DNA of 64,000 nt, from contig CANTFL010000123.1 of the NCBI GenBank assembly GCA_947650285.1, positions 1-64,000 of the forward strand, written 5' to 3'. The stretch comes from Hyaloperonospora brassicae (taxonomy: Eukaryota; Oomycota; Peronosporomycetes; Peronosporales; Peronosporaceae). Below are positions 1 to 64,000 of this stretch, piece after piece; the first letter of the stretch is position 1, and every line of letters starts with the position of its first letter. Under the pieces are notes generated by a model. That model saw only the letters and a program-made list of their open reading frames with translations, was not told the origin of the DNA and searched no databases. Position numbers and translations under genes: made by a program.

Positions 1-3000
1 GTGCCATATGTTATAAAGGACACCCCTCTTGAAGCCAAGCTCAGTATCTATTGCCATGGAAATGTACCCGGCTACCACCGCTTGCACCACGACGTTATTT
101 GCAAGATGCATATCCAATCGAAAAAATGACTCAAAATCCATCATGTGATCTATTGTAAACGTCGTGTGCTGCGTCGATACTGAGTCAACTAGCCATACTT
201 CTTTTTTGCTTTTTCTTTTACTATCAAAAAACTGGTATTGTCCGAATCTATCTTCAACCTGCGCGACGCATTTTCGAAGCGGTCTCTTTCACTTCGCTTT
301 ATTATTTTCGCACCTAAATATGACAATTTAGTGACCTGTGTATTCAGTATTGTGACACAATTTTGCCTTTCGCGCATGTCGCCCTCCATTGCGATTGGTG
401 CGAATGCTTGTCATGAACGCTAGGCCTTAACCGCGCGCAGATTCGTAGTTCCTTTTGATTTTTTAATTTCTCTCCACATCTTCATGCATTATCCGAAACT
501 CACAAATATTTGCGAAAACGAGTCGGCATGCTAATCCGACACCGTGGTGGTACGACTTGCTCAGGGAATTAAGAAGCGTGATAACCAAGTAGTACTAGCT
601 AGCTAGAGTGTTAACCGCATTGAGATGCTTCATCATAGTCTTGATTTTTTAATGTTGGTTGAAACGTCCTCACCTACGCCCACCTTCGTCGTGAAAAAGT
701 GTCGACGAAGATATGAAATATTTTCCAGGGCTTTCCATTGGAAAACTCTTATGATCTTTACCACGCATTGTAGCGTTCCAATCACCAAATATACCAATGG
801 AAGCTGATATTCTTCCATCGCGGCAAATAATATTATTCGCGCTCTGCGCGACTTCCTTTTAAACGTCTCTTTAATGTAGTGATCCAGCTTGATCTCAGCA
901 CTTGTTACTTCTCATTGGTCGAACTATTGCAGCACATTCGAAATCAAACTTGCATTCGTGAAAGTCCGTTCCTTACAACTTTTCTATGCAACCGCATTTT
1001 TTCAAAGAGGCGTCTAGCCTAAAAGTAAAGTGTACGTCATCACCTGCAAAAGCGGGATTCGAGGTCAACCCTTAAGCAACATAAGCTAAGCACTTGATAA
1101 TAAAATCAAAAGTGAACCTCATTCGGTACTAAATTGGCAATACCCGATTCCCAATTTAAGTCTACTGTATTTTATGATTCATGTTCAATTGACAAATCGC
1201 ATTTACGGATCGATTAGGCGCGTTGGAGGTATTGGAATATCGATCATCACTGACTATTAGAGATTCCTCCAGTAATCGCTACGTCGCGCGTCACGCATCC
1301 TATAGTGGCGCGTAATCAATCGCTACGTTCCATATTACTATTGTCAAAACGCGCATTTTAATTATTTTTTCTGGTCGAGACGCGTCTTCGACAAGTCTTA
1401 TTACATATCAAAAGACTTTTGAGCGCGTCGACACGGCTGAGTTGGGAGGTAGTCCTCCCTAGGACCGAATAAAGTAATCAACAAATGTCTGACAGCATTG
1501 AGCCAATGATATATAGGTTGGATTTATTTCCTCAGGCGGCTGGCTCAATTTTTTACCGCGAACTTGGTCGGGTACGTTTCTGAATCCTACGGCCTTCTCT
1601 AGCTGATTAATTAATCAATGCTCCACATCCTATGCATCCAATATTGCATGCGCTTATCTTATATATATTACAAATACAATGACGGTTGTTGTTGTATCCT
1701 TGATGCCTAAGTAATAGATGTTGATTTAGGTGAGCTCAGTGCAATCCATATTTTCACCTTATTACGTCTCGTTCAATATTCAATTAAATCATTTATTAAC
1801 ATCCCACTTTAGTGGCACCCACATAGTGTTTTGAAATAAGGTACACGCAGAATTATAGGACGTATATTCTTCTGCGTTATGTCAATGTAGTTTTACCTAT
1901 TGCGATCATCGCAATCATCGAATCGCTTCGATTCAAGTAACTAGATTCGAATCCACCCATCATTACAAGAATCACTGTCACTGTACTGGTCATTTGGGCT
2001 GCGCTCAAATGAGTAAGATCGACTGGAGCCAAAAGAAAAGTCATTTAATTAGTCAGATGGCCTGAACATCTGCTCGTTCATAGTGCTACAATCGCCACCA
2101 CGACAATATTTTGAGTCATCGCCTCGGAAACCCAAGTTTACTTTAATTGTTAGCAGACGACTCTGACTCCGACGAATCATTATCCACAATAACAGGTTAC
2201 CTTTAGCTCGGATATATTGTTGCTCTTATTACTTGGTCCCGCAATTGATGCAGCGGCCGCTCTAGCTACACATGATTTATTTTCTCATACGACAGCAAAT
2301 GGGCTGTTGTGGGATACCCGGTATTGAATAAAAATACCACATCCAGCTGCTATGCCTTTTATTATCACATCAATATCCGGAAGCATATGCTCAGACGAGT
2401 AGTAGTCACAACTTTGCTTGCACACGGCATGCACTAATTCATCATGCGATGGTGATCGTTGATTTATAGGGTTCGATTAACATGTTCCATACTTCCTATT
2501 TCGATCTTTAACGGGGTGACTCGGTCATTCAAACGTTTTTGAATGGGTCACTGAAGTGACTGATTATCAAGGGGTTGGTGTAGAGAAATAATTCCATAGC
2601 ATGCTATTAACACCTATATCGGTCAATGGGAATATTATCTGATCCAACGTTATTTCTTTATATTGACCTTGCTAAGTAAATATTGAATACTATAACCATC
2701 GAAGGATATATACGGCATTGCCCCACTCATTGGTCGATATATGTTATTAGGTAAAATGACTTAATCATTAATCACTACTAGAAGCTACGATGGGTGGCGA
2801 GCGAGTAGCTACATTATGTAGTTGTAGTTAATATACATAAAGCAGTACCCAACACAATGTGTATATCATTGTGACCTTCGCTGTAAATAAAAACAGCTCG
2901 TTTTTACCTTGTACGAAGCAAGTTATTTTTGAGACTTTTCTCTCTTTGCACCAGCAGTATTTCTAAAATTTTGAGAAATGACTATAGAGTTGTTCCCTAA

Positions 3001-3718
3001 GTATGTGACGGAGCACGCACCAACACCCCCATTCATATTTATAAAAATAGGCTTTAGCCAATGTCGCAGAGACATATACATGCGATATTTATAAATCCGC
3101 ATTTATAAATATTGATATGACGCTGGATTCTCTCCTCGAGAAGCTTAGAATCGAAGCATTTCACTTATGTCAATACAGCCCCAAACATTACGATACATCT
3201 CCTGATGCCACTGTTTTGTGTTGGGTTAACCCAAAAAGACGAAGTTACATGGTGAGCTTCAGACGCTGAAAAAAAAATCAGTATATAAGCCCTTCTTCAT
3301 AAATTCGGCGATTAAGATGACGCGGAAAAAGGCCTAGATCAAGTAAGCAATGTCAAGACCGCAATTTTAAACTCAATACGCAAACTTTGAGGATCCTGGC
3401 GAATTTGCGCCCGCCATTTCGATTATGCTTCATTTTCACGTGTAGTCTACCTATCTGCGTCAACTACTGGTGTAGAATCGCTGCTGTGCTCCGAAACAAA
3501 TGCACGTCTGCGTTGGCTTGCATCATTCGTAGCTATAAAAACGCATTGTGCCAATATACTTTGTCCGCCAACGCACGGCTTGCTTGCTTCCGACGGGTTT
3601 CACAGCTTTCGCGGACCGTGTTAGGGGCACTCTTTTTTTCGTACAGTCTGCTGAATGATACAAAGCAAAACTTTATTAAGTGCAAAAATAAAGTAGCCGT
3701 GGTAATGCCGCCTCGCAG
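1..3718. other. Gene-poor left flank, no recognisable gene
   Basis: I find no ORF here with a recognisable domain. The longest (3387-3746, 119 codons) has no motif I know and runs across the start of the duplicated segment. The stretch is AT-richer than the transposons. It holds scattered palindromes, notably a 12-bp perfect stem at 3085-3112 made of two ATATTTATAAAT arms. It may be decayed repeat sequence; nothing firmer can be said. Confidence 0.5.
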
Positions 3719-4327
3719 GGCTTTCACACGTTTACTGTCCAAATAACACGAGACATCTCGCGCAGTTACGTTTCTACGACAGGCCCTAATTTCTCAATAC
3801 ATCAACTTCAAACGGCTGAGTAATGCCGTGAGGTGCAATCGCGCCATATACGTTTTCAGGCTACGTTCTACATTCCAGACATCGTCCTTATATATTATAC
3901 GACCGTTTTCAGCCGATGGGAGATTGCTCGATTTCCAAGCATCAGGCCAAGACAGCAACCACTTTTTTCAGCTTTCATGGTGGCTCTAAAATAGCCCTTC
4001 CATTCAAACTAAAAATGATTGACGTATGTTGTCTACACATTGCTACATGTAGCAGTGCATGCCGTTAAACTTACAAATAAACATGGCATTGTGTGAACCG
4101 CCACGACTATCCGGTTTCGTTCGTTCATGAAACCGCAGGGTCTTAAGCTTCTTCTACAGTAGAAACCCTCTTGCTGATTCCATATTCGCTACCAACTCTT
4201 TGTAGCTATTATTGGTTTCGACCCGACGTTGAGCAAGAGAGGTAGACCACGTGACTACCTAACCCCTTCTACCTAATATCTTCGATGCATCGTATTGTTT
4301 CATCCGCCAAATCGTACTAGCTAAGAG
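3719..4327. repeat. Segmental duplication copy 1, left part
   Basis: This stretch matches 49938-50540 in the same orientation. Shared text includes ATCAACTTCAAACGGCTGAG followed by TAATGCCGTGAGGTGCAA, the AGAGGTAGACCACGTGACTA stretch, and a common ending GCTAAGAG. It is the left end of the older host segment that also carries the effector gene. Gypsy element A is inserted exactly at its right edge, duplicating AAGAG. No coding sequence is recognised in it. Confidence 0.85.
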
Positions 4328-4738
4328 TGTAACGGGGCACACCCTTGCGTGAACTTAACGCAAGGGTATCGTGCGCCGACAAGCGTACACGAGGCAACCG
4401 AGGAAGCGGTAGGTAAGACAGAGGCAACAATGTCTTAGGAAAAAGTAGAACTGTTATATTAATATAATTAAGTCTTTAACCACTGTCTCTCTGTTGTACT
4501 TAACTTAACTATACTAATATAACTGAGTGTATGGTGACGTCTCGTCCCCACTCATTGCGCGCGTCTTGCGGCGATTGGTGGGTTGATATCATCAAGATAT
4601 CAACCAATGAGCAGAAGCTTTGGTTGACCCATCAATATAACCACTTTGGTGATATTGTTCAAAGAATAGTCAACATTTCATCCTTTATTGTCAATATCTT
4701 CTAAATGACAATTCCATGTAACGGGCTGCACCGTTACA
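4328..4738 (-). repeat. LTR of element A (3' LTR)
   Basis: Read on the minus strand it starts TGTAACGGG and ends CCCCGTTACA. It pairs with 11926-12336 and has the same length of 411 bp. The minus-strand sequence just outside it is a purine run (ATAGGGGGGTGA), the expected polypurine tract. Conserved internal hairpins (GATATC-centred and AATATCACC/GGTGATATT) recur in all LTRs of the window. Confidence 0.95.
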
Positions 4739-4868
4739 TCACCCCCTATAACTGATAGTCACCGTGTGACTATCGAAAATATGGCGGCCACCCGTTGGGC
4801 ACCATTGGCACAGGGGCACTTGTTGGGTCCGTTCCGTTCACTTTCCTCTTTACCTCGCATAGTTAACA

Positions 4869-6471
4869 TGTCGATGCGGGGTGAATAAAGACCCGCACAG
4901 CCCGCTGCTGTGCCAGCCTCCGCGGCAGACGATTTGTCGTCTGCTGCTCCTTCTTCGCCTGCAGCAATATGTGCTGCAGGTGCACGCGGTATCACACCGC
5001 GTGCGCATGATGACCCTGACATAGAGGTCATCTATTCTGGCGGATCAGACGTATCTGACTCGGAAAAGCCTTTGGAGGCGTCGCGTTCACCTGCGGTGCC
5101 TCATTCATCCACGACACTGCCGGACGTACGGACTCGTGACATGCGTCACAGTCTGTTCGGCAGTGATGATGAGTCTGATGATGAGTATGATTGCTCATCA
5201 TCGTGATCAACTCGTGCTCCTTCGCACGAGCGACTTGACGATGGTGCAAGCCATCGTCATACTAACAACCGTGGTAACGTCAAGGGTACCATTGTGAATC
5301 GTGATGAGTCGAAGCCGTGGCGTTTGCCCGAACGGCTCATCAATAGCCTGTCTCACGAGACAAGCCAACTTCATCGAATACCCTTATTCGATGCGACTGA
5401 GCTCCACGGCTTGAGTTCCAGCTCGAAGAACTTTAGCGCTGAGGAAGAATTTTATCTCGATGTCTTCCTTAGACATCGATGGTACAACAGCAACCAAAAG
5501 CGTGACGAGGCCTCGCTTTTGGCTGCGTGGAACGCGTTCGTCCAAAACGTAAAGAATTTTGGACGAGAAGGGTGGCTCAAGAACCTTTAGGCGACACGTC
5601 TCAGGTTCGAAAAAAAGGCGAACGCCAACCGGTGCTAGGTACCGGTTGCATTGTTTATCGAGTGAGGCAGACATTCCTTGCCTCACATGGGGAGACCCTT
5701 GTGCGAGTTGTGTTGACAACTCGCAGCGTGCACATAGGGATGTGTATTCCCTAAATTCGCCCTGGGGAAGGGCACACATCTCGAGTGAGATGCGTGACGC
5801 GATTGCAAACTTGCAATCCGTCTACAAGCGCCTAGGGCGCGTGTTTACCGATGGGCCCTCGGACCAATCGGATGAGTCTCGTCATACTGGCGGACGAGAC
5901 CTTCAACGTCCATTAACAGCGTGATCGGGGCTCCCAGCTGTTCCAAGATGGTGGATACCCCCGCCACTGGACGAGGTAGCTCGTCCTTGATCCTGAATCG
6001 TCACGGTGATTCAAGATACGCTCCACTAGAAAGCGTTGATCACCGTGAGCATCCACCAAAGGATGTGGTGGAGGAGGAAAGACCTCCTCCAGATGATTCG
6101 TTTCACCATCTCGACCCTTACGAGATGGATCGCGCAATCGATGAATTGCGCGATGACTTGAAGCACGAGCGCGACCGGCGTTACGACCTGTCTGTTTTTT
6201 TGCGGAAGAACCGCAACGATCACGAGGCTGATCGGGCGAGGGATCGCGCCGATTATGCCACAGCGCAGCATCAGGTCGAGCGGGATGTCCGCTCCTATTC
6301 GTCGAGCTGGCGACAGCTCGCGGGGAGATATCTCGGTTGAGTTCCGAGGTATCATATCTGCGCAACCAGACGGATCGTCTGGAGCGCGAACGAAAGAACT
6401 TGATGGATGTTCTTGAACGTGGGGGCTATCTTCATCGGAAGAAGAAGGCTCGTACTGACAGTACGACGTAA
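4869..6471 (+). pseudogene. Opposite-strand ORF of element A, broken copy
   Basis: On the strand opposite to gag-pol, three reading frames together give the family protein. Seen in order are the conserved start region MSMRG, an Ala/Ser-rich acidic N-terminus, RDMRHSLFGSDDES, KPWRLPE, FYLDVFLRHRWYNS, DIPCLTWGDPCASC, and a charged C-terminal helix (IDELRDDLKHERDRRYDLSV). The 3' third (from about 5913) is antisense to the chromodomain and pol tail. Lesions are a TAA right after the start region, an in-frame TGA at 5205-5207 and frameshifts near 5590 and 5925. Element C carries the same TGA. I recognise no known family. The function is unknown. Confidence 0.75.
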
Positions 6472-7948
6472 GCCTCCCCACGCAAAACGTAGGATGCGTG
6501 CGCATCTTACGTGGCAATTCGAGTGTGTATGCATTGCCCTTGCGATGCAACACTCGAAATGGCCCAATGTACTTCGGCAGTAGTAAACTACTGCCGACAC
6601 TAGTGACTGCATGTCCAGGTAAGTTTACCGTAGACAGTAGTACTAGGTAGTTAACCTCAAATGAAAGAACATTTGCTCTTCCATTCTTGTCTGCGTTCCG
6701 TTTCTGACGGTCCACCGCATTTGCGATGGAGTCCTAAACAAAACGGACTACCGCATATCGAGTCAGCAGGAAGTTCTCTGCTGACTCTTTGTTTTGTCTT
6801 TCAGTGCGCATCGTGCGCACTGCTAAGAGATTGCTCTCTTCTTCAGCGAGGTTGTCTTCTTCCTCGCTGGCATAATCGTTGACGATGCTGAATATACCAG
6901 CATCGTCATCATCATCCGAGTCAATAATAGCGTCATCGCTATTATTGAGGCGATCTTCTTCATCGATGTCGACTTGATCGACATCGGCATCATACGTGAC
7001 GACGTTAGCGTCGACACGTGATGAGCAAGAGCCAAAACGGTTTTTGCTCGAGCGAGTCCCTCCCCCCCTTATCCAAGAGTCACACTCTAGAAGGGTGGGC
7101 ACTCGTGGATGGCGTAGGCCATTCACGTTAAACGGTGTGTGCTGTGTTGAAGCATGCACCGAATTATTGATGGCGAATTCCACCATGGGTAGGAATTCGC
7201 TCCAACTCGGAAACGAGTGGACGTATCCTCGAAGGATCTCTTCGAGGACACGGTTCGCACGTTTCGTCTGACCATCTGTTTCGGGATAGTCAGAAGTTGA
7301 CATCTTCAATCGTTTTCCGAGAGTACGGAACACGGTTTGCTAAAATGCCGCCGTGAACCGAGGGTCACGGTCGGATACGAGTTCACGGGGTAACCCGTGG
7401 AGTCTAAAGACCGCGACGAGAATGACACGAGCACAACCTGGAGCCTTGATCGACTCAGGGACTGCAGCAAGATGGACCATCTTGCTGAATCGGTCAACAA
7501 ACACAAGAATACCATTATTCTTGTGAGCGTCTTCGGGAAAACCGAAGACGAAGTCCATTGAAACGGGCTGCCAGAACTCTGTAGGAACAGGCAGAGGCTG
7601 CAATGGCGCACGGGATGAAGGACTAGGCTTCACCCGTTGACAAACCTCGCAAGCACGTATGTACTTGCGGACAAACTGATACTGGCGTGGCCAGTAAAAG
7701 TCACGACTTACCGTGAGGTAAGTCTTTTCTCTACCACGATGGCCGCTTGTTGGGGCATCGTGACACTCATACATGATGCGTAAACGCCAATCTTCATGAG
7801 CGGGGCCGACGACACGAGGCGTGTCGCCGGCAACAGCTGTATAGTACAGCAATCCGTTGCGTGTCGTATACCGATCCGATGAGGATCGGTACAAAGCCGG
7901 TAAATCCCTCATGGATTTACTGAATGGATTCTCCAGATGATCCATCAA
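5913..7948 (-). pseudogene. Integrase and chromodomain of element A, broken
   Basis: This would be the DDE integrase that inserts the cDNA, followed by a chromatin-reading chromodomain. Visible on the minus strand are a complete HHCC zinc finger ending in CEVCQRVKPSP, the core blocks MDFVFGFPEDA, VSDRDPRF and DGQTKRANRVLEE, then an Asp/Glu-rich insert, GPFRVLHRKGNAYTLELP, and a C-terminal chromodomain with FLVERILNHRDDSGSRTSYL and WRGYPPSWNSWEP. Reading frame is lost at several places (after FTAAF near 7340, around 6730, and before the chromodomain). The typical QTE motif is QTK here, so the catalytic Glu position appears mutated. The chromodomain tail overlaps the opposite-strand ORF. Confidence 0.88.
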
Positions 7949-7960
7949 TCGCAGAAGATC

Positions 7961-10214
7961 CTAATCTTCCGCGTATACCTTTCGTACGTCGTCAAGTAAA
8001 CTTGACGACAAGACACTGACTGACAGTGTCGCAACAGTGGGCAAGGCCTCACTGTTGACTCGGGTCGTTGGTTCGAAGTCCGGCCGACGTGATAACGCAT
8101 CAGCGACGACATTGAGTCGTCCTGGTTTATACTCCATGGAGAAGTTGCACTCCGCGAAGAAAGACAGCCACCTCGCCATCCTTTGCGAGAGGTGTGGACT
8201 GTTTACGGCCGTGCGTAGTGACGCATGATCCTTATAGACGATGAACGGTCTATCTTTCAAGAGATAGACCCGGAACTTAGCCAGTGCATATTTCATGGCA
8301 AGTAGTTCCTTGTCATGCACTGGGTAATTGCGCTCAGCTGCTTGCAGCTAACGCGACTGATAACAGATGACGCGCTCTGCGCCATCTGCATCGAACTGCA
8401 TTAACGCACAGCCGATCGCATAATCGCTGGCGTCGCAGACCACATGAAATGGTCTGTCCTGATCTGCAATCGCCAAGATGGGCGATTGCATCAAGCTTTG
8501 CTTGATACCTTCAAAGGAATTCTGGCACTCAGCGTTCCATGATCACTTGGCATTTATCGTGAGTAACCAAGAAAGATGTACCGTCATCTCGGCGTAGTTG
8601 CGCGAGTACTTGTGCAAGTACGCCGCTAGACCAAGGAACTTCCTTAGTCCCTTGACATCGACTGGTACAGGCCAGTCGGTGATTGCCTTGATCTTTTCGG
8701 GATCGGGGCGTACGCCGGGTTTACCCACGATGCACCGAAGAGGTGGTATTTCGCTAGCCGCGAATATACACTTCTTGAGGTTGGCGTACAACTTATACTT
8801 GCGCATAAGTTGACGAACCTGACGAACGTGAGTTCTGTAAACTTCAACGTCCGTCTTTCCATCCATAGTCGGTCTATGGACGAACACATCGTCGAAGTAA
8901 CTCGTTGCGAAGTCTCTCACCGGTCTCAACAGATTTGTGACACATCTGTTGAATGTTGCAGGGGCATTACTCAGCCCCTGTGGCATCACTAGCCACTCCC
9001 ACAGCATCCCGCTGGGGGCAATCACTGCCGTGAACGGGATGTCCCGTTCACGCATAAGGATCTGATAGAATCCATCCATCAGATCCATGGACGGAAAAGA
9101 TGGTACTCTTTGACATACCGTCTATGATTACGTCCTTCCTCGGTATCGGCGTCTGAGCCGGTACCGTTGCAGCATTCAACTTGTTGAATGCGTGCACTAT
9201 CCGCCACCCTCCTGTGGCCTTTCGCACACAGAAGGTCGGAGAGCTGTGAGGGGATGTTGATTCCCTCACATGGCCCGCTGCTAAGCGATCGGCAAAGAGC
9301 TTGTCGATCGCTAGTACTTGTTCACGAGGCAGTGGCCACTGCTTCATGACACAATACTTCGAGCCCGGTTTGAGCTCGATCTCGTGTCGAGTGTCTTTGT
9401 CCTTAGGCAACTGGCAACGTACGGATTCAGGGAACACATCCCTGAATTCGATCAAATCCTTATACAAAGGATTTGTCTAATATGACTCCCAGGATTGAGA
9501 CGCGTATCGCTCAATCCGAGTCTTCTCATCGAGGACACTTTCGTCCATCGATGAGCTGCTGAGAACCCGTTCGTTCTCAGCATATACTGTTGCCGACCGA
9601 ATATCGACCACATACTCATCCTCCGTGACGAGTATGCAGATCTGCTTGACTTTGCCACTACGCAGATCACGCAAGAACCTTTTCGGTTCTAGCGTTGGCA
9701 ACTGAGTTATCTCCGAAGTTAACTTCGGAGGCACAATCAGATCAAGCTTATAAGCGACTACGCTTGATCCGTCATTAACCAAGACGTTCAACGTCTCGGT
9801 TTCTTCCTGGGAACTTTCTTCCACAGGTTGCTGAGGGCCTGATCCCTCAGCAAGGAACTCTTGAGGAATTCCTTCCTCAAGTACGTGGGGACTTATTCCC
9901 TCGACGTCTTCCGACTGTGGCTGTGCAACCACAGTCAGGCACCGGTCCTCTACGGTCGACTCTCCAGTCGACCTAGGATGTTCATGTTGCCCCTTGGGGG
10001 CAACAGGTTTCTTTCTTCTAAGATGCTGCCCGCTTGGCATGCATCTATGTCCCAGTCCACTCGACTTATTCGAGTGGTGGACCTTCGGCGCAGCATGTAC
10101 TTCTGTACAGTCGCCGGGAGTTTGTTCCACAGTGTAGTGATCAACTATCTTGTGCAGTCGTGCTAACGACCGTACCGAAAGTGAGGCCATCGCACTCACT
10201 CGCAGAACATCCAC
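7961..10214 (-). pseudogene. Reverse transcriptase and RNase H of element A, broken
   Basis: Minus-strand frames cover the linker after protease, the RT fingers (PTFCVRKATGGWRIVHAFNK), palm motifs MDLMDGFYQI, MPQGLSNAPATFNRC and the catalytic box SYFDDVFV (F in place of the usual L/V before DD), then the thumb (GLRKFLGLAAYLHKYSRNYA). RNase H follows with KELLAMKYALAKFRVYLLKD and GRLNVVADALSRRPDF. Frame breaks occur near 9470, 9090 and 8540. An in-frame stop after the QSRQLQA-equivalent (near 8350) also cuts RNase H. The RT start overlaps the end of protease in the +1 frame, as in every copy here. Confidence 0.9.
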
Positions 10215-10681
10215 ACGCTTGTGGACGCTCCAAGATGTTCATCAGATGGCCATCTGATGAACAAGCGGCAGGCATCTTCACGGATCGATGCTGCCAGCTC
10301 ACCCTTGGCTCGTACTTTCTGAGCCAAGGTAATCCCAGGATGACATCAAATTTGTCATCCAGATCTAGTACGATGAAGTCATCATCGTACTGTTCGCCCT
10401 CTAACGTGTAGTGGATTCCTACTACACGTTTCTCAACGGTTATCGATGCGCCTGTTGCAAGGCGCACCGTCATCCTTGTGAGGGGGAATGTCGCGCTCAA
10501 CGAACTTGAGCCTACGACCCTCTAGTGACCGGCGTCGAACAAAGTTGTTCGACGCCCCACAGTCTACTAGGGCACGAAGTGAAAAATCATTTGTCGCTTC
10601 CAACTTCAAGGTGATGAGCGAAACGTCATCACCAGATGCAGAGACACACAATGATTGTGTATCTGGAGCAACTTTCGTCAA
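10141..10681 (-). pseudogene. Retropepsin of element A, frameshifted
   Basis: This is an aspartic protease of the gypsy type that would process the Gag-Pol polyprotein. The active-site loop reads ALVDCGASNNFVRR, with Cys in place of the usual Ser/Thr after the catalytic Asp. The flap side is represented by GIHYTLEGEQYDDDFIVLDL and VILGLPWLRKYEP. A run of five C (four in B and D) breaks the frame at about 10485. The 0-frame ends in DS-stop at AGT TGA, and RT continues in the +1 frame. Confidence 0.88.
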
Positions 10682-10734
10682 GAGATTTGCAAATTCTCTT
10701 GAGGTTGCTGGATCAGTAGGGCGCTCCGCCCCTA

Positions 10735-11875
10735 CTAACCCCGACCATTTTTTGATGGTCCGTCTCGCTGTTGCGAAACCGCAACAGTGCTGGACCCACG
10801 CCTATTGCCCTTTCTGGCAAATGGTCGTCCATTTCGCTCAGTACTGTTTGGTACTGGGCGTGGAGCTCTACACTCGTATGCGTAGTGCCCTAACTTCTGA
10901 CAGCGATTGCACCTCTGAAATCGGTTGTTGTTTGAAGAGCGAGGTCTCTCGCTCTCAACATAGCAGATGTCCATTGGTTCTGGACCTCCGATCTCTTGTC
11001 GTCTCGGTGGACGATAAGAGTTTGAGCTAGCATGAGCCTGTCTCATGCTAAAGTCTTCCTGTTCCACAACTGATATCGCATCTTCCAGCGCATTCAGCTC
11101 AAGGCGGAACAGGTGGCTCCTGACGAGCCCTTCTGCGAGCCCTTGCATGAGCACCGTAATCAACGTGTGTTCATGAACTTGGTTAGCAGTTATACTACTC
11201 GCGAGGAGTCGCATATGTTGTGCGTAAGCGTGCACATCACGCTTACCCTGCTTGAGTTTCAGGAGATCTGAACGAGCCCTGAACTCAGCCCGTGGCGGCT
11301 CAAACGTTTGTCTGAGCCGGGACTTGAAGTCATCTAGCGACCTAAACACATCTGGGTCGCTACTCTCGAGTCCCAGGGACCAAGTTTTGGCATGTCCTGC
11401 CAAGTAAGTTTAGTTTCATTTGCTCATCTTCGACGCGACGAGCCCTTAAGGCTCTGTCGATTTCGAGAAACCACAGTAACAGGGAGTCCTCCGGGACTCC
11501 ACTGTACTTGGAGATGTCAACTTTCATGACTTCGGGACGACGCGCATGCGCCGTCCCGCCCACAGCAGCATGGAATTGCTGCTGTCTCAACAGCTCTGTC
11601 TGTTGAGCACCGAGTTCTCTCAACTGCTCGGCCTGTTGAGAGCCTTGCTGGTGAAGCAAGGCTACTTTCCCCCTTTCGACGACAAGTTCATTCTGAATGA
11701 ACTTGGCTATAGCGGCATGTTGTTGGTCTCTGTCTAGAGACTCCAACATGGCGCTAATGGCGAGTTCGCCTACGGTAGAACTCATTCAATCTACCTCACC
11801 CCATTCGATGTCTCTCAAATGTGTAAACCCTTCACGTGTGGCGTGAAAGGTCTCTTCATCATCCACCATGTTCAT
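10735..11875 (-). pseudogene. Gag of element A, two frames
   Basis: Gag is the nucleocapsid/capsid precursor. Frame 1 holds a coiled N-terminal region rich in Gln (LRELGAQQTELLRQQQFHAA), then KVDISKYSGVPEDSLLLWFL, typical of retrotransposon Gag. Frame 2 continues with the capsid core (SLDDFKSRLRQTFEPPRAEF) and a CCHC knuckle, C-x2-C-x4-H-x4-C in CNRCQKLGHYAYEC. The switch between frames is +1 and lies at the same bases in A, B, C and D. Here the Gln codon lost to TAG in B-D is still intact. A stop precedes the inner Met at 11785. Confidence 0.85.
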
Positions 11876-11925
11876 GGTTAATGATGTGGAGGTAGTTGCT
11901 CGAAGGACTGCAAAGTGCTACCAGG

Positions 11926-12336
11926 TGTAACAGGGCACACCCTTGCGTGAATTTAACGCAAGGGTATCGTGCGCCGACATGCGTACACGAGGCAACCGAG
12001 GAAGCAGTAGGTAAGACAGAGGCAACAATGTTTTAGGGAAAAGTATAACTGTTATATTAATATAATTAGGTCTTTAACCACTGTCTCTCTGTTGTACTTA
12101 ACTTAATCATACTAATCTAACTGAATGTATGAAGACGTCTACTCACCACTCATTGCGCGCGTCTTGCGGCGATTAATGGGTTGATATCGTCAAGATATCA
12201 ACCAATGAGCAGACTCTTTGGTCGACCCATCAATATCACCGCTTTGGTGATATTGTTCAAAGAAAAGTCAACATATATTCTTTATTGTCATTATCCCTCA
12301 AATGACAATTTCCATGTAACGGGCTGCCCCGATACA
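11926..12336 (-). repeat. LTR of element A (5' LTR) with adjacent PBS
   Basis: 411 bp, pairing with 4328-4738. Its outer edge is followed by the target duplication AAGAG (12337-12341). On the minus strand the internal side continues CCTGGTAGCACTTTG (11911-11925). TGGTAGC is complementary to a tRNA 3' end such as initiator-Met (GCTACCA), so this is the likely primer binding site. The last base pairs are mutated (GATACA for GTTACA). Confidence 0.93.
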
Positions 12337-13081
12337 AAGAGGGGTTCTGATGTATGCAGTTCGCACCCATGCCAATGTAAGCCTTCCCGCCTGGGCACGT
12401 AGAGGGTGTATGGTACACACAAACGCACGCAAAAACACACTGGTCGATTCGTTTTATCTGACGGTAATTTTGAATTTATGTCGGTTAGTACGATGCCGAT
12501 GGAGTCACCAAGATAGAATTCAATGACACCATGTGGCTTGAGATCCGTAATGCGACACGGCGTCGGTCTTTTGTAGCACCAAACGTCTGCAGCTGGTGCA
12601 CGTATAGGTTGTCAATCTACGTCATCAGCTGGGAGAAAGGTGACGAGCGGGTTGTAAACGAAAGGTTCGATTTTGTTTGTTACTAAGTTAGCATCTGATC
12701 TTGATACCATTTCAATTCTTTCCTTCCATGTGCAGTCATGCTATAACAGATCTTACTTTACGCGCTAACCACGCATGGCTAATACATCTGTCGGATAACG
12801 TCATTTGCCATGTTCATCATTCCCCAATCACACGAAAAAGAGTCGTCCCAATGGTTGTCGTCCAACACAAGGTAGTGACGTGCGATTGCTTGGCATGCGC
12901 GCACGAATGTTATTCGGACCCGTGCTAATCAAATTGCGAGTTGTACATACTGGTATCACACAATACCTTCACATGTCAACCGTACTGGTAGCCATCCGCT
13001 TGCGCAGACCCACCACACGAGAAAGCAGGACGCCACACAATTATACTGCTGACAGCATAATCCCCTACGGCGGTGAACGCA

Positions 13082-13143
13082 GAGATCGGGTGCCCTGAAA
13101 TACCATGTTTGCAGTGACGTGATGTTCCGGAGCACCCGATCTC
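13082..13143. repeat. Foldback hairpin, copy 1
   Basis: Perfect 12-bp arms GAGATCGGGTGC and GCACCCGATCTC are separated by 38 nt. The paralogous site 59338-59398 has longer arms, so this copy has decayed in the inner part of the stem. It could be a small foldback element or a structured RNA. No coding sequence is associated. Confidence 0.7.
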
Positions 13144-13239
13144 CGCTTTTAGAGACGTGCAGAGGAAGTGCAGTCAACTGTCTGGACAAACTTAGAACGA
13201 TAGGAAAAAGGCATCGGTACTCACGAAATTGTGTAATGA

Positions 13240-13500
13240 TATTCCTCTTTCCTGAGCTTCCCTTTATTATCGTCAGCTGCGAACGTGTCTGTTGAGTCCT
13301 TGCTCAGCACCCGTTGCGGGCGTCTAGCATTGGTTGGTGGTTACAGTGGCGTAAAGTTTAGTCTGAATGAGCCAATGAGCAGTTCGTTGTCAACTGTTGT
13401 CGAATGTTAACTTCAAAGGTGAGTTTCCACAATATCACCCACTGAGACAAAATTGTCGTGACAACTAATCGCATTTTGCCGCATTTTACGCTCACCTACC
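13240..13500 (-). repeat. Probable ancient LTR remnant, copy 1
   Basis: Scattered blocks match the minus-strand form of the Gypsy LTRs in the same order and spacing: GCGGGCGTCTAGCATTGGTTGG, CCAATGAGCAG and CAATATCACCCA. The LTR of fragment E has the close equivalents GCACGCGTCTAGCAGTGATTGG and CCAATGAGTAG. Both copies of the duplication have it, so it would predate the duplication. Ends are not definable by eye. Confidence 0.45.
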
Positions 13501-14245
13501 AAGATAATTTTCGTATTTGACACCGTACTTGGATCTCAACGTTCTGTCACAAGCTCACCCTCTTACGGTTGGCAATACCACAGGGGCGCATGTCTCTCAA
13601 TGGGGCCACACTCGATCATACAGTTGTGCTCTGTCGGCACAACGACACTACGGATGCAGAGAAACCGAGTCGTTCATCAGGAGATGAGGTGATACCCGAA
13701 GGATTTGTTGACCAGTAAGATATGTGGTGCGTCGAGTACGAGCGTCGTCGCCTTCGGGGTGCGGAGAGATACATGCGTGGGTGCAAAGTATACGTCTGAC
13801 GCAATGCTTTGGGTTGTTTGACATCCACCTTCGAGTTTGTCACACCATGCGGTAGTCAACTTCAACCAGCAGGTCATTCGACACCGATGTTACTTAAGTG
13901 GATCATGACATTTCAGACGTCGTCACCCTCTTCAATGACGCCCTACGCCTGCTGCTACGTCTGCGACAACTACGTAGGCAACCAAGAGAGCCGTCGCCAA
14001 CGGTGCCCAGTGCCGGACAACCACCAGATTCGAACGGGGTACTGGCGTGGCAAACTAGGCTAAACCTAAATCAGACACTGTGCAACCAGTTAAAGGTTAA
14101 ATAGACACGTCTGCTTCTCTCTCTACTTCAGTGGCGCCCTATCGACCTATCTATTTCTCTCTCGCTGGTCAGTTTCAGCGCAAATCGTCGCAGTTTGACG
14201 CCGCACCAGATTCCTGGACAGCAACGACTCGAGGAATCGCTGATC

Positions 14246-16150
14246 ATTCCCAAATTTTCACGGTTCAGCTCAAGCCAGTCTTTTTTCCTTCGGGGCAGTC
14301 ACGTCGGAGGGAATCCTCCCCTTGGGGAGCCGACGTGGTCGAAGATCTGACGCGGGCACGCTGCACTCGCAGTCGCGGGTGTGGGCGTAGGAGACCGACG
14401 GGTCGCGCAAGCGGCCCTAGCAGGGGTGTTTTACGGACTGGAGGCGTACCCCGCGCCACGTGTCGCCGCTGCGGCGAGCGCACACTCCACGTCAAGGGGC
14501 CGCGCAAGCGGCTGAAGGGGGCCACCATCGCAGATGGTTGAGCTCCTCGGAGAGACATATGGCGGGTTGGCGTTCTCCACGCCACGCAGTCACTTCGGTG
14601 ATCGCACTCCACGTCGGGGGCCGCGCAAGCGGCTGAAGGGGGCCACCATCGCAGATGGTTGAGCTCCTCGGAGAGATAGACGGCGGGTTGGCGTTCTCCA
14701 CGCCACGCAGTCTCTTCGGTGATCGCACTCCACGTCGGGGGCCGCGCAAGCGGCTGAAGGGAGCCACCATCGCAGATGGTTGAGCTCCTCGGAGAGATAT
14801 ATGGCGGGGTGGCGTTCTCCACGCCACGCAGTCACTTCGGTGATCGCACTCCACGTCGGGGGCCGCGCAAGCGGCTGAAGGGAGCCACCATCGCAGATGG
14901 TTGAGCTCCTCGGAGAGATATATGGCGGGGTGGCGTTCTCCACGCCACGCAGTCACTTCGGTGATCGCACTCCACGTCGGGGGCCGCGCAAGCGGCTGAA
15001 GGGGGCCACCATCGCAGATGGTTGAGCTCCTCGGAGAGATATATGGCGGGGTGGCGTTCTCCACGCCACGCAGTCACTTCGGTGATCGCACTCCACGTCG
15101 GGGGCCGCGCAAGCGGCTGAAGGGAGCCACCATCGCAGATGGTTGAGCTCCTCGGAGAGATATATGGCGGGGTGGCGTTCTCCACGCCACGCAGTCACTT
15201 CGGTGATCGCACTCCACGTCGGGGGCCGCGCAAGCGGCTGAAGGGAGCCACCATCGCAGATGGTTGAGCTCCTCGGAGAGATATATGGCGGGGTGGCGTT
15301 CTCCACGCCACGCAGTCACTTCGGTGATCGCACTCCACGTCGGGGGGCCGCGCAAGCGGCTGAAGGGGGCCACCATCGCAGATGGTTGAGCTCCTCGGAG
15401 AGATAGACGGCGGGTTGGCGTTCTCCACGCCACGCAGTCACTTCGGTGATCGCACTCCACGTCGGGGGCCGCGCAAGCGGCTGAAGGGAGCCACCATCGC
15501 AGATGGTTGAGCTCCTCGGAGAGATATATGGCGGGGTGGCGTTCTCCACGCCACGCAGTCACTTCGGTGATCGCACTCCACGTCGGGGGCCGCGCAAGCG
15601 GCTGAAGGGAGCCACCATCGCAGATGGTTGAGCTCCTCGGAGAGATATATGGCGGGGTGGCGTTCTCCACGCCACGCAGTCACTTCGGTGATCGCACTCC
15701 ACGTCGGGGGCCGCGCAAGCGGCTGAAGGGAGCCACCATCGCAGATGGTTGAGCTCCTCGGAGAGACATATGGCGGGTTGGCGTTCTCCACGCCACGCAG
15801 TCACTTCGGTGTTCGCACTCCACGTCGGGGGCCGCGCAAGCGGTCCTAAAGGGGTTTGTTGCCTTATATGGCAGCATACCCGCGTTGTACGTGCTGCCGC
15901 TCCGGCGGTACGCATGTCCCCAGTCTACTTGGTCGCGCCAGCGGTCATGATTGACTCGTAGTTGGCTTCGGTAGGAGGGTCTCTGACCTCGTTGCCGTCG
16001 CCCCTGGCTCTACGGAGCCCTTTAGTTGTCGACCCGATACCCGGGCCGTACTTCTTGTCACACTTATCAGTCGTTAGTTATCATAATAATGGACGTACTT
16101 GACACCACCACCAGATTCCTGGACAGCAACGACTCGAGGAATCGCTGATC
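14246..16150. repeat. Satellite-bearing block 1 (large)
   Basis: This 1905-bp block begins ATTCCCAAATTTTCACGG and ends with the 21-bp direct repeat whose last bases are GAATCGCTGATC, which also precedes it. It holds 11 copies of a 121-bp minisatellite between non-repeated left (14246-14482) and right (15845-16150) parts. Block 2 is the same unit with 3 copies. The paralogous locus has only one CGACTCGAGGAATCGCTGATC (ending 60661) and no block, so both blocks are insertions or gains specific to copy 1. The mechanism is unknown. Confidence 0.85.
14483..15844. repeat. 121-bp minisatellite array, 11 copies
   Basis: The marker CCACCATCGCAGATGGTTGA recurs at a constant 121-bp step (one step is 122) from 14522 to 15733. 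Monomers differ by a few substitutions (for example AGACATATGG, AGATAGACGG and AGATATATGG). Each contains a small hairpin ACCATC-GCA-GATGGT. Because 121 is not a multiple of 3, minus-strand ORFs run through the array in shifting frames; these are by-products. The steady large monomer without variable spacers is not a CRISPR pattern. Confidence 0.95.
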
Positions 16151-17069
16151 ATTCCCAAATTTTCACGGTTCAGCTCAAGCCAGTCTTTTTCCTTCGGGGC
16201 AGTCACGTCGGAGGGAATCCTCCCCTTGGGGAGCCGACGTGGTCGAAGATCTGACGCGGGCACGCTGCACTCGCAGTCGCGGGTGTGGGCGTAGGAGACC
16301 GACGGGTCGCGCAAGCGGCCCTAGCAGGGGTGTTTTACGGACTGGAGGCGTACCCCGCGCCACGTGTCGCCGCTGCGGCGAGCGCACACTCCACGTCAAG
16401 GGGCCGCGCAAGCGGCTGAAGGGGGCCACCATCGCAGATGGTTGAGCTCCTCGGAGAGATATACGGCGGGTTGGCGTTCTCCACGCCACGCAGTCACTTC
16501 GGTGATCGCACTCCACGTCGGGGGCCGCGCAAGCGGCTGAAGGGGGCCACCATCGCAGATGGTTGAGCTCCTCGGAGAGATAGACGGCGGGTTGGCGTTC
16601 TCCACGCCACGCAGTCACTTCGGTGATCGCACTCCACGTCGGGGGCCGCGCAAGCGGCTGAAGGGGGCCACCATCGCAGATGGTTGAGCTCCTCGGAGAG
16701 ATATATGGCGGGTTGGCGTTCTCCACGCAACGCAGTCACTTCGGTGTTCGCACTCCACGTCGGGGGCCGCGCAAGCGGTCCTAAAGGGGTTTGTTGCCTT
16801 ATATGGCAGCATACCCGCGTTGTACGTGCTGCCGCTCCGGCGGTACGCATGTCCCCAGCCTACTTGGTCGCGCCACCGGTCATGATTGACTCGTAGTTGG
16901 CTTCGGTAGGAGGGTCTCTGACCTCGTTGCCGTCGCCCCTGGCTCTACGGAGCCCTTTAGTTGTCGACCCGATACCCGGGCCATACTTCTTGTCACACTT
17001 ATCAGTCGTTAGTTATCATAATAATGGACGTACTTGACACCACCACCACGACTCGAGGAATCGCTGATC
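16151..17069. repeat. Satellite-bearing block 2 (small)
   Basis: 919 bp, nearly identical to block 1 outside the array and carrying 3 satellite monomers instead of 11. It starts with the same ATTCCCAAATTTTCACGG, ends at the third CGACTCGAGGAATCGCTGATC, and lacks 17 bp (AGATTCCTGGACAGCAA) just before it. The size difference from block 1 is almost exactly eight monomers. Host sequence shared with copy 2 resumes immediately after. Confidence 0.85.
16386..16777. repeat. 121-bp minisatellite array, 3 copies
   Basis: Marker CCACCATCGCAGATGGTTGA occurs near 16426, 16547 and 16668, again at 121-bp spacing. Monomers belong to the same variants as in the first array. The flanks (GCGAGCGCACACTCCACGTC to the left, GCGGTCCTAAAGGGGTTTG to the right) are those of the larger array. 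Confidence 0.93.
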
Positions 17070-17647
17070 CTGGGTTGGGTCGAGTTCCACAAAAACATCC
17101 AGCGTGTGTGACACCATTTGCCGCGCACGACTTTGTGCCAGTGATGGCTGGTCGGTAGTAGCTGTGTCATCGAATGCACCAATCTATATGTCGCAATGTA
17201 GAGACCAAATATCATGGGCTACAATACAGGTGAGAGAGCTACATTCGGAGCGGCAATATTGACTTGGCCTCCGTAAGGAATGAGGAGCTGGCTACTTGCA
17301 TAAGAGACAGTTGCTCGAAATCTTTCTACAGCGTTCTCGCCCGAGCGAAGGATGCGCATAGCTGCACAGAAGCAGTATTCGGACAAAAGTTTCCCGCGGG
17401 CTTTCTGCGCTCACACTTATGTCCACTCACATTGGCGTAACATGATGGAACGACCATTTCAATGAGTGACCACGCGTCTGGTCGAAACGTCGCCAGGACA
17501 ATGACTGGCAGTGAGCGACCTGTTCTACAACCGCGACGCAGACCGTCTCGTTTGGACTCCTCGTGGTGTCGGCTGACGTGATGCAGGCTATCTGCGGCAG
17601 CAGCTGCATCGAAGCATTTCGTCTGGGTCGCTACCACGCCGCTTGAT

Positions 17648-17661
17648 TCATTATTCAATTT
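17648..17661 (+). promoter_or_regulatory. Inr+FPR-like core promoter of effector 1
   Basis: TCATTATTCAATTT matches the oomycete Inr plus flanking promoter region consensus (TCATTYYNCAWTTT) with one mismatch. It lies 50 bp upstream of the ATG at 17712, giving a short leader usual for oomycetes. It falls just after the upstream in-frame ATG (17643), which argues for the inner start. The same element is kept at 61853-61866. Confidence 0.75.
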
Positions 17662-17711
17662 GCGCACCACAAGCTCCTGTCCCACGTCGGCCATTCCTTC
17701 CTAGCTCTACC

Positions 17712-18233
17712 ATGCGGATCGCCTGCCTCCGTGCACTCTGCGTCAGTGCTGCACTGCTCTTCAGTGCGGTGTGCGCCGCGGACCTGCCCGGGACGAAGGT
17801 CTCGTCACCTGACGCTGCTGATCCCGAAAAAGCCCCATCTCAACGACTGTGGGTAGCCGAAGCTGCGGACAAAAACACGGGTGATGAGCGCATGATTGAT
17901 CCATCGAGAGCCTTGGATCTCGCGTTTGAATTTGCGAAAGGTATGGGCAAGCATGACATGAAGCACATACTAACGTCGACACACAACTCAAATGAGGTGG
18001 AAGGCATCGGGAATCAACTGGAGAACCTCTCTATCTCCGGATACATTTCTCCCGAAGCCGCCGCCCGTGCTAAACATGCTAAAGCTTTTAAGAACTTAGT
18101 GGAGGTTGGATACACTCCCCCGCTTTACGCAATAGAGCTGGTCTCACCCACAACCCATTTGACGGTCATATATAATCGAGAGGGTAGATACGTTTCCAGT
18201 ATTGTCGCTGATCCCAATGCACCGAAAGTGTAA
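17712..18233 (+). CDS. Secreted RXLR-type effector candidate 1 (QRLW/GDER variant)
   Basis: Predicted 173 residues. Residues 1-22 form a signal peptide with hydrophobic core (CVSAALLFSAVCA). QRLW at 44-47 stands where the RXLR motif is expected, and GDER at 57-60 is a dEER-type motif. This spacing is typical of oomycete effectors delivered into plant cells. The C-terminal part (FEFAKGMGKHDMKHIL, then a segment with IELVSPTTHLTVIY) matches no family I recognise. I chose the start at 17712 over the in-frame ATG at 17643 because the upstream ATG would lie before the core promoter and mask the signal peptide. The paralogue at 61911 has RRLR in the same place. The conserved tail remnant downstream (18236-18428) suggests an ancestral longer protein. 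Confidence 0.75.
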   Translation: MRIACLRALCVSAALLFSAVCAADLPGTKVSSPDAADPEKAPSQRLWVAEAADKNTGDERMIDPSRALDLAFEFAKGMGKHDMKHILTSTHNSNEVEGIGNQLENLSISGYISPEAAARAKHAKAFKNLVEVGYTPPLYAIELVSPTTHLTVIYNREGRYVSSIVADPNAPKV

Positions 18234-18235
18234 TT

Positions 18236-18428
18236 GGAATCGGCGACGAGTAGCCGTTCGGCATGTTCTTCGAGGATATTACAACTGCCGACGACATGTG
18301 CATGCTTCGGTCGGGATCGGTCACTCCTACCATTCGTTCTCCAGCGGAAGACCTTCCCAAGACGCCATATAGCCGACAACAGCGAGTACTTTGACAAGCC
18401 GGAAGGAGCTCCTGAGAAGAACCAGTAG
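18236..18428 (+). pseudogene. Decayed effector-gene tail, copy 1
   Basis: Downstream of the effector stop, fragments in different frames match the copy 2 tail: FGMFFED-ITTADD with an in-frame TAG just before it, then SEYFDKPEGAPEK in another frame, ending at 18428. The DNA aligns closely with 62500-62683. It looks like a former C-terminal coding region, now out of frame with the effector. What protein it belonged to is inferred only from position. Confidence 0.5.
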
Positions 18429-18876
18429 GCTAGCGTGTTAGTGACCACAAGACGTGAATGACTTGTGCTGTTCTTTGTTGTGCTAGTTCATACGATAGAG
18501 TACATGGTCTTGGCATGTTGTCTTCGCCTGCACTTTCATCGATTCTGCTTGTAACTGAAGCCCCGTGCATTGAGGCCATGGTACAGCGTGTCGCAGCTTC
18601 GACCTCCACAGGCATTCATCTCCCTTGAATTTGCCCACTCGACGGATGGAGTAGACATCGCATCGCTGGCGCGGAAAATAGGTCGTGCAAGCGCGCGTCA
18701 CTGCCGCGGCAAAGGCAAAATGAGTCAACCCTCGGAGATCCGTACTTGCCGTCGTGTACGAGCATTTGTCGAAAGTGACCCATGCTCGATTGTACTGTAG
18801 ATGGAAGCATCTCCTCGACGTGCACATCGAGGCACGCACAGCGTGGCTCGCTGTCTCCACAGGGCCGACCCGTTGC

Positions 18877-19185
18877 CTACAACCGCGACACATCATCCTC
18901 CGGCCCCGACACCTCAACCTTCTCGTCGTATCGCGACGCGTCCTGTCGTGCCGTCCCTTGCCGCTTCCAGTCCACCGCACGTGGTCTCTTCTTGTACTCC
19001 GTGCTTTTCGTGCGCGGACACAAGCGGCCGCTCGCCGTGCGCTGCTGATTTCGTCGGTGATTCTTTGTAGACCTCAGAGACGCTACCGCCACGTCTTGCG
19101 GCTCCATCATGAGACACGGGTCCATGCGCAACAGATGATGTTCCTCGTCCCATAACGTCTCGTCCTTGGTCGTGCGTGTAGCCAT
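18877..19185 (-). CDS. Hypothetical ORF, conserved start with copy 2
   Basis: A minus-strand frame starting MATRTTKDETLWDEEHHLLR is shared with 63465 in copy 2 for about 25 residues. After that copy 2 has extra DNA and the frames diverge. The residues are mostly charged and I recognise no domain or signal peptide. The conservation may reflect only recent duplication. Treat as weak. Confidence 0.2.
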   Translation of the reverse strand: MATRTTKDETLWDEEHHLLRMDPCLMMEPQDVAVASLRSTKNHRRNQQRTASGRLCPRTKSTEYKKRPRAVDWKRQGTARQDASRYDEKVEVSGPEDDVSRL

Positions 19186-19697
19186 GTGCTCGCCACCTCG
19201 TTGCTGCTCGCCTTCGGGCCTTTCAACACTGCGTGGACTCGAGAATTCATGCACCGGTCGATCGCTGCAGTTTTCCGTCGCTTCTGCTTCGTCGCCTTGT
19301 CACAGTGTGGACAGCTCTATCCGGATGGCTTCAGCTCTCACCCGATGAAAGGTCTGCGAGGGCCATTTCAACAAAGGCGAAGCTCCGAGAGCTCATTCCG
19401 ATCTCAACCCTCGACGTCAATCTCCTCTGGCTGCCTGCACGAACACGAGCTACACAAGCGCAAGCGTCTACCAGTCCTTCTGGTGTCGTCCTTCTGCCGT
19501 CCTTCTCCAGCTTCCGTCGGCCACGCCTGCGACGTCAGCTGGACCAAGTGAGTAGCCCACCGCTAGTACAACTGCTGGAAAACAGACACATCCTTGTTCG
19601 TTCTCGTTCGTCTCTTCACTGTCTGTGTCGTCCTCGTCTCAGACGTCCTCCTCGTTCTTTTTCTTGTGTGGTCGTCGTCCTGCGCACCGAGGCGCCG

Positions 19698-19754
19698 AGA
19701 CGCAAAGATGGCCGCTGATCCGTGGTCAGAGGATCGGCGGCCACCTTTGCGTCT
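19698..19754. repeat. Long near-perfect hairpin
   Basis: Two 24-nt arms (starting AGACGCAAAGATGGCCGC, ending GGCCACCTTTGCGTCT) pair at 22 of 24 positions around a 9-nt loop. The left arm recurs at 63973-63996 before the window ends. It could be the tip of a small inverted-repeat element or a structured transcript. There is no obvious target duplication. Confidence 0.7.
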
Positions 19755-20324
19755 GGTCTTTAGGCCACTTAACGCTGTTGCTCTCTCCAGCACGCTGTTC
19801 AACCGACCCCGGTGGCCGAGTAAAAAGGCACTGGCCCCGGGACACGGAGGTACGTGGTTCTACGCGTGTTCGTGCAGCGTGGCAGCGTTGGGGGCATGCA
19901 GTACTTGGCATGGCCAGCATTGAATCCAGCGAGTCACGATTTGCCACAGGGCCCAATCTCCACTTACGGGTGGCGAAGCACCCGCCTAAGCGCCGACGCC
20001 CGCCACGAGAAGGGCCGATACGATACGATGCGAGCAATGGGTTGCGACGAGGCACTCATTGGTACGCTGAGTGCATAATGGCTTTGCGCTGCTTTTCCCT
20101 CGTGCAAACGGAGTTGAAGTTATGCTGATCAGCTCATCGAACTGACGCTGGGAATCGGACCTGTGTGTGTTTAGCCGCTCTCACTCGTTCGTGGTGAAAC
20201 GCTGAGGGGTTTGTCTCGTTACTCGCGGTGTGGCATGAGGAGGTACTGCTGTTCCCGCACGATGTGTCTATCGACCAAAAACTTTTGTACTACTGTGCGT
20301 TGTTGGACAAGTGAACGCTATAAA
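19755..20324. other. Intergenic stretch before element B
   Basis: Only short ORFs with no recognisable motif. No repeats shared with the rest of the window are seen. The last five bases (ATAAA) border the 5' LTR of element B and are not repeated after its 3' LTR. Confidence 0.5.
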
Positions 20325-20715
20325 TGTAACGGGGCAGCCTGTTACATGGAATTGTCACTTTAAGAAAAGTGACAATAAAGAATATGAAGTTGAATATTCT
20401 TTGTACAATATCACCAAAGTGGTGATATTGAAGGGTCGACCAAAGCGTCCGCTCATTGGTTGATATCTTGATGATATCAACCCACCAATCGCCGCAAGAC
20501 GCGCGTAATGAGTGGTGACGAGACGTCACCATACACTCAGTTATATTAGTATAGTTAAGCTAAGTCAAACAGAGAGACAGTAGTTAAAGACTTAATTATA
20601 TTAATATAACAGTTCTGCTTTTACCTTACCGACGCTCTCTCGCTTGCCTTGTGTACGTCTGTCGGGGCACTCGATACCCTTGCGTTAAGTTCACGCAAGG
20701 GTGTGCCCCGTTACA
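20325..20715 (+). repeat. 5' LTR of element B
   Basis: 391 bp, TGTAACGGGGCA at the start and TGCCCCGTTACA at the end, which are 12-bp inverted repeats of each other. It is nearly identical to 29984-30373 of element C, differing for example by CTCGATACC for CCGATACC near the end. Internal hairpins include GTCACTTT/AAAGTGAC and CAATATCACC/GGTGATATTG. Confidence 0.95.
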
Positions 20716-20733
20716 CCTGGTAGCACTTTGTAG
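20716..20733 (+). other. Primer binding site of element B
   Basis: Directly after the LTR come two spacer bases and TGGTAGCACTTTG. TGGTAGC complements a tRNA ending GCTACCA, as initiator-Met tRNAs do. The same site follows the 5' LTR of A and C; in D it is mutated (CCTATAGGCACTTTG). Confidence 0.6.
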
Positions 20734-20759
20734 TCCTTCCAAGGACCACAACATCCAAC

Positions 20760-21900
20760 ATGAACATGGTGGATGAAGAAGATACCTTTCACGCCACGCG
20801 TGAAGGTTTTACCCATTTGAGTGACATCGAATGGTGTGCGATAGAACGAATGAGTTCTACCGTAGGCGAACTCACCATTAGCGCCATGTTGGAGTCTCTA
20901 GACAGAGACCAACAGCATGCCGCTATAGCCAAGTTCATTCAGAATGAACTTGTCGCCGAAAGGGGAGAAAGTAGCCTTGCTTCACCAGCAAGGCTCTCAA
21001 CAGGCCGAGTAGTTGAGAGAACTCGGTGCTCAACAGACAGAGCTGTTGAGATAGCAGCAATTCCATGCTGCTGTGGGCGGGACGGCGCATGCGCGTCGTC
21101 CCGAAGTCATGAAAGTTGACATCTCCAAGTACAGTGGAGTCCCGGAGGACTCCCTGTTACTGTGGTTTTCGAAATCGACAGAGCCTTAAGGGCTCGTCGC
21201 GTCGAAGATGAGCAAATGAAACTAAACTTACTTGGCAGGACATGCCAAAGCTTGGTCCCTGGGGTTCGAGAGTAGCGACCCACATGTGCTTAGGTCGCTA
21301 GATGACTTCAAGTCCCGGCTCAGACAAACGTTTGAGCTGCCACGGGCTGAGTTCAGGGCTCGTTCAGAGCTCCTGAAACTCAAGCAGGGTAAGCGTGATG
21401 TGCACGCTTACGCACAACATATACGACTCCTTGCGAGTAGTATAAATGCTAACCCAGTACATGAACACACGTTGGTTACGGTGTTCATGCAAGGGCTCGC
21501 AGAAGGGCCCGTCAGGAGCCACCTGTTCCGCCTTGAGCTGAATACGCTGGAAGATGCGATATCAGCCGCGGAACAGGAAGACTTTAGCATGAGACAGGCT
21601 CATGCTAGCTCAAACTCTTATCGTCCACCGAGACGACAAGAGATCGGAGGTCCAGAACCAATGGACCTCTGCTATGTTGAGAGCGAGAGACCTCGCTCTT
21701 CAAACAACAACCGATTGCAGAGGTGCAATCGCTGTCAGAAGTTAGGGCACTACGCATACGAGTGTAGAGCTCCACGCCCAGTACCAAACAGTACTGAGCG
21801 AAATGGACGACCATTTGCCAGAAAGGGCAATAGGCGTGGGTCCAGCACTGTTGCGGTTCCGCAACAGCGAGACGGACCATCAAAAAATGGTCGGGGTTAG
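20760..21900 (+). pseudogene. Gag of element B, broken
   Basis: The N-terminus begins MNMVDEEDTFHATREGFTHL, followed by a Gln-rich helix region, the KVDISKYSGVPEDSLLLW block, the capsid core (SLDDFKSRLRQTFELPRAEF) and a CCHC knuckle near 21724-21765. Lesions are one extra G near 20965, a TAG in the helix region (shared with C), a TAG before QQFHAAV (shared with C and D) and a single-base loss near 21165. The +1 frame change before AGHAKAW is common to all copies. Confidence 0.88.
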
Positions 21901-21953
21901 TAGGGGCGGAGCACTCTACTGATCCATCAACCTCAAGAGAATTTGCAAATCTC

Positions 21954-22493
21954 TTGACGAAAGTTGCTCCAGATACACAATCATTGTGTGTCTCTGCACC
22001 TGGTGATGACTTTTCGCTCATCACCTTGAAGTTGGAAGCGACAAATGATTTGTCGCTGCGTGCCCTAGTAGATTGTGGGGCGTCGAACAACTTTGTTCGA
22101 CGCCGGTCACTAGAGGGTCGTAGGCTCAAGTTCGTTGAGCGCGACATTCCCCTCACAAGGATGACGGTGCGCCTTGCAACAGGCGCATCGATAACCGTTG
22201 AGAAACGTGTAGTAGGAATCCACTACACGTTAGAGGGCGAACAGTACGATGATGACTTCATCGTACTAGATCTGGATGACAAATTTGATGTCATCCTGGG
22301 ATTACCTTGGCTCAGAAAGTACGAGCCAAAGGTGATCTGGCAGCATCGATCCGTGAAGATGCCTGCCGCTTGTTCATCAGATGGCCATCTGATGAACATC
22401 TTGGAGCGTCCACAAGCGTGTGGATGTTCTGCGAGTGAGTGCGATGGCCTCACTTTCGGTACGGTCGTTAGCACGACTGCACAAGATAGTTGA
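21954..22493 (+). pseudogene. Retropepsin region of element B, open frame
   Basis: An uninterrupted 179-codon frame holds the aspartic protease, with catalytic loop ALVDCGASNNFVRR at residues about 36-49 and hydrophobic VILGLPWLRKYEP near 117-129. It would cut Gag-Pol. It ends at AGT TGA, where RT overlaps in the +1 frame starting upstream of 22490. The frame is intact here and in D (four C in the run at about 22148) but broken in A and C. Typed pseudogene because the element is dead. Confidence 0.85.
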
Positions 22494-25002
22494 TCACTAC
22501 ACTATGGAACAAGCTCCCGGCGACTGTACAGAAGTACAGGCTGCGCCGAAGGTCCACCACTCAAATAAGTCGAGTGGACCGGGACATAGATGCATGCCAA
22601 GCGGGCAGCATCTTAGAAGAAAGAAACCTGTTGCCCCCAAGGGGCAACACGAACATCCTAGGTCGACTGGAGAGTCGACCGTAGAGGACCGGTGCCTGAC
22701 TGTGGTTGCACAGCCACAGTCGGAAGACGTCGAGGGAATAAGTCCTCACGTACTTGAGGAAGGAATTCCTCAAGAGTTCCTTGCTGAGGGATCAGGCCCT
22801 CAGCAACCTGTGGAAGAAAGTTCCCAGGAAGAAACCGAGACGTTGAACGTCTTGGTTAATGACGGATCAAGCGTAGTCGCTTATACGCTTGATCTGATTG
22901 TGCCTCCGAAGTTAACTTCGGAGATAACTCAGTTGCCAACGCTAGAACCGAAAAGGTTCTTGCGTGATCTGCGTAGTGGCAAAGTCAAGCAGATCTGCAT
23001 ACTCGTCACGGAGGATGAGTATGTGGCCGATATTCGGTCGGCAACAGTATATGCTGAGAACGAACGGGTTCTCAGCAGCTCATCACTGGACGAAAGTGTC
23101 CTCGATGAGAAGACTCGGATTGAGCGATACGCGTCTCAATCCTGGGATTCACTTCAGGCAAATCCTTTGTGTAAGGATTTGATCGAATTCAGGGATGTGT
23201 TCCCTGAATCCGTACCTTGCGAGTTGCCTAAGGACAAAGACACTCGACACGAGATCGAGCTCAAACCGGGCTCGAAGTATTGTGTCATGAAGCAGTGGCC
23301 ACTGCCTCGTGAACAAGTACTAGCGATCGACAAGCTCTTTGCCGATCGCTTAGCAGCGGGCCATGTGAGGGAATCAACATCCCCTCACAGCTCTCCGACC
23401 TTCTGTGTGCGAAAGGCCACAGGAGGGTGGCGGATAGTGCACGCATTCAACAAGTTGAATGCTGCAACGGTACCGGCTCAGACGCCGATACCGAGGAAGG
23501 ACGTAATCATAGATGGTATGTCAAAGAGTACCATCTTTTCGTCCATGGATCTGATGGATGGATTCTATCAGATCCTTATGCGTGAACGGGACATCCCGTT
23601 CACGGCAGTGATTGCCCCCAGCGGGATGCTGTGGGAGTGGCTAGTGATGCCACAGGGGCTGAGTAATGCCCCTGCAACATTCAACAGATGTGTCACAAAT
23701 CTGTTGAGACCGGTGAGAGACTTCGCAACGAGTTACTTCGACGATGTGTTCGTCCATAGCCCGGCTATGGACGGAAAGACGGACGTTGAAGTTCACAGAA
23801 CTCACGTTCGTCAGGTTCGTCAACTTATTCGCAAGCATAATTTGTATGCCAAATTCAAGAAGTGTATATTCGCGGCTAGGCGAAATACCACCTCTTCGGT
23901 GCATCATGGGTAAACACGGCGTACGCCCTGATCCCGAGAAGATCAAGGCGATTACCGACTGGCCAGTGCCAGTAGATGTCAAGGGACTAAGGAAGTTCCT
24001 TGGTCTAGCGGCGTACTTGCACAAGTGCTCGCGCAACTACGCCGAGATGACGGTACATCTTTCTTGCTTGCTCAAAAAAATGTCAAGTGGTCATGGAACG
24101 CTGAGTGCCAGCATTCCTTTGAAGGTATCAAGCAAGGCTTGATGCAATCGCCCATCTTGGCGATTGCAGATCAGGACAGACCGTTTCATGTGGTCTGTGA
24201 CGCCAGCGATTTTGCAATCGGCTGTGCGTTAATGCAGTTCGAAGCAGATGGCGCAGAGCGCGTCATCTGTTATCAGTCGCGTCAGCTGCAAGCAGCTGAG
24301 CGCAATTACCCAGTGCATGACAAGGAACTACTCGCCATGAAGTATGCACTGGCTAAGTTCCGGGTCTATCTCTTGAAAGATAGACCGTTCATCGTCTATA
24401 CGGACCATGCGTCACTATGCACGGCCGTAAACAGTCCACACCTCTCGCAAAGGATGGCGAGGTGGCTGTCTTTCTTCGCGGAGTGCAACTTCTCCATGGA
24501 GTACAAACCAGGACGACTCAATGTCGTCGCTGATGCGTTACCACGTCGGCCGGACTTCGAACCAACGACCCGAGTCAACAGTGAGGATAAGCCCACTGTT
24601 GCGACACTTTCCATCAGTGTGCCGACGTCGCCGGTATTCGACGACGTGCGGAAGGCATACGCAGGAGACACGAATCGCCTCCGTGAGATGGGTCATTTGC
24701 AAACCCATCCCGGAAATCCTTTTCGGATTTGCCCGCCCCTGTACCGTTCCTCTTTGGATCGGTACAATACTCGCAATGGCTTGCTGTACTATACAGCTGT
24801 TGCCGACGACACGCGTCGTGTCGTCGTTCCCGATCATGACGCCTTGCGATTACGCATTATGTTCGAATGTCACGATGCGCCGTCTGGCGGGCATCGTGGC
24901 CGAGAAAAGACTTACCTCGCGGTCAGTCGTGACTTTTACTGGCCCCGCCAGTATCATTTGTCCGCAAGTACATACGTGCTTGCGAGGTTTGTCAACGGGT
25001 GA
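22420..25002 (+). pseudogene. RT, RNase H and integrase zinc-finger start of element B, broken
   Basis: The first 497 codons (22420-23913) hold the post-protease linker and RT fingers and palm, with MPQGLSNAPATFNRC and the catalytic box SYFDDVFVHS near residue 437. An extra G at about 23879 shifts the frame into the thumb. A missing A in the A-run near 24075 (shared with C) shifts it again into RNase H (CDASDFAIGCALMQ, TDHASL, GRLNVVADALPRRPDF; the usual Ser is Pro here). The zinc-finger start HRGREKTYLAVSRDFYW is read until a one-base loss near 24957, also shared with C. Confidence 0.9.
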
Positions 25003-26709
25003 AGCCTAATCCTTCATCCCGTGCGCCATTGCAGCCTCTGCCTGTTCCGAAAGAGTGCTGGCAGTCCGTCTCAATGGACTTTGTCTTCGAGTTTCCCGAA
25101 GACGCTCACAAGAATAATGGTTTTATTGTCTTTGTGGATCGTTTATGAAAATTGGTACATCTTGCTGCAGTCCCTGAGTCGATCAAGGCTCCAGGTTGTG
25201 CTCGTGGCTTCAGCGACACGGTCTTTAGACTCCACGCGTTACCCCGTGAACTCGTATCCGACAATGACCCTCGGTTCACGGCGGCGTTTTGACAATCCGT
25301 GTTCCTCACATTGAGAACACGATTGAAGATTTCTCCTTCTGACCATTCCGAAACAGATGGTCAGACAGAACGTGCAAATCGTTTCCTCGAAGAAATTATT
25401 CGTGGATACGTCCATTCCTGTTCACATTGGAGTGAGTTCTTACCGATGTTTGAATTCGCTATCAACAACTCCGTGCATGCGTACAGAACGCATACAACAT
25501 TCTACGTGAATAGCTTACGCCACCCACGTATTCCCGCCCTCATACAGAGTGACTCTGAGTTAAGGGGGGGGGTAATCGCTCGAGCAAAAACCGTTTTGGC
25601 TCTTGCTCATCACGTATCACCGCTCACGCCGATACGTTTGATGCCGATGTCGACAACGTCGACATCGAGGAAATCGAATTTAGCAGTAGCGATGACGCTG
25701 CTGCTACATCAGACAATGATGACGATGCTGGTATATTCAGCATCGTCAACGAATATGCCAGCGAGGGAGAAGACAACCTCGTTGCAGAAGAGAACGATCT
25801 CTTAGCAGTGCTCACGAAGCGCACTGAAAGACAAAACAAAGAGTCAGCAGAGAACTTCCTGCTGACTCGAGAGGCGGTAGTCCGTTTCGTTCAGGACTCC
25901 ATCGCAAATGCGGTGGACCGTCAGAAGCGGAACGCAGACAAAAATGGAAGAGCAAATGTTCTTTCATTTAAGGTTGACGACCTAGTACTACTGTCTACGG
26001 TAAAATTACCTGGACATGTAGTCACTAATGTCCGCAGTAGAAAACACATGCCGAAAAACATTGGTCCCTTTCGTGTGTTGCACCGCAAGGGCAATACATA
26101 CGCGATCGAGTTGCCTCGCAGGATGCGCAGGGATCCTCCGTTTTATGTTAGTCGTCTTCGCCCGTACCATCAGTACGAGGCCTCTTGCGAGAACAGAGAT
26201 AAACGGCGCGCTCAAGAATCCCCAACAGCTTCTTGTGATCACGGACCAAACACTGAAGTCGGTCGTTCGTCGAAAGGAGTTGATCCTTCATCGACGCGAC
26301 CTCGCGACGAGCCGCCTCTAGCTCGTCGCGCAAACGACGTTCTCTCGCGTTCACTATCAAGCTGAGCGAACGCTAACTTCGATCGGTCCTTATCCCGATT
26401 GGCACGAAGTCGTCGCACGTCCGACTGCAAGGCGTGCCAACGATTATTTTCGTGATCGACGTAATTATTCAGCTCAGTCAGGTAACGCTCGTAGTTACCC
26501 AACGTCTCGTGCAGGCCCGGCGGCTGAGCCGGACCTTATCTTTCCACCGCCACCGGAACCACTGGTGGATTTCCCACGGTGTTCAACGCTTTCTTGTGGA
26601 GCGTATCTTATACCACCGTGACGATTCAGGATCAAGGACGAGTTACCTCATCCGGTGGCGGGGGTATCCACCATCTTGGAACAGCTGGGAGCCCCGCTCA
26701 CGCTGTTAA
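25003..26709 (+). pseudogene. Integrase core, acidic insert and chromodomain of element B, divergent and broken
   Basis: From about 25080 the sequence departs from C. Recognisable are the DDE-core parts SDHSETDGQTERANRFLEE (QTE intact) and INNSVHAYRTHTTFYVNSL, an acidic stretch around 25660-25800, ESAENFLLTREAVVRFVQDS, GPFRVLHRKGNTYAIELPRR, and the terminal chromodomain with FLVERILYHRDDSGSRTSYL and WRGYPPSWNSWEP ending at 26709. There are several stops, including TGA inside the core near 25147 and one after LSRSLSS (26365). The tail is antisense to the opposite-strand ORF. Confidence 0.82.
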
Positions 26710-27801
26710 TGGACGTTGAAGGTCTCGTCCGCCTGTATGACGAGACTCATCCGATGAGTCTTGTGGCCCATCGGTAAACACGCGCCCTAGGCGCTTGTAG
26801 ACGGATTGCAAGTTTGCAATCGCGTCACGCATCTCACTCGAGATGTGTGCTCTTCTTTAGGGCGAACTTAAGGAATACACATCCCTATGTGCACGCTGCG
26901 AGTTGTCAACACAACTCGCACAAGGGTCTCCCCATGTGAGGCAAGGAATGTCTGCCTCACTAGAAAAACAGTGCAATCGGTACCTAGCACCGGTTGGAGT
27001 TCGCTTTTCGAACCTGAGGCGTGTCGCCATATGTTTCTTGAGCCACCCTTCTCGTCCAAAATTCGTGACATTTCGGACGAAGGCGTTCAACGCTGCCAAA
27101 AGCGATTTTTTGTCACGCTTTTGGTTGCCGTTGTACCATCGATGTCTAAGGAAGACATCGAGATAAAATTCTTCCTCAGCGCTAAAGTTCTTCGCGCTGA
27201 AACCTAATCCATGAAGTTCAGTCGCATCGAATAATGAAATTCGATGATGCTGGCTTGTCTCGTGAGACAGGCTATCGATGATAAGGTCGGGAAAGCGCCA
27301 CGGCTTGAGCTCACCACTATTCAATGTGAAACCTCTTTCGGTACCACGTCTTTTAAAATGACGACGACTCTCGCTATCGTCATCACGCTCTTGCGGGGAA
27401 GCGCGAATTGATACTGGTGAGGCATAGTATTCCTCATAATAGAGTTCAGCATCACTGCCGAACAGACTATGATGCATTTCACGAATCCGCTCGTTCGACA
27501 GTGCACTTGACGAACGATGAGGCACCGCTGGTGATCGGGATGCCTCTGGAACATTGCGCGAGTCAGGCACGTCTGACCCGCCGATATTTTTGACCTCATT
27601 GACAAGTTCATCATGCGCATGTGGTGCGCACATGCGTGCGTCTGCAGCACCTTCTGCTGCAGACGGAGAGCAAGCAGAAGACAAAGAAGAGTCTGCCGCA
27701 GAGACTGGCATAGCGGCAGGCTGTGTGGTCTTCGAATCACCTCGCATAGACATGTTAATTATGCGAGGCAAGGTCAGGGGTGAATGGGTCTGACCAAACA
27801 A
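26148..27801 (-). pseudogene. Opposite-strand ORF of element B, longest uninterrupted N-terminal part
   Basis: The first 314 codons (27801-26857) are open. They give an N-terminus containing NMSMRGDS, an Ala/Ser-rich stretch, MHHSLFGSDAE, LKPWRFPDLIIDSLSHETSQ, FYLDVFLRHRWYNGNQKRDK, RLRFEKRTPTGARYRLHC and DIPCLTWGDPCASC. A TAA replaces the Trp codon seen in C and D after YSLSSP. Further frames encode a coiled coil (HALQSDVRRLRANRDKDRSK; RDELEAARREVASMKDQLL) ending RPRTDG-TGEDD at 26148. Its residues differ from C and D, but the heptad pattern and positions such as LR.NR and ILER are kept. Function unknown. Confidence 0.75.
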
Positions 27802-27885
27802 AGGGTCCCTGTCCCACTGGTGTTCATCGGGTGGCCACCAAGTTTTTGATAGTCACACGGTGACTATTAGATAAGGGAGGGGTGA

Positions 27886-28324
27886 TGTAACGGGGTAGCC
27901 CGTTACATGAGATTGTCATTAAAACAATTTTGACAATAAAGAATATTACGTAGAATATTCTTTTAACAAGATCACAGACATGGTTGTTTTGTTGGGATGA
28001 CCGAAGGGTCTACTTGTGGTCGATATCGTGATGATATCAACCCACCAATCTCTGCTAGACGCGCGCAATGGGTGGTGAGTCGACGTCATCATACATATAA
28101 TTATATTAGTATAATTAAGGCAGGACAACAGAGATTCAAGGAGTTATAGGACTTAATTATATTAATACAGCTTTACTTTTACAAAGAGGCTAGTCTGAAT
28201 ACTTAGTCTCCTTTTCTTCCTCTGTGTTCCTTAAACACCTAGCAGGGCACTGTCGACCACTGTCGTCAGTGAAAGTATATTCCGTACTAATCAACCAGTA
28301 CGTAGTCATCAGTGCCCCGTTACA
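27886..28324 (+). repeat. 3' LTR of element B, different subfamily
   Basis: 439 bp, TGTAACGGGG to TGCCCCGTTACA, preceded by the purine run AAGGGAGGGGTGA. It differs throughout from the 5' LTR and has a distinct end (CACCTAGCAGGGCACTG, CAGTACG). It resembles the LTR of fragment E: GACGCGC-AATGGGTGGTGAG and CGATATCGTGATGATATCA. The bases after it (TCTTG) do not match those before the element. Confidence 0.9.
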
Positions 28325-29983
28325 TCTTGGTCCATGACCTCTGACACCGAGCGGGCGAGTCGACGAGAAGTCGGTGTGGGCACCTGATCAAATGCTCGAG
28401 TGTCCATTGCATTGTTGGATCCTATGTCCGTCATCGTGTTGTTTTCGCTGTATTGATAAGTTTAGCTGGTGACCGTGACGTCGTCTGCGATTGCTGTCGC
28501 CTCGCGATATTGTGCTGCAAGCCGGGACTTGAGCGGATAGCGGTATTCCCGAAGCTGCGAGAGAACCATTGCCATGTTGCTCACTACGTGCAGTGTCAAC
28601 CATTTTTTCTCTTCTTTGTATGTCGAAGGCCATGGACAAGTCCACTGCACTCTACATAATCGTTCGTTGTCGTCTTCGCACTTTATGCCATGCACGCGCC
28701 TACGTGATCTCCGATTTGTGTGTTGGGAAGTGTGCTCAGGCAATCAGCGACCTGGGGGGCGGGCCCGGGTTTCCGCGAGAAACTCCTTCGAAGTAAATTA
28801 GGTAGGGAACATCTAATTGTCCACTGAATGGCAAGGACTGCAGTGGACCGGGCTTAACGTGTCGTAGGATAGCATTCGCGAGCGCTGACCTCATGAGAGC
28901 CTTCACCCGTCCGTCTTCGTTGCCACCGAGTTGGTAAGTCGAGCTGCAAAAGCACGCAAGTGCACGCCGAAATATAGTCTGTGCAGAAGCTCGGTGAAAT
29001 TTAGCCGAAAAGGTAGGGCCTTACTCACGTCAGAGCCTCTCTGTATAAATCGTGTGGGACGTTGTTGCGACCGCAAAACGCCAAAGTTGTTCGCGGCCGC
29101 TTATATCCGCCGCTTTCGCTTTCCGGGTCTTCTCACTCTCCGCTAGCGTCGTTTGCGCCGCCTTCCACATGTTACTCGTTCGTTCTGGTATCTCCTGAGC
29201 GAAAAACCAAAAGTAATGTCAACATCGTCGACGACGATAAGGAGATCCCATTGCGCAAGGAGATGTTGCCAATGTCGATGCGCTGCAGTGCAGGTCTATT
29301 GAACATGCCTGACGGGTGTGTAGACGCCGTAGGGGCACTCGAAACTCTAGCAAGACCTGTTCTGCACTGCGCAGTTCCAGAGAGGGAATTTGTTCCTCTT
29401 CAGCCGATACAGCGTTCGTGTGACCTGCAAAAACGCTGCACTTATTTACCGTAACTCCATCCACTCGACCATATCTGCGCCGCGTTAGACGACGCGATAG
29501 TCGTTAGATGTCACGCGCATGTCACGTTACTTTTCACCTTGTCGTAGTTGTAGTCGGGTGATGGTCTTCTGCGGGATTTTACGGCGCGGCCGCCATCGAT
29601 GCCTTCCTGATCAGAGCTGCACGATGCGCGTGAGAGATGGGTATGCTCCGAAGCGAAAACGAATGCGACAAGAGCGGGCTACCGTCCGGTCGCACGCTGA
29701 CATGGTGTGCACTCGGGTCTTGTCGCACAATTGGCGTGAGCCGTAGTGCGAGAGCGACGTGCTCCTGCAATCCGACGTCCTGTCATGATGATAGTGGGCT
29801 TTAGACTGATCTAAAATGAGGGATGCCGACCCCGGTCGGCCCGAGCAAGAGAGACGAGAAATTATACGCCAGCGCGAGGCAGAAACGACCGAAGTGACGT
29901 CGCTTTATCATGGAAATCGTAGTATTCTATCTGTGGGCGTGAATTGCACTTCGCCATAATCGATCCAGGTCCAAGAGAGAGTG
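28325..29983. other. Interval between B and C, possibly partly LINE
   Basis: No convincing gene. The last about 50 bases before C, read on the minus strand, give SLLDLDRLWRSAIHAHR, which follows on in frame from the LINE RT segment cut by the far end of C (RPI at 37937). Further left, a minus frame 28743-28462 contains AIADDVTVTS, faintly like an RT YADD box, but the spacing from SLLD is too great for an uninterrupted RT. The remainder is unexplained. Confidence 0.35.
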
Positions 29984-30373
29984 TGTAACGGGGCAGCCCG
30001 TTACATGGAATTGTCACTTTAAGAAAAGTGACAATAAAGAATATGAAGTTGAATATTCTTTGTACAATATCACCAAAGTGGTGATATTGAAGGGTCGACC
30101 AAAGAGTCTGTTCATTGGTTGATATCCTGATGATATCAACCCACAAATCGCCGCAAGACGCGCGCAATGAGTGGTGACGAGACGTCACCATACACTCAGT
30201 TATATTAGTATAGTTAAGCTAAGTCAAACAGAGAGACAGTAGTTAAAGACTTAATTATATTAATATAACAGTTCTGCTTTTACCTTACCGACGCTCTCTC
30301 GCTTGCCTTGTGTACGTCTGTCGGGGCACCGATACCCTTGCGTTAAGTTCACGCAAGGGTGTGCCCCGTTACA
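29984..30373 (+). repeat. 5' LTR of element C with PBS
   Basis: 390 bp with the 12-bp inverted termini TGTAACGGGGCA/TGCCCCGTTACA and a further CCCGTTACA close to the left end, which makes a 22-nt terminal hairpin (9-bp arms, 4-nt loop). The primer site CCTGGTAGCACTTTG follows at 30374-30388. Confidence 0.95.
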
Positions 30374-30417
30374 CCTGGTAGCACTTTGTAGTCCTTCCAA
30401 GGACCACAACATCCAAC

Positions 30418-31558
30418 ATGAACATGGTGGATGAAGAAGATACCTTTCACGCCACGCGTGAAGGTTTTACCCATTTGAGTGACATCGAATGGTGTGCGAT
30501 AGAACGAATGAGTTCTACCGTAGGCGAACTCACCATTAGCGCCATGTTGGAGTCTCTAGACAGAGACCAACAGCATGCCGCTATAGCCAAGTTCATTCAG
30601 AATGAACTTGTCGCCGAAAGGGAGAAAGTAGCCTTGCTTCACCAGCAAGGCTCTCAACAGGCCGAGTAGTTGAGAGAACTCGGTGCTCAACAGACAGAGC
30701 TGTTGAGATAGCAGCAATTCCATGCTGCTGTGGGCGGGACGGCGCATGCGCGTCGTCCCGAAGTCATGAAAGTTGACATCTCCAAGTACAGTGGAGTCCC
30801 GGAGGACTCCCTGTTACTGTGGTTTCTCGAAATCGACAGAGCCTTAAGGGCTCGTCGCGTCGAAGATGAGCAAATGAAACTAAACTTACTTGGCAGGACA
30901 TGCCAAAGCTTGGTCCCTGGGGCTCGAGAGTAGCGACCCACATGTGCTTAGGTCGCTAGATGACTTCAAGTCCCGGCTCAGACAAACGTTTGAGCCGCCA
31001 CGGGCTGAGTTCAGGGCTCGTTCAGAGCTCCTGAAACTCAAGCAGGGTAAGCGTGATGTGCACGCTTACGCACAACATATACGACTCCTTGCGAGTAGTA
31101 TAAATGCTAACCCAGTACATGAACACACGTTGGTTACGGTGTTCATGCAAGGGCTCGCAGAAGGGCCCGTCAGGAGCCACCTGTTCCGCCTTGAGCTGAA
31201 TACGCTGGAAGATGCGATATCAGCCGCGGAACAGGAAGACTTTAGCATGAGACAGGCTCATGCTAGCTCAAACTCTTATCGTCCACCGAGACGACAAGAG
31301 ATCGGAGGTCCAGAACCAATGGACCTCTGCTATGTTGAGAGCGAGAGACCTCGCTCTTCAAACAACAACCGATTGCAGAGGTGCAATCGCTGTCAGAAGT
31401 TAGGGCACTACGCATACGAGTGTAGAGCTCCACGCCCAGTACCAAACAGTACTGAGCGAAATGGACGACCATTTGCCAGAAAGGGCAATGGGCGTGGGTC
31501 CAGCACTGTTGCGGTTTCGCAACAGCGAGACGGACCATCAAAAAATGGTCGGGGTTAG
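30418..31558 (+). pseudogene. Gag of element C, broken
   Basis: Starts MNMVDEEDTFHATREGFTHL. The first frame stops at a TAG at 30667-30669 after HQQGSQQAE, and there is another TAG before QQFHAAV. It reopens from about 30730 (HARRPEVMKVDISKYSG) and then, in the +1 frame from about 30890, gives the capsid core and the CCHC knuckle CNRCQKLGHYAYEC. Differences from B are few: B's extra G and its lost base are absent here, so those two B lesions are later. Confidence 0.88.
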
Positions 31559-31611
31559 TAGGGGCGGAGCACTCTACTGATCCATCAATCTCAAGAGAAT
31601 TTGCAAATCTC

Positions 31612-32152
31612 TTGACGAAAGTTGCTCCAGATACACAATCATTGTGTGTCTCTGCACCTGGTGATGACTTTTCGCTCATCACCTTGAAGTTGGAAGCGAC
31701 AAATGATTTGTCGCTGCGTGCCCTAGTAGACTGTGGGGCGTCGAACAAATTTGTTCGACGCCGGTCACTAGAGGGTCGTAGGCTCAAGTTCGTTGAGCGC
31801 GACATTCCCCCTCACAAGGATGACGGTGCGCCTTGAAACAGGCGCATCGATAACCGTTGAGAAACGTGTAGTAGGAATCCACTACACGTTAGAGGGCGAA
31901 CAGTACGATGATGACTTCATCGTACTAGATCTGGATGACAAATTTGATGTCATCCTGGGATTACCTTGGCTCAGAAAGTACGAGCCAAGGGTGATCTGGC
32001 AGCATCGATCCGTGAAGATGCCTGCCGCTTGTTCATCAGATGGCCATCTGATGAACATCTTGGAGCGTCCACAAGCGTGTGGATGTTCTGCGAGTGAGTG
32101 CGATGGCCTCACTTTCGGTACGGTCGTTAGCACGACTGCACAAGATAGTTGA
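31612..32152 (+). pseudogene. Retropepsin of element C, frameshifted
   Basis: The active-site loop reads ALVDCGASNKFVRR (Lys for the second Asn). A run of five C at about 31806-31810 shifts the frame after FVERDIP; the second half continues as MTVRLETGASITVEK and VILGLPWLRKYEP to the AGT TGA end. The single-C difference from B and D is a homopolymer change, also present in A. Confidence 0.85.
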
Positions 32153-34660
32153 TCACTACACTGTGGAGCAAGATCCCGGCGGCTGTACAGAAGTACATGC
32201 TGCGCCGAAGGTCCACCACTCAAATAAGTCGAGTGGACCGGGACATAGATGCATGCCTAGCGGGCAGCATCTTAGAAGAAAGAAACCTGTTGCCCCAAAG
32301 GGGCAACACGAACATCCTAGGTCGACTGGAGAGTCGACCGTAGAGGACCGGTGCCTGACTGTGGTTGCACAGCCACAGTCGGAAGACGTCGAGGGAATAA
32401 GTCCCCACGTACTTGAGGAAGGAATTCCTCAAGAGTTCCTTGCTGAGGGATCAGGCCCTCAGCAACCTGTGGAAGAAAGTTCCCAGGAAGAAACCGAGAC
32501 GTTGAACGTCTTGGTTAATGACGGATCAAGCGTAGTCGCTGATAAGCTTGATCTGATTGTGCCTCCGAAGTTAACTTCGGAGATAACTCAGTTGCCAACG
32601 CTAGAACCGAAAAGGTTCTTGCGTGATCTGCGTAGTGGCAAAGCCAAGCAGATCTGCATACTCGTCACAGAGGTTGAGTATGTGACCGACATTCGGTCGG
32701 CAACAGTATTTGCTGAGAACGAACGGGTTCTCAGCAGCTCATCACTGGACGAAAGTGTCCTCGATGAGAAGACTCGGATTGAGCGATACGCGTCTCAATC
32801 CTGGGATTCACTTCAGGCAAATCCTTTGTGTAAGGATTTGATCGAATTCAGGGATGTGTTCCCTGAATCCGTACTTTGCCAGTTGCCTAAGGACAAAGAC
32901 ACTCGACACGAGATCGAGCTCAAACCGGGCTCGAAGTATTGTGTCATGAAGCAGTGGCCACTGCCTCGTGAACAAGTACTAGCGATCGACAAGCTCTTTG
33001 CCGATCGCTTAGCAGCGGGCCATGTGAGGGAATCAACATCCCCTCACAGCTCTCTGACCTTCTGTGTGCGAAAGGCCACAGGAGGGTGGCGGATAGTGCA
33101 CGCATTCAACAAGTTGAATGCTGCAACGGTACCGGCTCAGACGCCGATACCGAGGAAGGACGTAATCATAGATGGTATGTCAAAGAGTACCATCTTTTCG
33201 TCCATGGATCTGATGGATGGATTCTATCAGATCCTCATGCGTGAACGGGACATCCCGTTCACGGCAGTGAGTATCCCCAGCGGGATGCTGTGGGAGTGGC
33301 TAGTGATGCCACAGGGGCTGAGTAATGCCCCTGCAACATTCAACAGATGTGTCACAAATCTGTTGAGACCGGTGAGAGACTTCGCAACGAGTTACTTCGA
33401 CGATGTGTTCGTCCATAGCCCGGCTATGGACGGAAAGACGGACGTTGAAGTTCACAGAACTCACGTTCGTCAGGTTCGTCAACTTATTCGCAAGCATAAT
33501 TTGTATGCCAAATTCAAGAAGTGTATATTCGCGGCTAGCGAAATACCACCTCTTCGGTGCATCATGGGTAAACACGGCGTACGCCCTGATCCCGAGAAGA
33601 TCAAGGCGATTACTGACTGTCCTTTGCCAGTCGATGTCAAGGGACTAAGGAAGTTCCTTGGTCTAGCGGCGTACTTGCACAAGTACTCGCGCAACTACGC
33701 CGAGATGACGGTACATCTTTCTTGCTTGCTCAAAAAAATGTCAAGTGGTCATGGAACGCTGAGTGCCAGCATTCCTTTGAAGGTATCAAGCAAGGCTTGA
33801 TGCAATCGCCCATCTTGGCGATTGCAGATCAGGACAGACCGTTTCATGTGGTCTGTGACGCCAGCGATTTTGCAATCGGCTGTGCGTTAATGCAGTATGA
33901 CACAGACGGCGCAGAGCGCGTCGTCTGCTATCAATCGCGTCAGCTGCAACCAGCTGAACGCAATTATCCAGTGCATGACAAGGAACTACTTGCCATGAAG
34001 TATGCACTGGCTAAGTTCCGGGTCTATCTCTTGAAAGATAGACCGTTCATCGTCTATACGGACCATGCGTCACTATGCACGGCCGTAAACAGTCCACACC
34101 TCTCGCAAAGGATGGCGAGGTGGCTGTCTTTCTTCGCGGAGTGCAACTTCTCCATGGAGTACAAACCAGGACGACTCAATGTCGTCGCTGATGAGTTATC
34201 ACGTCGGCCGGACTTCGAACCAACGACCCGAGTCAACAGTGAGGATAAGCCCACTGTTGCGACACTTTCCATCAGTGTGCCGACGTCGCCGGTATTCGAC
34301 GACGTGCGGAAGGCATACGCAGGAGACACGAATCGCCTCCGTGAGATGGGTCATTTGCAAACCCATCCCGGAAATCCTTTTCGGATTTGCCCGCCCCTGT
34401 ACCGTTCCTCTTTGGATCGGTACAATACTCGCAATGGCCTGCTGTACTATACAGCTGTTGCCGACGACACGCGTCGTGTCGTCGTTCCCGATCATGACGC
34501 CTTGCGATTACGCATTATGTTCGAATGTCACGATGCGCCGTCTGGCGGGCATCGTGGCCGAGAAAAGACTTACCTCGCGGTCAGTCGTGACTTTTACTGG
34601 CCCCGCCAGTATCATTTGTCCGCAAGTACATACGTGCTTGCGAGGTTTGTCAACGGGTGA
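32079..34660 (+). pseudogene. RT, RNase H and integrase start of element C
   Basis: The best-preserved RT in the window: one 573-codon frame (32079-33800) covers linker, fingers (PQTPIPRKDV-type linker, WRIVHAFNKLNAATVPAQ), palm (MDLMDGFYQILMRERDIPFT; box SYFDDVFVHS near residue 437), thumb and connection (GLRKFLGLAAYLHKYSRNYA). It leaves frame at the seven-A run near 33735, where D reads through. RNase H continues in 33722-34660 with CDASDFAIGCALMQ, HDKELLAMKYALAKF and GRLNVVADELSRRPDF. The zinc finger is cut by a one-base loss near 34615 shared with B. Confidence 0.92.
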
Positions 34661-36374
34661 AGCCTAGTCCTTCATCCCGTGCGCCATTGCAGCCTCTGCC
34701 TGTTCCGAAAGAGTGCTGGCAGTCCGTCTCAATGGACTTCGTCTTCGGTTTTCCCGAAGACGCTCACAAGAATAATGGTATTCTTGTGTTTGTTACCGAT
34801 TCAGCAAGATGGTCCATCTTGATGCAGTCCCTGAGTCGATCAAGGCTCCAGGTTGTGCTCGTGTCTTTCTAGACACGGTCTTTAGACTCCACGGGTTACC
34901 CCGTGAGCTCGTATCCGACCGTGACTTGGTTCACGGCGGCATTTTGGCAAACCGTGTCCCGTACTCTCGGAACACGATTGAAGATGTCAACTTCTGATCA
35001 TCCCGAAACAGATGGTCAGACGGAACGTGCGAGCCGTGTCTTCGAAGTGATCCTTCGAGGATATATCCACTCGTTTCCGAGTTGGAGCGAATTCCTACCC
35101 ATGGTAGAATTCGCCATCAATAATTCGGTGCATGCTTCAACACAGCACACGCCGTTTTACGTGAATGGCCTACGCCATCCACGAGTGCCCACCCTTATAG
35201 AGTGTAACTCTTGGATAAGGGGGGAGGGACTCGCTCGAGCAAAAACCGTTTTGGATCTTGCTCATCACGTGTCGACGCTAACGTCGTCACGTATGATGCC
35301 GATGTCGATCAAGTCGACATCGATGAAGAAGATCGCCTCAATAATAGCGATGACGCTATTATTGACTCGGATGATGATGACGATGCTGGTATATTCAGCA
35401 TCGTCAACGATTAGGCCAGCGAGGAAGAAGACAACCTCGCTGAAGAAGAGAGCAATCTCTTAGCAGTGCGCACGAAGCGCACTGAAAGACAAAACAAAGA
35501 GTCAGCAGAGAACTTCCTGCTGACTCGAGAGGCGGTAGTCCGTTTCGTTCAGGACTCCATCGCAAATGCGGTGGACCGGCAGAAACGGAACGCAGACAAG
35601 AATGGAAGAGCAAATGCTCTTTCATTTAAGGTTAATGACCTAGTACTACTGTCTACGGTAAACTTACCTGGACATGCAGTCACTTGTGTCGGCAGTAGTT
35701 TACTACTGCCGAAATACATTGGGCCATTTCGAGTGTTGCATCGCAAGGGCAATGCATACACGATCAAATTGCCACGTAGGATGCGTGCGCATCCTACTTT
35801 TTAGGTGGAGAGGCTTAGGTCGTACTGTCAGTATGAGCCTTCTTCTTCCGATGAAGATAGCCCCCACGTTCAAGAACATCCATCAAGTTCTTGCGTTCGC
35901 GCTCCAGACGATCCGTCTGGTTGCGCAGATATGATACCTCGGAACTCAACCGAGATATCTCCCCGCGAGCTGTCGCCAGCTCGCCGAATAGGAAGCGGAC
36001 ATCCCGCTCGACCTGATGCTGCGCTGTGGCATAATCGGCGCGATCCCTCGCCCGATCAGCCTCGTGATCGTTGCGGTTCTTCCGCAAAAAAACAGACAGG
36101 TCGTAACGCCGGTCGCGCTCGTGCTTCAAGTCATCGCGCAATTCATCGATTGCGCGATCCATCTCGTAAGGGTCGAGATGGTGAAACGAATTATCTGGAG
36201 GAGTTCTTTCCTCCTCCACCACATCCTTTGGTGGACGCTCACGGTGATCAACGCTTTCTAGTGGAGCGTATCTTGAATCACCGTGACGATTCAGGATCAA
36301 GGACGAGCTACCTCGTCCAGTGGCGGGGGTATTCACCATCTTGGAACAGCTGGGAGCCCCGCTCACGCTGTTAA
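34657..36374 (+). pseudogene. Integrase core, acidic insert and chromodomain of element C, broken
   Basis: Pieces in order: MDFVFGFPEDAHKNNGILVF, LDTVFRLHGLPRELVSDRD (second catalytic Asp) and DHPETDGQTERASRVFEV with the catalytic Glu. Then an acidic insert of Asp/Glu runs (about 35310-35410), ESAENFLLTREAVVRFVQDS, a C-terminal barrel-like segment, and a chromodomain ending WNSWEPRSRC-stop at 36374. A two-base loss after SDRD (about 34920) is shared with D. Other lesions are a TAG after SIVND (35412-35414) and a stop at 35802-35804. D extends the chromodomain 18 residues further without a stop. Confidence 0.87.
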
Positions 36375-37517
36375 TGGATGTTGAAGGTCTCGTCCGCCAG
36401 TATGACGAGACCCATCCGATGAGTCTTGTGGCCCATCGGTAAACACGCGCCCTAGGCGCTTGTAGACGGATTGCAAGTTTGCAATCGCGTCACGCATCTC
36501 ACTCGAGATGTGTGCCCTTCCCCAGGGCGAATTTAGGGAATACACATCCCTATGTGCACGCTGCGAGTTGTCAACACAACTCGCACAAGGGTCTCCCCAT
36601 GTGAGGCAAGGAATGTCTGCCTCACTCGAAAAACAATGCAACCGGTACCTAGCACCGGTTGGAGTTCGCTTTTCGAACCTGAGGCGTGTCGCCATATGTT
36701 TCTTGAGCCACCCTTCTCGTCCAAAATTCTTTACAGGTTGGACGAACGCGTTCCACGCAGCCAAATACAAGGCCTTGTCACGCTTTTGGTTGCCGTTGTA
36801 CCATCGATGTCTAAGGAAGACATCGAGATAAAATTCTTCCTCAGCGCTAAAGTTCTTCGCGCTGGAACTCAAGCCGTGGAGCTCAGTCGCATCGAATAAG
36901 GATATTCGATGAAGTTGGCTTGTCTCGTGAGACAAGTCATTGATTAGTTGTTCAGGCAAACGCCACGGCTCCAGCTCATCACGCTTCACCGTGGTACCCT
37001 TGACGTTACCACGGTCGTCAGTATGACGATGGCTTGCACCATCGTCAAGTCGCTCGTGCGAAGGAGCACGAGTTGATCACGGTGATGAGCAATCATAATC
37101 ATCATCAGACTCATCATCACTGCCGAACAGACAGTGACGCATGTCACGAGTCCGTACGTCCGGCAGTGTCGTGGATGAATGAGGCACCGCAGGTGAACGC
37201 GACGCCTCCAAAGGCTTTTCAGATTCAGATACGTCTGATCCGCCAGAATAGATGACCTCTATGTCAGGGTCATCATGCGCACGCGGTGTGATACCGCGTG
37301 CACCTGCAGCACATATTGCTGCAGGCGAAGAAGGAGCAGCAGACGACGAATCGTCTGTCGCGGAGGCTGGCACAGCAGCGGGCTGTGCGTGTCTTGAGTC
37401 ACCCCGCATCGACATGTTAACTATGCGAGGTAAAGAGGAAAGTGAATGGAACGGACCCAACAAGTGCCCCTGTGCCAATGGTGCCCAACGGGTGGCCGCC
37501 ATATTTTCGATAGTCAC
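35815..37517 (-). pseudogene. Opposite-strand ORF of element C, nearly complete
   Basis: From 37517 the frame runs MTIENMAATRWAPLAQGHLL, NMSMRGDS, an Ala/Ser/Pro-rich acidic segment and RDMRHCLFGSDDESDDD to a single TGA at 37077-37079. It continues in the same frame as 36989-36363 (FYLDVFLRHRWYNGNQKRDK, RLRFEKRTPTGARYRLHC, RAHISSEMRDAIANLQSVYK). After a frameshift it becomes 36366-35815, a charged coiled coil (IDELRDDLKHERDRRYDLSV; SRLSSEVSYLRNQTDRLERE) ending KKKAHTDSTT. Only two breaks in about 567 codons. The C-terminal 560 bp are antisense to the chromodomain and pol tail. No known family recognised. Confidence 0.8.
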
Positions 37518-37546
37518 ACGGTGACTATCAGTTAAAGGGGGGGTGA

Positions 37547-37936
37547 TGTAACGGGGCAGCTCGTTACATGGAAATTGTCACTTAAGGAAATTGACAATAA
37601 AGAATATAAAGATGGATATTCTTTAAACAATATCACCAAAGTGGTGATATTGAAGGGTCGACCAAAGAGTCTGTTCATTGGTTGATATCTTGATGATATC
37701 AACCCACCAAATGCCGCAAGACGCGCGCAATGAGTGGTGACGAGACGTCACCATACACTCAGTTATATTAGTATAGTTAAGCTAAGTCAAACAGAGAGGC
37801 AGTGGTTAAAAGACTTAATTATATTAATATAACAGTTCTGCTTTTACCCTACCTACGCTTCCTCGCTTGCCACGTGTACGTCTGTCGGGGCACCGAAACC
37901 CTTGCGTTAAGTTCACGCAAGGGTGTACCCGTTTCA
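37547..37936 (+). repeat. 3' LTR of element C
   Basis: 390 bp. It follows the polypurine run AAAGGGGGGGG-TGA and a 9-bp hairpin GATAGTCAC/GTGACTATC at about 37508-37529. The last bases are mutated (TACCCGTTTCA for TGCCCCGTTACA). It is closer to the truncated LTR at 42764 than to its own 5' partner in the GATGGATATTCTTT region. Confidence 0.93.
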
Positions 37937-40900
37937 GATGGGCCTTTGTTCCATTGGTAGGGCCGCGGCAGTTGACGTCTTGAGGCACTAAATGTTAACT
38001 TCTCCAAACGATGCCGGTGCCACGCTCAAATCGAGCCATTGCGCGAACAACGGCGCAAGGATCAGGGCTAGCAGCAATGCATTATTGCGATAGGAGTTGT
38101 TGCCAAGTTCGTCAGGCCCGGCGGTCTTTCCGTCCTTCAGCTTCTTCATCGCAGCGGCAACGACGTCCGGAGTGATTGGATCGATAATTGCCGTGTCGTC
38201 CAGACCGTGCCGTATCGGCGCTACGTTCAGGATGACATCAGTCTCGGCGGGGGGGGGTAATAATACCGATGCATGATACTTATCCAGCCTTTCTCCATCT
38301 TGTCCGCAAGCACTCGCGAGCGTTTCGGTCCGTACGACGCCACCTGTCTAAGCGACATGATCATGTTGTCTTAATAATTCGTGGACACCTGAGCGAAGAA
38401 ACGCGTGACGACTTTCTCGGAAAGTACGTGTCTTGTCGAAGCCGGCGCTCACATTGATTTCACTTCCACCTGAGTCTGCACTTGGCAAGTCGAGCCTGGA
38501 TGGCATGTGGCGTGTTTACGTCGTCATCTTCGTCGAGGGTTTCGAATTTTCCATTCATGTTGGTATGGGCTTCTCGCGTAAATTGTGTTTAACTCTGCTG
38601 CATCGGGGGCAGTGTCGCCAGCTACGCTACATTGAGGCTCCGATTGAGTCTGCACAGTCGTTGTCGGTATATCTGAGTCATGCAGCTCGTGATGCGACGA
38701 GCCTAGATTAGAACCTCTTTGCGCAGCTTATCCTTCCAGTTGTCCCACCAGTTCGCGAGACGTTGCTCCGTCGCCGTGTCCGCGTGATCGATGTCTTTTG
38801 CCCATTCTACTTCGCGTCGCGCTACGTCGAGTGCTCGCTCGATGACCAGCGTGACTGTCTTCTTTGCACTCGCGGGTACCGGGTAGACTCGACGAACCTT
38901 AAGCACCGGGACAGTCTGTAAGAGTCGATAGACTCGAATCGTCACTCCATGTGATCAGCGGTAGGTCCTGGGATAAACTGCTCTATGTGTCGAACCCAGA
39001 CCTCGTCTGATGCCCATATGTACCACCGATCGAGGCGGGAGATTGCTCGGGTACCATCGTGAAGGCAATAGAAGTAAGTGTACGCTAGGTCGTGGAACTC
39101 GTAGTGTCCACGACCTTCTTTCGCACGCTCGATCGCATCTTCGAGTACTTCAACCAAACTTGTGCGCGTCTGCAGGCAATGGATGGCGGGCGAGTTGTGT
39201 CGACTTCCCGGAATTGCTTATGAGCGGTCGTGCTTTGCGTGGATCATGCTGTTAATATCGCCGACAAGAAGGATCGGACCGGTATGTGGGGAAATGATCG
39301 GAGTGAGCCTCTCTAACGGCTCCTCGCGCACATGTTCGTCGTTTGACGCATTGACGTTAGCGATGAAAAATTCGCCGCCGTGGTGTTCAACCCTGCTGCC
39401 ATCCAGTGCTCTGTTTGAGCTCCTCTCGACACGACCCAAACGCGGTGACGGTAGAGTAAGGATTGAGGAGAAGATCGACTCCCTCCGTCGAACTTCTATT
39501 TCATCCCACATAATCAGCCCGTGCATGTCCTCATCCTTGGAACCTCATACCGCGCATTACAGCGCATTCATCTTGTTCGCTTCCCCTTTCATGACTCGAG
39601 TATCTTGAAAGAGAACAATGCCCACCGGTCCACCAATTCCCCCCTGCCTGAAATGCGAGAACCAGCCCATGAACTGGGTTGGATTCTTCGGAAGTCCCAC
39701 GACGTACTGCGTGTGTATTCCGATGGTGCTCTCGAGCGATCCCGCCCTGTAGTCCTGAAAACCCCTTGTCGTGTGCAACCTGTGGCTCTCACATGAGCCA
39801 CACCGGTGTCCGCCCTGACGCAGCTTGAGGAGAGCCCAAAGGACCCTTCGTTCTAAAACGGCGGATCCTGGCCGTCGTTTGTGATAAGAACGAGGACAGA
39901 CTGCCACTCGGATGGAATATCTAGAATACCTTCGATAGCTGCAGCGCACAGCGTCGTAAGTGTAGAATAGCGACGACTTCGTTTGCGGCATTACTACGGT
40001 CGTCTCTGTATTAGCAGGTGCGAGGTTGGGCAAGAGAACGCAGATGGCGTTGAGTGCAACCCACTCGTTGATGTCCACTGACTGAACGACTGTTGCGCAG
40101 ATAAGATTCTTGTCGTGCTGTTCCTAGAGATTTCACTTTTCGATTAAGTCCGTACTTCTCCACCTGGTTTTGCTCCTTCATACGCCAGTCATAGCTTCCC
40201 ATCCTGTGCAGAGCTCGCGGATCTTCGCTGAGAGGTTGCGATCTGCAGTGTACTTGCGAATGACAGCATGCTGCGGATCGATGTTGATCAAGTAGCCGAA
40301 GTTCAGCAGCGATTCCCGAGACATTCGTTGGAGAAATTCGATTAAAACGCGGAAGCGCTATGACGATCTTGGTGAGCTCGGTTGTACATTCCATGATCCA
40401 CAGATCCAGGTCATTTTTAATAGTTGGTATGACGCAGGTATTTGTACGTGGCGCTTTCGCGTAGTATCCTGCCTCAGGATTGCTGCCGATTTCTCCGCCT
40501 CGGGGTCTGAGCGGGGTGCTTTGGTGGTTGACTTGCCTGCTGGGTTGGAGGCTTCGTTGCCGGCTGACTTGGCTGTTGCGTTACAGGTTGTATTTGCGGC
40601 CGCATTGACTACTGCTAAGTTGTCTTAATTGTCAAAATCTAACTGGGTTATGGAGCTGTCACTAAGAAGAAGACAGATTACGGCCGGGGTTGAAAACCGA
40701 TAAGTGAGTTGTTTTTATGTTGTCCTTATCTCGAAAATCGAATGGCAGGTAGAAGCATGTGACTCTCAGCCACCAATTTCGGGTCCTGTCTGCACCGCTT
40801 TTTCTTTCACCTATCACTCGGTAATTACGCCTCGTAATATTCCTCTGGTATAAACTTTGCTTCTTCATGTGCAGAATGAAAACGATCGCGTGGTTGTGGG

Positions 40901-42763
40901 CGACGTAACTGCGGGTGAGTCGCAGTCTTGGTAAAGTCCAAACACCAGGTCGTGAGTGTCAGTCACAATTAACTTGCACATGGCGGGACTCGAACACGCA
41001 CTTCCCCGATCGGAATCCCCTTTTTTAAACAACTGAGCCAATCTGTTGCTCCTTCGATATCGCTAACATCCCACACCATAAGCCGCCAAAGAACTATACG
41101 ACTTGTGCTAATATGCAATATACATCCTGCACATGTCGCCGCAACATCACTGACTATCATTAAAGCCTAAAGGCTGATTTTACTGTTTCCGGTGGACCGG
41201 CATGTGATTTGCGGACGCGCGACTTGTTAATAGTTAGGTCGTGGGTACTGAAAATTGCTGTGCGTTTTGCGCGTTGTGGGAGTCCTCCACGTCCTCTTGA
41301 CACGTACGGATCGCAAGAAGAAGACCGTCGCCGGTCCTTCATACTTCTTGCACCTACTATTGGTCAAAGGTAGCCGCAAAGCTCGAGTGATGGTAATTAG
41401 GTTGGTGTCTACGGTGGCGTGTTTGTCATCACAGTCGCATCCGTTAGACCGCTCCTCGCCTGTCTCGATATCTTCGATTCGCATCGTGTCATCCATTCCG
41501 CTGATAGATTTCATCAGCACGTACTCGGGCTTCGAGTAGTTGTTGAAGCTCGTAACTTCCTGATCGCCGTTGCCTTCGATCTTCGGTGGCTCGACTCCGT
41601 CCGGCGTGCTTTCACCCGCGCTAATCGGGGTGCTGTCGCGCACACTGTCACCATCAATGTTCGCCATTTTCGAGCCGTCTCCAGCCGCAGTCCTCTGGAC
41701 ACTTCTGGAAGGCTGCGATGATGTGGGGTTGCTGGCGTCCTTTGTGAGGTTCTCTTTTGCACATAGCGAATTTTTGAAGAATCTGTAGGTTCATTGCCAC
41801 CTTCGCCTGGGCCTTGGCCTTCTCAGCTTGCTTCGTTCGCGCTCGGTGACAGCAATCTTTCGCCGCACCTCGACATTGCGTAGCCGCGCTGCCTCGCCAG
41901 CAGCACGGGCGATCACCCTATCCTTGCGATGCGCCGCCTCGCGAGCTTTTGCCGCCTTTTATCGAGCACTAGTCGTTGCGCCTCCGGTACGAGCCGCTCG
42001 CGAAGCGATTTTAAGCTCTTGTCATCGACGATCTCGTCCACCAGTAGGTCTGGCGTCGCAATCTGCTCGACCGTCACGTCACGGGTAGAAGACGCCGCAA
42101 ATGACATCGGGTCCGTGGCGTTGCAGTCCTTGCGGAAGTGTTTGAAACTCAAAGACGTTTTGCACGGGATCCGGTGGGTGCTACGTGGATGATGCACTTC
42201 CGCTTCCATCACTGATCCAGCATTGGTGACGCGCAGCATGTGCGTCCGTAGCAGCTCCGCGGGGCACTCTGTGAAGGAGAAAGTGACTGCCATTTGTGCA
42301 GTATGAACTTCTCGTCGGCTCCCGGTTCGATCGACTCGATCAAAAATGAATGGCGCTGTTGTGGCAGCATCTATCATTCTGCGTACCAGAGCGGGCTAGG
42401 AGTTGATCATGCCGAGCACTTGGACGCTGTAGAGCAGATCATGTGAGACCGTGTCGTACCAAGTCACTGGATCCCGTTGTCAGCGTCTCTGTCTTGCAAA
42501 GTACGAGCGTCCCTTTTGCGATCCTAAAAACCCGCGTCTTTCCACGCTTCTTGGGCTGTTGTTGGTTTGACGAACACAAACTCAACGACTTCGGAAAGCA
42601 ACGAGCATTTAACCAAATGCACCAAAGAGAAGATTCCCTGGACGCGCGCGATGTCCTCGTCGGACTTTGCGGCCTCGAGGAGCACTCGGCAGATTGTAGC
42701 TTGGCCCCTGCAGCCGGTAGCATGAACCCGACAGGAAGACACGCATAAAACCGCAGGCAGAGA
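37937..42763 (-). mobile_element. Decayed LINE (non-LTR retrotransposon)
   Basis: Read on the minus strand. A presumed ORF1 region (42742-41227, frames broken, no firm domain) comes first. Then near 39730 a Cys/His cluster (HRCGSCESHRL), the start of an endonuclease (GGPVGIVLFQDTRV), its middle (ANVNASNDEHVREEPLERLT, GPILLVGDINSMI) and end (DGTRAISRLDRWYIWASDEV), all typical of APE-type LINE endonucleases. Next is the pre-RT linker near 38100 (VVAAAMKKLKDGKTAGPDEL) and the RT entry FGEVNI-stop-CLKTSTAAALPMEQRPI, cut exactly at 37937 by element C. It is multiply broken. The endonuclease would nick target DNA and RT would copy the RNA there. Confidence 0.82.
40975..41052 (-). repeat. tRNA-like sequence, probable SINE head or degenerate tRNA
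   Basis: On the minus strand GGCTCAGTTGTTTAAA resembles a Pol III A box, and 38 nt later GTTCGAGTCCC resembles a B box, followed by GCC. The T-stem pairs at four of five positions, but acceptor and anticodon stems do not form properly, so a working tRNA is unlikely. It sits inside the LINE interval, which may mean a SINE inserted into or derived near it. Confidence 0.4.
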
Positions 42764-43031
42764 TGTAACGGGGTAGCCCGTTACATGGAATTGTCACTTA
42801 AAGGAAAGTGACAATAAAGAATATGAAGATGGATATTCTTTGAATAATGTCACCAAAGTGGTGATATTGAAGGGTCGACCAAAGAGTCTGTTCATTGGTT
42901 GATATCTTGATGATATCAACCCACCAAATGCCGCAAGACGCGCGCAATGAGTGGTGACGAGACGTCACCATACAATCAGTTATATTAGTATAGTTAAGTT
43001 AAGTCAAACAGAGAGACTGTAGTTAAAAGAC
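42764..43031 (+). repeat. Truncated Gypsy LTR
   Basis: Starts with an intact TGTAACGGGGTAGCCCGTTACA terminus and follows the LTR of C closely (GATGGATATTCTTT, GATATCTTGATGATATCAACC, GTGACGAGACGTCACC). It then stops abruptly after GTTAAAAGACTT. About 120 bp of LTR 3' end are missing, replaced by AT-rich sequence. Either a deletion or an assembly join lies at 43031/43032. Confidence 0.9.
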
Positions 43032-46000
43032 TTCTCTTCTGAAGAGTGCATCAATTCGCCAGTTTTGTCAAAGGAGACAAACTACCAGTTATTGTATTTT
43101 TTTGCTATCTGCTTTTCTGTATCGTGTCTTTATCGCTCAATATATACAGAATATAAAACTCCGCGGTATCAATCTCAATTGCATCCATTTTGCTGAGATC
43201 GTTACAAAACTTAATTTCAATGTCGCTTACTATTTCTTTGTATACAGATGCTTATTGAAAATCATTAGAAAAAATATTGAACCTTTATGATGTATCGATT
43301 TGAATTTTAGCTTTCAGTCTCCTTCATCGCGGACGAATCGAAAACGATCTTCAGTTCCCTCTAATAAAGCCTTGACGCTCAATGTTAAATTTAATTAAAA
43401 GTAGTTTTCGGGATTGAAACAATCGACTGGTGGTAAGAAAGTTCTATCTTTGATCACAAACACGCAATGCTGACTATTTCAAATGTCGGTAAAGAAATGA
43501 ATTTATGTGGGTGCATTAGTGGACGTTAAAACTGATATGATAAAGAGTTCGTGGGGTCAATGGAAGAGAAGTAGCACACGGACGCGATTTATCTAATGGC
43601 GTCTGCATTATTTATTGTGATTAGCTTTAGTATAGACTTCGTCTGAATGTGCATTATTGATAAATCACATGGTCTATTATTCCACTTATACGTCTCGAAC
43701 ACTCAATGTCCGAAAAGCATCGTGAGGAGGCGAGAAATTAATATCGATACATATTTCTTTCGCGATCGTGTGAAATCGGGTCGCGTCATCGCGCAATGTC
43801 CTCTTTGTCCAAATACCATGTATATACTGCATCGCCTGTTAGCCGACTGAGAATGGAGAAGGAAATAATGCCACACTTATTATAACCTTGACCTCGTTCT
43901 AGTTTGTGAGAAAATCATGTTGAGACATGGGTACTGAATTTGTTAGTCACAGTGAACATATTGTCGCACCCAGGTTCAAAAAATTTACTGAATTCTACTA
44001 ATCAGATAAAACCTTTCTCGACATAAATTACAAGTCACATAGTAATCCCGTCGATCAACTTCGTTGAGAGATTATGTTAACATATAGGAGTTTTGTCACG
44101 ATCTTTCTCATCATCAAGATCTCTCTATATAAGCTGATATGAGGTTATGGTGCAAGGCCGGTTCTCTAAACTAATTTTTGCCATTGTGAATCCTGGTAGA
44201 CCGAATTGTGTCGGCACGTCGTCGTCTCTCTTATATTTAGACACTAGTGTTACGAGGTGGATGCTGTGCAAAGGAGCATGCACACAAACAGCATTGAATT
44301 GGGCAAACCGTGCATATCGATCATTAAATGGGTCAACAGAACAGATGTTCTAGTTTTTAAGCTTAAACGTCGATTAATTGTGTACAGCAATCTATATGTA
44401 TATGAAGGATGATACGCCACGGAGTGTCATTCGATAAATGGTGTGTGTACGTTCATATTTATCAAATTCGTCATAAATAATGAGGATACTGATTACACGT
44501 ACTTTGTGCATCGAGAAATCTACGGTGGAAGAGTCGTCAAACTCGGCAATTACGTCACTTTGATTCGCTCGTGGTACATAAACACAATACCCACAGGCCG
44601 TATCCCATTATGCATATAGAACTTTATAATGTGGTGAAGCACGAAAGGTAAAGAGCAATCTGTATAAACTCAGGGGTTTTCTGGCGGCGTCGATTCCAAA
44701 GGATAAATTAAAATACATCTACTCCCTTTTTAGTAATCGACGATATTGCACTCCTGTGAAAGACTAAGAATTTTTTCATTCTCTGACGGCTGTCTACCAT
44801 CGTTTCTCGCCAAAAGTGATTATGAGATAAGGATGTATAGTAGACGTGGTCAATGATCACATGCGATAAACATATACCATTTGACGGCCTACGAAAACAA
44901 TATTTGATCTCTTTTAAACAAAGATGCCGTTTATGATAAGGAATGAGGACCGGGTTACATACATCAAACGAAAATGTGTATATAATAATGACATGATTAA
45001 TGTCACAGAAGTTGAAGTCGAGCATAAAATCATAAAATGATTGTTTTAGGTATATCAGTTTGTACGCTTGACGGCGGGTAAGCTTAGAGCACCATGTCAT
45101 ACTGCCCAAGCATATAGAAGGTGAATGTTACCAATTAGGCAAGGGGCTCATATAAAATATCTCAAGGCAACCGACAGGAAATCACGTAATCTTTTCATGT
45201 CGTCTTCGCTGGTTTGTTTTGCTGAACTACCTATAATTTATGGAAGCAACAGTACACTATATATTGTAAGTGTTAGGCCTAGACGGTCTATTGAGCTACG
45301 TACGATAGTACGGTATATGACCGATGAAGAAGTGAGATATCATATAAAACTGAAATATCTATGATAATCAAAAACATGTAAATGAATCTAATGAGTTTAC
45401 TGTTGTCAATTACTAAAAGCAGGTTGATATCTTTTGTTGCGAAAAATCCCGATGGTGCTGTGGACAAACGTTATACAATTATTTATGCAGACGTAATATG
45501 CCAAATTTGCATTACGCACATTGAGGTCAAATCATATGCGCCTTAGCCAAATCTGGTGGAGTCGACTTATTATACACTCATTTTAACGACTTCCACCGTG
45601 ACTTGTCAGTTATCTTAAAAAAATTTATTATTTGAATGACGTTTGGGTGTACGTGATAGCAGATTATTGTAGCTGAGAACAGAGTATATTGCGATAGTTT
45701 ACGATCTACGACATATAAAAAAATGTCAAGTCAATTTACAACATCCATTACGTAATTTTTTCTCCGTAGGACATCTATCATGTGACAGCACTTTTATTCT
45801 TTGTAATGTACTGTGCAGTATATCAATGTCAATGAAGAGAAATGAGCTTGATTTGAGATATAGAGTTTTTGGCAGGCTATCTAAATGACAATTTTTGTTG
45901 GCACGTGCAATTTTCTACAAAAATTGACAAATGTTCGTATCGAACTTAAATATACAAATTTAAATACGATTCGATTAACACGTGAATTTAACGACGTAAG

Positions 46001-48698
46001 GTACGTAAGGATCTGTTTGAACATGAATGTATATACACAAAGAACTATACGAGGTTTCTACGTCTATATTTTACGAAGGTCAATCACTTTGCAAAACTCA
46101 ATAAGTGGGAGCATTTTCTTAATACTGTTAACAGTAAGTATGGAGTAAGTATCTTATTGACAACAAATTATTATGACCATCACTACGCTATATACATTAT
46201 ACACGATGATAAACCTATACAGAACAAATCGCATTGATATATATCGATACAAAGTCGGATTAACAAAGTCAACATGAAATATTCCAGGCCCGAACTGAAG
46301 GCTGTCTTACAGCAACATTGATCGAAAGCGGAATAAAATTTGCAATCGACGAATATTATACGAGGATAAGATACTGAAATCTGATAACGAGTCGAATAAA
46401 GTCCTTGTAGTCAAAGGTGCAGATTTTTTCGAATATAGACGGATGTTGCTCAACAGACTACGGAGGTCCTTTTTTGTAAAAAGAGTATACATTAATGTAT
46501 ACATTGAATAATCGATTTGGACAAATCTGCTCATAAAGAAACAGCAAAGTATTGCAGCATATATGTTAAAGATTGCTAGTGATAGAGACGGTGTCGCACA
46601 GCATGTCATTACCTACCTTAGCAGCAAAAATTGCATTGGTTAAATCTTTACACATCATGGAAATAAAGGATTAGCATGTGAATAAGCATAAATGAACAGT
46701 ATGGGACGTAAAATTCAACTTAGTAGGTCACGTCACGGATCTGATCACATAAATGACGATAAATACGGCTTTGGTAAGCGTTAAAACAAGAAGGGAATCT
46801 TATGCTACATATGATGACGGGGAAACTTACGACTGTCAAGTAAACGAGGTGTAGCTGTCAATAATTTAATTATCTGTAAGATGCATAGCATGGACGATAG
46901 CGTGACAACAAAGGATTCACCTATAAAAGGGGTTGATAATTTCTGCAATGCGACGCAGAAGTTTACGAAATAAGGAGGAGCAATATCCGCATTTAGTCTA
47001 GAGATAAAGGTGATAATGAAACACCTAATCCGTGACGAATTTAAAGTGCATACCCCAGGTATTAAGCACTTGAAATTATATGTAAGCTATGCGTTGTGTG
47101 GTGCGAAAAATGATCGTAAAGATGGTGTTAAATAAACGTAGCACACACTGAAAAGAATTCGCGGTAAAATACGGTCAGCAAACTATCAACACTGATTATG
47201 ATTCGACGTGACCAAGTATCATTATTACCATAGATATGTTTGGTACGCGTTGCTGCATAATTGCGGTCACTTCTAGACTATTTAAACACTTTCATGTCTA
47301 TGGCACGCATGTCTTCGTTAGATTTATTTGTGAATGTCTGCTTGATCAGGGGCATGATTTTTGTCAAGGCGAATTATAACAGCCTATCTCAATGCACAAT
47401 AACTGATTGAATTGGTTATGGAGAAGTTGAGTGATATCTGTGTAGGCGGGAGGATAATTTACGCTTTTGGCAAGGTATTGCCCTGACTAGGTCAGTTGGG
47501 ACGAGAGTCCAATACGTAGACGAAAATCGGGTATCGCTCATATTTTTATAAGTACCTATACAACGATCCGCGCCTTTATTTATACGGCCGAGATTCCGAT
47601 ATTATAAATGGTCCTTGTTGAAAGTTGCATTTGTGCGCAATTACGAGTGTGGAGTTCCAGGATAGAATTATCAAGATGCTGACCAAAAAATTGGGCTTAA
47701 GTATGAATATATCCAACACGCATCTGTTGTAATCGTCGACCTAGATAGTGATACTACCGATTCGTTCATCATAATATACAAACTGCATATCGTCCGTATT
47801 CTAGGGGGAATTATATGTGTAGGCGGAAACGCGGTCCTACAAACGAGAAAAATGTGTTTTTATTTTGCAAGATTGTCGCTTTTTTTAATGTATACATGAT
47901 GATAGGCACAAGACATGCGATATCTTAAAAATTCCGTTCGACAGCTCGTCCGCTGAATGCGAAGTCCAACATGGCAGCACATTGGCACCGTAAAAAACAA
48001 TCACATGCTTATATTGGTACTCAAAGTCGACGAAATGTACATGAAACAAAATAGCTGGTATAAATCAATGCTCATAAAAGATGGCGATTATCTCCTTTTC
48101 GGAGATACGATCTTAAACGCGAATATGGATCACTATCAAGCGCACTTACTTGCTGGGGGTCCAAACGTGAGCTTCTAGAGTCTTATTCATTTACAGATAA
48201 ACGAATGCAAAATATGGAATGCCGCAGCATCAAAAATTGGTAGGTAATTCCGAAATCTTTGTATTGGTCGCACTTGAGAGTTTTATGTACTAAAAATGTT
48301 CTTTGCACGCATATCGACCACAAAGTCGTCCTTGACAGGGCGACAAATTCTACTTACATCCGCAGAACAATGCGATACAATTTATCGGCCGTTGCGTTCC
48401 CGATAAAGTGACGAAAAAAATTGTAGATCAAAACGACAAGACCGATTTCAGTGTACCCTTTCTTTTTTTCAATTTTCTTAGAAAAATTTATATCACAATC
48501 GGAATGGTTAATTGGTTACTTCGTTGATTGAAGTTACAGCTGGGAGGAAAGAGTGCCTATAAATGATAGGTCTTTGAATACAGAGACATCATTTTTATAT
48601 AAGACTTTTGATATCTGCAATGTAAAATATTATGGGAATGGATGTAAAGTAAAAGAAAAGTATCTCCGGCGATGTGCAATCGTACCCCCCTCTGCGCG
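43032..48698. other. AT-rich tract without recognisable genes
   Basis: About 5.7 kb, visibly richer in A and T than the rest of the window. ORFs are short (longest 133 codons at 45109-44708, minus) and lack any motif I know. I see no repeat shared with other parts of the window, no LTR ends and no tRNA. One 18-nt perfect palindrome GTATACATTAATGTATAC lies at 46485-46502. It may be old decayed repeat DNA. Confidence 0.5.
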
Positions 48699-49121
48699 TG
48701 AAACGGGGCACTGACCAGTACGGAGTTTACTATAACTGACAGCAATGGAGGTTAGTGCCCAGCGAGGTGTAGGATTATACAGAGGAAGATGGAACGACTA
48801 AGGCAAAGACTCTAGTCGTGGTAAAAGTAAAACTGTTATAAATATAATTAAGTCCCATAACTTCTTGAATCTCTGTTTGTCCTGACTTAACTATACTAAT
48901 ATAACAAAACGTATAATGAAGTCTACTCACCGCCCATTGCACGCGTCTAGCAGTGATTGGTGGTTTGATATCATCACGATATCAACCAATGAGTAGACCC
49001 TTCGGTCATCTACAACAATATCACAATGCTCTGTGATATTGTTGAAAGAATGTCCAATGTAATATTATTTATTGTCATTTTGTCCTTAGTAACAATTTAT
49101 GTGACGGGATACCCCATTACA
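48699..49121 (-). repeat. LTR of fragment E
   Basis: 423 bp from TGAAACGGGGCACTG to ACCCCATTACA, with both termini mutated. Shares CAGTACG, the CGTCTAGCAGTGATTGG block and GATATCATCACGATATCAACC with the 3' LTR of B. A single TSD partner cannot be sought because the other end is missing. Confidence 0.85.
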
Positions 49122-49147
49122 TCACCCATCTTACTGATAAAAATCGT

Positions 49148-49937
49148 GTGACTATTAAACCTTTGAGGCCGTCCGTTGGATGCCAACGGGACGAAGAGCA
49201 TTGTTGGTCAGATCCATTCATTCTCACTTTGCCTCCCATACTTAACATGTCAATACGGGGTGACCCACATTCGACACATTCTGCTACTGTGCCAGTCTCT
49301 GCGGCTGACGACTCGTCGTCGGCTGCTCGTTCTCTGCCTGCAGCATGCCTTGCTGCAGGCACACGTGGTATCGCACCTCATGCACACAGTGACCCCGTGC
49401 TAGGACCCAGCTACTCTGCGAGTCATATGTGTCTGACTAGGGTTAGACTATAGAGGCATCGCGCCCACCTGTGGTGCCTCTATCTTCAAGAGACCTGCCG
49501 AAAGAACGGACTCGTGACATGCGTCACAGTCTTTTTGGCAATGATGATGGGTCCAGTGATGAGCATGATGACTCATCACAACAGTCAACTCGTGCGCCTT
49601 CGCACGAGCGCGTTAAAGATAGCGCGAGCCGTCGTCATAATGAAGACCGTGGTACCGGCAAAGGAGCCACGTCGAAGCGTGATGAGCTGAAGCCGTGGCA
49701 TTTTCCTTTACAATACATCAATAACTTGTCATACGAGACAAGTCAACACCATCGAATTCTCTTCTTCAATGCTAGTGAGCTTTATGGTTTGAGTTCCAGC
49801 GCAAAGAACGTTTGCGCTGGTATAAAGTTTTATCTCAATTGCTTCCTCAAGCATCGTTGGTACCATGGCAACCAAAAGCACGACAAGGCCTCGCTTTTGG
49901 CGGCGTGGAATGCGTTCGTCCGAAACGTCAAGAATCT
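49148..49937 (+). pseudogene. Opposite-strand ORF of fragment E, partial
   Basis: Two frames: 49148-49453 with NMSIRGDPHSTHSATVPVSA and DDSSSAARSLPAA, then 49471 onward with RTRDMRHSLFGNDDGSSDEH, QQSTRAPSHE (Gln codons where A and C have TGA), ELKPWHFPLQYINNLSYETS and FLKHRWYHGNQKHDK. The second frame remains open into the flanking duplicated sequence to 49959. The frame is kept despite many substitutions, which argues that it was once selected. Confidence 0.75.
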
Positions 49938-50550
49938 TGCACAGCTTCCACACGTATAACACTAGGCATCTCACCCAGTTACGGTTTTTACGGCAGGCGC
50001 CAATGTCTTATACATCAACTTCAAACGGCTGAGTAATGCCGTGAGGTGCAAGTCGCGTCATATTCGTTTTCAGCTGGGTTCGACATTCCAGATATTGGAC
50101 TCTTGTATCCAGCGATCGCTTTCTGTCGATAGGAAATTGATCGATTTCCGAGAACTAGGCCACTATAGCAAACACGTTCTCAAATTTCACGTTGGCTCTC
50201 TAATAGCGCTTCCATTCAGACAAAATATGATTGGCGTATGTTCTCTGCACATTGCCACATGGAGCAGTGCATGCCGTCGAGCGTACTAGCAAAAAAAAAG
50301 CATTTCGTGAACCGCCACGACCCATCTGGTTTAGTACGTTCAGAAAGCCCAGGGTCTCATGCCTGTTATTCGGTAAATAGCCTTCTTAGCTAATTACCTG
50401 TTCGCCAATAACACCTTGTAGTTAAAAAAGCTTCCAGCCAAACGTTGGGCAAGAGAGGTAGACCACGTGACTACTCAACCCCTACTACCTAATATCCTCA
50501 TTGCCTACTATTTTTCGTCTGCCCAATCGTATTAGCTAAGAGAGGATCTG

Positions 50551-50603
<53 letters not shown>

Positions 50604-50640
50604 GAATGCAGTTTGCACCCATGTCAATGCAAGCCGTCTC
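49938..50640. repeat. Segmental duplication copy 2, left part
   Basis: Matches 3719-4327 and then 12342-12395 without the interruption by element A, thereby showing the empty site of A. It carries a 51-base G run not present in copy 1 and is itself interrupted at 50640 by element D with duplication of GTCTC. No gene seen. Confidence 0.85.
50552..50602 (+). repeat. Poly-G run of 51 bases
   Basis: An uninterrupted run of G between GATCTGC and AGAATGCAG. Copy 1 has only GGGG at the equivalent place. It may be an expanded mononucleotide tract or an artefact of low-quality base calls or gap filling; the length should not be trusted. Confidence 0.9.
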
Positions 50641-51053
50641 TGTAACGGAGCAGCCCGTTACATGGAAATAGTCATTTGAGAGATAATGACAATAAAAGAT
50701 GGTATGTTGAATATTCTTATAACAATATCGCTAAAGTGGTGATATTGATGGGTCGACCAAAGAGTTCTGTTCATCGGTCGATATCTTGATGATATCAACC
50801 CACCAATCGCCGCAAGACGCGCGCAATGAGTGGTGACGAGACGTCACCATACACTCAATTAGATTAGTAAAGTTAAGCTAAGTCAAACAGAGAGACAGTA
50901 GTTAAATTCTCAATTATATTAATATAACAGTTCTACTTTTCCCTGAGACAGTGTTGCCTCTGTCTTACCTACCGCTTCCTCGGTTGCCTCGTGTACGCTT
51001 GTCGGTGCACGATACTCTTGCGTCACGTTCACGCAAGGGTGTGCCCCGTTACA
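50641..51053 (+). repeat. 5' LTR of element D
   Basis: 413 bp, TGTAACGGAGCAG to TGCCCCGTTACA. Distinct from the B/C type in the TAGTCATTTGAGAGATAATGAC region and in CCCTGAGACAGTGTTGCCTC. The primer site after it is altered (CCTATAGGCACTTTG), so priming may have been impaired. Confidence 0.95.
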
Positions 51054-51104
51054 CCTATAGGCACTTTGTAGTCCTTCCAAGCGACCACCTCCACATCATC
51101 CACC

Positions 51105-52246
51105 ATGCACATGGTGGATGATGAAGAGACCTTTCACTCCACGCGTGTAGGGTTTACCCATTTGAGTGACATCGGAATGGTGTGCGGTAGAACGAATGAG
51201 TTCTACCGTAGGCGAACTCGTCGTTAGCGCCATGTTGGAGTCTCTAGACAGAGACCAACAGCATGCCGATATCGCCAAGTTCACTCAGAATGAACTTGCT
51301 CTCGAGAGGGAGAAAGTAGCCTTGCTTCACCAGCAAGGCTCTCAACAGACCGAGCAGTTGAGAGAACTCGGTGCTCAACAGACAGAGCTGTTGAGATAGC
51401 AGCAATTCCATGCTGCTGTGGGCGGGACGGCGCATGCGCGTCGTCCCGAAGTCATGAAAGTTGACATCTCCAAGTACAGTGGAGTCCCGGAGGACTCCCT
51501 GTTACTGTGGTTTCTCGAAATCGACAGAGCCTTAAGGGCTCGTCGCGTCGAAGATGAGCAAATGAAACTAAACTTACTTGGCAGGACATGCCAAAGCTTG
51601 GTCCCTGGGGCTCGAGAGTAGCGACCCACATGTGCTTAGGTCGCTAGATGACTTCAAGTCCCGGCTCAGACAAACGTTTGAGCCGCCACGGGCTGAGTTC
51701 AGGGCTCGTTCAGAGCTCCTGAAACTCAAGCAGGGTAAGCGTGATGTGCACGCTTACGCACAACATATACGACTCCTTGCGAGTAGTATAACTGCTAACC
51801 CAGTACATGAACACACGTTGGTTACGGTGTTCATGCAAGGGCTCGCAGAAGGGCCCGTCAGGAGCCACCTGTTCCGCCTTGAGCTGAATACGCTGGAAGA
51901 TGCGATATCAGCCGCGGAACAGGAAGACTTTAGCATGAGACAGGCTCATGCTAGCTCAAACTCTTATCGTCCACCGAGACGACAAGAGATCGGAGGTCCA
52001 GAACCAATGGACCTCTGCTATGTTGAGAGCGAGAGACCTCGCTCTTCAAACAACAACCGATTGCAGAGGTGCAATCGCTGTCAGAAGTTAGGGCACTACG
52101 CATACGAGTGTAGAGCTCCACGCCCAGTACCAAACAGTACTGAGCGAAATGGACGACCATTTGCCAGAAAGGGCAATGGGCGTGGGTCCAGCACTGTTGC
52201 GGTTTCGCAACAGCGAGACGGACCATCAAAAAATGGTCGGGGTTAG
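51105..52246 (+). pseudogene. Gag of element D, broken
   Basis: Starts MHMVDDEETFHSTR. An extra G near 51174 shifts the frame before the inner Met at 51190. The Gln-rich helix keeps the Gln codon lost in B and C (QQTEQLREL) but has the TAG before QQFHAAV. Capsid core and CCHC knuckle (CNRCQKLGHYAYEC) follow from 51578 after the common +1 frame change. Confidence 0.87.
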
Positions 52247-52299
52247 TAGGGGCGGAGCACTCTACTGATCCATCAATCTCAAGAGAATTTGCAAATCTC

Positions 52300-52839
52300 T
52301 TGACGAAAGTTGCTCCAGATACACAATCATTGTGTGTCTCTGCACCTGGTGATGACTTTTCGCTCATCACCTTGAAGTTGGAAGCGACAAATAATTTGTC
52401 GCTGCGTGCTCTAGTAGACTGTGGGGCGTCGAACAACTTTGTTCGACGCCAGTCACTAGAGGGTCGTAGGCTCAAGTTCGTTGAGCGCGACATTCCCCTC
52501 ACAAGGATGACGGTGCGCCTTGCAATAGGCGCATCGATAACCGTTGAGAAACGTGTAGTAGGAATCCACTACACGTTAGAGGGCGAACAGTACGATGATG
52601 ACTTCATCGTACTGGATCTGGATGACAAACTTGATGTCATCCTGGGATTACCTTGGCTCAGAAAGTACGAGCCAAGGGTGAGCTGGCAGCATCGATCCGT
52701 GAAGATGCCTGCCGCTTGTTCATCAGATGGCCATCTGATGAACATCTTGGAGCGTCCACAAGCGTGTGGATGTTCTGCGAGTGAGTGCGATGGCCTCACT
52801 TTCGGTACGGTCGTTAGCACGACTGCACAAGATAGTTGA
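52300..52839 (+). pseudogene. Retropepsin of element D, open frame
   Basis: 179 open codons with ALVDCGASNNFVRRQ as active-site loop and VILGLPWLRKYEP. The frame is unbroken, with four C in the run, as in B. It ends DS-stop at AGT TGA with RT overlapping in +1. Together with B it shows the intact length of this reading frame. Confidence 0.86.
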
Positions 52840-55035
52840 TCACTACACTGTGGAACAAACTCCCGGCGGCTGTACAGAAGTACATGCTGCGCCGAAGGTC
52901 CACCACTCGAATAAGTCGAGTGGACTGGGACATAGATGCATGCCAAGCGGGCAGCATCTTAGAAGAAAGAAACCTGTTGCCCCCAAGGGGCAACATGAAC
53001 ATCCTAGGTCGACTGGAGAGTCGACCGTAGAGGACCGGTGCCTGACTGTGGTTGCACAGCCACAGTCGGAAGACGTCGAGGGAATAAGTCCCCACGTACT
53101 TGAGGAAGGAATCCCTTAAGAGTCACTTGCTGAGGGATCAGGCCCCTCAGCAACCTGTGGAAGAAAGTTCCCAGGAAGAAACCGAGACGTTGAACGTCTT
53201 GGTTAATGACGGATCAAGCGTAGGCGCTTATACGCTTGATCTGATTGTGCCTCCGAAGTTATCTTCGGAGATAACTCAATTGCCAACGCTAGAACCGAAA
53301 AGGTTCTTGCGTGATCTGCGCAGTGTCAAAGCCAAGCAGATATGTGTACTCGTCACAGAGGATGAGTATATGGCCGATATTCGGTCGGCAATAGTATTTG
53401 CCGAGAACGAACGGGTTCTCAGCAGCTCATCACTGGACGAAAGTGTCCTCGATGAGAAGACTCGGATTGAGCGATACGCGTCTCAATCCTGGGAGTCACT
53501 TCAGGCAAATACTTTGTGTAAGGATTTGATCGAATTCAGGGATGTCTACCCTAAATCCGTACCTTGCGAGTTGCCTAAGGACAAAGACACTCGACACGAG
53601 ATCGAGCTCAAACCGGGCTTGAAGTACTGTGTCATGAAGCAGTGGCCACTGCCTCGTGAACAAGTACTAGCGATCGACAAGCTCTTTGCCGATCGCTTAG
53701 CATCGGGCCATGTGAGGGAATCAACATCCCCTCACGTCTCTCCGACCTTCTGTGTGCGAAAGGCCACAGGAGGGTGGCGGATAGTGCACGCATTCAACAA
53801 GTTGAATGCTGCAACGGTACCGGCTTAGACGCCGATACCGAGGAAGGACGTAATCATAGATGGTATGTCAAAGAGTACCATCTTTTCGTCCATGAATCTG
53901 ATGGACGGATTCTATCAGATCCTTATGCGTGAACGGGATGTTCCGTACACAGCAGTGAGCACCCCCAGTGGTATGCTGTGGGAGTGGCTAGTGATACCAC
54001 AAGGGCTAAGAAATTACCCAACCACCTTCCACATATGCGTAAAAATATATATTAAGACTGGTGAGAAAATTCGCACCGAGTCACTTTGACGATGCGTTCG
54101 TCCATAGCCCGGCTATGGACGGAAAGACGGACGTTGAAGTTCACAGAACTCACGTTCGTCAGGTTCGTCAACTTATTCGCAAGCATAATTTGTATGCCAA
54201 ATTCAAGAAGTGTATACTCGCGGCTAGCGAAATACCACCTCTTCGGTGCATCGTGGGTAAACACGGCGTACGCCCTGATCCTGAAAAGATCAAGGCGATC
54301 ACCGACTGGCCAGTGCCAGTCGATGTCAAAAGACTAAGAAATTTCCTTGGTCTTGCGGCGTACTTTCACAAGTACTCGCGCAACTACGCCGAGATGACTG
54401 TTCATCTTTCTTGTTTACTCATGATAAATGCCAAGTGGTCATGGAACGCTGAGTGCCAGCATTCCTTTGAAGGTATCAAGCAAGGCTTGATGCAATCGCC
54501 CATCTTGGCGATTGCAGATCAGGACAGACCATTTCATGTGGTCTGTGACGCCAGCGATTTCGCAATCGGCTGTGCGTTAATGCAGTTCGAAGCAGATGGC
54601 GCAGAGCGCGTCATCTGTTATCAGTCGCGTCAGCTGCAAGCTGATGAGCGTAATTACCCAGTGCATGACAAGGAACTACTTGTCATGAAGTACGCACTGG
54701 CTAAGTTTCGCGTCTATCTCTTGGGAGATAGACCGTTTGGTGTCTTTACGGACCATTCGTCATTACGCACGGATGTAAACAGCCCACACCTCTCGCAAAG
54801 GATGGCGAGGTGTCTGTCTTTCTTCGCGGAGCGCAACTTCTCCATGGTGTACAAACCAGGACGACTCAATGTCGTCGCTGATGCACTCTCGCGCCGGCCC
54901 GATTTCAAGTCGGACGCACAATTCAACAGTGAGGATAAGCCCACTGTTGCGACACTGTCAGTCAGTGTCCCGTCGTCAAGTTTACTTGACGACGTACGAA
55001 GGCATACGCAGAAGATAAGAATCTTCTGCGATTGA
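52766..55035 (+). pseudogene. RT and RNase H of element D, broken and patchy
   Basis: Linker (52766-53119), a small rearrangement near 53110, RT fingers to VPA-stop at 53828 (CAG to TAG). Then MDGFYQILMRERDVPYT and a strongly diverged palm patch (53990-54080) in which the box still reads SHFDDAFVHS. Thumb and RNase H are one 324-codon frame (54061-55035): FLGLAAYFHKYSRNYAEM, CDASDFAIGCALMQ, FTDHSSL, GRLNVVADALSRRPDF. Unlike B and C it reads through the RT-RNase H junction (LLMINAKWSWN). Confidence 0.9.
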
Positions 55036-57136
55036 TGGATCATCTGTTGAATCCATCCAGTAAGTCCATGAGGGATTTACCGGCTTTGTACAGATCCTCC
55101 TCGGATCGGTATACGACACGCAACGGATTGCTGTACTATACAGCTGTTGCCGACGACACGTCTCGTGTCGTCGTACCCGCTCATCATGATTTGCATTTAC
55201 GTATCATGTATGAGTGTCACGATGCCCCCACAGGTAGCCATCGTGGTAGAGAAAAGACTTACCTCACGGTAAGTCGTGACTTTTACTGGCCACGCCAGTA
55301 TCAGTTTGTCCGCAAGTACATACGTGCTTGCGAGGTTTGTCAACGGGTGAAGCCTAGTCCTTCATCCCGTGCGCCATTGCAGCCTCTGCCTGTTCCGAAA
55401 TAGTGCTGGCAGTCCGTCTCAATGGACTTCGTCTTCGGTTTTCCCGAAGACGCTCACAAGAATAATGGTATTCTTGTGTTTGTTGACCGATTCAGCAAGA
55501 TGGTCCATCTTGCTGCAGTCCCTGAGTCGATCAAGGCTCCAGGTTGTGCTCGTGTCTTTCTAGACACGGTCTTTAGACTCCACGGGTTACCCCGTGAGCT
55601 CGTATCCGACCGTGACTTGGTTCACGGCGGCATTTTGGCAAACCGTGTCCCGTACTCTCGGAACACGATTGAAGATGTCCACTTCTGACCATCCCGAAAT
55701 AGATGGTCAGACGGAACGTGCGAGCCGTGTCTTCGAAGTGATCCTTCGAGGATATGTCCACTCGTTTCCGAGTTGGAGCAAATTCCTACCCATGGTAGAA
55801 TTCGCCATCAATAATTCGGTGCATGCTTCCACACAGCACACACCGTTTTACGTGAATGACCTACTCCATCCACGTGTGCCCACCCTTCTAGAGTGTAACT
55901 CTTGGATAAGGGGGGAAGGGACTCGCTCGAGCAAAAACCGTTTTAGCTCTTGCTCATCACGTGTCATCGCAAATGCCGATACGTATAATGCCGATGTCGA
56001 TCAAGTCGACATCGATGAAGAAGATCGCCTCAATAATAGCGATGACGCTATTATTGACTCGGATGATGATGACGATGCTGGTATATTCAGCATCGTCAAC
56101 GATAATGCCAGCGAGGAAGAAGACACCCTCGCTGAAGAAGAGAACAATCTCTTAGAAGTGCGCACGAAGCGCACTGAAAGACAAAACAAAGAGTCAGCAG
56201 AGAACTTCTTGCTGACTCGAGAAGAGGTAGTCCGTTTCGTTCAGGACTCCATCGCAAATGCGGTGGACCGGCAGAAACGGAAAGCAGACAAGAATGGAAG
56301 AGCAAATGTTCTTTCATTTTAGGTTAACGACCTAGTACTACTGTCACCGGTAAACCTACCTGGACATGCAGTCACTTGTGTCGGCAGTAGTTTACTACTG
56401 CCGAAATACATTGGGCCATTTCGAGTGTTGCATCGCAAGGGCAATGCATACACGATCGAATTGCCACGTAGGATGCGCACTCATCCTACGTTTTACGTGG
56501 GGAGGCTTGAGTCGTACTGTCATTACGAGCCTTCTTCTTCCGATGAAGATAGCACTTACGTTCAAGAACATCCATCAGGTTCTTGCGTTCGCGCTACAGA
56601 CGATCCGTCTGGTCGCGTAGATGAGAGACCTCGGATATCAAACGAGAGATATCTCCTCGAGCTGTCGCCAGCTCGCCAACGAGGGAGCGGACGTCGCGCT
56701 CGAGCCTGCAGCTGCGAGACCGCATACTCAGCGCGATCCCTCGCCCGATCAGCCTCGTGATCGTTGCGGTTCTTCCGCAAAAAAACAGACAGGTCGTAAC
56801 GCCGGTCGCGCTCGTGCTTCAAGTCATCGCGCAATTCATCGATTGAGCGATCCATCTCGCAAGGGTCGAGATGGTGAGCCGAATCATCTGGAGGAGTTCT
56901 TTCCTCCACCACCACATCCTTTGATAGATTCTCACGGTGGTCAACGCTTTCTAGTGGAGCGTATCTTGAATCAACGTGACGATTCAGGATCAAGGACGAG
57001 CTACCTCGTCCAGTGGCGGGGGTATTCACCCTCTTGGAACAGCTGGGAGCCCCGCTCTCAGCTGTTGATGGATGTTGAAGGTCTCGTCCGCCAGTATGAC
57101 GAGACCCATCCGATGAGTCCTGTGGCCCATCGGTGA
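55032..57136 (+). pseudogene. Integrase, acidic insert and chromodomain of element D, broken
   Basis: HHCC finger complete (RIMYECHDAPTGSHRGREKT to CEVCQRVKPSP) then TAG at 55401. Core: MDFVFGFPEDAHKNNGILVF, VSDRD, a two-base loss shared with C, then DHPEIDGQTERASRVF with the Glu. An acidic insert (about 55990-56150; DIDEEDRLNNSDDAIIDSDD, then Glu runs) precedes ESAENFLLTREEVVRFVQDS. A TAG at 56320-56322 and frameshifts follow. The chromodomain (56941-57136) is complete: FLVERILNQRDDSGSRTSYL, WRGYSPSWNSWEPRSQLLMD, ending VAHR-stop. Confidence 0.88.
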
Positions 57137-58162
57137 ACACGCGCCCTAGGCGCTTGTAGACGGATTGCAAGTTTGCAATCGCGTCACGCATCTCACTCGA
57201 GATGTGTGCCCTTCCCCAGGGCGAATTTAGGGAATACACATCCCTATGTGCACGCTGCGAGTTGTCAACACAACTCGCACAAGGGTCTCCCCATGTGAGG
57301 CAAGGAATGTCTGCCTCACTCGAAAAACAATGCAACCGGTACCTAGCACCGGTTGGCGTTCGCCTTTCGAACCTGAGGCGTGTCGCCATATGTTTCTTGA
57401 GCCACCCTTCTCGTCCAAAATTCTTTACAGGTTGGACGAACGCGTTCCACGCAGCCAAATACAAGGCCTTGTCACGCTTTTGGTTGCCGTTGTACCATCG
57501 ATGTCTAAGAAAGACATCGAGATAAAAGTCTTCCTCAGCGCGAAAGTTCTTCGCGCTGGAACTCAAGCCGTGAAGCTCAGTCGCATCGAATAAGGGTATT
57601 CGATGGTGTTGGCTTGTCTCGTGAGACAGGCTATTGATAATCCGCTCGAGCAAACGCCATGGCTTCGACTCATCACGCGTCACAATGGTACCTTTGTCGG
57701 TACCACGGCTCCCAGATTGACGACGGCTTACGCCATCGTCATCACGCTCGTGCGAAGATGCACGAGCCGGTGTGGTAAGGAAAAATATTCCTCACCGCCC
57801 TGATCATCGTCATCACTGCCGAACAGACTGTGATGCAACTCACGAGTCCCTTCGTTCGGCAGTGGCCTTGGCGAACACTGAGGCGTCGCCGGTGAGCAAG
57901 ACGCCTCTGGCGCATTGCCCGAGTCAGACACGTCTGACTCGCCAGAGTAGATGACCTCTACATTTGAGTCATCATGCGCACGCGGTGAGGTGCCGTGTGC
58001 ACCTGAAGCACCTGTTGCTGCAGGCAGAGAACGAGCAGCAGACGACGAATCGTCTGCCGCAGAGGCTGGCACAGCAGCGGGCTGTGCGGGTCTTGAGTCA
58101 CGCCGCATCGACATGTTAACCATGCGAGGTCGGGTGGAAAGTGAATAGAACGGACCCATCAA
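56512..58162 (-). pseudogene. Opposite-strand ORF of element D, two frames
   Basis: 58162-57728 gives the N-terminus (NMSMRRDSRPAQPAAVPASA, LHHSLFGSDDDD). A frameshift near 57760 leads to a long 373-codon frame 57683-56562 with LSHETSQHHRIPLFDATELH, FYLDVFLRHRWYNGNQKRDK, DIPCLTWGDPCASC, SSEMRDAIANLQSVYKRLGR, a Ser/Gly-rich linker and IDELRDDLKHERDRRYDLSV. This joins, without a break, the two halves that are separated by a frameshift in C. The coiled-coil end shifts frame near 56640. Confidence 0.8.
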
Positions 58163-58246
58163 GTGCTCCCTGTCCCAATGGTGCCCAACGGGTGGCCGCC
58201 ATATTTTTAATAGTCACACGGTGACTATCTGTTAAAGGGGGGGTGA

Positions 58247-58658
58247 TGTAACGGAGCAGCCCGTTACATGGAAATAGTCATTTGAGAGATAATGACAATA
58301 AATGATGGTATGTTGAATATCCTTATAACTATATCACCAAAGTGGTGATATTGATGGGTCGACCAAAGAGTCTGCTCATTGGTCGATATCTTTATGATAT
58401 CAACCTACCAATCGCCGCAAGACGCGCGCAATGAGTGGTGACGAGACGTCACCATACACTCAATTAGATTAGTAAAGTTAAGCTAAGTCAAACAGAGAGA
58501 CAGTAGTTAAATGCTCAATTATATTAATATAACAGTTCTACTTTTCCCTGAGACAGTGTTGCCTCTGTCTTTTCTACCGCTTCATCGGTTGCCTCGTGTA
58601 CGCTTGTCGGTGCGCGATACCCTTGCGTTAAGTTCACGCAAGGGTGTGCCCCGTTACA
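58247..58658 (+). repeat. 3' LTR of element D
   Basis: 412 bp, following the polypurine run AAAGGGGGGG-TGA. Closely pairs with 50641-51053. Followed directly by the target duplication GTCTC. Upstream lies the same GATAGTCAC-type hairpin seen before the 3' LTR of C, here slightly altered. Confidence 0.95.
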
Positions 58659-59337
58659 GTCTCGGTCGGGCACGTAGGCGGTTTGTGACACATACACTCA
58701 ATAGTCAATTCGTTTCATCTGATGATAACTTTAATTCTGTGTCGATTAGTACGATGCCGATGCAGTCAGTAAGATACCATTCAATCATGCCATGTGGCTT
58801 AAGATCGGTAATGCGACACGGCGTCGGCCTTATGTAGCATTAAACGTCTGCAGCTGGTGCACGTATAGGTTATTATTCCACGTCATCTGTTGGAACATAG
58901 ATTAGGAGCGGGGTGTAAACTAAAGGTTCGATTTTGTTTATTACTACGTTTAGCGTCTGATCTTGATATCATTTCAATTCTTTGTTTCCATGTGCAGTCA
59001 TGCTATATCAGTGTTTACTTATCTCAATAACTACACAAGGCTGATTCATCTGTCTGACAAAGGCATTTGCCATGTTCATCGATCTCCAATCACACGAATA
59101 GAGTCGTCCAAATGGTTGTCGTTCAACACAAGCTAGTGACAAGTGCTATTGCTTGACATGCGCGCACGAATATCATTCGGGCCCGTGCGAATCATATTGT
59201 ACATACTGGAAATACACAATGCGTTCACATGTCAGACGTACTGATAGCCATCCGATTGCGCAGGCCTACCACACAACTTAGAATTCCGCCACACGTTTAT
59301 ACTGATGACAGCATAACCCTTAATGGTGGTGAAAGCT

Positions 59338-59398
59338 GAGATCGGGTGCTTCGAAACATTACGTCACTGAAACGTGATGTTTCGGAGCGCCCGATCTC
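59338..59398. repeat. Foldback hairpin, copy 2
   Basis: 22-nt arms (GAGATCGGGTGCTTCGAAACAT against ATGTTTCGGAGCGCCCGATCTC, written here only as ends GAGATCGGG and CCCGATCTC) pair at 20 of 22 positions over a 17-nt loop. Copy 1 keeps only the outer 12 bp. Confidence 0.75.
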
Positions 59399-59539
59399 CG
59401 CTTGCAGTGACGTGTAGAGGATATGCAGTCAACTATCTGGACAAGCTCAAATGGATCGGAATAGACATCTCTAATTATGCAGTTTTGTCTCAATACAACC
59501 CTTTCCTACGCTTACCGCTAACTATTGTAAACTGCAAAC

Positions 59540-59730
59540 ATGTCTGTAGGCTTCTTACTCACCCCCCATTGCAAGCGTCCAGCATTGATTGGTGATTACA
59601 TTGGCGAGAATCTTAGTCTAAATGAACCAATGAACAATTCGTTGTCAACTGTTGTCGAACGTTGCCTTCAAAGGTGAGTTTCCACAATATCACCCACTGA
59701 GGCAATATTGTCGTGACAACTACTCGCTTT
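59540..59730 (-). repeat. Probable ancient LTR remnant, copy 2
   Basis: Minus-strand LTR-like blocks ACTCACCCCCCATTGCAAGC, GTCCAGCATTGATTGGTGAT, CCAATGAACAATTCG and CAATATCACCCACTGAGG occur in LTR order. The first resembles ACTCACCGCCCATTGCACGC of the LTR of E. The matching remnant at 13240-13500 means it predates the duplication. Confidence 0.45.
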
Positions 59731-61031
59731 TAGCCGCAGTTTTTTACATCATCTACCAAGATAGTGTACGTATTTGACACCGTGCTTGGATATCAACATC
59801 CTGTTACAAGCAACCCTATGCATTGCGTGACAAGTACACTTTGCAACCACGCATGCATCGCTCTGAGCTCTGTAGGCGACGCGTGATGCCTATTCAGTGT
59901 ATTCAGTTTTGGCCATGTGTCGGCACTTCCAACAGGCCGTGCGCCAAGAACAAGTGAGGCAAAATAATCGCGGAATGGTGCTCCACCCTATTTCGGCTGG
60001 CGATTCTACTGGGGCGCATGTCTCTCAATGGGCCACATTCGCTTATATGGTGTGCTCTGTCGGTATAACGACAGTCAGGATGCAGAGAAACCGAGTCGTA
60101 TGTACGAAGATGAGGTGATATTCGAAGGATGTTTTGACCAGTAAGCTGTGTGGACTGCGTCAAGTACAAGCGTCGTCGCCTACAGAGCTCAGAGCGATGC
60201 ATGCGTGTGTGCAAAGTGTTCTTGTCACGCAATGCATAGGCTTGTTTGACATCCACCACACCGTGCGGTAAATCAACTTCATCCAGCAGGTCATTCGACA
60301 CCGGCGCTATTTACGTAAATCAGGAAATTGCAGACGTCGCCCTCTTTGGTGACGCCCGGCGCCTACTGCCACGTCTGCGACAACTAGGTAGGCAACCAAG
60401 AGAGCCGTCGCCAACGGTGCCCAGTCCCGTACAACCACCAGATTCTAACGGGGTACTGGCGTGGCAAACTAGGCTAAACCTAAATCAGACACTGTGCAAC
60501 CAGTTAAAGGTTAAATAGACACGTCTGCTTCTCTCTCTCTACTTCGCTGACGCCCTATCGACCTATCTATTTCTCTCTCGCTGGACAGTTTCGGCGCAAA
60601 TCGTCGCAGTATGACGCCGCACCAGATTCCTGGACACCAACGACTCGAGGAATCGCTGATCCTGGGTTGGATCGAGTTCCACAAAAACATGCAGCGTGTG
60701 TGACACCATTTGCCGCGCACGACTTTGTGCCAGTGGTGGCTGGGCGTTGTAGCGATATCATCCTATGCCTCGATCTGTTTGTAGTGTTGCAGAGACCAGA
60801 TATCAAGGGCTACAATACAGGTGAGAGAGAGCTACATTCGGAGCGGCAATATTGACTTGGCCTCCGTGAGGAATGAGGAGCTGGCTACTTGCAAAAGAGC
60901 AAACATGCTCGAAATCTTTGTACAGCGTTCCCGCCCGAGCGAAGGATGCACATAGCTGCACAGAAGCAGTCTTCGGACAGGAGTTTCCCGCGGGCTGTCT
61001 ACGCTCACACGTATGTCCACTCACAATGGCG

Positions 61032-61630
61032 AGAGAGAGAGAAACCCGAACGTCGAGTAAGTGTTTAAAAACTTTACGCTATCCGTGTGCGTCGACCTAG
61101 ACTACATCATTCTCCTCCTCGCTGGCGATGTCTGCTGGCTCGAGACGTCCAGCGTCACGTGGAACACTCAGCAGAGGGCACGGGAAACGGGTATCCAGTC
61201 CTGGGGGTAGACAGGGCGCGAAAACCGCAGAAAACGCCGGGTACCAAACCGATCACCCCCGATAGGCCGCTAGTGCACCTGGACGGTTCCGGTCATAATC
61301 ACGTCCTAGGCAACTTCGCTTCGTGGGACCGAGCTTCGCGCTCGGCGACCGAACCTGCGACTTGGAAGCTGACGTACAATAGCAGGAATTAGGTGGTGAC
61401 AACCGCTGTCGCCGTGCCCCACACCCGGGGGTCTCTGGGTTGTTGCTCCCCTTGCGGTTTGCACGCTACGCTACCTCCCCGTAGGCACGCAGCGGGAGAA
61501 AAACCTCGTTCCCGTGACCTGAGCCCCCCCATCGGAGGACTTCCCGCCCAGGTCAAGGGGACCGGTATTCCGGCTCGTTGGAGGACGTCGTCGCTTGGCC
61601 TTGTTGCCCGAAGGCGCAAATTGGGAAGTA
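61032..61630. mobile_element. 599-bp insertion with 16-bp flanking repeats
   Basis: Copy 1 reads GTCCACTCACATTGGCG followed by TAACATGATGG continuously, whereas copy 2 has TCCACTCACAATGGCG (61016-61031), 599 bp, then TCCACTCATAATGGCG (61631-61646). A 16-bp target duplication suggests target-primed (LINE/SINE-like) insertion. The insert begins AGAGAGAGAAACCCG. A 101-codon plus-strand ORF (61087-61392) lies inside but shows no domain I know. No poly-A tail is visible on either strand, so the type is unknown. Confidence 0.7.
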
Positions 61631-61852
61631 TCCACTCATAATGGCGTAAAATGGTGGAGCGACCTATTCAATGAGTGACCACGCGTCTGGTCTAAACATC
61701 GCCAGGACAATTGCTGACACAGAGCGACCTGTTCTGCAACTGCGACGCAGACCGCCCGTCTGCACACTCCATGGTGTCGGCTGACATGGAGCAGGCTATC
61801 TGCGGCAGCAGCATCGAAGCATTTCGTCTGGGTCGCTGCCACGCCGTATGCG

Positions 61853-61866
61853 TCATTATTCATTTT
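61853..61866 (+). promoter_or_regulatory. Inr+FPR-like core promoter of effector 2
   Basis: TCATTATTCATTTT fits the oomycete Inr plus FPR consensus with one mismatch, 44 bp before the ATG at 61911. One base differs from the copy 1 element at the W position of the CAWTTT part, which the consensus allows. The in-frame upstream ATG at 61848 lies before it. Confidence 0.75.
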
Positions 61867-61910
61867 GCGCGCCACAAGCTCCTGACCCACATCGGCCATT
61901 CCTTTCTACC

Positions 61911-62285
61911 ATGCGAATCGCCTGCTTCCGTGCACTCTTCGTCAGTGCTGCATTGCTCATCAGTGCCGAATGCGCTGTAGGCCTGCCCGAGACGAAGGTC
62001 TCGTTACCTGACGCTGCTGATCCCGAAAAAGGCCCTCCTCGACGACTGCGGGTGGCCATAGCTACGGACGAAAACAAGGGTGACGAGCGCATGCTTGAAC
62101 CATCGCGTGCCTGGGAGAAGTTGGTGGAAGTGGTTGAAGAGATTGGGGCTATCGCAAGGTCGCACTACCCGCCCCTACTATCCTCGCCAGCTCACGAAGT
62201 CTCCCCCACCACGACACTCTACATCTCCCGGGTCAGTTCCCGCACCCCCGTCTCGCGAAAGCACCCTCACGCATCCAAAGGATGA
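61911..62285 (+). CDS. Secreted RXLR effector candidate 2 (RRLR/GDER)
   Basis: Predicted 124 residues. Signal peptide at residues 1-22 (core FVSAALLISAECA), then a canonical RRLR at 44-47 and GDER at 57-60, the RXLR-dEER arrangement of effectors that oomycetes deliver into plant cells. Residues to about 75 align with effector 1. The region corresponding to effector 1 residues 75-140 is largely missing, and the end (HEVSPTTTLYISR and beyond) rejoins a similar stretch before a TGA at 62283-62285. It may be a truncated protein. The same frame reopens at 62358-62558. The C-terminal domain is unrecognised. Start chosen by the promoter position and the signal peptide. Confidence 0.72.
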   Translation: MRIACFRALFVSAALLISAECAVGLPETKVSLPDAADPEKGPPRRLRVAIATDENKGDERMLEPSRAWEKLVEVVEEIGAIARSHYPPLLSSPAHEVSPTTTLYISRVSSRTPVSRKHPHASKG

Positions 62286-62357
62286 TGTTTCCGAGCATGC
62301 AGGGGCGCTTGATTCGGTACCTGCAAAGGGTGTGGACACCGACTCGACTGCTATTGA

Positions 62358-62683
62358 CAGAGGAAAAGAAATATGGGATCAATATATCGAGTTACATTAA
62401 CGGGCGCAGAGCTAGGCCCTGAGTGTTCTGCGCATTGTTTCGTGCGTTTAGCAGACTCGTTAGAACTAAAGTTGCCTTAGACGACGCAGCGGGGATCGTC
62501 GAAGAGGAGCAGTTCGGTATGTTCTTCGAGGTTAGTACAACTGCTGACGACCTGTGAATGCTTTGGTCGGGATCGGACACTCCTACCATTCATTCTCACG
62601 GAAGACCATCCCAAGACGACATTCTAGCCGACTACAGCGAGTACTTTGACAAGCCAGAAGGAGTTCCTGAGAAGACCAAGTAG
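62358..62683 (+). pseudogene. Effector-gene tail, copy 2, partly open
   Basis: In the same frame as effector 2 but beyond two stops, an open stretch with its own Met (62373) runs 61 codons to TGA at 62558. It includes YRVTLTGAELGPECSAHC, VALDDAAGIVEEEQFGMFFE and STTADDL. Beyond that stop the homologous text continues (SGSDTPTIHS, ADYSEYFDKPEG) to a TAG at about 62683. Copy 1 has the same blocks out of frame. This suggests a longer ancestral gene broken in both copies. Function unknown. Confidence 0.5.
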
Positions 62684-64000
62684 GCTAGCGTGCTAGCGAC
62701 CATAGAACGTGAGTGACTTTTGCTGTTCCTTGTCATGTTACTTCATTCGATAGATTACGTTGTCTTAGCACGTTGTCTTCTGCTGCGCTTTTATCGATTC
62801 TGCTTGTAACTGAGGCCCGTACATTGCAGGCCGTGGTACAGTGTGTCGCAGCTTCGACTTTCACAGGCACTCGTCTCCCTTCAATTTCAACACTCGATGG
62901 ATGGAGCAGGTATCGCATCGCTGACGCGGATGTTTGGTCGTGCAAGCCCGCGTCACTACCGTGGCAAAGGCAAAATGAGTCAACCCTCGCAGGTCCTTGC
63001 CGTCGTGCACATTTGTCGAAGAGTCCCCACGACCAATTGTGGTGTCGATGCAAGTATATGCTCGACGTGGATATCGAGGCACACATAACGTGGCTCGCTG
63101 TCTCCACAGGGCCGAACCGTTGCCTTCAACCGTGACACATCATCCTCCGACTCCGACACCTCAACCTTCTCGTCGTATCGCGACGCGTCCTGTCGAGCCG
63201 CCCCCCTTGCTCTTCGTGCGCGGACACGGGCGGCCGCTCGCCGTGCGCTGCTGACGTCGTCGGTGCTTCTTTGCAGACCTCAAAGACGCGACTACTACGT
63301 CTTGCGGCTCTCTGTTGCACTGCTGAAAGTGCCCGATGCCTCGTGAGCGGTGGTCCGCGGTAGAAACGCCAGCTGCTGACTCTCCGTAATGAGACTCGGG
63401 TCCATGCGCAACAGATGATGTTCCTCGTCCCATAACGTCTCGTCCTTGGTCGTGCGTGTAGCCATGTAATCGCCACCTCGTTGCTGCTCGCCTTCGGGCC
63501 TTTCAACGCTGCTGGGACTCGGAGGCATTCACGCACTGGTCGATCGCTGCCGTTTTCCGTCGCTTCTGCTTCGTCGCCTTGTCAAAGTGTGGACAGCTCT
63601 ATCCGGATGGCTTCAGCTATCACCCGATGAAAGGTCTGCGAGGACCACTTCAACAAAGGCGAAGCTCCGAGAGCTCATTCCGATCTCAACCCTTGATCGC
63701 CCACCTCCTCTGGCTGCCTGCACGAACACGAGCTACACAAGCGCAAGCGTCTACCAGTCCTTCTGTTGTCGTCCTTCTGCCGTCCATCTCCAGCTTTAGT
63801 CGTCTAAGCCTGCGACGTCGGCTGGACCAAGTGAGTAGCCCACCGCTAGTACAACTGCTGGAAAACAGACACACACTCGTTCGTTTCTTCACTGTCTGTG
63901 TTGTCCTCGTCTCAGACGTCCTCCTCGTTCTTTTTCTTGTGTGGTCGTCGTCCTGCGCACCGAGGCGCCGAGACGCAAAGATGGCCGCTGATCCGTGGTC
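62684..64000. repeat. Segmental duplication copy 2, right part
   Basis: Aligns with 18428-19722 and runs to the window edge. Differences include a missing segment around 63201 (copy 1 has GTGCCGTCCC to TGTACTCCGT) and an extra about 70 bp near 63310-63385. A minus ORF starting at 63465 (MATRTTKDETLWDEEHHLLR) shares its first 25 residues with copy 1; otherwise no gene is recognised. Confidence 0.8.
63295..63465 (-). CDS. Hypothetical ORF, copy 2 of the MATRTTKD start
   Basis: 57 codons beginning MATRTTKDETLWDEEHHLLR, as at 19185. After residue 25 the frame passes through DNA absent from copy 1 and ends soon after. No domain recognised. Listed only because its start is shared with copy 1. Confidence 0.15.
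   Translation of the reverse strand: MATRTTKDETLWDEEHHLLRMDPSLITESQQLAFLPRTTAHEASGTFSSATESRKT

What the first reader, a model, noticed from the sequence alone, without database searches (positions are those of the whole stretch)
20760..26100. Gypsy coding sequence packed with short perfect hairpins
In element B between 22000 and 24600 I count about 26 perfect inverted repeats with arms of 8 bp or more and loops of 12 nt or less. Examples: 22079-22104 (12-bp arms, 2-nt loop), 22243-22267 (10, 5), 22372-22397 (13-bp arms, perfect palindrome), 22781-22806 (10, 6), 22904-22923 (10, 0), 23053-23076 (9, 6), 23581-23604 (11, 2), 23752-23772 (10, 1), 24143-24168 (10, 6), 24363-24386 (9, 6). A rough chance estimate (2600 positions x 13 loop sizes x 4^-8) is about 0.5. 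The pattern covers gag, pol, the opposite-strand region and the LTRs in all copies. The effector genes show no stem of 8 bp or more by eye. Spread through protein-coding sequence, this suggests selection for RNA or cDNA structure, or a copying process that turns near-palindromes into perfect ones.
Basis: partly seen in the sequence, partly recalled or inferred. Interest (0 to 1): 0.88.

Follow-up and report, generated by a model that had tools for sequence, protein, structure and literature searches.

The report
Retrotransposons saturated with gauged perfect hairpins
Several families of Gypsy jumping genes in one downy-mildew-like genome are packed with short perfect hairpins, each family with its own hairpin size, which points to a copying process or a selection that the neighbouring DNA and the Copia elements examined do not share.

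Summary
Of 333 perfect stems in the window (arm >=8, loop <=12), 324 lie in copies or remnants of one Ty3/Gypsy family and 9 in about 29 kb of other DNA. The four long copies carry 70-85 each against about 1.3 in shuffles; codon shuffles do not explain it. Four copies elsewhere with 99.7-100% alike LTRs have 14 per kb; one of them, L032, folds 49.7% better than shuffles on both strands.

New here: the other three Gypsy families sampled have the trait too, each with its own size: 8-10 bp arms (this family, W), 8-9 bp (P, P2), exactly 5 bp with 3-6 nt loops (N). Thirteen Copia loci show no comparable excess. Hairpins are mostly perfect or absent, G-U is not clearly preferred to A-C, positions turn over between P and P2, and paired changes appear at low divergence.

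Best reading: arms copied from each other during the element's own reverse transcription (0.45). Selection for perfect hairpins is the close rival (0.37). Mechanism is inferred, not shown.

The parts
20324..28180 (+). Element B, Ty3/Gypsy LTR retrotransposon of family W; the stretch after 26539 comes from a more diverged subfamily
   Evidence: Self-comparison: 20325-26186 is 95.6% to element C; 26539-28180 only 81-82% to A, C and D. 70 perfect stems, shuffle mean 1.27.
20324..20716 (+). 5' LTR of B
   Evidence: Matches LTRs of A, C, D. In the young W copy L032 the LTR carries 6 non-overlapping hairpins in 393 bp.
27885..28182 (+). 3' LTR of B, diverged from its 5' LTR (77.6%)
21226..21900 (+). 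gag frame (Retrotrans_gag; zinc knuckle just under its cut-off); 8 perfect stems versus 0.21 in codon shuffles
   Evidence: Pfam; shuffle.
21834..22493 (+). aspartyl protease frame; 9 stems versus 0.51
   Evidence: Pfam; shuffle.
22396..23913 (+). reverse transcriptase frame; 18 stems versus 0.49
   Evidence: RVT_1 E 1.3e-23; shuffle.
23932..25002 (+). RNase H and integrase zinc-binding frame; 6 stems versus 0.40
25559..26365 (+). C-terminal integrase frame with Tf2-1-like SH3; 4 stems versus 0.19
26857..27852 (-). antisense ORF between pol and 3' LTR (331 aa in B, 539 aa in L032); 8 stems versus 0.33
   Evidence: No Pfam match; homologues of the D copy's frame in other downy mildews.
22371..22398 (.). 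longest perfect palindrome of 20760-26100, 14 bp arms, no loop
22079..22104 (.). example hairpin, 12 bp arms, 2 nt loop
   Evidence: kept in A, C, D, one or more mismatches in L031-L035.
22781..22806 (.). example hairpin, 10 bp arms; one pair is G-C in some copies and A-T in others
   Evidence: Of 25 scored copies: G-C 14, A-T 7, A-C 2, G-T 1, G-A 1.
4324..12346 (-). Element A, same family; 81 stems
29984..37937 (+). Element C, same family; 85 stems
50641..58662 (+). Element D, same family; 77 stems
42762..43033 (+). solo LTR fragment of the family
48820..49942 (-). diverged 3' relic of the family (about 75%); 6 stems versus 0.20

Best explanation
The hairpins are mainly a product of how these Gypsy elements are copied. 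During reverse transcription the single-stranded cDNA folds back on itself and one arm is copied from the other (snap-back or template-switch copying), so that imperfect hairpins become perfect and a mutation in one arm is either reversed or written into the other. The family's own enzyme and nucleoprotein set the hairpin size (about 9 bp in W, 8 bp in P, 5 bp in N). Protein selection then removes events that damage gag or pol, so survivors are fitted into the reading frames. Shown: the excess, its limit to Gypsy elements among the sequences examined, the family-specific size, strand symmetry of folding, the mostly perfect-or-absent spectrum, turnover between P and P2, and two-sided changes. 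Inferred: that the agent is the element's reverse transcription, that the step is arm-to-arm copying, and that the enzyme sets the size.
For: Sharp edges at the LTRs: in five full-length copies (L031-L035) 546 stems lie between the LTR ends and 1 in 9.6 kb of flank. No comparable excess in 13 Copia loci, apart from extra stems at one end of L049-L052 and a mild excess of 5-7 bp arms in L064. Strand symmetry: MFED 49.7% sense and 49.7% antisense in W copy L032, 34.2 and 33.6 in B, 15.4 and 15.6 in P; 147 G-U-tolerant versus 148 A-C-tolerant stems in L032. Spectrum of inner mismatches, observed (expected): W 0:71 (0.3), 1:41 (4.1), 2:19 (17.3); N copy L059 0:97 (13.5), 1:109 (118.2). Turnover: P and P2 (71% DNA identity) share 3 of 23 hairpin centres while both stay at 3-5 per kb. 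Compensation between subfamilies W1 and W2: 5 two-sided Watson-Crick pairs and 1 other two-sided against 13 one-sided; at most 0.52 expected by chance. 18 of 24 compensated column pairs change an amino acid on at least one side, 9 on both (one side of 2 pairs could not be read and was counted as silent). Breaking changes: 13 one-sided observed, stationary selection predicts 2.9-5.8 (P 1e-5 to 0.006). Site divergence in arms, summed over both directions, is about that outside stems (W L032-L028 0.125 versus 0.129-0.131; L032-L033 0.055 versus 0.058-0.063; N 0.114 versus 0.120-0.124). Published precedents propose the same step for DNA replication (PMC8794818, abstract and discussion read) and for coding palindromes in worm mitochondria (PMC6649704, abstract, passages and discussion read).
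Against: No event of one arm being overwritten at once was caught: changes between subfamilies split between arms about as a coin toss would (judged by eye, no test run). W and P have an excess of one-mismatch stems (41 versus 4.1; 16 versus 5.4), which fast correction should remove. The upper limit of arm length and the exact 5 bp of N are not predicted without an added assumption. Arm length and GC content trade off in W (rho -0.27 and -0.30) and P2 (-0.69), though not clearly in P (-0.14, p 0.55), as a stability threshold would give. Stem codons are only somewhat less conserved than others: lower in 12 of 15 comparisons, below p 0.05 in two (W against P 45.7% and 56.8%; against P0095 45.3% and 60.0%), equal against P0001 (86.8% and 86.8%); blind copying should damage them more. 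W loops are purine-rich in the sense strand, a strand asymmetry. Among very young W copies one-sided changes prevail: L031, L032 and L034 differ from each other at 17-32 stem pairs on one side and none on both; L035 differs from each of them by 2 two-sided pairs, one change counted in each LTR. The W1-W2 test rests on small counts and on five W2 copies, two of them nearly identical.
Confidence: 0.45

Rival explanations
1. Selection for many perfect Watson-Crick hairpins of a family-specific length, needed by the element: for example a size-specific recognition by its own Gag or nucleocapsid that tells self RNA or cDNA from that of sister families, or protection of the nucleic acid.
For: Family-specific size with chance-like extension beyond it, clearest in N: L059 arm 5, 6, 7 = 61, 12, 2 with loops 3-6, no excess with loops 7-12. 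Arm length against GC trade-off in W and P2. N prefers C-G next to the loop (L059: 27 of 56 five-bp arms have C there, 5 have G; L058: 28 and 7 of 58), W does not. Codon position 3 diverges half as much in stems as outside (0.042 and 0.082 per site). Loops diverge more than arms. Stem codons stay fairly conserved.
Against: Stationary enrichment in W implies that breaking changes fix at about 0.14 of the neutral rate; the observed count is higher. The lower divergence in stems is about what ascertainment alone gives (my arithmetic, not a call). Stems with one inner G-U are not in excess in N. No loop motif was seen by eye. Positions are not conserved between P and P2.
Confidence: 0.37
2. Selection on ordinary sense-RNA secondary structure, as in the genome-scale ordered structure of RNA viruses.
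For: Very large folding excess; positions not conserved, as reported for coronaviruses (PMC7642675, passages read); A-rich, purine-rich loops in W; a lean to G-U with one mismatch in N (61 and 84 against 52 and 49 for A-C, counts that include stem ends) and over all families (66 against 46, p 0.07).
Against: Strand symmetry of folding excess and G-U about equal to A-C in W (68 and 68 over five related copies; 147 and 148); P and P2 lean to A-C (9:2 and 8:2, stem ends included).
Confidence: 0.08
3. Sense and antisense transcripts of the element (it carries an antisense ORF) are each kept folded so that they do not anneal into long double-stranded RNA and trigger silencing.
For: Explains strand symmetry. 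W, P and N all carry a long antisense ORF (539, 465 and 437-472 aa); density in L032 is highest in the part of the antisense ORF that does not overlap pol (18 per kb).
Against: Hairpins cover the whole element, also far from the antisense ORF. 5-bp hairpins of N would hardly stop annealing (inference). No transcript data here.
Confidence: 0.06
4. Chance, composition, codon usage or an assembly artefact.
For: None beyond the first suspicion.
Against: Shuffles that keep dinucleotides or codons; separate copies on many contigs; pattern search finds 1,143 places of one hairpin with up to 3 mismatches and 0 of its reversed control.
Confidence: 0.01

Closest known systems
Coding palindromes in mitochondrial genes of Nematomorpha (PMC6649704; abstract, passages and discussion read)
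   Same: Perfect inverted repeats inside conserved coding sequence, dynamic gains and losses; the authors consider repeat conversion or template switching.
   Different: There: mitochondrial DNA, repeats up to 284 bp, no excess of imperfect ones. Here: nuclear LTR retrotransposons, arms of 5 or 8-10 bp with a family-specific size, high density, LTRs included, and one-mismatch stems in excess in W and P.
Template-switch mutations that create and maintain RNA hairpins (PMC8794818; abstract and discussion read)
   Same: Would make perfect stems and two-sided changes in one event, without regard to G-U.
   Different: Described for DNA replication of RNA genes; here only Gypsy elements of the sequences examined show it, so the agent would be their reverse transcription. 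No single templated event was caught here.
Genome-scale ordered RNA structure of RNA viruses (PMC7642675; passages read)
   Same: Hundreds of consecutive stem-loops through coding sequence, positions poorly conserved.
   Different: Reported genome means: HCV 7-9%, SARS-CoV-2 15%, highest 23.4% (a deltacoronavirus), with local peaks above 50%. W copy L032 has a mean of 49.7% (eight shuffles per 350-nt fragment, so similar but not identical in method) and the same in antisense.
Ty3/Gypsy elements with antisense ORFs between pol and 3' LTR, such as plant Retand (PMC11963269; passages read)
   Same: Antisense ORF in the same place.
   Different: The passages read mention no hairpin saturation; the ORF here has no recognised Pfam domain in the two window frames scanned.
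Tree-of-life survey of perfect inverted repeats, 118,019 genomes (PMC13155455; passages read)
   Same: Same kind of object: arms >=10, spacer <=8.
   Different: Reported eukaryote average 1.91 IR bp per kb and maximum 180 in a partitivirus; W copies L031 and L032 have 114 arm bp per kb (136-139 with spacers), B 70, P 23, P2 and N 0.

Membership tests
Ty3/Gypsy LTR retrotransposon | gag, protease, RT, RNase H, integrase in that order between LTRs | tested here: met
   Pfam matches in order; LTRs. The integrase core (rve) was not matched in the frames scanned; relatives listed carry PF00665.
Ty3/Gypsy LTR retrotransposon | recent activity | tested here: met
   LTRs 99.7-100% alike in L031, L032, L034, L035; 94.6% in L033; pol ORF of 1666 aa in L032 and L035.
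Genome-scale ordered RNA structure | folding energy below order-shuffled controls along coding sequence | tested here: met
   W L032 49.7%, B 34.2%, P 15.4%, N 14.9%, P2 5.9%, Copia L061 0.6%, three host stretches -0.4 to 4.5%.
Genome-scale ordered RNA structure | structure belongs to the RNA strand (G-U tolerated, sense above antisense) | tested here: not met
   Sense not clearly above antisense in W, B, P, P2 or N; G-U about equal to A-C in W; 66 to 46 over all families, p 0.07. That sense should exceed antisense is my expectation, not taken from a call.
Nematomorph-type coding palindromes | perfect inverted repeats in conserved coding sequence | tested here: met
Nematomorph-type coding palindromes | no excess of imperfect repeats | tested here: inconclusive
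   Met in N (109 versus 118.2; 118 versus 122.9) and about met in P2 (6 versus 3.7); not met in W (41 versus 4.1) or P (16 versus 5.4).
Template-switch mutation | two-sided changes above independent mutation | tested here: met
   5 versus at most 0.52 expected; 19 double-change column pairs versus 5-12 in six shifted controls.
Template-switch mutation | several changes at once in one arm copied from the other | tested here: not met
   Splits between arms look random; losses and gains could not be told apart.
Dispersed packaging-signal hairpins (recalled from memory; no call) | shared loop or stem motif bound by the coat protein | tested here: inconclusive
   No motif seen by eye in listed loops; binding not testable here.

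The most novel reading that the evidence does not exclude
Each Gypsy family of this oomycete writes its own hairpin gauge into every part of its genome, a structural bar code made of perfect stems of fixed length. It is laid down by a hairpin-templating reverse transcriptase and possibly used by the element to tell its own RNA or cDNA from that of sister families: a sequence-independent self-mark spread through coding sequence.
Probability: 0.25. Interest if true: 0.95.

Novelty: new variant of a known kind. Interest (0 to 1): 0.84.

Why it matters
If copying writes the hairpins, these elements record a reverse transcriptase that perfects palindromes often enough to reshape its own genes, which makes the old question of how perfect stems and paired changes arise directly testable in a retrotransposition assay. 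If selection writes them, it is a pervasive and family-specific structural code in coding sequence; by MFED its mean in L032 is about twice the highest genome mean quoted for vertebrate RNA viruses (PMC7642675, passages read). Either way, covariation in such elements cannot be read as proof of functional RNA structure. The trait may also give a simple way to sort elements into families by hairpin size.

Tried and rejected
Chance, dinucleotide content and codon use: rejected by shuffles. Genome-wide property: not supported, window flank and Copia loci lack a comparable excess. Exceptions told: window 1-4000 has 5 stems against 0.77; the flank 12400-20300 has extra 6 and 7 bp arms with loops 3-6 (23 against 5.2; 7 against 1.5); Copia L064 has 25 arms of 5-7 bp against 12.7; Copia L049-L052 have 3-6 stems in one end kilobase. 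Family N looked like a clean negative until its folding excess led me to test shorter arms; it has its own 5 bp gauge, so my notebook entry on N is superseded. Antisense ORF as the cause: W, P and N all have one, so it does not set the gauge. Purifying selection on stems from the lower W1-W2 divergence: withdrawn, because choosing stems that are intact in at least one lineage predicts about the same drop (my arithmetic). P against P2 is uninformative: arms are as diverged as the rest (0.295 and 0.276 against 0.284-0.288). Codon-phase test: uneven against a flat expectation (p 0.04), not against codon shuffles (p 0.18). Templated insertion at two indels (11 nt in gag, 8 nt in pol): read as deletions of one arm in A-D, because L031, L032 and L035 are open there. 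Old P copies L068-L070 mainly show decay. The alignment mixed strands and was replaced; no result is taken. The search for related loci in viral contigs found nothing. Literature: (full-text searches of the held library, search listings seen) listed no paper whose title or abstract start reports hairpin-saturated LTR retrotransposons. Passages of the Ty3 RNA structure paper (PMC11381356) were read and not used. G-U versus A-C counts include stem ends; one search is the cleaner test.

Full report
OBSERVATION. A plain search for perfect stems (arm >=8, loop <=12) finds 333 in the window; 324 lie inside four long copies, a solo LTR and a relic of one LTR retrotransposon family, 9 elsewhere. Element B (20324-28180) has 70, A 81, C 85, D 77, against 1.2-1.4 in dinucleotide shuffles. 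The other DNA is near chance in total (9 against a summed shuffle mean of 5.3), with 5 against 0.77 in 1-4000. Within 13 reading frames tested codon-preserving shuffles give 0.2-0.6 stems where 4-18 are seen. Loops peak at 4-5 nt and the excess is gone by about 15 nt.

WHAT THE ELEMENTS ARE. Ty3/Gypsy elements with gag, protease, RT, RNase H and integrase parts, LTRs of about 390 bp in L031-L035 and a long antisense ORF between pol and the 3' LTR without a recognised domain. The listed protein relatives that bear a species name are oomycete, best Peronospora effusa 74%. One hairpin of the family, with up to 3 mismatches, occurs 1,143 times.

YOUNG COPIES ARE RICHER. L031, L032, L034 and L035 have LTRs 99.7-100% alike and carry 111-115 stems in 8 kb (14 per kb); L033 (LTRs 94.6%) carries 93. 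In these five copies 546 stems lie between the LTR ends and 1 in 9.6 kb of flank. L032 and L035 have a pol ORF of 1666 aa; in L032 it holds 66 stems, codon shuffle mean 1.7, maximum 5 of 40. All 30 loci are stem-rich (two of them are window copies). Arm length has its own peak at 8-10 bp, apart from the chance tail, and falls off above 11. B folds 34% better than shuffles, L032 50%.

EACH FAMILY HAS A GAUGE. I compared four Gypsy families of the same genome. W (this one): 8-10 bp arms. P (L036 and others; 1795 aa ORF): 5.3 stems per kb, GC 0.70 in the arms. P2 (L060, L065-L067): 3.2-3.7 per kb. N (L058, L059): no excess at 8 bp, but arms of exactly 5 bp with loops of 3-6 nt: 61 against 8.9 expected in L059 and 61 against 7.6 in L058; 6 and 7 bp arms fit chance extension, and loops of 7-12 nt show no excess; codon shuffle 74 against 15. 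W, P and N are about equally distant (51-57% amino acid identity). Of 13 Copia loci none shows such a gauge; L064 has a mild excess of 5-7 bp arms (25 against 12.7), and L049-L052 have 3-6 stems in one end kilobase. The repeat-bearing host flank 12400-20300 has extra 6 bp arms (23 against 5.2).

STRAND SYMMETRY. Over 44 fragments of 350 nt L032 folds 49.7% better than shuffles in sense and 49.7% in antisense; B 34.2 and 33.6; P 15.4 and 15.6; P2 5.9 and 8.5; N 14.9 and 16.9. A 1 kb piece of B gives z -13.7 and -22.8 from 20 shuffles each. In L032, stems allowed to hold G-U number 147, stems allowed A-C 148. With one inner mismatch, G-U and A-C number 66 and 46 over all families (p 0.07); in N both are about chance (40 against 45.7, 30 against 35.9). 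Against symmetry: W loops are purine-rich (A 0.33, C 0.18), and counts that include stem ends lean to G-U in N and to A-C in P and P2.

SPECTRUM. Inner mismatches, observed (expected). W: perfect 71 (0.3), one 41 (4.1), two 19 (17.3). P: 38 (0.3), 16 (5.4), 27 (25.1). P2: 12 (0.2), 6 (3.7), 17 (15.7). N: 97 (13.5) and 109 (118.2) in L059, 88 (12.3) and 118 (122.9) in L058. So N and P2 are close to binary; W and P keep a minority of one-mismatch stems.

EVOLUTION. Among nine W copies (86-99% alike) 112 of 133 hairpin centres are shared by at least five. Between P and P2 (71%) 3 of 23 centres are shared while both stay dense. Between subfamilies W1 and W2, of the stem pairs of L032, 389 are unchanged, 13 changed on one side, 5 on both sides to another Watson-Crick pair, 1 on both sides otherwise, 23 unsettled; at most 0.52 two-sided pairs are expected by chance. 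In 30 loci 16 of 555 column pairs hold two Watson-Crick types in at least 3 copies each, and 19 show double change against 5-12 in six shifted controls. Of 24 compensated column pairs (each type in at least 2 copies), 9 change amino acids on both sides, 9 on one, 6 on neither; two unreadable sides were counted as silent, and a few pairs lie next to the loop. If the excess were kept by stationary selection, breaking changes in W should fix at 0.14 of the neutral rate, that is 2.9-5.8 changes; 13 are seen. Arm sites of W and N change, summed over both branches, about as fast as sites outside. Loops change faster than arms, and codon position 3 changes less in stems than outside, but stems were chosen for being intact, which explains much of that. 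Among the youngest copies one-sided differences prevail.

MECHANISM. Strand symmetry, the mostly perfect-or-absent spectrum, limitation to Gypsy elements among the sequences examined, LTR-to-LTR coverage and two-sided change at low divergence fit arm-to-arm copying on single-stranded cDNA by the element's own machinery. The family gauge, the length-GC trade-off in W and P2, the closing-pair preference of N and fairly conserved stem codons fit selection for perfect hairpins. I lean to copying, 0.45 against 0.37. No templated event was caught in the act, and changes do not cluster in one arm.

KNOWN THINGS. Coding palindromes of Nematomorpha mitochondria (PMC6649704) and template-switch maintenance of RNA hairpins (PMC8794818) are the nearest in kind; ordered RNA structure of viruses (PMC7642675) is the nearest in appearance but the strand test goes against it. 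My literature searches (listings) showed no hairpin-saturated LTR retrotransposon.

LIMITS. The number of letters that could be fetched was capped; families were judged from 2 loci (N), 4 (P2), 12 largely identical ones plus three old copies (P) and 35, some overlapping (W), with most detailed tests on one copy each. Related species could be seen only as proteins. The trees and polarity needed to separate gains from losses are missing.

Noticed in passing
3743-4327 and 12427-14245 versus 49956-50542 and 58688-60661: Two paralogous segments (78-85% alike) each carry a W element (A and D, 92% alike) at nearly the same place but in opposite orientation, starting about 100 bp apart relative to the shared flank.
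   Followed up: no
14440-16790: Tandem array with a period of about 121 bp in the GC-rich flank; matches between copies 88-98%.
   Followed up: no
26539-28180: B looks recombinant: its 3' part and 3' LTR belong to a subfamily about 18% away from A, C and D.
   Followed up: partly
20324-28180, 29984-37937, 50641-58662, 4324-12346: All four window copies share an 11 nt loss in gag and an 8 nt loss in pol relative to L031-L035, each removing most of one hairpin arm.
   Followed up: partly
26857-27852 (-) and L058:1-648, L036/L071: Long antisense ORFs sit at the 3' end of pol in families W (539 aa), P (465 aa) and N (437 aa at L058, 472 aa at L059); the W protein has homologues in several downy mildews; P and W proteins are not alike by BLASTP.
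   Followed up: partly
L049, L050, L051, L052: Copia loci with 3-6 perfect stems confined to one end kilobase; may be an adjacent element.
   Followed up: no
1-4000: AT-rich window start with 5 perfect stems against 0.77 in shuffles, one of them with 12 bp arms at 3085-3112.
   Followed up: no
43050-48800: AT-rich tract (35-39% GC) between a solo LTR and a relic.
   Followed up: no
PMC13155455 (literature, passages): The genome with the densest perfect inverted repeats in that survey is a partitivirus, a double-stranded RNA virus (virus type recalled); another case where both strands would matter.
   Followed up: no
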